Shown piece by piece: positions 1-38,739 of a stretch of 38,739 bases of DNA. The first letter of the stretch is position 1; each line of letters starts with the position of its first letter. Both the position numbers and the translations under genes were made by a program. The stretch comes from Pseudomonadota bacterium. Lineage in GTDB: Bacteria > Desulfobacterota > Desulfobacteria > Desulfobacterales > Desulfolunaceae. The notes beneath the pieces were generated by a model. It did not search any database. It was not told the origin of the DNA and was given only the letters and a program-made list of their open reading frames with translations. Location of the stretch: positions 1 to 38,739 of the forward strand of contig JAHIRD010000065.1 of NCBI GenBank assembly GCA_018818835.1, given 5' to 3'.

Positions 1-1264
1 TGGAATTTCGGCACCGGCGGTCCTTCTGCACGGACTGTTGAAGATCCGGGTAGTGTGACCTTCCCCACAGCGGGATCCTACACCGTCACCTATACAGTCA
101 GGGACAATGATGGCGATACAAGCAGCGACACCGTGCTTGTTACCGTCAATGCAGCCTATGTGGATGTCAACCCCACGGCAAGCATCACCAGCCCCTCTGC
201 CAATGTAAGCATCACTGCGGGCGGCTCAGTAAATTTCCAGGCATCCGTTTCCAGTGGGAATGCCCCCTTGACCCATGCATGGAATTTCGGCACCGGCGGT
301 CCTTCTGCACGGACCGTTGAAGATCCGGGTAGCGTAACGTTCACTAAAGCAGGCTCCTACACCGTCACTTATACAGTCACAGACAATGATGGCGATACAA
401 GCAGCGACAGCGTTGTTGTCACCGTCAATGCAGCCTATGTGGATGTCAACCCCACGGCAAGCATAACCAGTCCCTCTGCCAATGTAAGCATCACTGCAGG
501 CGGCTCAGTAAATTTCCAGGCATCCGTTTCCAGTGGGAATGCCCCCTTGACCCATGCATGGAATTTCGGCACCGGCGGTCCTTCTGCACGGACTGTTGAA
601 GATCCGGGTAGTGTGACCTTCCCCACAGCGGGATCCTACACCGTCACCTATACAGTCAGGGACAATGATGGCGATACAAGCAGCGACAGCGTTGTTGTCA
701 CCGTCAATGCGGCCTATGTGGATGTGAAACCCACGGCAAGCATCACCAGTCCTTCTACGAATGTAAGCATTATCCCTGGCGGAACCGTTAATTTCCAGGC
801 ATCTGTTTCCAGCGGGAATGCCCCCCTGACCCATGCATGGAATTTCGGCACCGGCGGTCCTTCTGCACAGACAGTTGAAGATCCGGGCAGCGTGACGTTC
901 CCCACAGCCGGTTCCTACACCATTACCTATACAGTCACGGACAAGGATGGGGACACAAGCAGCGACACCGTGCTTGTCACCGTTAAGGCCGCTTACGTGG
1001 ACTTAACTCCAAGTGCAAGCATCACCAGTCCATCGTCAAAGGTGGGCATCACAGCTGGAGAATCCGTTGATTTCCAGGCATCCGTTTCCAGTGGAAATGC
1101 CCCCTTAAGTTATTCCTGGTCATTCGGCACCGGAGCACCTTCAGGGCAGTCAGTAGAAGATCCCGGAAGCGTCATCTTCAGTGATGCCGGAATCTATGAC
1201 GTGGTATTTACTGTAACAGACAGTGACGGTGATGTCAGCAGCGCAACTGTCTCCATCACGGTGA
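1..1264 (+). repeat. Tandem 279-bp repeats encoding PKD domains
   Basis: The TGG codon opening the W-N-F-G-T-G motif recurs at 1, 280, 559, 838 and 1117, an exact 279-bp spacing. The units at 1, 280, 559 and 838 are almost identical at nucleotide level; the one starting at 1117 is more diverged. The high DNA identity points to recent expansion or gene conversion rather than ancient domain duplication. Confidence 0.95.
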
Positions 1265-2226
1265 CAACGGCTGATACCCAGGTCTCCGGAGATGATACTG
1301 TAGTATCGCTGACGCCTGTCCTGGTTTCAAATGTGGATGATGCTGAACCGTTTACCCAATGGCAGATCAGCACGGACAATGAATTCAATACTGTCGTGAT
1401 GAATGTGGTCACTGAAAACAGTTCAATAATCAATGTACCGTTAATGGTCCTTACCGGAAAGACAAAATACTACTGGAGAACAAAAAAGAATCTATCCAAG
1501 AGCATTGATTCAACGTGGTCCGAACCCCAATCCTTCGTAACCGATGCGATAACATGGAATGACAATGACGGAAATCGTGTTCGGGATGATCAGGAAGCTC
1601 CCATGGGGATTGATCTCAACAATGACGGGATTGCAGACTATAACCAGCCGGATACCATCACCTGCGTGAAAAGTCTTATTGGAAGCAGCAGTATCGGACT
1701 GGTCAAAATGGACAATGTGGTGGACATTGAGGTTCTGGAATCCATCGATCCTGATACTATTATGGATAAAGTCGGCAGACCCGCTAACATGCCTGAAGGA
1801 TTGCTTGGATTCAGAATTGTTGTTGAAAATCCTGGTGATACAGTAAAAATCGGTGTTTGTCTCTCAGAGGCAGCCCCCGAGGGAGCGGGATGGTATAAGT
1901 ACGATTCTATTTCCGGATGGCAGGACTATACGGATCATGCCACCTTCAGCCCGGATAGAAAGATGATTACCGTTGAATTGACGGACGGTGGCGAGGGAGA
2001 TGCAGACGGTTACGCCAATGGCGTCATCGTGGATCCATCGGGAATCGGCATGGAATTCGCGACTCCTGTCATGGCCATGGGCACCCCGGGAGCCGATCAA
2101 GGATGCTTTATCAGCATTGGATCCAGCAATGAATCCACACCCCCCTGGCAAGGGCTTTTCGCCATGGTTCTTTTTCTTGCGAGTCTTTCATTAAGGAGTG
2201 GACAAAAAAAATCATCCGATAAATAA
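1..2226 (+). CDS. PKD-repeat secreted/surface protein, 5' end outside window
   Basis: The reading frame is open from base 1, so the N-terminus lies outside the window. About five PKD-type immunoglobulin-like domains follow each other with a 93-residue period, each with the signature W-x-FG-T-G-x-PS, EDPGSV, AGSYTVTYTV and DNDGDTSSD. They are followed by a fibronectin-like stretch (WQISTDNEF to WRTKKNLS), a calcium-site-like DNDGNRVRDDQE segment, and a region with DGGEGDADGYANGVIVDPSG, which resembles the choice-of-anchor U module. The C-terminus has a Cys (GCFISIG), a hydrophobic stretch (LFAMVLFLASLSL) and a basic tail, which looks like a sorting or anchoring signal. Expected role: extracellular adhesion or cell-surface structure. 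The domain family is seen directly; the role is inferred. Confidence 0.85.
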   Translation, partial: WNFGTGGPSARTVEDPGSVTFPTAGSYTVTYTVRDNDGDTSSDTVLVTVNAAYVDVNPTASITSPSANVSITAGGSVNFQASVSSGNAPLTHAWNFGTGGPSARTVEDPGSVTFTKAGSYTVTYTVTDNDGDTSSDSVVVTVNAAYVDVNPTASITSPSANVSITAGGSVNFQASVSSGNAPLTHAWNFGTGGPSARTVEDPGSVTFPTAGSYTVTYTVRDNDGDTSSDSVVVTVNAAYVDVKPTASITSPSTNVSIIPGGTVNFQASVSSGNAPLTHAWNFGTGGPSAQTVEDPGSVTFPTAGSYTITYTVTDKDGDTSSDTVLVTVKAAYVDLTPSASITSPSSKVGITAGESVDFQASVSSGNAPLSYSWSFGTGAPSGQSVEDPGSVIFSDAGIYDVVFTVTDSDGDVSSATVSITVTTADTQVSGDDTVVSLTPVLVSNVDDAEPFTQWQISTDNEFNTVVMNVVTENSSIINVPLMVLTGKTKYYWRTKKNLSKSIDSTWSEPQSFVTDAITWNDNDGNRVRDDQEAPMGIDLNNDGIADYNQPDTITCVKSLIGSSSIGLVKMDNVVDIEVLESIDPDTIMDKVGRPANMPEGLLGFRIVVENPGDTVKIGVCLSEAAPEGAGWYKYDSISGWQDYTDHATFSPDRKMITVELTDGGEGDADGYANGVIVDPSGIGMEFATPVMAMGTPGADQGCFISIGSSNESTPPWQGLFAMVLFLASLSLRSGQKKSSDK

Positions 2227-2237
2227 ACGGATAATAC

Positions 2238-2295
2238 AAAAAAACCCGGGTTACGCCGGCCAGGTTCCCACCTGGCCGACCACCCGGGTTTTTTT
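2238..2295 (+). terminator. Strong Rho-independent terminator after the PKD gene
   Basis: The outer arms 2238-2251 (seven A, then CCCGGGT) and 2282-2295 (ACCCGGG, then seven T) are perfectly complementary. An inner stem GGCCAGGT (2258-2265) pairs with ACCTGGCC (2270-2277). The A-run on one side and T-run on the other would allow termination in both directions. Confidence 0.93.
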
Positions 2296-2820
2296 ATGGG
2301 TTTCTCCCGGAACGTTATATACGCGGCCGGGTTACTACAAAAAACCAGAAAAAACGGGCAATTATTCACGTGGGTATTGACTCTCTCATATAGCCATGCC
2401 CACCCCTGACTGACGATAGACATCACGTCTTTCATGGTCGAACATTTTATATCTTTTCGAGTACGCGTACGACACCTGATTTCGAAAATCTAAAAAACAA
2501 AGGAATGCAACATAATATGCTATTTATGGATGTATTTTAAAAAGCATTTTTTGGAACAGAACCCGTTATTTTTACATACAATAAACTTTTTTCCGATGAA
2601 ACACATATGGTTAATACGAGTGTATCATTGTATTAAGATTTATTCGTCACCTGTCAGGCAATGGGATGTTTCTCCCTGGGGCAACTGTTGAAAACAAAGG
2701 CTCTTGCCATAAGCAAATACTTCTGTTAATAAGTTAAATCATTTTGAACTCTTACGAGTATAGATTTTATGCACCCTTTAAGTTAACAAACCAGGGAAAC
2801 CGGCAGTATCATGCGTCGAT

Positions 2821-2933
2821 TGTTCCGAGTAATCTTAAACATCGGTGATGCTCACAGCACATGGAAAAGCAAGATGTTTTTTTAGTACGGCCGTGAAGGT
2901 GTTTGAGATTAAACCGTCTCCGTCTCAGGAACA
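2821..2933. repeat. Interrupted inverted repeat, possible structured RNA
   Basis: The left arm 2821-2841 reads TGTTCCGAG then TAATCTTAAACA. On the right, TGTTTGAGATTA (2900-2911) complements the inner half with one mismatch, and CTCAGGAACA (2924-2933) complements the outer half with one extra base. A 12-base insertion splits the right arm. The whole could fold into a long bulged hairpin or be a decayed element. Confidence 0.5.
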
Positions 2934-3081
2934 TTAGGGTTTCATGATAAAGCTGGCCCATACTCATTTCTTTGCCTGAAAATGGGTGGACATGTTAAAT
3001 AGGGGCTGTGATTGAGTGCGTGGTATAATTGCGTTCATTTTTCTGAATGAATAGTTTTTTTTAACGATAGTTTGAATGGTA

Positions 3082-3110
3082 TTGACAATTGCAATATATT
3101 TATTAACAAT
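3082..3110 (+). promoter_or_regulatory. Possible sigma-70 promoter upstream of the sensor pair
   Basis: A perfect TTGACA lies at 3082-3087, and 17 bases later AACAAT at 3105-3110 matches the -10 consensus at four of six positions. It would give a leader of about 200 bases. In such AT-rich DNA a chance match is possible. Confidence 0.3.
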
Positions 3111-3323
3111 GTTTATACTGATTAACTATGTATGGTATGGCGCCCATGGATCATGTTCATTTACAAAACCTGAAAAAGAGATCACTCTCACAATTTTCAG
3201 AGGATGAACACGTTTTACAATGACCTTAACATTGGCCTGATAAATATACGCTTTATTAAGAGATGTTTTGTTTGTTCATAAAAAACAAGTTGATCCATCT
3301 CTTCTTCCAAAGAAAGTGTTGTA

Positions 3324-6300
3324 ATGATAATCGGTGATTACCAGATAACAGAGCAGGTTGAGGACAGGTATCATTACACCGTCTATAAAGCCGTAAAGCC
3401 TCATAATAACGATATATTCGTTATAAAAGCCATGAAACACAGGCACTTTTCACCGGCAGCAGTCACCATTTTCAAAAAGGAATTGAAAGCGCTTCAGTCC
3501 CTTCATCTGGATGGTATTGTACGTGCCTATGACGTGATTGATAACGATGGCATGATTGCCATCGTGGAAGAGGATGCCCAGGGTCGTCCGATCAAGGAAG
3601 CCCTTAACCGGCCGATAAGTCAACGACATTTCCTCTATATAGCTGAAGGGCTTGCAAATATTTTAGGGCATCTGCATCAACACCGGATTGTTTTCAGGGA
3701 TTTATCCCCAGAGAACATTCTTTGGGATGAAACGTCTGCATCCATCCGCCTAAAGGATTATGGCATTGAGTCCCTCCTTGCAAAACGAAATGAAGAGCCA
3801 TATCTAACATACGCCGCCATAGATGTTCTTCCCTACATGTCACCGGAACAGACAGGCCGTATGAATGATTCCGTCGACTATCGTAGCGATCTTTATTCCC
3901 TGGGGGTTCTATTTTACGAGCTTCTGTCCGGTGTTGTCCCCTTTGATTCAAAGGAGCCTCTCAAAATAATTCACGGTCACCTTGCGGGCAACATTCAGCC
4001 CTTTCATCCGGATGTCCCCACAGTATTATCCAATATCGTCATGAAGTTGATGGAAAAAAATCCTGATGATCGTTATCAGAATTCATTCTGCCTCATGGCG
4101 GATATAGCGAAATGTCAATATCAATTAAGGATCTCCGGGGATATCGGCTGTTTTGAAATCGCCCAAAATGACACCCCCACCAAATATATTGTTCCCAATG
4201 TTCTTATCGGTCGAAACCAGCAGATGCAGGAACTGAAAGATGCATACAAAAGGGCAAAAAATGGGGGAAACGAAGTTCTGTTTGTTACCGGCCCTTCCGG
4301 AATAGGGAAAACAGCCTTTGTTCAAAACTTCCTTTCATCCATCGCTCACTCCCCGAATCCTGGGTATGTCACCTCGGGTAAATGTGAACAATACATGACC
4401 GATTATCCATACAGTGCATCCATTCAAGCGTTTTCGGGGCTGATCCAACAGATACTGTCTGAAAGCGATGAGAGAATTCAAGTCTGGAAGGATAAACTGC
4501 TTAAAGCCGTGGGAACAAATGGGAAACTTATGACCGACATGTTCCCTTTGCTAGAGAGTATTATCGGCAAACAACCTGAAATGCCTGAAATCAAGGTCAA
4601 CAAACATCGCAACATGTTTGATGCGACATTAAAAAATTTTATTCGGGTGTTTGCCACCGAAGAGCACCCTCTGATCATTTTTATTGATGACCTTCAATGG
4701 GTGGATCGATCCACCTTGAATCTGTCTGCGTTTGTTGATTCCAGTATGAAATACATTTATTTCATAGGGGCCTATAGAGACGATGAGCTGGATTCATCGC
4801 TTCCCCTGTCCGTTATCACCGAAGACATTAAAAAAGAAAAGGGTATTCACACCATCTGTCTTGGGGGTCTTGATCAGATGGGAACCCATCAATTAATCAG
4901 ATGTTTTCTAAAAAATGTCAAAGAACCCTCCCTTCCCCTGGCAGAATTGATATGGCGGAAAACAGGGGGAAACCCATTGTTTATCAATCAGCTGCTTAAA
5001 AATATCTATGACATGGGGATGCTGGTCCTTGATCCTGTCCTTGGTTGGCATTGGAATCTGGAAAAAATCAGTGAAATCCAGGCAACAGATAATGTTGTTG
5101 CTCTTCTGAATAACACGATTAAACTTCTTGATGAACAGGTAAAAAATACGCTGGAAATCTGTGCCTGCATGGGGAGTTCTTTTGATATAGACCATCTTGC
5201 CATGGTTGCCTCACCTTCTGTGGGGCCGCATATTGATGCATTACTGGCAGCATCAGATAGTGGCCTCATCGTCATGGGAAGAGACAAAGTCTGGTTTCTT
5301 CACAACAAAATCCGGGAAACCATCTATGCCTCCATTCAGGATAAGGACCGACAAGCCATCCATTACCGGATTGGGAAGGCATTTCTACAAAAAAGAGACA
5401 AGGGCCACATCCAGAAATGGATTTTCTATATTGTTGATCAGCTGAACCAGGCTCCAAACCTGATCACCGACTTGACTGAACGACTTGAACTTGCGGATCT
5501 GAACCTTCAATGTGCCAGGAAATCCAAAGACTCGTCGGCCTACCTGTCAGCCCATACATACTACGACAAAGCATTATCCATGCTTCCCCCTGGGTCCTGG
5601 GAAACGAACTATGATCTTTCTCTTGGAATATATTCGGGATTTATTGAAATCGGCCATTTAAAAGATGATTTCAAGCGGGTGGAGGATTTGTCATCCATTG
5701 CCCTGGCCCAGGCGCGCACATATTTGGATAAACTTAAAATTTGTAATGCAAAAATCATTGCCTGCATTGCCGTGGATGATCTTGAGGGGGCCATAGGCTC
5801 TGATTTAGGCCTTTCCGGACTGACCCGCCGTCCAAAATCCCTGTCCAAAATATGCCTCTTAAAAGAACATCTTCATCTTAAAATAAGCCTGGCGTTGATG
5901 AAGAAAAAAAATATCCTGCATTTGCCTAAAATGATCAATCCTGTCAAGCAGGCAGAATTGATTATCGGAATAAATCTCAACCATGCTTTATACAGAGTCG
6001 CTCCGGAGCAATTTGCCGTAATGATCATGCGGCAAGTCCGAGAATCTTTAAAACACGGCATTTTGCCCGAACATGCAAACACCTATATCGCTTACGGGGC
6101 CATTTTGATATCCGTTTTTGGAGATATCGAAAATGGATATCGATTCGGAAATCTGGGGCTGCAGATCCATGCCCGGAGGCCCGACGCCAAAAATTACAGC
6201 GCCATGGCCATTAGCTTTTATAATACTCTGATCCGCCCTTGGAAAGAGCATGCCCGAAACGGTATGAATGATTTTATGGAGGGGTATTACCATGGACTGG

Positions 6301-8342
6301 AATCAGGAGACCTCCTCTATGCGGCCGTAAATATAAGTATGCACAGTATCCGGTCATTTTTAATCGGTGTACCCCTACCTGTGCTGGAAGTTCAGTTAAA
6401 ACAGCATTGCCGCTTCATAAAAGACTTGAATCAGCCGCAAAGTCTTGTCAGACTTGAAATCTTCTGGCAAATGGTTTTGAACTTGATGGGGCGCAACAGT
6501 GATCCGACAAGCCTGACCGGAGAGGTATTGAACGATGTCATCGTGATACCCAAGCTGGTTGAAACAAACAGCGAGACAGAGCTTGCAGCTTTGTATCACT
6601 GCCGGATGAATGCGGCCATCCTGTTTCATCGCTACGCCCGGGCCGCAGAAGATGGTCAAGAACTGAAAAAGTATCTTGGCGCTGCAGGGGGTTCATTTAT
6701 CAAGAGAGACTTCGTGTTCCATTCTGCCTTGATTATATTGGCCACCTACAAGGATCAATCCTATGGGAAAAAACGTGCAGCCCGCGCGACAGTGAAGAGG
6801 TATCTTAAATTGTTAAAAAAGATGGCCGACCATGCTCCCATGAACACCATGCACCTGGTCTATCTTGTGGAAGCCGAACGTTCGAGGGTTCTGTCCAGAA
6901 ATACGAAGGCAGAGCGGTATTATGACCTTTCAATCGTTCTGGCTGGCCAGAATGGTTACATCCAATATAAAGGATATGCCTGTGAACTGGCTGCACGCTA
7001 CTATTTTTCCATCGGAAAACAGAAAATCGGTGGATTGTTTATTAATGACGCCTATGATTGTTATCGGACCTGGGGTGCCATCGCGAAACTGAACGATCTT
7101 GAATCTGACTACGCATCCTATCTTCCCAAAAGCCTAAACCCCTTGACGACCCAGGCTATGTTTGAAAGAAAAGAAAAGCCCCTCATTCCCATTGACCTTT
7201 TAACTGTGATCAAGACATCCCAGGCCATCGCAGGAGAAGTCACCCCTTCAAAGCTGCTTGCCCGGTTGATGGTGATAACCATTGAGAATGCAGGCGCCGA
7301 AAAAGGATGTATCATTCTCAGCAAAAACAATCAGTTGTTCGTCGAGGCAGAAGGTAAAATGAATGCTGAAGAGGTGACTTTGCTGAAATCTGTTCCCGTT
7401 GATGGGCACCCGGGTCTTTCACCAGCCATTGTGAATTATGTTGCACGGACAAAAGAGACCATTTGTCTTACAAATGCCGGGGCCGAGGACCGTTTCATTT
7501 ACGATCCCTATATATTGGAAAAGAAACCCCAGTCCATCCTCTGCAGTCCCCTGCTCAATAAAGGGAAACTTATCGGGCTTCTTTATTTTGAGAATAATGT
7601 TGCAGCCGGTGCATTTACAGCCGAACGTCTTGATATCCTGAAGATGCTTTCCTCACAGATTGCCATCTCCATCGGTAATGCCATGTTTTATGATAATCTT
7701 GAAAAAAAAGTGGCCGAGAGGACAAAAGAGCTCCAAACAGCCGTCAATGAATTAAAAGCCGAAGTGAAGATTCGCAGGTCCAAAGAGGAGGCTCTGCGCT
7801 TGTCCCATCACCGGCTTATAAGGGTTCTGGATAGTACAAGTGAAGGCATCATCATTGTCAATCATCTTAACGAGGTAGTTTTTTTTAACAATGGTGCCGA
7901 ATCCCTCCTTCTTTTTCAGGCAACGGCGATTATCAATACGTCGGCATCCCGGCTGTTTCCCAGCGAATCCCTGCATATTTTTGACGAACTACTCCGATCT
8001 TTTAATTCTGATTATCCCCCATCCCGACTATCAGGAAAAAATAATCCTGTCCGGGTGACCATGCAACGAAGTGACGGGAGTCTTTTTGATGCAGATATCT
8101 ATATTACGGCCTTTTCAACCAAAGAAGAACCCTTCTACTCAGTTATCATCAGACCCCTTGAAGGCCATACTCACACACAAACATCCAAGGTGAAAAAAGG
8201 TCATATTAAAAACCAGGGGGTGGACTCCTCAGCGATCGTTTCAAAAAAAGTTTTTGAAATTGCTTCAGGGTTCAACAGCAGACTTTCGGCAATAGAAAAT
8301 GCCATCCGGGATATCAGCCAGAATTTATATCCTGAGAAATAA
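3324..8342 (+). CDS. Giant Ser/Thr kinase-AAA-TPR-GAF-PAS sensor protein
   Basis: This 1672-residue protein has the architecture of kinase/ATPase/sensor multidomain proteins. Residues 1-265 form a protein kinase fold with the beta-3 lysine (VIKAMK, near 35), FRDLSPEN near 126 in place of HRDLKxxN, a DYG motif and an APE-like SPE. An AAA-type NTPase follows with Walker A GPSGIGKT near 323 and Walker B FIDDLQW near 450. A long helical TPR-like middle leads to a GAF domain (about 1290-1456), a short coiled coil and a PAS domain (about 1493-1610). The histidine kinase module usual in this family is absent; the protein ends soon after PAS. It lies 19 bases before a paralogue, so the two are probably co-transcribed. 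The ligand and downstream target are unknown. Confidence 0.85.
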   Translation: MIIGDYQITEQVEDRYHYTVYKAVKPHNNDIFVIKAMKHRHFSPAAVTIFKKELKALQSLHLDGIVRAYDVIDNDGMIAIVEEDAQGRPIKEALNRPISQRHFLYIAEGLANILGHLHQHRIVFRDLSPENILWDETSASIRLKDYGIESLLAKRNEEPYLTYAAIDVLPYMSPEQTGRMNDSVDYRSDLYSLGVLFYELLSGVVPFDSKEPLKIIHGHLAGNIQPFHPDVPTVLSNIVMKLMEKNPDDRYQNSFCLMADIAKCQYQLRISGDIGCFEIAQNDTPTKYIVPNVLIGRNQQMQELKDAYKRAKNGGNEVLFVTGPSGIGKTAFVQNFLSSIAHSPNPGYVTSGKCEQYMTDYPYSASIQAFSGLIQQILSESDERIQVWKDKLLKAVGTNGKLMTDMFPLLESIIGKQPEMPEIKVNKHRNMFDATLKNFIRVFATEEHPLIIFIDDLQWVDRSTLNLSAFVDSSMKYIYFIGAYRDDELDSSLPLSVITEDIKKEKGIHTICLGGLDQMGTHQLIRCFLKNVKEPSLPLAELIWRKTGGNPLFINQLLKNIYDMGMLVLDPVLGWHWNLEKISEIQATDNVVALLNNTIKLLDEQVKNTLEICACMGSSFDIDHLAMVASPSVGPHIDALLAASDSGLIVMGRDKVWFLHNKIRETIYASIQDKDRQAIHYRIGKAFLQKRDKGHIQKWIFYIVDQLNQAPNLITDLTERLELADLNLQCARKSKDSSAYLSAHTYYDKALSMLPPGSWETNYDLSLGIYSGFIEIGHLKDDFKRVEDLSSIALAQARTYLDKLKICNAKIIACIAVDDLEGAIGSDLGLSGLTRRPKSLSKICLLKEHLHLKISLALMKKKNILHLPKMINPVKQAELIIGINLNHALYRVAPEQFAVMIMRQVRESLKHGILPEHANTYIAYGAILISVFGDIENGYRFGNLGLQIHARRPDAKNYSAMAISFYNTLIRPWKEHARNGMNDFMEGYYHGLESGDLLYAAVNISMHSIRSFLIGVPLPVLEVQLKQHCRFIKDLNQPQSLVRLEIFWQMVLNLMGRNSDPTSLTGEVLNDVIVIPKLVETNSETELAALYHCRMNAAILFHRYARAAEDGQELKKYLGAAGGSFIKRDFVFHSALIILATYKDQSYGKKRAARATVKRYLKLLKKMADHAPMNTMHLVYLVEAERSRVLSRNTKAERYYDLSIVLAGQNGYIQYKGYACELAARYYFSIGKQKIGGLFINDAYDCYRTWGAIAKLNDLESDYASYLPKSLNPLTTQAMFERKEKPLIPIDLLTVIKTSQAIAGEVTPSKLLARLMVITIENAGAEKGCIILSKNNQLFVEAEGKMNAEEVTLLKSVPVDGHPGLSPAIVNYVARTKETICLTNAGAEDRFIYDPYILEKKPQSILCSPLLNKGKLIGLLYFENNVAAGAFTAERLDILKMLSSQIAISIGNAMFYDNLEKKVAERTKELQTAVNELKAEVKIRRSKEEALRLSHHRLIRVLDSTSEGIIIVNHLNEVVFFNNGAESLLLFQATAIINTSASRLFPSESLHIFDELLRSFNSDYPPSRLSGKNNPVRVTMQRSDGSLFDADIYITAFSTKEEPFYSVIIRPLEGHTHTQTSKVKKGHIKNQGVDSSAIVSKKVFEIASGFNSRLSAIENAIRDISQNLYPEK

Positions 8343-8361
8343 GGGATGTAAATCCATAACC

Positions 8362-11300
8362 ATGGAGAAGCACTTGGAAAATGCGATAATGGGGGACGTC
8401 AAAAAAATGAGCCGAGACGTCTCCGTAGACAATACATGGCCGAAGGTGCTGGTGGGCCGGCAAAAAGAAAAACGAATGATTTTGAACACCTTTGTCAAGG
8501 TCCAGATGGGTGCCAATGAAACGGTTCTTGTCAAAGGTGATGCGGGCATAGGCAAGACAGCCATCATTTCTGACCTTGCCGCAAACAGGATTACAAAGGA
8601 AGGCTTTTTCATTACCGGTAAATGCGGACAGTATCTGCATAATTCCCCCTATGAATCGGTTATCCAAGCATTCACGCATATCACCAATCAGATCCTGACC
8701 GGAAGACATGGTTCCATCGTGCAATGGAAAGAAGATCTCATTGAGACATTGGGTGAAAACGGCCGGTTGATCACAGAAGTCATCCCCGGGCTTGAACAGA
8801 TTATCGGAAGGCAGCCCGAGACAGACTCTCTGAACATCAGGGAAAGACGAAACCGTTTTCATCAGGTTTTTAAAAAATTTATCCGGGTATTTGCCAGAAA
8901 AACTTATCCCCTGACGCTCTTTCTCGATGACCTGCAATGGATTGATCATGCCAGTCTCAGCTTGATGGAGTCGGTTGTCGGTGACCCCACCATTGAATAT
9001 TTCTTGTTCATCGGGGCCTATAGGGACAATGAAGTCGATGCCTCCCATTCGTTGACATCCTTGATCAGGAAGATTGAAGCAAGCGGCTGTCACGTTCATT
9101 TCATCGAGCTGTCCGACCTGAATGCCCAGGAAACCCATCAACTCGTGGGGTGCTTGCTTAAATCAACAAACGCCGAATTGATGTCTCTTTCAAGCGTGGT
9201 GTGGAGGAAAACCGGCGGGAATCCTTTTTTTATCAACCAGTTCATAAACAGACTCCATGACACAGGTTTGATTTTCCGCGATAAGAATCTTGACTGGGCC
9301 TGGGATATTGAAAAAATTAACCTGGTCCCATCCACAGATAATGTCCTGGCCTTTCTAAAAAGCAAGATAGACTCCCTGACCGAACCGGAAAAAAGGACTT
9401 TGGACATATGTGCCTGCCTGGGGAGTCCTTTTGATTTGGAACTCCTGTCCGGGGTGGATTCACATTCTATGGACCTCATTTACAGCCATCTTTACGCGGC
9501 AACGGCCGCTGGGCTCATTGACATGGAAAACGAGCAGGGCTGTTTTCTCCATGATCAGATCATGGAAGCAATTTATTCCACCATACCCGCCACCGAGAGG
9601 CAGGCCATCCACCATCGTATCGGCAGGACCCTGGTCCGTATGAACGAGGTCTGTCCCATTCCGGATAAAATTTTCTTCATGACTGACCAACTCAATCATG
9701 GGGCTATCCTGATCACGGACACAGACGAAAAAACGGAACTCATCCGATATAATCTGGAGTGCGCCAAAAAGGCCAAGGCATCATCAGCGTATCTTCCGGC
9801 CTATGAATATCTGGAAAAATCCATATCCCTTCTTCCCTCTGACTCGTGGGAAACCCAGCATGAACTGACCATGGATGCTTTTACAGAATGCGTGGAAGTA
9901 TCATGCCTGAAAGGTGACTATGCCAGGATGTATCAATTGGCAAATATTGCCCTTGCCCATGCAGAATCCTTTCTGGATAAAATCGATATCTACAAGGCCG
10001 AAGTCCATGCCTGCATTGCCCAGGAGGATTTTATAGCGGCCTTGACCATCGGCGTGTCCTTACAGGGTGTGATCTCACATTATCCATTGGCAGCCAGCCC
10101 ATGGGATGTTTTCAGGGAATATGCCAGGTTAAGAGTCATGTTACTGGGCAAAAACATCGATAGCCTGATCAATCTGCCTGAAATGACGGACCCCGCGGTC
10201 CTAAAGACCCTTGAGGTCGGCTCCAGCCTGGGCATTGCTCTTTACAGCAAAGCCCCGAAGCTCCTGTCCTTATATGTCATTCTGTCGGTTCAAAATGCCT
10301 TGAAATATGGCAAGGCACCCGAGCACCCCATTTGCTTTTTTGCCTATGGGGCCATGCTGATATCCGTTTTCGGGGACATCAAAAACGGATGTAAATTCGG
10401 GACTCTGGGAATAAAGCTTGCCGAGCACCCCCATTGCCGGAAATACATGTCCATGTTCCTATGCGTCTATAATTGTCTGATACGACACTGGAAAGAACCC
10501 ATTCGAAACACCCTCGAAGATTTTATCGACGGCTATCGTTATGGGCTCGAGTCGGGTGACCTGTTTTATGCGGCTCTGAATCTTTGCGTAAGCAACCAAA
10601 TGGCCTATCATGCGGGAGTCCCACTTCCCCAGATTGAACAGAGCATCCGGGAAAAAAACATACTCATTAAATCCATTAATCAAAAACAGGTTTTAACTCT
10701 TCAGAAAATTTTATGGCAGGCCATCTTAAATCGTCTGGAGCCAAATGATGACCCAACTCAATTGATGGGTAACGTCTTCAACGAAAAAACCACCCTTCCG
10801 TTCTGGCAATCAACAAACAACAGACTGGCACTTGCCATTTTATACAATGCCAAACTCAATCTGGAAGTCGAGTACCATAAGTATACCCAGGCTTTATCCA
10901 GCCTTTCTGTGGTCAAAAAATACCGAAAATCCGTCTCCGGATTTATTGTGGAACGAGACATCCCTTACTACGATGCGTTGATTCGATTGGGCTTGTACCC
11001 CACCCTGTCCTATGCACAAAAGAAAATTTGCCTGATCCGGGTAAGAAATGATCTGAAAATACTCAAGAAAATGGTCACCCATGCACCCGCAAATAATTTA
11101 CATCGCTTTTATCTTGTCAAAGCCGAATGCGCTCGTATTCTGAACAGAAAAAACAAGGCTGAAACCTATTATGATCTTGCCCTCACCTATGCCAGGGAAT
11201 ACAAATACATCCATGAGGAAGGCCAGGCCAATGAACTGGCGGCCCGCTACTATTTTTCCATGGGCAAGGATAAAATCGGAGCCCGCTGCATCAACGATGC

Positions 11301-12921
11301 CTACCAATGTTACCGCGAATGGGGAAATATTTCAAAGCTGGGGTATCTTGAGAAAAACTATGAGCCCTATCTTTTTATGGAAATACACGCATCATTGTCC
11401 TCTGCCGGTGCACTGGATCCTGGAAGCCAGAGTGTCAACCTGTCAAAGGTGTTCAAAGAATCCCAGGACATCGCCGAGGAGGTGGCCTATCCCAAGCTCC
11501 TGGAAAAAATGATGCGGATCACCATATCGAATATGGAAGCGGAAAAAGGATACATGATCCTTTTAAAACACAATCACCTGTTTATAGAAGCTGAAGGGCA
11601 CGCTGGATCTGAAGATTTTCCTGTGTTGCAGTCCATACCCATCGACGAGCACACAGGCCTTTCCAAGGCAATCGTTCATGCCTGTGCACAGTCAATTCAG
11701 CCTATTTTGCTGAATAATGCCCGATCAGATGGCCCTTTTGTTGCTGACCCCTATATTGTTGTCCATAAGCCCAAATCCATTTATTGTTTTCCCATATTAC
11801 ACAAAGATGAATTGATGGGGATTCTTTATTTTGAGAACAACCTTATCATGGGGGCCTTTACGCCAGCACATAGAAAGTCTTTGGATTTACTTGCGGCACA
11901 AATCGCAATATCCATTGAAAACACACGGCTCTATGAGCAACTTGAAGAAACCGTCACCCAACGATCCAAAGAGCTCAGGCGGGCCATCAATGAATTGAAT
12001 AAAGAAGCCTACAAGAGAAAATTAACCGAAGAGGAACTGTGCATTTCCAATTTCCGTCTTGCAAAAGTGCTGGACACCACCTCGGATACAATCATCGTCA
12101 TCAATTATTTACGGGATATTATTTTTTATAATAAGGGTGCTGAAAATCTTTTTTCTTATACACCTGCTGAAATTATGCACCAGCCTGTCAACGGTCTTTT
12201 CCCCATGGACCAGCACTCATCCTTTGAAACACATATCCTTTCCCTCACGGCACTGACCGGATCGGGGGATAAGAACGAGCCTATTCTGATGGACCTGCAG
12301 CGTAAGGACGGGACACGGCTCCGGGGAAGCCTGTCCTTGGCGGCATTAAGCATTGATGACGAGCCTTATTATTCATTGATCATAAATCCTGTGATAGATA
12401 TGGTTCACCAGGACCCATCACCACAGAAACCCCCAAATAATCCCATGGTGTATCCCGAGCCGAAGGTCCCGGTGGATAGCAGCAAAATTTCCGAAACGGT
12501 GGACCAGATGGCCTTCGATTTTGATGAGCGGCTTGCGGCTCTTGATTATGCTATCAAAGACATCAGTCACCATTTAAGCCCTCTGTATATCAAAGAATCT
12601 GAGATTCGAGAAAAAATTTCCGAATTATTGACCATGACACTGATGATCTGGGAAAATTCGACCAAAAAAACAAAAATCGATCTTGCTGAAGAAAGCGGCA
12701 TCTGGAAAGCCTATTGTGACGGCGGCACATGGCGAACACGGACCATGGACAAATATCTGGATCCCGATACGATTCCTGAGCGGCCACGATACAATAACGT
12801 TATGAAAACCGTGGATTTTGTTCTGAAGAGTTGCGCCGAAGACACAGAACAGATCCGTTCACTCAAAAAGGCCGCCCAGGAGATGAAAGGGATTCTTCTT
12901 AAAAAAGGATATAAATTCTGA
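8362..12921 (+). CDS. Giant AAA-TPR-GAF-PAS sensor protein, paralogue lacking the kinase domain
   Basis: This protein of about 1519 residues is collinear with the preceding one from the AAA domain onward: Walker A GDAGIGKT near 59, Walker B FLDDLQW near 187, TPR-like middle, GAF about 1030-1190, PAS about 1230-1343. It lacks the N-terminal kinase. It continues past the point where the first paralogue stops, with some 110 extra residues (1410-1519) containing TKKTKIDLAEESGIW and GTWRTRTMDKYLD, which I do not recognise as a named domain. No histidine kinase or response regulator is present. I chose ATG 8362 because it lies after the upstream stop with AAGGGA upstream; ATG 8389 or 8407 are alternatives. 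It is convergent with the TRAP operon, with only 7 bases between stop codons. Confidence 0.82.
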   Translation: MEKHLENAIMGDVKKMSRDVSVDNTWPKVLVGRQKEKRMILNTFVKVQMGANETVLVKGDAGIGKTAIISDLAANRITKEGFFITGKCGQYLHNSPYESVIQAFTHITNQILTGRHGSIVQWKEDLIETLGENGRLITEVIPGLEQIIGRQPETDSLNIRERRNRFHQVFKKFIRVFARKTYPLTLFLDDLQWIDHASLSLMESVVGDPTIEYFLFIGAYRDNEVDASHSLTSLIRKIEASGCHVHFIELSDLNAQETHQLVGCLLKSTNAELMSLSSVVWRKTGGNPFFINQFINRLHDTGLIFRDKNLDWAWDIEKINLVPSTDNVLAFLKSKIDSLTEPEKRTLDICACLGSPFDLELLSGVDSHSMDLIYSHLYAATAAGLIDMENEQGCFLHDQIMEAIYSTIPATERQAIHHRIGRTLVRMNEVCPIPDKIFFMTDQLNHGAILITDTDEKTELIRYNLECAKKAKASSAYLPAYEYLEKSISLLPSDSWETQHELTMDAFTECVEVSCLKGDYARMYQLANIALAHAESFLDKIDIYKAEVHACIAQEDFIAALTIGVSLQGVISHYPLAASPWDVFREYARLRVMLLGKNIDSLINLPEMTDPAVLKTLEVGSSLGIALYSKAPKLLSLYVILSVQNALKYGKAPEHPICFFAYGAMLISVFGDIKNGCKFGTLGIKLAEHPHCRKYMSMFLCVYNCLIRHWKEPIRNTLEDFIDGYRYGLESGDLFYAALNLCVSNQMAYHAGVPLPQIEQSIREKNILIKSINQKQVLTLQKILWQAILNRLEPNDDPTQLMGNVFNEKTTLPFWQSTNNRLALAILYNAKLNLEVEYHKYTQALSSLSVVKKYRKSVSGFIVERDIPYYDALIRLGLYPTLSYAQKKICLIRVRNDLKILKKMVTHAPANNLHRFYLVKAECARILNRKNKAETYYDLALTYAREYKYIHEEGQANELAARYYFSMGKDKIGARCINDAYQCYREWGNISKLGYLEKNYEPYLFMEIHASLSSAGALDPGSQSVNLSKVFKESQDIAEEVAYPKLLEKMMRITISNMEAEKGYMILLKHNHLFIEAEGHAGSEDFPVLQSIPIDEHTGLSKAIVHACAQSIQPILLNNARSDGPFVADPYIVVHKPKSIYCFPILHKDELMGILYFENNLIMGAFTPAHRKSLDLLAAQIAISIENTRLYEQLEETVTQRSKELRRAINELNKEAYKRKLTEEELCISNFRLAKVLDTTSDTIIVINYLRDIIFYNKGAENLFSYTPAEIMHQPVNGLFPMDQHSSFETHILSLTALTGSGDKNEPILMDLQRKDGTRLRGSLSLAALSIDDEPYYSLIINPVIDMVHQDPSPQKPPNNPMVYPEPKVPVDSSKISETVDQMAFDFDERLAALDYAIKDISHHLSPLYIKESEIREKISELLTMTLMIWENSTKKTKIDLAEESGIWKAYCDGGTWRTRTMDKYLDPDTIPERPRYNNVMKTVDFVLKSCAEDTEQIRSLKKAAQEMKGILLKKGYKF

Positions 12922-12928
12922 TTTACCC

Positions 12929-14206
12929 TTACTGAATGGAAAATTGCGTAATCAGAAAAAGGCTCATCCATGGCACATAGGTAATCACCATCAATCCCAG
13001 AATCAAAATCATGATATATGGCACACATGCCCGATAAAGGGTGATGATGGACGTATCAAACCGAATACTTGATATAAACAGGTTCAGGCCCAGCGGCGGT
13101 GTTGAATAACCGATCTCAAGATTAGCAAGAAAGATAATTCCGAGATGGACAGGATCAATCCCATAACTGATAGCTATGGGAACAATGATGGGTACCACGA
13201 CAACAAGGGCTGAATAAATATCCATAAGACAGCCCACACCCAAAAGAAACACGTTCAGGGCTATTAGAAAAACATAGGGTGAAGTGATGTATTCCTGTAT
13301 GAATGCAAGAATACGCATGGGGATCTCTTCATCAATCATGTAGGTGGTCAGGGTCAAAGCCGAACCGATGATGATGAAGATAGCCCCCACCAGGACCATG
13401 CTCTCCTTGAAAATGGCCGGAAATCGCCCCAGGGCGATGTCTTTGTGGACAAAAACCTCCACGATAAATGTATACAGCACCAAAATGGATGCCACCTCTC
13501 CCAAGGTCACGATACCACTGAAAATCCCCGCAAGGAGGATCACCGGAATAAACAGCTCCCATTTGGCGACGCTTGCCGTGGTTAGAATCTGATGGAATGA
13601 AATGCTTACCCGTTTGGCCTGGGTCTTCTTTCCTGTCATGATACTGTAAAGGGACAGGATTAGGATAAGAAAAATGCCCGGAATAAGACCCGCTGCAAAA
13701 AGCTGTGGAATGCTCGTTTTGGACACAACCCCATAGATGATGATGGGAAGGCTCGGGAAAAAAAGAAGTCCAAGACTTCCCGATGAGGTTAAAAGTCCCA
13801 GGGTGAATTTTTCCGAATAACCGTCTTTAATCAAGGCAGGATAGAGCAATCCGCCAATGGCTATGATGGTGACGCCGGAGGCCCCTGTGAACGATGTAAA
13901 AAAGGCGCAGGCACATAACGATACAATGGCAAAGCCTCCGGGAAGCCACCCCAGCATGGCTTGGGAGACGTTGACCACCCGCGTTGAGGCTTTACTTTCT
14001 GAAAGGATGAAGCCCGCAAAGGTAAAAATGGGGATGGTGTATAAAACAGGGTTGTTGGAGAACTGGCTGTAGACATCAACGATGAGGGCGGCAAAGGGTA
14101 CGCCAGAGACATAAAACCCCAATAGGGCAAAGGCGGATAAGACCGCAAAGACCGGGGCACCCAGAAGGGCCATGACAATGATCAGAATGACGATTGCTGA
14201 AACCAT
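12929..14206 (-). CDS. dctM: TRAP transporter large permease (DctM family)
   Basis: The 425-residue protein is strongly hydrophobic with about twelve membrane segments, begins MVSAIVILIIVMALLGAPVF, and carries DctM-type features such as TGASGVTIIAIGGLLYPALI and the C-terminal NLEIGYSTPPLGLNLFI. It forms the sodium-driven transport channel of a tripartite transporter in the inner membrane. Its ATG begins one base after the stop of the small permease gene, which implies translational coupling. It is the last gene of the minus-strand operon. The length is normal for the family. Confidence 0.95.
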   Translation of the reverse strand: MVSAIVILIIVMALLGAPVFAVLSAFALLGFYVSGVPFAALIVDVYSQFSNNPVLYTIPIFTFAGFILSESKASTRVVNVSQAMLGWLPGGFAIVSLCACAFFTSFTGASGVTIIAIGGLLYPALIKDGYSEKFTLGLLTSSGSLGLLFFPSLPIIIYGVVSKTSIPQLFAAGLIPGIFLILILSLYSIMTGKKTQAKRVSISFHQILTTASVAKWELFIPVILLAGIFSGIVTLGEVASILVLYTFIVEVFVHKDIALGRFPAIFKESMVLVGAIFIIIGSALTLTTYMIDEEIPMRILAFIQEYITSPYVFLIALNVFLLGVGCLMDIYSALVVVVPIIVPIAISYGIDPVHLGIIFLANLEIGYSTPPLGLNLFISSIRFDTSIITLYRACVPYIMILILGLMVITYVPWMSLFLITQFSIQ

Positions 14207-14207
14207 A

Positions 14208-14828
14208 TTAGTGACCCCTTACCCCTATCCACTGTAAGCAGATGTTAAGACTTCTTACTAAAAACCAGAGCATGACAGCAAAATAACCCAGGGGTATGAC
14301 TATCTCGAGAATCCAGGTGGGTGTGTCATGAAAGGCTATCACTGTCCCAGCGTGAAAGTCCACGAGGAGAAACCGGATGGACGCATAAAAAAGAATGGCA
14401 CACACCGTCGTTGTGAAGGCCCCTGTGAGGACGTTTACAATCTGTTTCATGTTTGAAGGCAGTATCCTGTAAGCCACATCGATTTTGAGATGACTTTCAC
14501 TGCGGGCAGCCATGGCCGCTCCAATAAATGCAACCCAGAGAACGAGGTGCCTTACAATCTCTGCACCCCCTGTTACCCCCGTAGAAAAAAAATTCCGCAG
14601 GATGATCTGAAACAAAACAAGGAACACCATGGCACAGAGCAACAGAGACACCAGGGCCGTTTCCACTTGGCTTATCAGCCTGGACAGTCGGTTGGGGGGC
14701 GGTATCAGGCCACCGCATTTTATGCATCGTCCGCCCAGGCTCCCCGCGTCTGAACCGCATGACGGACAACCCACGCTTGTTTGGTCTGAATTAAATGAAT
14801 GATTCAATGAAAGGTCCTTTCTTTTCAA
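14208..14828 (-). CDS. dctQ: TRAP transporter small permease (DctQ) with N-terminal zinc ribbon
   Basis: Residues from about 50 to 206 form a normal four-helix DctQ subunit (LFQIILRNFF, GGAEIVRHLVLWVAFIGAA, SHLKIDV), which docks with DctM. The unusual part is residues 21-38, CPSC and CIKC separated by ten residues, a typical zinc-ribbon pair. Small permeases normally have only a short N-terminal tail. The start is taken as TTG 14828: the frame has an upstream stop and no ATG before the cysteines, and no strong ribosome binding site is visible, so the exact start is uncertain. A later GTG just before the first Cys would still keep the ribbon. The operon continues into dctM. Confidence 0.88.
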   Translation of the reverse strand: MKRKDLSLNHSFNSDQTSVGCPSCGSDAGSLGGRCIKCGGLIPPPNRLSRLISQVETALVSLLLCAMVFLVLFQIILRNFFSTGVTGGAEIVRHLVLWVAFIGAAMAARSESHLKIDVAYRILPSNMKQIVNVLTGAFTTTVCAILFYASIRFLLVDFHAGTVIAFHDTPTWILEIVIPLGYFAVMLWFLVRSLNICLQWIGVRGH

Positions 14829-14986
14829 ACAGAAAAATTTGGCAAACAGGTATTATTTTCTTTAGGTCATTCATGGTTGGCCTACGATGAAGCCTCAAAC
14901 CCACTACCCATTTGCGTGTCGGGGGAGAAGCCTTGGCGAAGACCGGTCCAGCTTTTTAAGCTTGTCCCCGCGAAGGCTGGGAAGCT

Positions 14987-15053
14987 GGCCGCCGGAGGCA
15001 TATTTCTTCGTACTCCTCGTGTTCTTCAGCGACCAAGGGGAGCGGGTGGTTGA
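14987..15053 (-). repeat. Dispersed intergenic repeat family 1, copy inside the TRAP operon
   Basis: Read on the minus strand this gives ATCAACCACCCGC, then GCTGAAGAACACGAGGAG, TACGAAGAA and GCCTCCGGCGGCC. The same ordered blocks occur on the plus strand at 26164-26238 and 37661-37738. It fills part of the 270-base gap between the radical SAM gene and the small permease gene, the only large gap in that operon. Confidence 0.75.
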
Positions 15054-15098
15054 TAAAATTTTACCTGGCTGGAAGCCTGAAAACGCATACAACGACGG

Positions 15099-16565
15099 TT
15101 AGTTCAGGTCATGGCCCACCTCTTCCGTGGCTTTGTTTTTAATGCGTGTATGGGAATTTTTGTTTTCGATGATGCCGTGCTGGCGATAAGCAAACAAGGT
15201 ATCGACCATGGTGATAAACATATTTTTATAAAGGCCCCAGGTTTCTTTGGATGTGGGCAAAAGGTAAGGTTGTTTTCGCATCTTTATCTTTCGCACCCGA
15301 AAGGGGTTCAACACGCTCAGATACACGATATTCATCGAGCGATAAAATGACTTGAGAGACATCTGGGTCGGTCTGATAACGCAGTGCTGGAAATCCCACA
15401 GGGCATGACCTGTTTCATAGGGAACGATCAGCCGGTCCTTATACTCGTGATAAAGATCCGTTGCAGGAAGAGGGGTCAGGGGGTTTAAAAAGATATAGAC
15501 CAGGCCCAGTTCCTTGATATACCTGTTCAGCGCTTTGAAATGTTCTTTGGTATAATGGGGCTGCAGAATAAAGGATGCGGAAACGTCAATACCCAGTTCA
15601 TGACAGATCTCCACGGCTTTTTTATTGTTTTCAATGCTGTTTCGTTTGTTGTACTGATCAAGTTCTTCGTTGGTGACCGCTTCGATTCCCACACGGAGCA
15701 TCCGAAGGCCTATGTCTTCCCATTTTCTTAAAATCTCTTTGTTCTGTACAACAAAATCAGTGCGACCATAGACCAGATATTCCTTTTCAATGTTCCGCTC
15801 TTTGATCATATGATAGAGGGTATCTAAACGTTTCTTGTTGAAAAGAAAGGTGTCATCAATAATGAACACTTCCTTGGAATCAATGGATTCGATTTCATTG
15901 ACCACGGATTCAGGTGAACGGGAGAAATACTTATCATCGGTCAGATGCCGGTTATAGCAGAAGGTGCACTGGTAAGGGCAGCCCCAGGAGGTCCTCATGA
16001 TGGTCAGGGGGCGCCACTGGAGATAAAAATAGTCCTTTCGATACGGCTGGGTGAGTTTTCTGTCGGGCAGAGGGAATTGATCAACATCCTTGGGGAACGG
16101 TCTCACATCCGTAAAACAAAATCCCGCTTTTTTCCCATAACCGATGCCCTTTACCCTGGACAGATCCCCTCCGGTGTCCAGGCATTCGATCAATTCCTTG
16201 AATGTTGTCATGCCCTCGCCATGGACAATAAAATCCACGTATCTGTTTTGAAAGTCTTTTGGATTCAATGCCGCGTGGACCCCTCCCATGACGGTTCTGA
16301 TACCGGGATCATACTGTTTTACACGCCTGCAGACGTCCAGAGCCTCGCTTATGTTATTGATGTAGCAACTCGTCCCCACCACCTGGGGATTGAATTCCTT
16401 CAGGCAGGCATCGAGATTATTGTCCACCATTAAATCACAGATAAGGACCTCATGATCCGGCACACTGGCCCCCACATATTCAAGTTCAAGGGGCTCGCAG
16501 ATCATGATGAGTTTTAACCCATGGGTCTCTTCCGGTTGTTGTGGTCGAACAAGCAGTATGCGCAT
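15099..16565 (-). CDS. B12-binding-type radical SAM protein
   Basis: The 488-residue protein has an N-terminal Rossmann-like half of the cobalamin-binding type (VPDHEVLICDLMVDN, VGTSCYINN, VMGGVHAALNP) and a radical SAM half with the cluster motif C196-x3-C200-x2-C203 inside WGCPYQCTFCYN. The classic DxHxxG cobalamin motif is not evident, as in many members of this class. Such enzymes perform radical methylations, ring closures or rearrangements on lipids and other natural products; the substrate cannot be read from the sequence. It sits between the solute-binding protein gene (15 bases) and the permease genes, so it likely acts on the molecule this operon makes or imports. Confidence 0.85.
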   Translation of the reverse strand: MRILLVRPQQPEETHGLKLIMICEPLELEYVGASVPDHEVLICDLMVDNNLDACLKEFNPQVVGTSCYINNISEALDVCRRVKQYDPGIRTVMGGVHAALNPKDFQNRYVDFIVHGEGMTTFKELIECLDTGGDLSRVKGIGYGKKAGFCFTDVRPFPKDVDQFPLPDRKLTQPYRKDYFYLQWRPLTIMRTSWGCPYQCTFCYNRHLTDDKYFSRSPESVVNEIESIDSKEVFIIDDTFLFNKKRLDTLYHMIKERNIEKEYLVYGRTDFVVQNKEILRKWEDIGLRMLRVGIEAVTNEELDQYNKRNSIENNKKAVEICHELGIDVSASFILQPHYTKEHFKALNRYIKELGLVYIFLNPLTPLPATDLYHEYKDRLIVPYETGHALWDFQHCVIRPTQMSLKSFYRSMNIVYLSVLNPFRVRKIKMRKQPYLLPTSKETWGLYKNMFITMVDTLFAYRQHGIIENKNSHTRIKNKATEEVGHDLN

Positions 16566-16580
16566 TGTCTAATCACCATG

Positions 16581-17639
16581 TCATTGAGTGATGATGCTAT
16601 CAAATTCAGATCCGGGATGATTTTTCCTGTACTCGTCCACAAGGGCAAGGGTCCGATCCAGAAGTTCCTGTGAATACAACTTTCCCACAAGGTTTTGCCG
16701 GACCGTCTTGCTGGCTTCAAAAATATATTGACTATCCGGGCTGTTTATCTTGTCAATTTCTATGATTTTTATTCCGGCTTTTTTAAGGAGGACAAGACTT
16801 TTTGCGTCATCCTGGCGAACCGCCGCAACGATCCTTTCATGTTCCGTTCTGGAAATGTCCAAAATAATTTTCTGACTTTTTGGTGAAATCTTGTCCCAGA
16901 TATCCTTGGTCACAATGGTGGCACCAAGAATATTGCAGGCAGGGACATTGGTCATGTATTTAAATCTCGTATACCACTGAAATGCCACGGCTCCAAAGGG
17001 ATTTGAGCTGGCACAGTCAATGAGATTTGTCGATAAAGCGGTGGCCACATCGGCAATGGACAAAGAAATGGGGGATATTTCCAGGGTGTCAAAAATTTCC
17101 TGCACCAGGGGATCGCCTTCTATGGCCCACCATTTCTGCTTTCTCACAATATCAAGGGAGGTCAGGGGAATCTTGGAGAAATCATATACAAAACCCAGAT
17201 CCAGCCAGCCAAGAACAATAAAACCCTTTTCTTCAAAACGTTTATCCATTTCACTCTCAAGCTGGGACCGGACATAGGACACTTCCCCATTACTCCAGAA
17301 CACATAGGGGAGTTCCGTGACCCGAACCTGGGGGACGATGGTCCCCAGGCTTGGACCCATGATGCCGCCACCATGGAGCTGGCCGATTTTAATCTTCCGG
17401 ATCACATCTTTTTCATCACCCTGGACACCGCCCCAGTAGACTTTAAATTGAACCTCATGGTTTGTTTCCTCATAGGTTCTTTTAATGAGATCTTCATAGA
17501 TGTTGGCCATATTTGAGCCCTTGGGTGCAATGGACGCCATTTTTATGACGACCTTAGGTTCATCTGCCCCAACGTGACCTACGCTGAACATGATGAGTGA
17601 CAACAGAGTCATGGCAATGATCAAGGTGTGTCTTTTCAT
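16581..17639 (-). CDS. TRAP transporter substrate-binding protein, TatP-like (DctP family)
   Basis: The 352-residue protein starts with a cleavable signal peptide (hydrophobic to residue 22, likely cut after VGA) and is a periplasmic TRAP solute receptor: IKMASIAPKGS, VQGDEKDVIRKIKIGQLHGG, LPYVFWSNGEV, and NLIDCASSNPFGAVAFQW. At the position where carboxylate-binding receptors carry an arginine (K-I-R), it has K-W-W followed by AIEGDP. This places it in the subgroup that accompanies TatT lipoproteins and suggests a ligand other than a simple carboxylate. GGAAGG lies about 9 bases before the ATG. It lies between tatT and the radical SAM gene. Confidence 0.9.
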   Translation of the reverse strand: MKRHTLIIAMTLLSLIMFSVGHVGADEPKVVIKMASIAPKGSNMANIYEDLIKRTYEETNHEVQFKVYWGGVQGDEKDVIRKIKIGQLHGGGIMGPSLGTIVPQVRVTELPYVFWSNGEVSYVRSQLESEMDKRFEEKGFIVLGWLDLGFVYDFSKIPLTSLDIVRKQKWWAIEGDPLVQEIFDTLEISPISLSIADVATALSTNLIDCASSNPFGAVAFQWYTRFKYMTNVPACNILGATIVTKDIWDKISPKSQKIILDISRTEHERIVAAVRQDDAKSLVLLKKAGIKIIEIDKINSPDSQYIFEASKTVRQNLVGKLYSQELLDRTLALVDEYRKNHPGSEFDSIITQ

Positions 17640-17680
17640 ATCCCGTTTTCCTTCCTCTTTATTCGCCCCATGGGGTTAAT

Positions 17681-18595
17681 TTAAAAAAACTCATCCGCCT
17701 TTTGATAAAGATTTCCTGCCTTCCATTTGGCCAACGCATTGACAAAGCCCATCTCCGGGAAAATAGTATCCGGGGATGACATAACCTTGTCCAGCATCTG
17801 TGTAAAAAGCGCCTTGTCCAAGGACTGGGTTGCATAGTATTTGGCGTAGAGATAATGGAAAATCAGCATCTTGTTGTCAGAAATCTCAAAGGCCCTGTTA
17901 AAATGATACCGTGCTTTTTCAGGATTGCCCCCCACAGCTTTTGGAACGCTGTAATAGGTCCCGAGCAGAACATGGGCCGAACCATAGTAATACGTCTCAT
18001 CCAGTTCAATAATTTTATTCAGCATAGCCACGACTTTGGGAATGTCCATAAAGGTCTCGGGATCATCCAGGTTGAGGCTGATCCAGCCCATCCATGCGTT
18101 TGCCGTCAAATAGAGAGCCGGAACATCCCGTCGGCTGAATCCGGCCAGCAGCTCGCTGAACTCCAAATCCGTTCGTTTATAATTTTCTGCAAAAAAACCA
18201 TTGTGTTTGAGAGCCTGAATCCCATACTCTCTGGCTTTAGAATAAAGACGCCCTGCCCGTTTATTATCCACATCCTCAACAAATGCAAAGCTGTAGCCAC
18301 TGTATGCCTCGCATGCATTCAGGAGCATGTCTTCATTGGGGTCCACCGTGATAAACCCATCCAGTTGGATAAGAACAAAGGGAAACGCATCACGGACCAT
18401 CTCAATATCGGTATTCATGTTCACAGCAGCATTCATATCATCCATCAGGGGCACCATGGATCTGACCATCTGCACCTTCATGGAGCAGGCTGAAAAACAA
18501 ACAAGTACCATGGGGATGACCATATAACTGAAAGCCCTGTTCAACAACGCCAAGGGCTTGATTTGAGGCGGTATCCCATAACGCATTTTTATCAT
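17681..18595 (-). CDS. TRAP transporter TatT-type TPR lipoprotein
   Basis: The 304-residue protein has a signal sequence ending in a lipobox (FSAC, cysteine 37), so it is predicted to be lipidated and attached to a membrane facing the periplasm. The body is helical with TPR-like repeats and shows family features: FPFVLIQLDGFITVDPNED, GYSFAFVEDVD, LLGTYYSVPKAVGGNPEKAR, and YAKYYATQSLDK. In Treponema pallidum the homologue TatT associates with the solute receptor TatP and was proposed to help bind hydrophobic ligands. Its ATG overlaps the stop of the upstream oxidoreductase gene (ATGA), with GGAG just before it. The receptor gene follows after 41 bases. Confidence 0.88.
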   Translation of the reverse strand: MIKMRYGIPPQIKPLALLNRAFSYMVIPMVLVCFSACSMKVQMVRSMVPLMDDMNAAVNMNTDIEMVRDAFPFVLIQLDGFITVDPNEDMLLNACEAYSGYSFAFVEDVDNKRAGRLYSKAREYGIQALKHNGFFAENYKRTDLEFSELLAGFSRRDVPALYLTANAWMGWISLNLDDPETFMDIPKVVAMLNKIIELDETYYYGSAHVLLGTYYSVPKAVGGNPEKARYHFNRAFEISDNKMLIFHYLYAKYYATQSLDKALFTQMLDKVMSSPDTIFPEMGFVNALAKWKAGNLYQKADEFF

Positions 18596-19704
18596 GCTGT
18601 ACTCCCTTCCTCTTTGTGTGTCTGAACGTTAAACAGCAGCCCTCGTTTTAAGGCATATTCCATGAATGTTTCAGGGTTAATGCATTCATTAAGATAAAAA
18701 ACACCCGATTTATAAATGTCTTTATCAAGAATCATTTTTACGGTGATGGCTGCGGCTATGGCGGTTCCCAGGTACATATCATGGTGGGAAAGATCATATG
18801 TCAGAGATAATTTCTTATGATTTATTTGGCCATGGGCAATGGCTCTGATTGCATAGCCCCGTGGTCCTTTTCGGGTGCTGATGACACTTAAATAACGCAA
18901 GGCAGACGAGGCATACTTAAATAATTTTTCAGATCTTATTTTTCTAAATAGCCAGCAAAAAACAGCGATAAAGCTCATCAATTCGCTTTGCAATGCCCCG
19001 TAAAAGGCAAAATCATTCATGGCATACCGTGACGGAATGGAGGTCATATCATAAACCATTCCCGGAATGCAGAGTTTTGCCCCAAAAGGCTTTGGAAACA
19101 CGATCTTTTTGATGGTGTATAGGGGCACGCTCTGCCACGTGCCTTGTTTGTAAATCGACAGATCTCCTTTTTTGAACTGGTCCACCGTGTCCCATGCCGA
19201 TACAGCCGTCAGTTCATCATGAAAAATAAAACAGATGTCCATGGCGTCCACGGACTCCAGCCTCCCTGCAAGATAGCCTGGTATGATGCCGATCAGGCCG
19301 GGGACCAGGCCTGCGGATGTGCAGAAAATCAATTCTTTTGAACACACCGTTTGATTCCAGCTTTGAATTTTGCCCGTGGCTTCCTCGTAGCAGGCCACAT
19401 CCACGTAATGACATCCTGACTCAAGGGCTGCCTCGGCGACAATGTGGTTGATTTCACTGCTCGGCCCCGCACAATTAAGGGTCAGAACTGCGTTGGCCAT
19501 GGCACTTAAAAGAGATTGTTTGTCAAAAACATCCACGTAAGCACCCTGGACCCTGTGACCCAAGGTCCGGGCGAAGATATCCGCCTTTTTTTTATTCCTT
19601 CCGGCAACCGTCAATGGCGCATCCGTCATGGCCATGAGTTCCCGGGTCGTTGCGGCACCCACGCGGCCATATCCGCCCAGTATAAGTACGCTCTTACGAT
19701 TCAT
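18592..19704 (-). CDS. Saccharopine dehydrogenase-like NAD(P)-dependent oxidoreductase
   Basis: The 370-residue protein begins with a Rossmann dinucleotide-binding motif (VLILGGYGRVGAATTREL) and continues as a saccharopine-dehydrogenase-fold protein: TVAGRNKKKADIFA, LNCAGPSSEINHIVAEAAL, HYVDVACYEEA. True lysine metabolism is unlikely here because its neighbours are an alpha-oxoamine synthase and an acyltransferase. Homologues of this fold also reduce lipid or polyketide intermediates, so a carbonyl reduction in lipid synthesis is plausible but inferred. It follows the acyltransferase gene after 26 bases and overlaps tatT by 4 bases. The ribosome binding site before its ATG is weak, so it probably depends on coupling. 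Confidence 0.8.
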   Translation of the reverse strand: MNRKSVLILGGYGRVGAATTRELMAMTDAPLTVAGRNKKKADIFARTLGHRVQGAYVDVFDKQSLLSAMANAVLTLNCAGPSSEINHIVAEAALESGCHYVDVACYEEATGKIQSWNQTVCSKELIFCTSAGLVPGLIGIIPGYLAGRLESVDAMDICFIFHDELTAVSAWDTVDQFKKGDLSIYKQGTWQSVPLYTIKKIVFPKPFGAKLCIPGMVYDMTSIPSRYAMNDFAFYGALQSELMSFIAVFCWLFRKIRSEKLFKYASSALRYLSVISTRKGPRGYAIRAIAHGQINHKKLSLTYDLSHHDMYLGTAIAAAITVKMILDKDIYKSGVFYLNECINPETFMEYALKRGLLFNVQTHKEEGSTA

Positions 19705-19730
19705 GGATGATCTGTCTTTTTTTCCCCGGG

Positions 19731-20849
19731 CTAATTGATGTGATAATCATAAACCCGGTAGGTTTTATGGATCTTTGCCCCCAGCCACGTCGTGGTGCTG
19801 AGAAAGGGATTTTTTTCATGGGTCCAACCCCCTTCAAACCGTTTGTATCCTGCATGTATGTGGTTCATCCATGCATCTTCATAGATGAGAACGGCAGCAC
19901 GTTTATCACGGAATTCCGGGAGCACTCCCAATGCGACCATTCGACCATACGATATTTTTTTCCTGAAGAAAAGCAACTTGAAAATGCCGAAGGGGAAAAG
20001 ACGGCCATTGAGTTTTTTAAGGATAAAGTTGTAATCAGGAATGGACATGGAGTATCCGATAATTTTATTATCAATCTCGGCAAAAACAATCAGATCAGGG
20101 TCAATAAACGGTTTCATGGCTTTTGCCGTATACATGAATACATCGTCGCTGAACGGAAGATAACCCCAATTTTTTACCATGGCGCCATCGTATTGCTCCT
20201 TGATGAACGTTGCCTCCTCATAATAGTTATCCATATTTATTTTTCGAATGCGGATATTCGGATGATCCGCCCTGACATCCCGGGCTATCTGACGGACATG
20301 CTCCCCGGGCTTTTCCTTAAGATCCATCACCAGAGCGTACAGATCAGCTTCTTTAACAAACCCGAATGAGTCAATGAGATTCTCGTAATATCTGGGATTA
20401 TAGGTCATCATAATGCAGGGACTGGAGTCAAACCCATCAACAAGCAAACCACAGGTGTCGTGTATGGAAAAATTCATGGGCCCGCGCATGATGGTCATCC
20501 CCCGGCATTTCAGCCAGGAAGATGCTGTTTCAAAAAGTGCGTGTGCAACCAATTGATCATCAATGGCTTCGAAGAATCCAAAAAAACCTGTGCTGTCATT
20601 GTGAATTTTGTTGTGATCATAAATAATGTGGGCCGAGATGGTCCCCACGGGTTTTTTTTCTCTGTAAGCAATAAACAATTGAACGATGGCATGATTGAAA
20701 AATGGGTTTTTTTCAGGATTTAAAAAGGATTTTCTATCTGAAATCAACGGAGGAACCCAGTTGGGATCTTTTTTATAAATCGTCCAGGGGAATGTGATGA
20801 ATGTCATCATCTCTTTTTTTGTTTGTACCGGTTTGACTGTAATTTTCAC
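19731..20849 (-). CDS. GNAT-like N-acyltransferase, YghO/bacterial ceramide synthase type
   Basis: The 372-residue protein has the opening FPWTIYKKDPNWVPPLISDR and the motifs PEKNPFFNHA and MRGPMNFSIHDTCGLLVDGF. These belong to a GNAT-fold family that I recall as including E. coli YghO and the GNAT-type bacterial ceramide synthase of Caulobacter. The expected reaction is transfer of an acyl group to an amine; the acyl donor and acceptor are unknown. The start is GTG 20849, supported by GGAGG eight bases upstream and a 4-base overlap (GTGA) with the oxoamine synthase stop. The tight coupling to an oxoamine synthase supports a shared pathway. Confidence 0.75.
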   Translation of the reverse strand: MKITVKPVQTKKEMMTFITFPWTIYKKDPNWVPPLISDRKSFLNPEKNPFFNHAIVQLFIAYREKKPVGTISAHIIYDHNKIHNDSTGFFGFFEAIDDQLVAHALFETASSWLKCRGMTIMRGPMNFSIHDTCGLLVDGFDSSPCIMMTYNPRYYENLIDSFGFVKEADLYALVMDLKEKPGEHVRQIARDVRADHPNIRIRKINMDNYYEEATFIKEQYDGAMVKNWGYLPFSDDVFMYTAKAMKPFIDPDLIVFAEIDNKIIGYSMSIPDYNFILKKLNGRLFPFGIFKLLFFRKKISYGRMVALGVLPEFRDKRAAVLIYEDAWMNHIHAGYKRFEGGWTHEKNPFLSTTTWLGAKIHKTYRVYDYHIN

Positions 20850-22198
20850 CCGTACACCCTCCGTGTATTTCCGTCGCTGGCATCTGTGTATATTCGCCTG
20901 TCCTTTGGCTGTTTCAGAGCATGATGTACCGGTTGAAACAGTTTCATTTTCCGGTCATAAACATCGTAAAGGCAGTTGCAAAAATACTCTATCTGTTCTT
21001 TTGTGTGCATGGCCGTGGGGATCACTCGAATCAAGGATGTGCTTATCGGCACTGCCGGAAAAATCACCGGTTGAACCCAAATAGCATAGTCCCTTCGAAG
21101 TTCCTCGCAAAGAAGGACCGCCTGCAATCCCGGAAAGGCGATGGGCGTGATGGGCGTTACCGTATCACCGATATTAAACCCCAATTCCACCAGACGTGTC
21201 TGTAAAGCCTGGGCATTGTCATGAAGTTTCTGCCGTAGGTCTGTGGCTTTACGCCCAATGTCAAGGGCTTTGATGGTGGCGGCCACAATAACGGCAGGCT
21301 GGGATTTAGTAAAAATGGTGGTATTCGCCATATGGCGTAAATAGGTGACAACATCTTTATTGGAAGCAATAAAACCGCCCTGTAGGCCAAACGCCTTGCT
21401 AAAGGTCCCGGCATGAATGTCAATCCGGTGTTCAACCCCCTGGACCTCTGCCACACCGCCCCCCCCGTTGCCAAGGGTCCCGTTTCCATGGGCATCATCC
21501 ACAAAGAGCCTTGCATGGTACTTGTCCTTGAGATCGCATATCTCAACCAGGGGAGCCACATCACCGTTCATGCTGTATACCCCGTCAACAATGACGAGTT
21601 TTCCACGTTTGGGATCGACTTTCTTTAATATGTCTTCCAGTTGATTAAGGTCATTATGCTTGAACCGTTCGACCTTGGCCCGTGAAAGGACAGCTCCGCA
21701 ATTCAGACTGGCATGGGCCAACTCATCACTGATAATCACATCCATGGGTGACACCAGAGCACTGACCGACCCGATCATGGCGTTGGCACCCACGGAAAAG
21801 GTCAGAGAGCCTTCTGTCTTTTTAAAATCCGCAATCTGCCGTTCAAGCTCCAGGTGAAGCTCCGTGGTACCACCCAGCATGCGTGAACCCATGGGTGACC
21901 CGATTCCGTAAACAGCCGCATAGTCGGCAGCCACGTTGATGACCTCAGGGTGTGTTGCCATGCCCAGGTAATTATTGGCGCAGAACTGGATCCAGCTCCT
22001 GCCCCGATGACTGATCAGGGGCCCCCCGTTGTTTATGGGCGCTGTGCTGTAAAAAATATCAAGGATGTCTTCAATGTGATGATCAATATAATGATCATCC
22101 AAACCCCATCGATGCTCCACAGATACGCTCTTATTAATACTCCTTACCAAGGCTTTTACCCGGTGTATGTTCCGGCATTTATCAAAAACATCACGCAT
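20846..22198 (-). CDS. Alpha-oxoamine synthase, PLP-dependent (serine palmitoyltransferase/KBL/BioF family)
   Basis: The 450-residue protein is a fold-type I PLP enzyme that condenses an amino acid with an acyl-CoA with loss of CO2. Key residues are visible: NNYLGM at 76, SPMGSRMLGGTTELH near 101, the cofactor-stacking His162 (DELAHAS), VDDAHG with Asp235 and His237, and the Schiff-base Lys268 in GTFSKAFG. It has a longer N-terminal and C-terminal extension than BioF (about 385 residues). It could be a BioF or KBL, but no biotin or threonine genes are near, while the acyltransferase and reductase next door favour a sphingoid-base or aminolipid role. AAGGAAG precedes ATG 22198. It is the first gene of the operon. 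Confidence 0.85.
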   Translation of the reverse strand: MRDVFDKCRNIHRVKALVRSINKSVSVEHRWGLDDHYIDHHIEDILDIFYSTAPINNGGPLISHRGRSWIQFCANNYLGMATHPEVINVAADYAAVYGIGSPMGSRMLGGTTELHLELERQIADFKKTEGSLTFSVGANAMIGSVSALVSPMDVIISDELAHASLNCGAVLSRAKVERFKHNDLNQLEDILKKVDPKRGKLVIVDGVYSMNGDVAPLVEICDLKDKYHARLFVDDAHGNGTLGNGGGGVAEVQGVEHRIDIHAGTFSKAFGLQGGFIASNKDVVTYLRHMANTTIFTKSQPAVIVAATIKALDIGRKATDLRQKLHDNAQALQTRLVELGFNIGDTVTPITPIAFPGLQAVLLCEELRRDYAIWVQPVIFPAVPISTSLIRVIPTAMHTKEQIEYFCNCLYDVYDRKMKLFQPVHHALKQPKDRRIYTDASDGNTRRVYG

Positions 22199-22727
22199 CT
22201 GACGGCTTCCTTACATCTGAATCGTTTTTTCCCTATGAATCTTGATTGATTCAAGGGTATCTATGGGGTGCATAATCCTTGAAAAATAAGACTATTTACG
22301 TCCAGTTAATTTCCATCCATGGAAGATGTCAATATAAGGAATGGTTAAATATTAGGCCTGGTTTTTGACCAGTCAAAATTTAAGTGAAAAAAAAGACGTT
22401 CCGGGCAAAGCAGTTACCCCTTTTTATAATTTTAACATACTGTATTTTATTTATAATGTTACAAATGGCCACCTTTAAAAACACGAGGATGTAAAATTTA
22501 TGTCATTGTAGGTGTTTTGCATGGATTACGTTATATTAACTGATCCCCATGCTTTCCTGCTGCATAGCGATATAGGATCAATTGTTTTTGTGACCTATCT
22601 GAAGAGTCACTTTACACAGAGACAGGTAAGAGTATAATAAAAAAATATGACGGTAATCCGACTTTTTTAAATGGGCAATGAACCCGTAAGATTTTGATGA
22701 TGATTTTTAATGAAAGGAATGGCTCGC
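22199..22727. other. Divergent intergenic region between the lipid/TRAP operon and the LUD gene
   Basis: No gene is seen in this 529-base gap. It must hold the promoter of the minus-strand operon, for which I find no convincing hexamers. A clear plus-strand promoter is at 22611-22638. A short hairpin (GTGAC, GTCAC) lies near 22590-22610 just before that promoter. Confidence 0.5.
22611..22638 (+). promoter_or_regulatory. Sigma-70 promoter of the LUD-domain gene
   Basis: TTTACA at 22611-22616 (five of six to TTGACA) and a perfect TATAAT at 22633-22638 are separated by 16 bases. Transcription would start about 80 bases before the gene. Confidence 0.6.
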
Positions 22728-23372
22728 ATGGATCAGATCCATAAAAAATGGCTTGGAACAAAACTGGGGGAGCACTGTGTGACGCACCTGATCAATCATC
22801 GGTTTGACGCCCACCTTGTTCAGACCCCCCAGGCGGCGGTCAATCTCATTCTTGACTGGACAGCACCCTTTGAACGGTTCGGATTCGGCGGTTCGGACAC
22901 CATCAATGCCCTGGGAATCAAAGAACGTCTCAAGGACATGGGAAAACGGATCTTTGACCACAACGAAGAGGGGCTTTCCTTTGAAACCAGTCTGGAATAC
23001 AGGAAAAAACAAAGCAACTGCGATTGTTTTCTCTGCAGCGCCAATGCCCTTTCCCAGACCGGTGAAATCGTGAATATGGACGGCATCGGAAACCGGATCA
23101 ATGCCATGACCTTCGGCCCCAAAAAGGTGATCATTGTGGCTGGAATCAACAAAGTCACCCAGGATCTCGACTCGGCCATCCGCAGAATCAGAGAGGTTGC
23201 CGCCCCCATGCGGGCCAAAAGCCTCGGTGCAGACACGCCCTGCGCCCTGACCGGACGCTGCGCTGACTGCAACGCCCCCATGCGCATCTGCAATATCACG
23301 TCCATTTTACACCGCAAACCCATGCTGACCGATATCTCGATCATCGTGGTCAACGAAGAAATGGGCTATTGA
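22728..23372 (+). CDS. LUD-domain (LutC/YkgG-like) protein
   Basis: The protein of about 214 residues belongs to the LUD/DUF162 family: HRFDAHLVQTPQAAVNLIL, FGFGGSDTINALGI, CFLCSANALSQTGEIVNMDG, and AMTFGPKKVIIVAGINKV. Members occur in lactate-oxidation complexes but also as stand-alone proteins of unknown role. The C-terminus has four cysteines (TPCALTGRCADC, then ICN) that could bind a metal or Fe-S cluster. I chose ATG 22728 because AAAGGA lies nine bases before it; an in-frame ATG at 22710 has no ribosome binding site. No lutA or lutB partner is present, so a lactate role is unproven. Confidence 0.82.
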   Translation: MDQIHKKWLGTKLGEHCVTHLINHRFDAHLVQTPQAAVNLILDWTAPFERFGFGGSDTINALGIKERLKDMGKRIFDHNEEGLSFETSLEYRKKQSNCDCFLCSANALSQTGEIVNMDGIGNRINAMTFGPKKVIIVAGINKVTQDLDSAIRRIREVAAPMRAKSLGADTPCALTGRCADCNAPMRICNITSILHRKPMLTDISIIVVNEEMGY

Positions 23373-23390
23373 TAAGTCGAATCATAATAT

Positions 23391-23741
23391 TTACAATTCA
23401 GGATAACCTGATGGGATCAGACAGACAAAGGCAAGTTGAACTTTTCCTGTATTTCGGATCTGGTGGTCCATATGCCCCGGAACAAAGGCCACACTTCCTG
23501 TGGTCACCTTCTTCCATGTGTCTTCCAAAAAAATTTCACCTTCACCCTGGTGGAAAAAAATTTCATGCTCCCATTCATGTTGATGCCTTGGTGTGTATCC
23601 GTCTTCATCAAGTTGAAACAGCCGCATGCAGAAATGATCCGCCCCGTCATTTTTTCCTATGAGGAGCCTTGCAGAAACCCCTTTGGCCACATCGTTGTCA
23701 ATACGCGTGGGCACCTCGTCTGTATAATGAATCAGTTTCAT
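23391..23741 (-). CDS. Small cupin-domain protein
   Basis: The 116-residue single-domain cupin has both metal-binding motifs: PRHQHEWEHEIFFHQGEGE (motif 1 with His, His, Glu) and PGHMDHQIRN (motif 2 with His). Such proteins bind a divalent metal and act as small dioxygenases, isomerases or sensors; the substrate cannot be assigned. AGGAGG lies six bases before the ATG, a near-perfect ribosome binding site. It is convergent with the LUD gene, 18 bases away. Confidence 0.85.
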   Translation of the reverse strand: MKLIHYTDEVPTRIDNDVAKGVSARLLIGKNDGADHFCMRLFQLDEDGYTPRHQHEWEHEIFFHQGEGEIFLEDTWKKVTTGSVAFVPGHMDHQIRNTGKVQLAFVCLIPSGYPEL

Positions 23742-24058
23742 GGCAGTCCTCCTTTGTCATGTTGCAAGTCCAAAAAAAACCGGCATTTCGTTGTATACCA
23801 AGGGCGGACTATAACGTCTGTCCGATAAAAGTTCAACACAAGCTTTAAATAGCATTACAAATGGGATTGGAGGGAGGGCTGAGAATAAGCCCAAACCCAT
23901 GGAAGGCCATTACTGTCTCTCACGGGCAGGGCCCATATTGTTTTCGTGGAAATGTGTTTTGTCAAATTTTTTTAAAAAGCCGTCCCAAACGAAGTGAGGG
24001 GTTGGCTCACGGCAGGGCCGTCAGAGGCATGAAAAATTATGTTATCATGGAATGAGCA
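23742..24058. other. Intergenic region without a supported gene
   Basis: About 317 bases separate the cupin and CBS genes. A 64-codon frame at 23861-24055 lacks a ribosome binding site and family resemblance. The stretch 23980-24030 (CCGTCCCAAACG to GGGCCGTCAG) is GC-richer than its flanks and may be another decayed repeat. I see nothing firmer. Confidence 0.45.
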
Positions 24059-24520
24059 TCACGGTTTTTTCCATCGCCAGTTTTCGTAATACTCCAGGCT
24101 CACATAGCTTTTTAAATTTTTAACCTCGTCGGACTTCAGGTTCAGGTCTGCCACCAAAAGATCCCGGGCGGTTAAAAGACCGATAATCTGTCCGTCTTTT
24201 TCAACAAACAGATGCCTGATGTAAAGCCCCACGCATTTGTCTTCCAGCTCTTCAAGGCTTGCCGTATGGGGAACCGTATAGAGATTTGTAACCATATAAT
24301 CCCCAATCAATGCCGTTTGCATATCAAAGGGACCTGAAATCATATTGCGCATGAGGTCACGCTCGGTCCAGAGGCCCACAACCTGGCCCTGTCGTTCAAC
24401 GCAAACGGCCCCACATTTGTTATCCACAATGGATTTAAGGGCATCGATAATCGTCATGTTCTCGGGCACCGTGATCATCGGATGATTGACCAGGCGCAAA
24501 ATGGCTTCGGCACTTAACAT
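24059..24520 (-). CDS. CBS-domain pair protein
   Basis: The 153-residue protein consists of two CBS domains in tandem: NMTIIDALKSIVDNKCGAV with VGLWTERDLMRNMI, then TNLYTVPHTASLEELEDKCV with IIGLLTARDLL. CBS pairs bind adenine nucleotides or S-adenosyl compounds and act as energy sensors. No catalytic domain is attached, so it is probably a stand-alone regulator. GGAGAG precedes the ATG. It is followed on the same strand, 156 bases upstream, by the YjjX-type gene. Confidence 0.9.
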   Translation of the reverse strand: MLSAEAILRLVNHPMITVPENMTIIDALKSIVDNKCGAVCVERQGQVVGLWTERDLMRNMISGPFDMQTALIGDYMVTNLYTVPHTASLEELEDKCVGLYIRHLFVEKDGQIIGLLTARDLLVADLNLKSDEVKNLKSYVSLEYYENWRWKKP

Positions 24521-24676
24521 ATTTCTCTCCTGGGTCAGGGACAGGAATTTTTGGGGAAATCACGTGAGAGGCTGAGATATTTTCACTTTTTTGATTATAG
24601 TTGTTCTTGTGGTTTGAGTCAACCCAATAGGAAGGATTATTCTTGGAAAGAATCGGGTCTTAACCGTATGAATCCC

Positions 24677-25207
24677 TTAGAAAAGCTCGGGAATAAGACG
24701 GGCCATTGCCATGGCCACTGCGGGGACCATATAATCTTTCCGGGTGACGACACCCTGGGTCAGAATCCCGATGATCCCCTCGGAATAACCGATGCGGGGA
24801 TTTTGTGTCAGACCCGATTGGAGAATGGCATCATCCAGCTCCATGTTTTGCTCAACCACAAGCCCGGTGATGGACTCGGGAAGTTCGAAAGCAGGACCCA
24901 GACCCACGAACATGGCGGTCCCGTTAAAAATAACACAGGCAGATAGATTCATGTATCCGGTGTGCGTCAGGGGAACCGGCACAAGGCCGGATTCCAGCCC
25001 CACGCTGAAATCACAATTTCCAAAAGCATTCTTCGCACGATTTTGAGCCCCCCTGATGGTCTCCTCAAGGCCCAAGGGCTGGTCAGAAACACCTGAATCA
25101 GCATGCATTCCTTTGAAATCTGAACCTTTGAACGGATCAAACATCACAAGTGCTTCTTTGACCGCTTGAATTTTATTGGGATTTTTGGAGCCGATATGGA
25201 CCATCAT
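24677..25207 (-). CDS. yjjX: Inosine/xanthosine triphosphatase, YjjX (DUF84) family
   Basis: The protein of about 176 residues hydrolyses non-canonical purine triphosphates (ITP, XTP) to protect nucleic acids. Family motifs are visible: the N-terminal GSKNPNKIQAVKEAL, then SGVSDQPLGLEETIRGAQNRA, VGLESGLVP and the C-terminal GILTQGVVTRKDYMVPAV. The length matches the family. I chose ATG 25207, which has GGCAGGG eight bases upstream; a GTG at 25216 would add three residues but overlaps that binding site. Confidence 0.88.
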   Translation of the reverse strand: MMVHIGSKNPNKIQAVKEALVMFDPFKGSDFKGMHADSGVSDQPLGLEETIRGAQNRAKNAFGNCDFSVGLESGLVPVPLTHTGYMNLSACVIFNGTAMFVGLGPAFELPESITGLVVEQNMELDDAILQSGLTQNPRIGYSEGIIGILTQGVVTRKDYMVPAVAMAMARLIPELF

Positions 25208-25794
25208 ATAAAACACCCTGCCTTTCGTTAGCCATCCGTCGACTTTTTAAGAGTTCTTCATAACTTTACATGGTGAAAATCTGTGACGTGTTCATAGCAC
25301 AGAGCGCTTCATCCGGCAAGGCATAGCCATCTCATCGCCCATTCGCATAGCTTAATGAACACGAAGAACGCAGCGCGGCAAAGCCACAAGAAAAGTAGGT
25401 CTCTCACGGAGGCACAAAGAGCACGGGGACGGTCTTAAAGCCTGTGCTCCGATAGAACTAAATTCAGGATGTTTCAACAAATATCCTGAGTCGCGGAAAG
25501 TATTGTCTGCTTATGTCCTGCATGACCCGCTTGAGTTCAATGGAAAAAATTGTAACGCACTAGTTTTTAAAAGCTTATATTTTTATTCAATTATTTCAGT
25601 ATATTGAAAGTTAATTGGATTTGACGTAATTTCTGGTAATTAATGCGCTATGCAGGTTGCTATAAGATACCCCGTACTTGGAAACGGATTAATTATACCT
25701 TGATATCGTCCATGATGAATGCCATATTTTTGTTTAATGTACGTTTTTGTTTATATTGATGGTGTTCTTCAATAAGTAGCAAGCAGAGAAAATA
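25208..25794. other. Intergenic region with repeat remnants
   Basis: This gap of nearly 600 bases has no supported gene. It contains an end of repeat family 2 (25229-25260), a degenerate copy of repeat family 1 (about 25333-25430, with GAACACGAAGAACGC and CACAAAGAGCACGGGG), and then AT-rich DNA from 25550 that probably contains the promoter of the small gene at 25795. Confidence 0.6.
25229..25260 (+). repeat. Dispersed repeat family 2, solitary right end
   Basis: The 32 bases match 27187-27217 closely, both containing TAGCCATCCGTCGACTTTTT and then GAGTTC. Only the right end is present; the left end and internal hairpin of the full element are missing. Confidence 0.7.
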
Positions 25795-26121
25795 ATGAGC
25801 AGCACGATTGATGGCGGCCACCAGGCGGTTGTCCGGGCAGAGGTTGAGGGATGCCTTTTCAATGGGATGATTTGTTCCGGCAACGTTTTATATGCTGTCC
25901 GGCTGAAGATGAAACAGGGTTCAGCCGATTATCTGAACGGTTCGGTAGCATTATTCGATCTTAAAACAGGCGGGCTTGTCCATGAGTCGCCCGTACAAAC
26001 GTTTATGACACCCACGTCTACAATCTTGGGAAGGGAGAGTTTGTCTTTTGGCGGCTATATCCTCATGACCCAAATGTCCGAAAACGGCATTGGTGTTTAT
26101 CGGATACCTGAAGATTTATAA
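25795..26121 (+). CDS. Hypothetical protein
   Basis: This 108-residue frame has no family I recognise. It contains alternating hydrophobic strands (GNVLYAVRLKM, GSVALFDLKTGG, SFGGYILMTQM, GIGVYRI) that look like beta strands, perhaps part of a propeller-like fold. No signal peptide or membrane segment is seen. A weak GAGAAA precedes the ATG. It may be a genuine small gene or a fragment of a larger lost gene; flanking repeats on both sides favour a remnant. Confidence 0.4.
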   Translation: MSSTIDGGHQAVVRAEVEGCLFNGMICSGNVLYAVRLKMKQGSADYLNGSVALFDLKTGGLVHESPVQTFMTPTSTILGRESLSFGGYILMTQMSENGIGVYRIPEDL

Positions 26122-26163
26122 ATATGGAATTTGTCCGATTCCGAAAGCTCGCCCAAGAAATTC

Positions 26164-26238
26164 ATCACCACCACCCGTTCGCGTGGCTCACTGAAGAACA
26201 CGAAGAGCACGAAGAAAAACATGCCTCCAACGGCCAGA
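26164..26238 (+). repeat. Dispersed intergenic repeat family 1, copy
   Basis: The copy reads ATCACCACCACCCGTTCGCG, then GCTCACTGAAGAACACGAAG, AGCACGAAGAA and GCCTCC-ACGGCC. It matches 37661-37738 directly and 14987-15053 in reverse. It is non-coding and lies between the hypothetical gene and the tRNA promoter. Confidence 0.8.
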
Positions 26239-26296
26239 TTTAAGAAATCTGAACAAATGGGGTGGTTCTCTATCTCAATTTATGGCATAATTCCAC

Positions 26297-26323
26297 TTGA
26301 CTGACATGAAATTTTTCTATAAA
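26297..26323 (+). promoter_or_regulatory. Probable promoter of tRNA-Gln
   Basis: TTGACT (26297-26302) and TATAAA (26318-26323) are separated by 15 bases, and the mature tRNA begins 25 bases after the -10 box, a usual distance for a stable RNA gene. The spacing is short by one or two bases. Confidence 0.5.
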
Positions 26324-26347
26324 AGTACCGGGTCAGCACACATATGC

Positions 26348-26421
26348 TGGGGGATCGTCTAATGGTAGGACTGCGGATTCTGATTCCGCCTATCGGGGTT
26401 CAAATCCCTGTCCCTCAGCCA
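26348..26421 (+). tRNA. tRNA-Gln (anticodon CTG)
   Basis: The cloverleaf is complete. The acceptor arm TGGGGGA pairs with TCCCTCA (one G-T pair). The D arm includes the TAATGGTAGGA loop. The anticodon stem GCGGA/TCCGC holds the seven-base loop TTCTGAT with anticodon CTG at 26380-26382. The T loop has GGTTCAAATCC. A discriminator G and an encoded CCA follow (26418-26421). Confidence 0.97.
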
Positions 26422-26431
26422 CTTAAAATTT

Positions 26432-26469
26432 TAAAGGGCTCCCACACACATCAAGGGGGCCCTTTTTTT
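26432..26469 (+). terminator. Rho-independent terminator of tRNA-Gln
   Basis: AAAGGGC-TCCC is followed by a loop and GGGGGCCCTT, then a run of T. It lies 11 bases after the tRNA end. The protein gene on the opposite strand ends at 26505, so it may also serve that gene in reverse, since an A-run lies on the other side. Confidence 0.85.
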
Positions 26470-26504
26470 ATTTAAAAATCAACCGACCATAACGGGTTCA
26501 CAGG

Positions 26505-27038
26505 TCACCGACAAGCCGCAAGGACGTCCTTGGGATCTGCATGGTATCCGGCCTTGATGTCTTTATGCTCAAAAAGGAGCTGGTTTCCGGGACCAAGCAC
26601 AAACACCCCCCCCTGTTGCCAAAGGTCTCCGGCGGAAAGCCCCTGGCGGAATCCCTTACCCATGGTTTTAATCCCCTTGGCAAGGGAACCCGGCCCAAGG
26701 GTCTTAAAAAATCCGCGTTCAAGGCCAAAGGCTTTGAACGATCCGATGTCCTTGTCCACATACATTTCCCCGGTGAAATTAAATTTCTCCACAAAATCCC
26801 GGGCCTGTGACGGTGTTCCACTTCCTATGGCCACAAGGGTGACACCCAGCTTATCCAGATCGTCTTTAATGGTATTCATGGCAACAGCCTGCTGCCGACA
26901 AAACATTCAGCCAAAATGACGTAAAAAAGCCAGGGCCACTCGCCGGTCCTTCCAAAGAGAGTCAAGGACCACCGGCTCTCTTTGCAGATTCAGGACCGTC
27001 AGACCCTGAACGTTTTCAAACAACTCGTTTGTATTCAT
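26505..27038 (-). CDS. Selenocysteine-containing peroxiredoxin-like protein (AhpC/TSA_2, SelU-like)
   Basis: The gene reads as one 177-residue protein if the TGA at 26907-26909 is selenocysteine 44. On either side the frame continues without shift: ALAFLRHFG, then TGA, then MFCRQQAVAMNTIKDDL. In this family of thioredoxin-fold antioxidant proteins (PRXL2/AhpC-TSA_2) the consensus here is RHFGCxFCR, so the TGA replaces the first redox cysteine of a CxxC pair (U44, C47). The rest of the fold follows: VTLVAIGSGTPSQARDFVEKF, MYVDKDIGSFKAFGL, GDLWQQGGVFVLGPGNQLLF. AGGAG precedes ATG 27038. A hairpin with the position and shape of a bacterial SECIS follows the TGA. A nonsense pseudogene is the alternative, but the codon position and hairpin argue against it. 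Standard gene finders would call two broken genes. Confidence 0.88.
26880..26909 (-). promoter_or_regulatory. Selenocysteine TGA and bacterial SECIS-like hairpin
   Basis: On the minus strand the TGA (26909-26907) is followed by ten bases and then GGCAGC (26896-26891), the loop AGGCT (26890-26886) and GTTGCC (26885-26880). The six-pair stem includes one G-T pair. A G sits at the second loop position and 16 bases separate the TGA from the loop, which fits the known bacterial SECIS rules; the loop resembles AGGTCT of E. coli fdhF. Confidence 0.8.
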
Positions 27039-27070
27039 GATAGTCTCCTTTGTGTTGATTTTTGTTGATA

Positions 27071-27216
27071 GCGTCGTAAAAAGTCCCAAATGCGGCGTTA
27101 TCGTGTTTGGCCGGACGTTCGACATACGTTTGTGTATGCCTTTACGACCGGCCAAACAAGATGCCTTGCCTATGGACCTTTTTCCATAGCCATCCGTCGA
27201 CTTTTTGCGAGTTCAT
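27071..27216 (+). repeat. MITE-like element, complete copy of repeat family 2
   Basis: The ends are imperfect inverted repeats: GCGTCGTAAAAAGTC at the left and GTCGACTTTTTGCGAG at the right. Inside are a perfect 11-bp stem (TGTTTGGCCGG at 27104-27114 with CCGGCCAAACA at 27148-27158), a small CATAC/GTATG stem in its loop, and a CTATGG/CCATAG hairpin near 27170-27189. It has no coding capacity. Related ends occur at 25229-25260 and 38602-38619. Confidence 0.75.
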
Positions 27217-27746
27217 CTTTGTTGAACGTTCCAAACGATATAAAACATAAGGAGGAAGATAATAAGTATGCATGATTTTAACGAATATTGCACTGACAAT
27301 CCTCCTTGATCAAAAAACTATTTTCAAATATTTTAAGGGTGAATCTATCAGATAGATGTTAAAAATATGTGTTTGAATATGTAAAAGATATGACCAGGTC
27401 TCTTGAATCTTTTTACATTCTGAATAGACCTCTGGACATAGGTTGTTCATAAGTCCCATAGGTCCGATAAGTCCTATTTTGTTTCTGAGGCTTCAGTGAT
27501 TCCCCTATGGTACCTGAGTAACGCACATAACCATTTTTTATCATTCCGGACAAATCACATCAAATTAACATCAACACCCTGTAATATCGAATGATGTTAA
27601 TAATTATCAAATTTCAATATTGTGTTTTAAAAAAATAATCGATTACATTTTTGTTGATTTCTGTTATGTTATTTCATAAATGTTGTCGGCCATACTTGTT
27701 TGGTCCGTTTTTTGATCATGGTTTGAACCTAAGCACGGGAGTTTCG
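27217..27746. other. Intergenic region upstream of the NifA-like gene
   Basis: About 530 AT-rich bases. It contains a 13-codon frame at 27268-27309 preceded by AAGGAGG, whose ribosome binding site could pair with TCCTCCTT at 27300-27307; short CATAGGTCC/AAGTCC-type repeats near 27451-27476; and a 16-base motif shared with the next NifA-like gene (27645-27660). No typical -24/-12 promoter is seen. Confidence 0.5.
27645..27660 (+). promoter_or_regulatory. 16-base motif shared upstream of both NifA-like genes, copy 1
   Basis: ACATTTTTGTTGATTT occurs here, 86 bases before the first NifA-like gene, and again at 29496-29511, 101 bases before the second. It may be a shared control site or simply retained from the duplication that made the two genes. 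Confidence 0.4.
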
Positions 27747-29270
27747 ATGAAAAAAATTGATGAAGTCAAGCTGTTTTACGAAATCAGCAATGCCTTGAAT
27801 GAACATCTGGATCTGAGAAAATCCCTGTATACTGTCCTTGATATCCTGGCCCAAAGCCTGGGCATGGTTCGGGGAACGGTGACCATTTTAAATCCCTTGC
27901 GCAATGAAATCAGTATTGAGGTGGCCCATGGCCTGTCCCGCAGCGCCATGGAAAAAGGCAAATACAAGGTTGGGGAAGGTATCACGGGCAGCGTCATCGA
28001 AAAGGGACAAGCCCTGGCTATTTCCAAAATCAGTGAAGAGCCTCTGTTTCTTGATAGAACCGCATCCCGGAAAAACCAGGACACCCCGGAACATTCCTTT
28101 TTCTGTGTCCCGGTGAAAAAAGGGAACCAAGTCATCGGGGCCCTATCTGCGGACAGACTCTACGATGAAACCTTTTCACTGAAAGACGGCACAACCATTC
28201 TTGCCGTGGTCGCTACCATGATCGCAACCCAGGTGATCAACCTTGAAAAAATCGGCCTTGAAAAAGAGCGGCTCAAGGAAGAGAATTCCCGCTTGAAAAA
28301 TGAACTTGAAAACAAATACCGTTTTTCGAACATTATCGGAAACAGTAACAAGATGCGCGATGTCTACCAGATGATATCTCATGTGTCCAAAAGCAACGCC
28401 ACGGTTCTGATCCGTGGAGAAAGCGGGACCGGCAAGGAGTTGGTGGCCAGTTCCATCCATTACAACAGCCACCGGGCCAAACAGCCCTTTGTCAAGGTCA
28501 ACTGCGCTGCCCTGCCTGTCAATTTGATTGAAAGCGAACTGTTCGGACATGAAAAGGGCTCCTTCACAGGTGCAATAAACCAAAAACTCGGAAAATTCGA
28601 ACTGGCCCACAAAGGGACCCTTTTTCTTGATGAAATCGGATCCATCAACCTGGATGTGCAGTCCAAACTGCTCCGGGTTCTTCAGGAACGGGAATTCGAG
28701 CGGGTGGGGGGCCATAAAACCATCAAGGTGGATGTCCGCATTGTTACGGCCACCAACAAAAACCTTGAAAAAGCCGTGGAAGAAGAACAATTCCGTGGGG
28801 ATCTTTATTATCGACTGAATGTGTTTCCCATTTATATGCCGCCCCTGAAGGAGAGAAAAACCGATATTCTTCTTTTGGCAGATTATTTCCTGGAAAAATA
28901 TTCCAGAGAACATACCAAAGACATCAAGCGGATCTCCACCCCCGGTATAGATATGCTTATGGCTTACCATTGGCCAGGCAACGTCAGGGAGCTTGAAAAC
29001 TGTGTCGAACGAGCGGTTCTCCTCTGCGACGAAGGGGTGATTCACAGTTACCATCTTCCCCCGACGCTTCAGACCGGCTCCGAGTCCGGCACCCTTCCAG
29101 CTGCAACCCTTGAAGAAGCCGTGGCAAACCTGGAAACCGAAATGATCATTGATGCCCTGAAAAACACCCGTGGAAACATCTCCACAGCCTCGGACATGCT
29201 GGGTACCACCGTGAGAAAATTCTCTTACAAGGCCAAGCGTTACGGCGTGGATTACAGGAATTACCGATAA
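27747..29270 (+). CDS. NifA-family sigma-54-dependent activator, copy 1
   Basis: This 507-residue regulator has an N-terminal GAF domain (about 20-170, with [25 protein letters not shown] and [16 protein letters not shown]), a sigma-54 interaction AAA+ domain (about 195-430: Walker [15 protein letters not shown] in place of [27 protein letters not shown]) and a C-terminal Fis-type helix-turn-helix ([25 protein letters not shown]). The GAF part is typical of NifA, but no nitrogenase genes are in the window, so the target is unknown. I chose ATG 27747, which has GGGAG six bases upstream and aligns with the start of copy 2; the frame is open further upstream. Tandem with a close paralogue. Confidence 0.9.
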
Positions 29271-29495
29271 TATGGCGTGATCCAACCGGGAGCTGGCATC
29301 ATACATTTTTGTGATTTTGTATCCGAACAATCAACATAAATGTCATAAAGCCAGCTTCCTCTATTTTTTCCCCGGCTCTTTCCATCGCATTAAAAAAGCA
29401 TTATAATAATTTATATCAGATAGTTAATGTATGTATCACCTCCTTGCTCATTTTAAATCAAACATCCATCCCTGGCACTTTTTCTCTAAAATACA

Positions 29496-29511
29496 ACATT
29501 TTTGTTGATTT
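29496..29511 (+). promoter_or_regulatory. 16-base motif shared upstream of both NifA-like genes, copy 2
   Basis: The sequence is the same 16 bases as at 27645-27660. Here the neighbouring bases make a small inverted repeat, CAACA-TTTT-TGTTG (29494-29507). It lies in the 342-base gap between the two paralogues, which holds no other gene I can support. Confidence 0.4.
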
Positions 29512-29612
29512 GTTTTACGACTTTCCATACATGATAGGTCAACACTAATCGTGACCTGGTATGCCTTTGTCTGATTTTAGGTCCGAAACCATGCTGATGG
29601 GGGGGATTTTTC

Positions 29613-31136
29613 ATGCAGAATATCGACGAAACCAAGCTTTTTTATGACATCAGTATTGCCTTGAACGAGCATCTGGATCTGAAAAAATCCCTTTACAAGG
29701 TCCTGGACATTCTATCGGATACCATGGGCACGGTGCTCGGCACCGTCACGATTCTGAACCCCCTTCGAAATGAGATCACTATTGAGGTGGCCCAGGGCCT
29801 GTCCAAAAGCGCCATAAAAAAAGGGCGGTACAAACTGGGTGAAGGGGTTACCGGGGCTGTCATTGAAAAGGGACGTCCCATTGCCATCCCAAAGATCAGT
29901 GAAGAACCCTTGTTTTTAAACCGCACGGCCACCCGAAAAGGCCAGGACAAGAAAGAATTTTCCTTTATATGTGTTCCGGTAAAAAAAGGGAATCAGGTCA
30001 TCGGGGCACTGTCGGTTGATCGCCCCTTTGACCCGCAGCTCTCCCTCAAACAGGCCACCCAAATCCTGTCTGTGGTGGCCACCATGCTGGCCACCCATGT
30101 CATCAACCTTGAAAAAATCAATCAGGAAAAAGAACGGCTCAAAGAGGAAAATCTCCGGTTAAAAACTGAGCTTGAATCCAAATACCGTTTTTCGAACATC
30201 ATCGGCAACAGCAACAAAATGCGTGACGTGTACCAGATGATCTCCCATGTTTCAAGGAGCAACGCCACGGTCCTGGTCCGCGGAGAAAGCGGCACGGGCA
30301 AAGAACTGGTGGCCAGTTCCATTCATTACAACAGTCTTCGGGCCAAGCAGCCTTTTGTCAAAGTCAACTGTGCGGCCCTGCCGGCCAATTTGATCGAAAG
30401 TGAATTATTCGGACATGAGCGCGGCTCGTTTACCGGGGCCATCAACCAGAAAATCGGCAAATTCGAACTTGCAAACAAAGGCACCATCTTTCTGGATGAA
30501 ATCGGCTCCATCGACCTGGATGTTCAGGTCAAACTGCTCCGTGTTCTCCAGGAACGCGAATTTGAGCGGGTGGGCGGGCATAAGACCATCAAGGTGGATG
30601 TCCGCATTGTTGCGGCAACCAATAAAAACCTTGAAAAAGCCGTGGAGCAGGAAGTTTTCAGGGGCGATCTCTACTACCGCCTCAACGTCTTTCCCATTTA
30701 CCTTCCCCCCTTGCGGGAGCGTAAAACCGACATCCTGCTCCTGGCCGATTATTTTCTGGAAAAATATGCCGGGGAAAACAATAAGGACATCAAACGTATA
30801 TCCACCCCGGGTATCGATATGCTCATGGGCTACCACTGGCCCGGCAATGTCCGGGAGCTTGAAAATTGCATCGAACGAGCCGTTCTCCTCTGTGATGAAG
30901 GCGTTATTCACAGCTATCACCTCCCCCCAACCCTGCAGACCGGAACCGAATCCGGAACACTCCCGGCCACAACCCTTGAAAACGCCGTGGCCAGCCTGGA
31001 ACGGGAAATGATCATCGATGCCCTGAAAAACAGCCGGGGAAATGTCACGGCAGCAGCGGACATGTTGGGAACCACCGTAAGAAAATTTTCCTACAAGGCC
31101 AGTGCCTATCAGGTGGACTACAAGAATTACCGATAA
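29613..31136 (+). CDS. NifA-family sigma-54-dependent activator, copy 2
   Basis: This 507-residue paralogue is collinear with the preceding activator and well over four-fifths identical by eye: GAF, AAA+ with [14 protein letters not shown] and LDEIGS, and the Fis-type helix-turn-helix. Differences cluster in the GAF domain (for example [15 protein letters not shown] for [15 protein letters not shown]) and at the recognition end ([13 protein letters not shown] for [13 protein letters not shown]). Copies may therefore sense different signals or bind slightly different sites. A G-run lies eight bases before ATG 29613. Strictly tandem with copy 1. Confidence 0.9.
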
Positions 31137-31278
31137 TTTATCCGGTTTGTCCCTGTTTTTTTATTCTGGGTGATGGTATGGTCATTCTTTATGATCCGCC
31201 ACAAAGGGTGATGTATTTTTTTCATACACATCCCTTAAACGCCATCACGGTTTCATACAGAATTCAGGAGAAAATACC

Positions 31279-31905
31279 ATGGAAGACAATCGTTTTGACC
31301 GCATGGCCGCAGCCTGGGATGAAGAACCCATGAGACTGAACATGGCCAAAGCCGTGGCGTCTAAGATCCTGGGCCGAATTGAGCTGAATACAACCATGAC
31401 GGCCCTTGAAATCGGCTGTGGAACCGGCCTTGTCACGGTTCAGCTTGCGCCCCGTTTGGGTCAGGTCACCGCCCTTGACAGTTCCGAAAATATGCTTGCC
31501 GAACTTCAGAAAAAAACCCAAAGCCTGGATATCACAAATATCACACACCGGAAAATAGATCTTGAAAAAGACGATATCCCCGGGAAATCATATGATTTGA
31601 TTTTCAGCAACATGACGTTCCACCACATCCTTGGGGGGGACAAGCTTCTTGAAAAAATCAACAGGGCTCTTGCCCCGGGAGGGGTTCTGGCTCTGGCGGA
31701 CCTGGATTCGGAAGATGGCTCTTTTCACGGGGACATGCCGGGTGTTCATCATCTGGGCTTTTCCAGGGGAGCCCTGGTTTCAGCCCTTGAACGTTCAGGG
31801 CTCTATCATTGCACCATCGAAGACGCCCATACGGTGGAACGAAAAACCACCCAGGGGCAGATACGCAAATACACCCTGTTCCTTGCCACAGGGAAAAAAC
31901 CTTAA
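31279..31905 (+). CDS. Class I SAM-dependent methyltransferase
   Basis: The 208-residue protein has the Rossmann SAM-binding motif I ALEIGCGTGLVTVQLAPRLG, motif II with acidic residue VTALDSSENMLAE, and DLIFSNMTFHHI followed by LAPGGVLALADLD. It resembles UbiE/small-molecule methyltransferases; the substrate is unknown. GGAGA precedes the ATG. It is convergent with the double-TetR gene, 11 bases away, so it belongs to neither flanking operon with certainty. Confidence 0.88.
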   Translation: MEDNRFDRMAAAWDEEPMRLNMAKAVASKILGRIELNTTMTALEIGCGTGLVTVQLAPRLGQVTALDSSENMLAELQKKTQSLDITNITHRKIDLEKDDIPGKSYDLIFSNMTFHHILGGDKLLEKINRALAPGGVLALADLDSEDGSFHGDMPGVHHLGFSRGALVSALERSGLYHCTIEDAHTVERKTTQGQIRKYTLFLATGKKP

Positions 31906-31916
31906 AACGCGTGAAC

Positions 31917-33095
31917 TCAGTCGTCTCCGAGACTGACAGCACGCATGAGCAAGGTCACCGCTTCATTGATTTCGGAAAATTTATCAATGCGGGTGTCATC
32001 TCTGCGAAAATACCAGCGCAAGGTCATATGGCTTGCAACACCGATAAAGAGATTTTTGAAAATCCTGTTGTTGATTTCCGGGCGGATGCAGCCCTCTTTT
32101 TTCCCCTGGTCCAGAACCGGATAAAGAGCTGTCACATAGGCCGTGTAACTTTTTTTTGCAGCTGACCGAAAGAAGCGTTTGTTGAAAATTCCGTCAAAGA
32201 TAAAGACCTTCATGAATTCAGGTTGGCTCAGATACATGAAAAAATGATGCTGAATCATCTGTTTCAATTTCACCAAAGGGGACTGCCGGGTGCTGATTTC
32301 ACGAAAAATTCCCGAATGGGTTTCCAGTCGGTTTCCCAAGGTGGAAAAAAGAAGGTCTTCCTTGTTTTTGAAGTATTCATAGAGGGTTCCTTCCGCAACC
32401 CCGGCTTTTCGTGAAATATCCAGGGTTGTCGTGTTGTCATACCCTTTCTGGGCAAAGATACTTTCGGCTGCGCTTTGAATGCGAAGGGCCTTGTTGGATT
32501 CGTCCTCCGCATGTTCGGCTCTTTGGCAAAGCATGGGCAGAAACAAAGCCATGATATCGTGGATATCCGAGTTAGCTTCTGCTGTTTCACCCGCTGCCAG
32601 GCTGTGGATGGACTCCATGTCCAGCAGGCCGAAAACCGCATCCCGGACCACGGGAATGGACAGATCGTTTCGGAAAACACCCGTTTCCATGCCGTCTTTA
32701 AGGATACCCTTCATGATGGCTGTCCAGTCTTTGAAATACTGAAACGACTCGTGATGAAAAAACCGCTCTTTGGACCGGCATTCAAAAATCGTAAGATTCG
32801 TGTAGTTGGGGTTTTTATCGTGATAGTGAAGCTGAAGCCACAGAAACTCTCTGAAACGATCCAGGGGAAGCGTGTGGCCTTCAAGATGATTTGTCAGCAG
32901 GGTGGTCAGGGCCCGGACCTGCTCACCGGCAGCATAAAACAGGAGGTCTTCCTTATTTTTAAAATAATGATAAATGATGGAGTCTGTGACACCAGCCTGT
33001 TTGCCGATTTCGGAAATCGTGGTTTTTTTTCCCTTTTCCCTGAAAATGGCAACGGCAGTTGCAAGGATTCTCTCCTTTTTGGATAGACTGATCAA
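31917..33095 (-). CDS. Double TetR/AcrR-family repressor fusion
   Basis: The 392-residue protein is about twice the usual TetR length (about 200) and contains two complete TetR units in tandem. The first helix-turn-helix is at residues 7-50 (ILATAVAIFREKG, TTISEIGKQAGVTDSIIYHYF); the second is near 205-250 (IQSAAESIFAQKGYDNTTTL, ISRKAGVAEGTLYEYFKNKE). Both are followed by a helical ligand-binding region. The start is TTG 33095 with AGGGGA six bases upstream. It is divergent from the acyl-CoA dehydrogenase operon and likely represses it in response to an acyl-CoA; this is inferred by analogy with fatty-acid TetR repressors. Two palindromes in the intergenic region are candidate sites. Confidence 0.85.
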   Translation of the reverse strand: MISLSKKERILATAVAIFREKGKKTTISEIGKQAGVTDSIIYHYFKNKEDLLFYAAGEQVRALTTLLTNHLEGHTLPLDRFREFLWLQLHYHDKNPNYTNLTIFECRSKERFFHHESFQYFKDWTAIMKGILKDGMETGVFRNDLSIPVVRDAVFGLLDMESIHSLAAGETAEANSDIHDIMALFLPMLCQRAEHAEDESNKALRIQSAAESIFAQKGYDNTTTLDISRKAGVAEGTLYEYFKNKEDLLFSTLGNRLETHSGIFREISTRQSPLVKLKQMIQHHFFMYLSQPEFMKVFIFDGIFNKRFFRSAAKKSYTAYVTALYPVLDQGKKEGCIRPEINNRIFKNLFIGVASHMTLRWYFRRDDTRIDKFSEINEAVTLLMRAVSLGDD

Positions 33096-33180
33096 TCGTA
33101 TTTCCCCTGTTTTATAAGTGATTTATTCCCCCTTGCCTGAAATTCGTTTTACACCAGGGAAAAGGGATATTCAAGTATCA

Positions 33181-33195
33181 TTGATTTAAAATCAA
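33181..33195. promoter_or_regulatory. Perfect palindrome, candidate TetR operator
   Basis: TTGATTT-A-AAATCAA has perfect seven-base arms around one central base. It lies 86 bases before the double-TetR start and in the intergenic region shared with the acyl-CoA dehydrogenase operon. A second weaker dyad, CTCTA-AGA-TAGAG, is at 33292-33304, about 48 bases before the promoter at 33352. Confidence 0.5.
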
Positions 33196-33351
33196 ATAAC
33201 TGAGCAACATTCAATATATATTCACCTGATCATTTCCCTAAAACAAGGACATTCTGTCAGTAGACACACATGGGGCAAATGATCTACTATACTCTAAGAT
33301 AGAGCTTTATTGTTAAAAATGAAAGGGAATATTATGGGCGTTTAAAAAAGA

Positions 33352-33381
33352 TTGACAGGCTGTAAACTCTTTACTTATAAT
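33352..33381 (+). promoter_or_regulatory. Sigma-70 promoter of the acyl-CoA operon
   Basis: A perfect TTGACA (33352-33357) and a perfect TATAAT (33376-33381) are separated by 18 bases. Transcription would start about 70 bases before the acyl-CoA dehydrogenase ATG. Both hexamers being consensus makes it a strong promoter that would need a repressor, consistent with the divergent TetR gene. Confidence 0.75.
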
Positions 33382-33459
33382 AGAATTTCGCTCAATTTTT
33401 ATCCGATTGTCACCCATGACAGGGCACAGTCGCCATGAATAGAAAAGGATCTGATACAT

Positions 33460-35265
33460 ATGCAAGGAAAATTCGCCAGTGAAAAAAATGTGAAATTTCT
33501 TTTATACGATGTCTTTGATGCTCAATCACTCTGCACCCACGATCACTATAGCCAGCATACAAAAAAAATGTTCGACATGGTTCTTGCCGAGGCCATGAAG
33601 CTGGCCAAAAACCTGTATTATCCCATTTTCGAAGAGATGGACCGCAAACCCCCGGAATATAAAAACGGGTCGGTTCTGGTTCATCCCCAGGTGAGAAAAA
33701 TCATGAGGGAATCAGGGCAGGGGGGGTGGATCGGCGCAACCTTTCCCCAAGAGCTTGGCGGAGATCAGCTGCCCTGGATCGTCGCAGGTGCCTGTTCCTA
33801 TATGTTCATTGCCGCAAACTATTCGGCCAGCGTATACCCGGAACTCACCCGGGGTGCAGCCAACCTTATTGCATCCTATGGCAGCGAGGCCCTTAAAAAA
33901 GAGTACCTCCCCCCCATGCTTGCCGGACAATTCCAGGGGACCATGGCCCTCACCGAACCCGAAGCCGGAAGCTCTCTGGCTGACATCACCACAACTGCCC
34001 AGCCCTGCACTGAAGGGCATTACAGTATCAGTGGCCAAAAAGTATTTATCTCAGGTGGGGACCATGATGGCGTGGACAACGTGATTCACCTGATGCTGGC
34101 CAGGATTGAGGGGGCACCCCTTGGGGTCAAGGGCATTTCCCTGTTTGTGGTTCCCAAGCTGCGATGTGATGACAATGAAAACCCTGTACCCAATGATGTG
34201 GTGGTATCACAAATCTATCATAAAATGGGCTACCGGGGTTGCCCCATCACCCAACTGGTCATGGGCGAAAAAGGGGATTGTCGGGGATATCTGGTGGGTG
34301 AACCCCACAAAGGCCTGTTCTATATGTTCCAGATGATGAACGAGTCCCGGCTTGGTGTTGGCCTGGGTGCCACGGGTATTGCCAGCGCGGCCTATTATGC
34401 GGCCCTTGCCTACACTCAAACACGGAAACAAGGACGAAAACCAGGCCAGAAAGATCCGGCCAGCCCCATGGTCCCCATCATCGAGCACGCGGATGTCAAA
34501 CGCATGCTCCTGTACCAGCGTTCAGTGACCGAAGGTGCCCTGTGCCTGATCATGCAGTGCTACGCCTATGCGGACATGGAACGGGTCAGCACGGGCCCGG
34601 ACCGGGAAAAATACCACCTGCTTTTGGAGCTTCTCACGCCGGTGGCCAAAACCTTTCCATCCGAATACGGCATTCTGTCCGTTAGTCAGAGCCTCCAGTG
34701 TTTTGGGGGCTATGGTTACTGCGAAGATTTTCCCGTGGAACAACTTTACCGTGATGCCCGGATCCATCCCATTCACGAAGGCACCACCGCCATCCAGGGT
34801 ATGGATATCCTGGGCCGAAAAGTGATGATGAACCAGGGCAAGGCCTACACCCTGTTCCTTGAGGAAGTGAATAAAGCACTTGATCAGGCCCAGACTCATT
34901 TGGACCTTAGCCCCTATGGAACAAAACTTGCCCAGGCCCTTGGGACCCTTGATCGGGTCACCGGGCATCTCATGGACCTTGCCCAGCAAAAGAACACGGA
35001 AATTTTTCTGGCCGATGCGGTTCTGTATCTGGACCTGTTCAGCCTGGTTGCCTTATCATGGCAATGGCTTTGCCAGGCCCTTGCTGCAAAAAAAGCCCTG
35101 ACGAAAAACCCCTCGCAAAAGGACAGGGATTTTTACGAAGGGAAAGTCCTGTGTTTCAGATATTTTGTCAGTTACGAACTTCCCAAGATCAATGCCCTGG
35201 CAGAGCGGCTCACGGCCGAGGACCCCATCAGTGTGGAATGTCCTGCCTCTTATTTTAATGATTAG
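33460..35265 (+). CDS. Acyl-CoA dehydrogenase, long (about 600-residue) type
   Basis: The 601-residue flavoprotein carries the acyl-CoA dehydrogenase signatures LTEPEAGSSLADI (FAD/substrate region, about 167-179) and CFGGYGYCEDFPVEQLYRDARIHPIHEGTTAIQGMDI (about 411-448), where the glutamate of HEGT is the catalytic base position of this subfamily. The C-terminal extension beyond residue 460 places it with the longer DmdC/FadE-like enzymes rather than the 380-residue butyryl-CoA dehydrogenases. It oxidises an acyl-CoA to an enoyl-CoA; substrate length is unknown. AAAGGA lies ten bases before the ATG. First gene of a three-gene operon. Confidence 0.92.
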   Translation: MQGKFASEKNVKFLLYDVFDAQSLCTHDHYSQHTKKMFDMVLAEAMKLAKNLYYPIFEEMDRKPPEYKNGSVLVHPQVRKIMRESGQGGWIGATFPQELGGDQLPWIVAGACSYMFIAANYSASVYPELTRGAANLIASYGSEALKKEYLPPMLAGQFQGTMALTEPEAGSSLADITTTAQPCTEGHYSISGQKVFISGGDHDGVDNVIHLMLARIEGAPLGVKGISLFVVPKLRCDDNENPVPNDVVVSQIYHKMGYRGCPITQLVMGEKGDCRGYLVGEPHKGLFYMFQMMNESRLGVGLGATGIASAAYYAALAYTQTRKQGRKPGQKDPASPMVPIIEHADVKRMLLYQRSVTEGALCLIMQCYAYADMERVSTGPDREKYHLLLELLTPVAKTFPSEYGILSVSQSLQCFGGYGYCEDFPVEQLYRDARIHPIHEGTTAIQGMDILGRKVMMNQGKAYTLFLEEVNKALDQAQTHLDLSPYGTKLAQALGTLDRVTGHLMDLAQQKNTEIFLADAVLYLDLFSLVALSWQWLCQALAAKKALTKNPSQKDRDFYEGKVLCFRYFVSYELPKINALAERLTAEDPISVECPASYFND

Positions 35266-35298
35266 CCTGATTTTTAAACAAAAAAGGAGACTCTTATC

Positions 35299-36744
35299 AT
35301 GATGACCCCCAAACAATACGAAGAAAGCTTACGAAAACTCAACCTCGTGGTGTATATGTTCGGCAAACGTGTGAAAAACGTGGTGGATGATCCCATCATC
35401 CGCCCCTCCATGAACGCCGTGGCTTATACCTATAAACTGGCCGGAGATCCCGAGTACCAGGATATCATGACCGCCATCAGCCACATCAGCGGAAAACGGA
35501 TTAACCGTTTCACCCACATCCACCAGAGCACCGAGGATCTTGTAAAAAAGACCAAGATGGGACGTCTCCTGGGATCCCACACCGGTTGCTGTTTCCAGCG
35601 CTGCGTGGGCATGGATTCTTTAAATGCTCTGTCCGTCGTGACCTATGATATCGACCAGAAATATCAAACCTCCTACAACAAGCGATTTCTTTCCTACCTG
35701 GAAATGGCCCAGGACAAAGATCTTGTCATTGACGGGGCCATGACCGATCCCAAGGGAGACCGGGGTCTGCCGCCCCATAAACAGAGTGATCCGGACATGT
35801 TCCTCCGGGTTGTGGAAGAGCGGGCCGACGGTATTGTGGTCCGGGGAGCAAAGGCTCACCAGACCGGTGCTGTGAATTCCCATGAAATCATCATTATGCC
35901 CACCATATCCCTGGGTGAGGAAGACAAGGATTATGCCGTATCCTTTGCCCTGCCCAGCGATGCTCCGGGTATCACCTACATCATGGGACGCCAGTCCTGC
36001 GACACCCGCAAGCTGGAAGGGGGGACCATAGACATGGGCAACCGCTTCTTCGGCGGCCATGAAGCCCTGGTGGTTTTCGATGATGTGTTTGTGCCCTGGG
36101 ACCGAATCTTCATGTACAAGGAATTTGAATTTGCCGGAAAGCTGGTGGAAGTGTTTGCGTCCTACCACCGCCAGAGTTATGCCTGCAAAACGGGCGTGGG
36201 CGACGTACTGATCGGTGCCACCCAGACCATAGCCGAGTACAACGGCGTGGAAAAGGCCTCCCATATCAAGGACAAGATCATTGAAATGAACCATCTGAAC
36301 GAAACCCTGTTCTGCGGGTCCCTGGCCTGTGCATCCGAAGGCCACAAGGAGCCCAGCGGAACCTATTGCGTCAACACCTTGCTGGCCAATGTCTGCAAAC
36401 AGAACGTTACCCGGTTCCCCTATGTAATCGGTCGTCTGGCCCAGGATGTGGCCGGTGGTCTCATGGTTACCCTGCCCTCGGAACAGGATTTCCGATCTCC
36501 TGAAACCGGAAAATGGGTTGAAAAATACTTCAAGGGCAATGCCACGGTTTCCACGGAAAACCGGATGAGGATCCTGAGGCTGATCGAAAATCTCACATTG
36601 GGTACCGCTGCCGTGGGGTACCTGACCGAGTCCATGCATGGTGCCGGATCTCCCCAGGCCCAGCGCATCATGATCGCTCGTCAGGTAAACATGAAGGAAA
36701 AACAGAAACATGCCAAAAAATTGAGCGGAATTACAGAGGATTGA
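35299..36744 (+). CDS. abfD: 4-hydroxybutyryl-CoA dehydratase/vinylacetyl-CoA isomerase (AbfD family)
   Basis: The 481-residue protein belongs to the flavin and 4Fe-4S dehydratase family that converts 4-hydroxybutyryl-CoA to crotonyl-CoA. Family features are nearly continuous: GCCFQRCVGMDSLNALS with Cys98 and Cys102, GAMTDPKGDRGL, VVRGAKAHQTGAVNSHE, ESMHGAGSPQAQRIMIARQ, and YHRQSYACK with His290 and Cys296, which match the four cluster ligands of the clostridial enzyme (two Cys, one His, one Cys). By my recollection the clostridial His-to-Cys spacing is one residue longer. AAGGAG precedes ATG 35299. It lies 33 bases after the acyl-CoA dehydrogenase gene. The enzyme is oxygen-sensitive, which suits an anaerobe. 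Confidence 0.9.
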   Translation: MMTPKQYEESLRKLNLVVYMFGKRVKNVVDDPIIRPSMNAVAYTYKLAGDPEYQDIMTAISHISGKRINRFTHIHQSTEDLVKKTKMGRLLGSHTGCCFQRCVGMDSLNALSVVTYDIDQKYQTSYNKRFLSYLEMAQDKDLVIDGAMTDPKGDRGLPPHKQSDPDMFLRVVEERADGIVVRGAKAHQTGAVNSHEIIIMPTISLGEEDKDYAVSFALPSDAPGITYIMGRQSCDTRKLEGGTIDMGNRFFGGHEALVVFDDVFVPWDRIFMYKEFEFAGKLVEVFASYHRQSYACKTGVGDVLIGATQTIAEYNGVEKASHIKDKIIEMNHLNETLFCGSLACASEGHKEPSGTYCVNTLLANVCKQNVTRFPYVIGRLAQDVAGGLMVTLPSEQDFRSPETGKWVEKYFKGNATVSTENRMRILRLIENLTLGTAAVGYLTESMHGAGSPQAQRIMIARQVNMKEKQKHAKKLSGITED

Positions 36745-36779
36745 TCAAACCTTTCGGACCATGACAGGAGCTTTTTGAT

Positions 36780-37538
36780 ATGGACTTGCGATATTTAAAA
36801 TTGGACACGGGGGATGGGGTGGCAACGGTCACCATCCATCGCCCCGAGAAAAAAAATGCACTGTCTCCGGAGGTGCTGGGTGAAATTGAAACCCTGTTCG
36901 GGCAGATCAGTCAACGGGAGGATATCCGTGTGGTGGTCCTCACCGGTGGGGAGACCATGTTTTCCGCCGGCTTTGACCTTGATGTGATCCGGACCATTGA
37001 AAAGGTCAGCAATGAGGAGTTTACGGCTTTGTTTCACAGGGCTTACCGGGCCATCATGTTCTGCAGCCAGCCTGTGATCGCTGCCGTGGGCGGTCCGGCC
37101 ATTGCCGGTGGCTTTGATCTGACTCTGATGTGCGATATCCGCTATGCGTCCGAGCGGGCCAAATTCGGCCAGCGTGAAATTGCTTTGTCCCTGACTCCCA
37201 TCATGGATCCCCTGTGGCGGATCATAGGTCTGGGCCGTGCCAAAGAAGTGGCCCTGACCGGCCGCATCTACGATGCCAACGAAGCCGAACGCATGGGCTA
37301 TGTCAGCAAGGTCTTTCCCACAGGTGAACTCCTGACCAACGTCATGGATATCGCCAAAACCATGGCCACTTACGACCGAACCTGCTTAGCCGAAACAAAA
37401 ATGCTGGCCAATATCATTCTCGACGAAGATCTCGACGGCGCCATGAAACAGCAGGAATGGCTCTTTCGAAGCTATATCGGCTCCGAAGACAACCATGAAC
37501 GCATTGATGCCCTCATGAAAAAACTGAAACAAAAGTAA
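36780..37538 (+). CDS. Enoyl-CoA hydratase/isomerase family protein
   Basis: The 252-residue crotonase-fold protein shows HRPEKKNALSPEVL, the oxyanion-hole segments FSAGFDLDV and GPAIAGGFDLTLMCDIRYAS, and FGQREIALSLTP. In crotonase the two catalytic acids are Glu144 and Glu164. Here the second is present (FGQRE), but the first position is aspartate (GGFDL), and the usual GAGGTQRL turn is replaced by IMDPLWRI. It might therefore be an isomerase or a hydratase for an unusual substrate. AGGAG precedes the ATG. It lies 35 bases after abfD and closes the operon. No terminator is seen after it. Confidence 0.85.
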   Translation: MDLRYLKLDTGDGVATVTIHRPEKKNALSPEVLGEIETLFGQISQREDIRVVVLTGGETMFSAGFDLDVIRTIEKVSNEEFTALFHRAYRAIMFCSQPVIAAVGGPAIAGGFDLTLMCDIRYASERAKFGQREIALSLTPIMDPLWRIIGLGRAKEVALTGRIYDANEAERMGYVSKVFPTGELLTNVMDIAKTMATYDRTCLAETKMLANIILDEDLDGAMKQQEWLFRSYIGSEDNHERIDALMKKLKQK

Positions 37539-37965
37539 TTCAGTTCTTCGAAGCTACGTTCAAAAAACGCCTCATAGGTCCCATGGGTCTTATACGTCCC
37601 ATGGGGCCTATAAACATCAAACGAATCTTCAAAATCTTCAAAAGATAAAATACTTTTTTTCACCACCCGTTCGCGTCGCTCACTGAAGGACACGAAGGGC
37701 CACGAAGAAGGGCAAAAGACTTAGCCTCCGGCGGCCCTGCCGGGAGCCAAACTTTTAAAAAGTTTGATAAATAGGTTATTTGAATGCTTCAAGGATGGCT
37801 GCCACAAGGATCAGCATGATCCTTGCCCCCTCTTATAGCGAGTTTTGATTCATGCAACAACCATCCTGACACAGGGGGTGCTTTTAGGGCTTTTTTTGAG
37901 GTCATTTGCATTAATTCAAGCATGTTGCTGCGGTTGCCCGACCCCATTTGCTTCTTCGCACGGCC
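37539..37965. other. Intergenic region with repeats between ECH and toxin-antitoxin genes
   Basis: About 430 bases without a supported gene. It contains short CATAGGTCCCATGGGTC-type direct repeats (37575-37612), similar to those near 27451, then a copy of repeat family 1 (37661-37738) with a small hairpin AAACTTTTAAAAAGTTT after it (about 37750-37766). From 37790 to 37965 nothing recognisable is seen on either strand. Confidence 0.5.
37661..37738 (+). repeat. Dispersed intergenic repeat family 1, copy
   Basis: CACCACCCGTTCGCGTCGCT, then CACTGAAGGACACGAAGGGC, CACGAAGAAG and GCCTCCGGCGGCC. It is the same block order as at 26164-26238 and, reversed, at 14987-15053. Confidence 0.8.
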
Positions 37966-38340
37966 TTATATCTCAGCCTTAAATTCAATTTTCTCTTTGG
38001 GCATGGACAACTCAATCACCTTACGTACGCCATGTCCGGGATTGGCTTCCTTGTATACATGGATCAGGCCGTATTTCGAAAGCAGCTTTAAATCATTGTT
38101 GAGGCTTACCGGCGTACGATTCATATCGGTCATCAATTCTGAAAAAAATGATCGCTTTTTTCCCCTCAAATGCTGAATGAGCTTTGTGCGTTCAGGCTTC
38201 AAAATCGCCAGCAGATCTGAGGGCGACACCCAGATGGTATTTTTGGGTGTTATTTTCTTTCCGGCATCGATTTCTTTTGCCGTCTCCTTTGCAGAATCAA
38301 AGAAATCGGATAGAGATCCCGGCTTTATCTGTATACTCAT
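37966..38340 (-). CDS. HTH regulator, probable antitoxin of a TumE/TumA-type pair
   Basis: The 124-residue protein has a winged-helix HTH in its C-terminal half (LIQHLRGKKRSFFSELMTDM, then VSLNNDLKLLSKYGLIHVYK) resembling the HVO_A0114-type or MarR-like regulators that act as antitoxins beside TumE toxins. The N-terminal part (about 50 residues, charged) may contact the toxin. Its ATG overlaps the upstream toxin gene by four bases, as in coupled toxin-antitoxin operons. It is expected to bind and repress its own promoter. The assignment rests on context and HTH appearance. Confidence 0.7.
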   Translation of the reverse strand: MSIQIKPGSLSDFFDSAKETAKEIDAGKKITPKNTIWVSPSDLLAILKPERTKLIQHLRGKKRSFFSELMTDMNRTPVSLNNDLKLLSKYGLIHVYKEANPGHGVRKVIELSMPKEKIEFKAEI

Positions 38341-38555
38341 TTTATAAACTCCTTTATTTCGTCCTCAAACCGCTGAACAATATCAAAATACGTTGTAAAG
38401 TCGTCAACGTCAGATATTTCCCCCATAAAGTGGCGGTGATGATGGGCATGGGTGTTGTCGTAGCCGAGAACACGGCCATTGTCCCCAGAAAATATTAGAT
38501 GGTTTATGTATGCCATGCTGTATTTAACCACCTCACCAAGATGATTCTCCCACAC
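38337..38555 (-). CDS. TumE (DUF6516) family toxin-like protein, short
   Basis: The 72-residue protein shows the core of the TumE/DUF6516 family: RVLGYDNTHAHHHRHFMGE followed by a helical tail DDFTTYFDIVQRFEDEIKEF. It is shorter than the roughly 100-130 residues usual for the family. The start is a GTG at 38555 without a strong ribosome binding site; the frame stays open upstream with a residue string GGGIIKIDVW that would extend the usual N-terminal strand, but with no standard start codon. The N-terminus may be truncated, since an end of repeat family 2 lies 47 bases upstream. It overlaps the antitoxin gene by four bases. Confidence 0.65.
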   Translation of the reverse strand: MWENHLGEVVKYSMAYINHLIFSGDNGRVLGYDNTHAHHHRHFMGEISDVDDFTTYFDIVQRFEDEIKEFIK

Positions 38556-38739
38556 GTCAATCTTGATTATACCGCCCCCTTTTTTGGGGCTTATAAAAAA
38601 TGATGAACTCGTAAAAAGTAATTCAAGTTAAGTTACTGAAAAAATTATAAAATTGCAAATTTAACACTTGCCTTTTTCATTGAAATTTGATAAAGAAGTC
38701 TAATATTATCAATAATATAAAGGCAATTTTTATGATCAA
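38556..38739. other. Right edge: hairpin, repeat end and AT-rich DNA
   Basis: A small hairpin (GCCCC, T-run, GGGGC) sits at about 38575-38591, just upstream of the toxin start on the minus strand. A repeat family 2 end follows at 38602-38619 (GATGAACTCG-TAAAAAGT). The remaining 120 bases are very AT-rich and end with an ATG at 38732 that may open a gene beyond the window. Confidence 0.45.

Follow-up and report, generated by a model that had tools for sequence, protein, structure and literature searches.

Gene Content and Organization of the Locus

The window considered here is a stretch of 38,739 nucleotides from a member of the Desulfolunaceae (Desulfobacterota), in which eight open reading frames occupy the minus strand at exactly 22198–12929 (Table 1). 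Open reading frame listing and Pfam searches bear out the frames, limits and order given by an earlier sequence-only reading of this DNA. In the 5′ to 3′ direction, the genes encode an alpha-oxoamine synthase, a GNAT acyltransferase, a saccharopine-dehydrogenase-type oxidoreductase (SacDH), the TRAP T-component TatT, the TRAP receptor DctP, a B12 radical SAM protein (rSAM) and the permeases DctQ and DctM.

Table 1. Features of the eight-gene row (window coordinates).
Feature	Position	Strand	Basis
Alpha-oxoamine synthase, SulA-like, 450 aa	20846..22198	-	Pfam Aminotran_1_2 6.1e-56; PDB 28eh; alignments; tree
Tandem-GNAT N-acyltransferase, YghO/bacterial ceramide synthase family, 372 aa, GTG start	19731..20849	-	Similarity; model
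SacDH, saccharopine-dehydrogenase-type NAD(P)-binding oxidoreductase, 370 aa	18592..19704	-	Pfam Sacchrp_dh_NADP PF03435 2.7e-15
TatT, TRAP T-component, 304 aa	17681..18595	-	Pfam TAtT 4.3e-67
DctP, TRAP receptor, TatP-type, 352 aa	16581..17639	-	Pfam DctP 4.4e-31
B12-binding and Radical_SAM protein, 488 aa	15099..16565	-	Pfam; CPYQCTFC motif; NCBIfam
270-bp stretch of dispersed repeats of the same genome	14829..15098	.	Partial matches within genome
DctQ, TRAP small permease	14208..14828	-	Pfam DctQ 1.9e-24
DctM, TRAP large permease	12929..14206	-	Pfam DctM 1.6e-74

The 4-base couplings proposed earlier are present between the oxoamine synthase and GNAT genes and between SacDH and TatT, but GNAT and SacDH are separated by a 26-base gap. 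Further gaps measure 41 bases (TatT to DctP), 15 bases (DctP to rSAM) and 1 base (DctQ to DctM). The 270 bases between rSAM and the permeases are repeat-derived, with at least 52 other partial matches in the same genome (E ≤ 0.001, 72–97% identity), a count taken from 40 scored of 231 candidates, so that more are possible. Between positions 12700 and 22800, on both strands, promoter-like matches (20 versus 17.3 ± 4.7) and terminator-like matches (11 versus 11.1 ± 3.1) were no more frequent than in shuffled sequences. A single transcription unit appears plausible. The true start of DctQ may be an in-frame TTG located 21 bases further in.

The Oxoamine Synthase

The best PDB match of the oxoamine synthase is 28eh, a cysteate-C-fatty acyltransferase (2.1e-77). 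In alignments its PLP lysine is K268, and the SulA active-site residues Asn53, His140, Asp217, His220, Lys251 and Arg376 correspond to N75, H162, D234, H237, K268 and R391, respectively. Moreover, K298 aligns with SulA Lys281, a residue described as distinguishing SulA from Spt, where Ala is found at that position (PMC9304779). Among the 136 oxoamine synthase rows of the alignment (125 of them distinct at the 99% level), lysine occurs here in four, namely the window protein, 28eh, 7u7h and L200, a SulA-like protein of a Spirochaetales MAG. The same four rows share a one-residue PM insertion and an IPTA motif with a single further row (5/136), L182, which carries the insertion but has Glu in place of Lys; the wider clade thus need not be cysteate-specific.

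Phylogeny places the window synthase with the SulA-like rows in a five-row clade (support 100/98), of which it is the deepest branch, an earlier tree having carried a long-branch warning. Constraining it to group with SPT gave a pAU of 0.067, a placement that is disfavoured but not rejected, and plain similarity does not separate the two families (blastp scores of 284 bits to the SulA-like L200, 280 to the SPT-type L085 and 249 to 28eh). The protein scores below all three NCBIfam SPT cut-offs. BioF and KBL are split off by branches supported at 98/85 in one tree and 100/97 in the other, and the NCBIfam bioF score of 326.9 falls short of the cut-off (426.45). The oxoamine synthase class assigned by the sequence-only reading is retained, separate from BioF and KBL, and the lysine and the tree grouping indicate likeness to SulA rather than to typical SPT. 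These traits point to a capnine/sulfonolipid-type base or a base built from another non-serine amino acid. A profile search of the genome (97.96% complete), covering cysteate synthases of the TIGR03844 type only, returned no match.

The Acyltransferase and the Putative Reductase

As had been proposed, the second protein belongs by similarity and structural modelling to the YghO/bacterial ceramide synthase family, and it is predicted to N-acylate a long-chain base. It matches an Escherichia coli plasmid protein annotated YghO at 33.5% over query residues 1–371 and is 39–47% identical over its full length to 43 relatives. The predicted structure (pLDDT 92.9) adopts a tandem-GNAT fold and superimposes on the tandem-repeat GNAT 7q3a with a Z score of 24.6 (302 residues, 3.4 Å, 14% identity). 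Among the best 80 relative loci, an oxoamine synthase directly adjoins the GNAT gene in 36 and a CerR homologue is found at 37. A search of 33 GNAT-bearing genomes recovered 24 synthases, only one of which has the SulA-type lysine, indicating that the GNAT family is usually paired with SPT-type synthases. The Spirochaetales genome encoding L200 also carries a ceramide-synthase-type GNAT (L133).

The third protein matches PF03435 alone in Pfam, in agreement with the saccharopine-dehydrogenase-like class first assigned to it. The relatives' gene at the CerR position (L034) matches PF01370 (Epimerase), and a CerR identity was discarded. Within the phylum, no relative of SacDH exceeds 28% over the full length, and values for the first half rise as far as 35%; its structure model failed (pLDDT 34.8). 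SacDH probably takes the part played by CerR in relatives and would act as a reductase.

The product of the three enzymes might simply be a conventional sphingolipid of the ceramide or 1-deoxyceramide type, built from serine or alanine, the SulA-like residues being convergent or not specificity-setting. We regard this as unlikely, though a serious competitor: the GNAT belongs to a clade spanning several phyla (SH-aLRT 95), in which nearly all partner synthases lack the lysine, Spt-like genes have been described in many anaerobes including Desulfobacterota (PMC11334938), and both the pAU of the SPT placement and the missing TIGR03844 match are in its favour. However, K298, the PM insertion, the IPTA motif and the clade support all favour SulA, and the operon has no CerR.

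The TatT-TRAP Transporter

TatT has its best PDB match in 8g52 (1.9e-10), which we take to be BstC, and also matches the TatT protein Tp0956 (1.3e-06). It may be a lipoprotein, with CFSAC near residue 37. The adjoining receptor DctP reads KWWAIEG where others have KIRVQG, and so lacks the arginine that binds the ligand carboxylate; this residue is missing in all 17 receptors adjoining TatT and present in the four others as well as in two PDB chains. Absence of the conserved arginine from the receptor, mostly replaced by Ala in TatP homologues, is a published criterion for a TPAT, in which TatT and TatP present a hydrophobic pore and cleft (PMC5812351). On these sequence features, the transporter is of the TatT/TatP kind named by the sequence-only reading. 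It represents a common module of the order, complete and co-directional (TatT-DctP-DctQ-DctM) in 14 of 40 TatT loci, and a paralogue accompanied by no lipid enzymes exists elsewhere in the same genome. By analogy, its ligand is predicted to be hydrophobic. The MMPL, LolA-like and DUF1302 envelope genes upstream of some relatives' TatT-TRAP operons hint at the same, independently of the window operon.

TRAP systems are importers, a direction that counts against a role in exporting newly made lipid. The TRAP half could instead import a hydrophobic substrate or lipid precursor (a fatty acid or hydrocarbon-like compound), the enzymes using the imported chain or making a surfactant that aids uptake, and would then play no part in moving the operon's product. 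The envelope genes of the relatives fit this rather unlikely reading, as do an operon devoid of any exporter and the report that, among free-living proteobacteria, TPATs occur mostly in hydrocarbon degraders, with aliphatic uptake as their proposed role (PMC5812351). The operon nevertheless has no acyl-CoA ligase.

As no recognised cysteate synthase was found, import of a polar amino acid to serve as substrate (cysteate or some other sulfonate) was also considered. TRAP systems for sulfonates are known, but the arginine-less DctP and the presence of TatT, which would be unexpected for small polar ligands, make this very unlikely.

Conservation of the Enzyme-Transporter Union

Among the best 80 GNAT loci, many of them cut by contig ends, none had matches to TatT, DctP, DctQ, DctM, rSAM or SacDH. 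TatT was likewise found in none of 40 GNAT loci fetched from the order, and oxoamine synthase, GNAT, SacDH and rSAM in none of 40 TatT loci, many again being truncated. Ordinary TRAP genes lie on the opposite strand in four of the 40 GNAT loci of the order, and at one locus (L045) a same-strand DctM match, weak and 82 aa long, lies 8.8 kb upstream. Both halves thus occur together in a single genome in this sample, and while the enzyme types do fit N-acyl aminolipid synthesis, the earlier suggestion of a lipid pathway joined to a TRAP transporter finds no counterpart in the relatives sampled, an outcome that the sequence-only reading had named among its grounds for refutation.

Such a singleton could have arisen by chance, the enzyme genes having landed before a pre-existing TatT-TRAP operon to which they bear no functional relation. 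This explanation, improbable yet deserving real weight, is consistent with the abundance of the module, the enzyme-free paralogue, the absence of the GNAT from the seven other genomes of the family, the distance of the window synthase from its nearest counterparts sampled in the order (36–41% identity) and the repeat DNA inside the row. Against it stand the 4-base overlap joining SacDH to TatT, a co-directional row with mostly short gaps, and the position of rSAM within the TRAP set, between DctP and DctQ.

Proposed Pathway and Significance

Our preferred interpretation, to which we give a probability of roughly 45%, is that of a compact operon combining synthesis of an N-acylated amino-ketone lipid of sphingolipid or sulfonolipid type with a TPAT transporter for a hydrophobic ligand; the functional link is one that we infer from a single genome. 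The SulA-like synthase would join an acyl thioester to an amino acid, for which cysteate is the likeliest candidate. The resulting 3-ketocapnine would be N-acylated by the GNAT before SacDH reduces the ketone in the stead of CerR. The rSAM protein may C-methylate the chain. It shares the B12-binding and radical SAM architecture of HpnR, its best NCBIfam model, but its score of 217.9 bits lies far under the 650-bit cut-off, and it was not accepted as a hopanoid C-3 methylase. Finally, TatT, presumably in the outer membrane, and DctP could carry the lipid, or else a precursor of it, through the periplasm, with DctQM as either recipient or donor.

A more specific version sees in the row an operon for a sulfonolipid of the N-acyl capnine type, apparently outside Bacteroidota, whose product is possibly methylated by rSAM and shuttled between membranes by a dedicated TatT-TRAP; this seems to us distinctly improbable. 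If true, it would be the first case of such synthesis being genetically coupled to a TRAP transporter, and it would offer a candidate periplasm-crossing route for bacterial sphingolipid-like lipids, the flippases and transporters of which are described as not yet identified in a 2024 study (PMC11087976). A SulA-like enzyme with the diagnostic lysine beside a ceramide-synthase-type GNAT is a concrete candidate for N-acylation of sulfonolipid-like lipids, and the proposed, unproven lipid role of TatT-TRAP is now tied to a lipid-making gene set; both ideas therefore become testable by expression in a laboratory strain.

Relation to Known Systems

The oxoamine synthase, tandem-GNAT and NAD(P)-type reductase recall the ceramide pathway of the Caulobacter type (Spt, bCerS, CerR) as well as the ceramide islands present in the order; in relatives, synthase and GNAT genes may likewise be adjacent. 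The operon differs in its SulA-like synthase, in a reductase outside the Epimerase family and in having no ACP, AMP ligase, DAGK or PAP2 genes, ACP and AMP ligase genes being part of the islands of the order. With the capnine pathway of Bacteroidota (cysteate synthase, SulA/CFAT, 3-ketocapnine reductase) it has three traits of the first enzyme in common (the residue matching Lys281, the insertion and the clade), although as a deep sister branch of about 40% identity, and its operon contains no cysteate synthase gene. SacDH differs in kind from the Tsc10/3-KDSR proteins named for that pathway, and the genes here are clustered, whereas the reductase genes of A. finegoldii are reported to lie apart from cfat and Cys (PMC11211663).

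The Treponema TPAT (TatT/TatP/TatQM; Tp0956/Tp0957) similarly has TatT beside an arginine-less receptor and permeases, but the window has separate DctQ and DctM genes, rSAM between DctP and DctQ, and three lipid-type enzymes in front. In the sterol trafficking system of Methylococcus, the TatT-family protein BstC, which binds sterols, is also encoded with lipid-making genes; there, however, the partners are MMPL/RND-type and PhnD-like binding proteins instead of a TRAP system, and the lipid is a sterol (PMC10942540).

Operon layout and genomic surroundings

Gene calling in the window, which belongs to contig C271 of a 6.75 Mb draft genome, gives eight genes in one direction, ordered by Pfam as oxoamine synthase, GNAT acyltransferase, saccharopine-dehydrogenase-type oxidoreductase (SacDH), TatT, DctP, B12-binding radical SAM protein, DctQ and DctM; the co-directional row of eight genes described in the sequence-only reading is indeed present. 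The same reading had the enzyme genes translationally coupled straight into tatT, which holds for the 4-base overlaps at the synthase/GNAT and SacDH/TatT junctions, but not for the passage from GNAT to SacDH, where 26 bases intervene; the gaps at the other junctions are, in order, 41, 15, 270 and 1 bases. Upstream of the operon lies a divergent LUD-domain gene and downstream the convergent gene of a 1540-aa GAF/PAS protein, and the GC content does not clearly mark the region as a foreign island. Coordinates of these and neighbouring features are collected in the table.

Coordinates of features in the window and at two further loci
Feature	Coordinates	Strand	Remarks
Eight-gene operon	22198-12929	minus	oxoamine synthase to DctM
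Dispersed-repeat stretch between radical SAM gene and DctQ, 270 bp	14829-15098		at least 52 other partial matches in own genome, 72-97% identity
DctQ	14208-14828	minus	zinc-ribbon-like N-terminal stretch (CPSC...CIKC) ahead of transmembrane part
Giant signalling proteins of 1672 and 1540 aa, one after the other	3324-12921		AAA_16, GAF and PAS common to both; protein kinase domain in the first
Adjacent pair of GAF/sigma-54 activators, 539 and 507 aa	27651-31136		same domain make-up; perhaps a duplication
392-aa frame	31917-33095	minus	two tandem TetR domains
SulA-like oxoamine synthase, same order (locus L226)	9130-10446	minus	Glu at SulA Lys281 position; adjoins BadF/BcrA-type ATPase gene
1205-aa fusion, own genome (locus L168, contig C156)	5915-9532		AMP ligase, ACP and oxoamine synthase

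The oxoamine synthase leans to the sulfonolipid side

The enzymes had been proposed to make a sphingoid base or related aminolipid; lipid-synthesis chemistry is plausible for them, with the synthase leaning to the sulfonolipid side instead of with serine palmitoyltransferase (SPT or Spt). By HMM scores alone the class of the synthase would stay undecided (bioF 326.9 bits, glycine acyltransferase models 276-326, SPT models 231-311, all below cut-off). Its best PDB match is 28eh, a cysteate-C-fatty acyltransferase. One clear active-site difference between SulA, the cysteate acyltransferase of sulfonolipid synthesis, and Spt is given in the available text of Radka et al. (PMC9304779), namely Lys281 in SulA versus Ala in Spt, and K298 of the window synthase aligns with this lysine. 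In an alignment of 136 rows (125 distinct at 99%), pooled from several synthase searches, Lys occupies the position in four: the window, the SulA-type structures 28eh and 7u7h, and L200, a synthase from a Spirochaetales MAG; the remainder carry Ala (113), Thr (9), Asn (6), Ser (3) or Glu (1). These four rows, together with the Glu carrier L182, also share a PM insertion, one residue long, and an IPTA motif, both noticed post hoc in this analysis, Lys being the sole criterion set beforehand by others.

In a careful 39-row tree the window synthase is the deepest branch of the SulA-like rows (support 100/98), and the same grouping receives 99/95 in a 69-row tree that carries a long-branch warning. 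Constraining the window to SPT costs 20.7 log units (pAU 0.067), and an SPT placement appears disfavoured. In blastp the window synthase scores 284 bits against L200 and 280 against an SPT-type row, which is nearly equal. A search of 33 GNAT-bearing genomes recovered 24 synthases, with Lys only in the Spirochaetales genome of L200, in which a ceramide-synthase-type GNAT (L133) is encoded at a separate place; the cysteate synthase model TIGR03844 was not found in the window's own genome. Overall the synthase points towards sulfonolipid synthesis more than towards SPT.

Two literature connections were dropped: a tie to the Black Sea sulfono-1-deoxyceramides, in which, unlike in capnine, the sulfono group is on the fatty acid chain (available part of PMC11334938), and the novelty of sulfonolipid genes outside Bacteroidota, since Cys, cfat and kcr homologues have already been reported, using a 1e-20 cut-off, from 13 phyla (PMC11211663, as excerpted). 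The Glu-bearing L226 synthase possibly has a different amino-acid specificity. The L168 fusion lies near genes for an MMPL protein, a FabA-domain/acyltransferase protein, UbiA and a DAGK-type kinase, and is a candidate second aminolipid or polyketide-type locus.

The acyltransferase and its relatives

The GNAT protein (ACYLTRANSFERASE) is barely detected by Pfam but can be aligned end to end with members of a large family (39-47% identity to 43 relatives), in whose alignment E339, W342, N347 and other residues are invariant. Its earlier assignment to the YghO/bacterial ceramide synthase type is borne out by 33.5% identity, over query residues 1-371, to an E. coli plasmid protein annotated YghO (29.5% to another protein so annotated), and by a structure model that is a tandem GNAT (pLDDT 92.9), nearest to 7q3a (Z 24.6, 302 residues, 3.4 A).

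The neighbourhood sample from genome_contigs consists of the best 80 of 568 matches, from Zixibacteria, Ignavibacteria, Cloacimonadota, Aminicenantes, Gemmatimonadota and others; among these best 80, an oxoamine synthase homologue is present at 40 loci (adjacent at 36) and a homologue of the usual ceramide reductase, CerR, at 37. Within the order 42 of 340 genomes, the window's own included, have a GNAT match, and none was found in the seven other genomes of its family. The GNAT frame was recognised at 39 of the order's 40 fetched loci, an oxoamine synthase lying within the stretch at 12 and adjacent at three; several loci carry a ceramide island of GNAT, NTP transferase, AMP ligase, CerR-like protein, ACP, synthase, ABC, DAGK and Tam41-like genes. 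A quick tree groups the window GNAT with a clade that spans several phyla (36 rows, SH-aLRT 95) and apart from the main island clade of the order (15 rows). At four loci of one family of the order (L039, L044, L045, L048), the gene following the GNAT relative encodes roughly 1500-2560 aa, in some cases cut by the stretch, and an OmpA/VWA protein stands ahead on the opposite strand.

SacDH and the radical SAM protein

The N-terminus of SacDH carries a PF03435 domain; the protein belongs to a family different from that of CerR and would, we infer, act as the ketoreductase. Single-sequence structure prediction gave a low-confidence model (pLDDT 34.8). Matches at 1e-15 occur in 28 of 395 genomes of the phylum, its own included, the best others reaching 28% full-length, and no synthase, GNAT, TatT or TRAP neighbours accompany the two best-scoring relatives (L170, L171). 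The radical SAM protein has a B12 domain and a CxxxCxxC motif; among NCBIfam models HpnR scores best for it (217.9 against a cut-off of 650), and its best PDB matches are TokK and CysS, which we take to be B12 methylases. Because of this kinship one might guess that it C-methylates the lipid. Three other genomes of the order (340 searched) have a match to it at E <= 1e-80, with 36% identity.

Search for the gene union elsewhere

Conservation was searched with GNAT (8 genomes of the family, 340 of the order, genome_contigs), radical SAM protein (order, 340), SacDH (phylum, 395), TatT (order, 331) and synthase (order, 340; phylum, 203, with a profile); in the order searches with radical SAM protein and synthase at most four candidates were scored per genome, so weaker copies may be missed. 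The sequence-only reading had named the lack of any relative keeping the enzyme genes with the TRAP genes as evidence against it; no second case appeared in the neighbourhoods of the GNAT and TatT matches, of three genomes' radical SAM matches, and of two SacDH and three synthase matches. At the 40 fetched TatT loci no synthase, GNAT, SacDH or radical SAM match was present. Four loci of one family (L061, L063, L064, L065; GNATs at 28-30% identity) have ordinary TRAP genes within a few kb of the GNAT gene, on the opposite strand and without TatT; the conserved receptor Arg (see below) is kept in the receptors recovered from three, and these loci were taken as unrelated. Elsewhere, a weak DctM match lies on the same strand at a stretch edge (L045; 25 bits, 82 aa), and L062 has, some 3.5 kb upstream, a weak radical SAM match of 60 bits.

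Since the neighbourhoods read contain no other example of the union, and the operon is broken by repeat DNA, chance assembly of the enzyme and TRAP halves is a serious rival to a functional connection. The literature searched on TatT-associated TRAP (TPAT) systems and on TRAP transporter, sphingolipid and operon showed no such operon, a statement confined to that scope; in the available part of PMC11762602 these three terms occur in unrelated uses.

The TatT-TRAP transporter

The transporter belongs to a module already known, and independent hints point to a hydrophobic ligand. TatT is common in the order (134 of 331 genomes), and TatT-DctP-DctQ-DctM is complete and in line at 14 of the 40 fetched loci; the own-genome paralogue on contig C105 has this set after a penicillin-binding protein gene, without the operon's enzymes. 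The conserved Arg is absent from all 17 full-length receptors beside TatT, the window's and the paralogue included, and is kept in four TRAP receptors without nearby TatT and in two PDB chains; the aligned window residue is Ala by phmmer and Trp by MAFFT. The closest solved structure to the window TatT is 8g52, presumably BstC. BstC binds sterols, and lipid roles have been suggested for T-components (PMC10942540, in part); TatP homologues mostly have Ala at the Arg position, and TPAT systems have been proposed for hydrophobic uptake (available text of PMC5812351). The import direction of TRAP transporters agrees more readily with uptake or retrograde movement than with export.

TatT also precedes an Opp/Dpp-like ABC-importer permease gene at nine of the 40 loci (L274, L281, L282, L284, L285, L286, L291, L293, L294): its occurrence is not confined to TRAP transporters. 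In one family of the order, genes for a large secreted repeat protein (11 loci), DUF1302 (6) and a LolA-like protein (5) stand ahead of the TatT operon, and MMPL genes with sterol-sensing-like matches upstream at three loci, several contigs ending there. At L258, L259, L263, L271, L275 and L278, DUF1302 and a very large secreted repeat protein precede TatT, with LolA-like and MMPL proteins in some; from their gene content these loci look like a putative envelope trafficking system for hydrophobic compounds.
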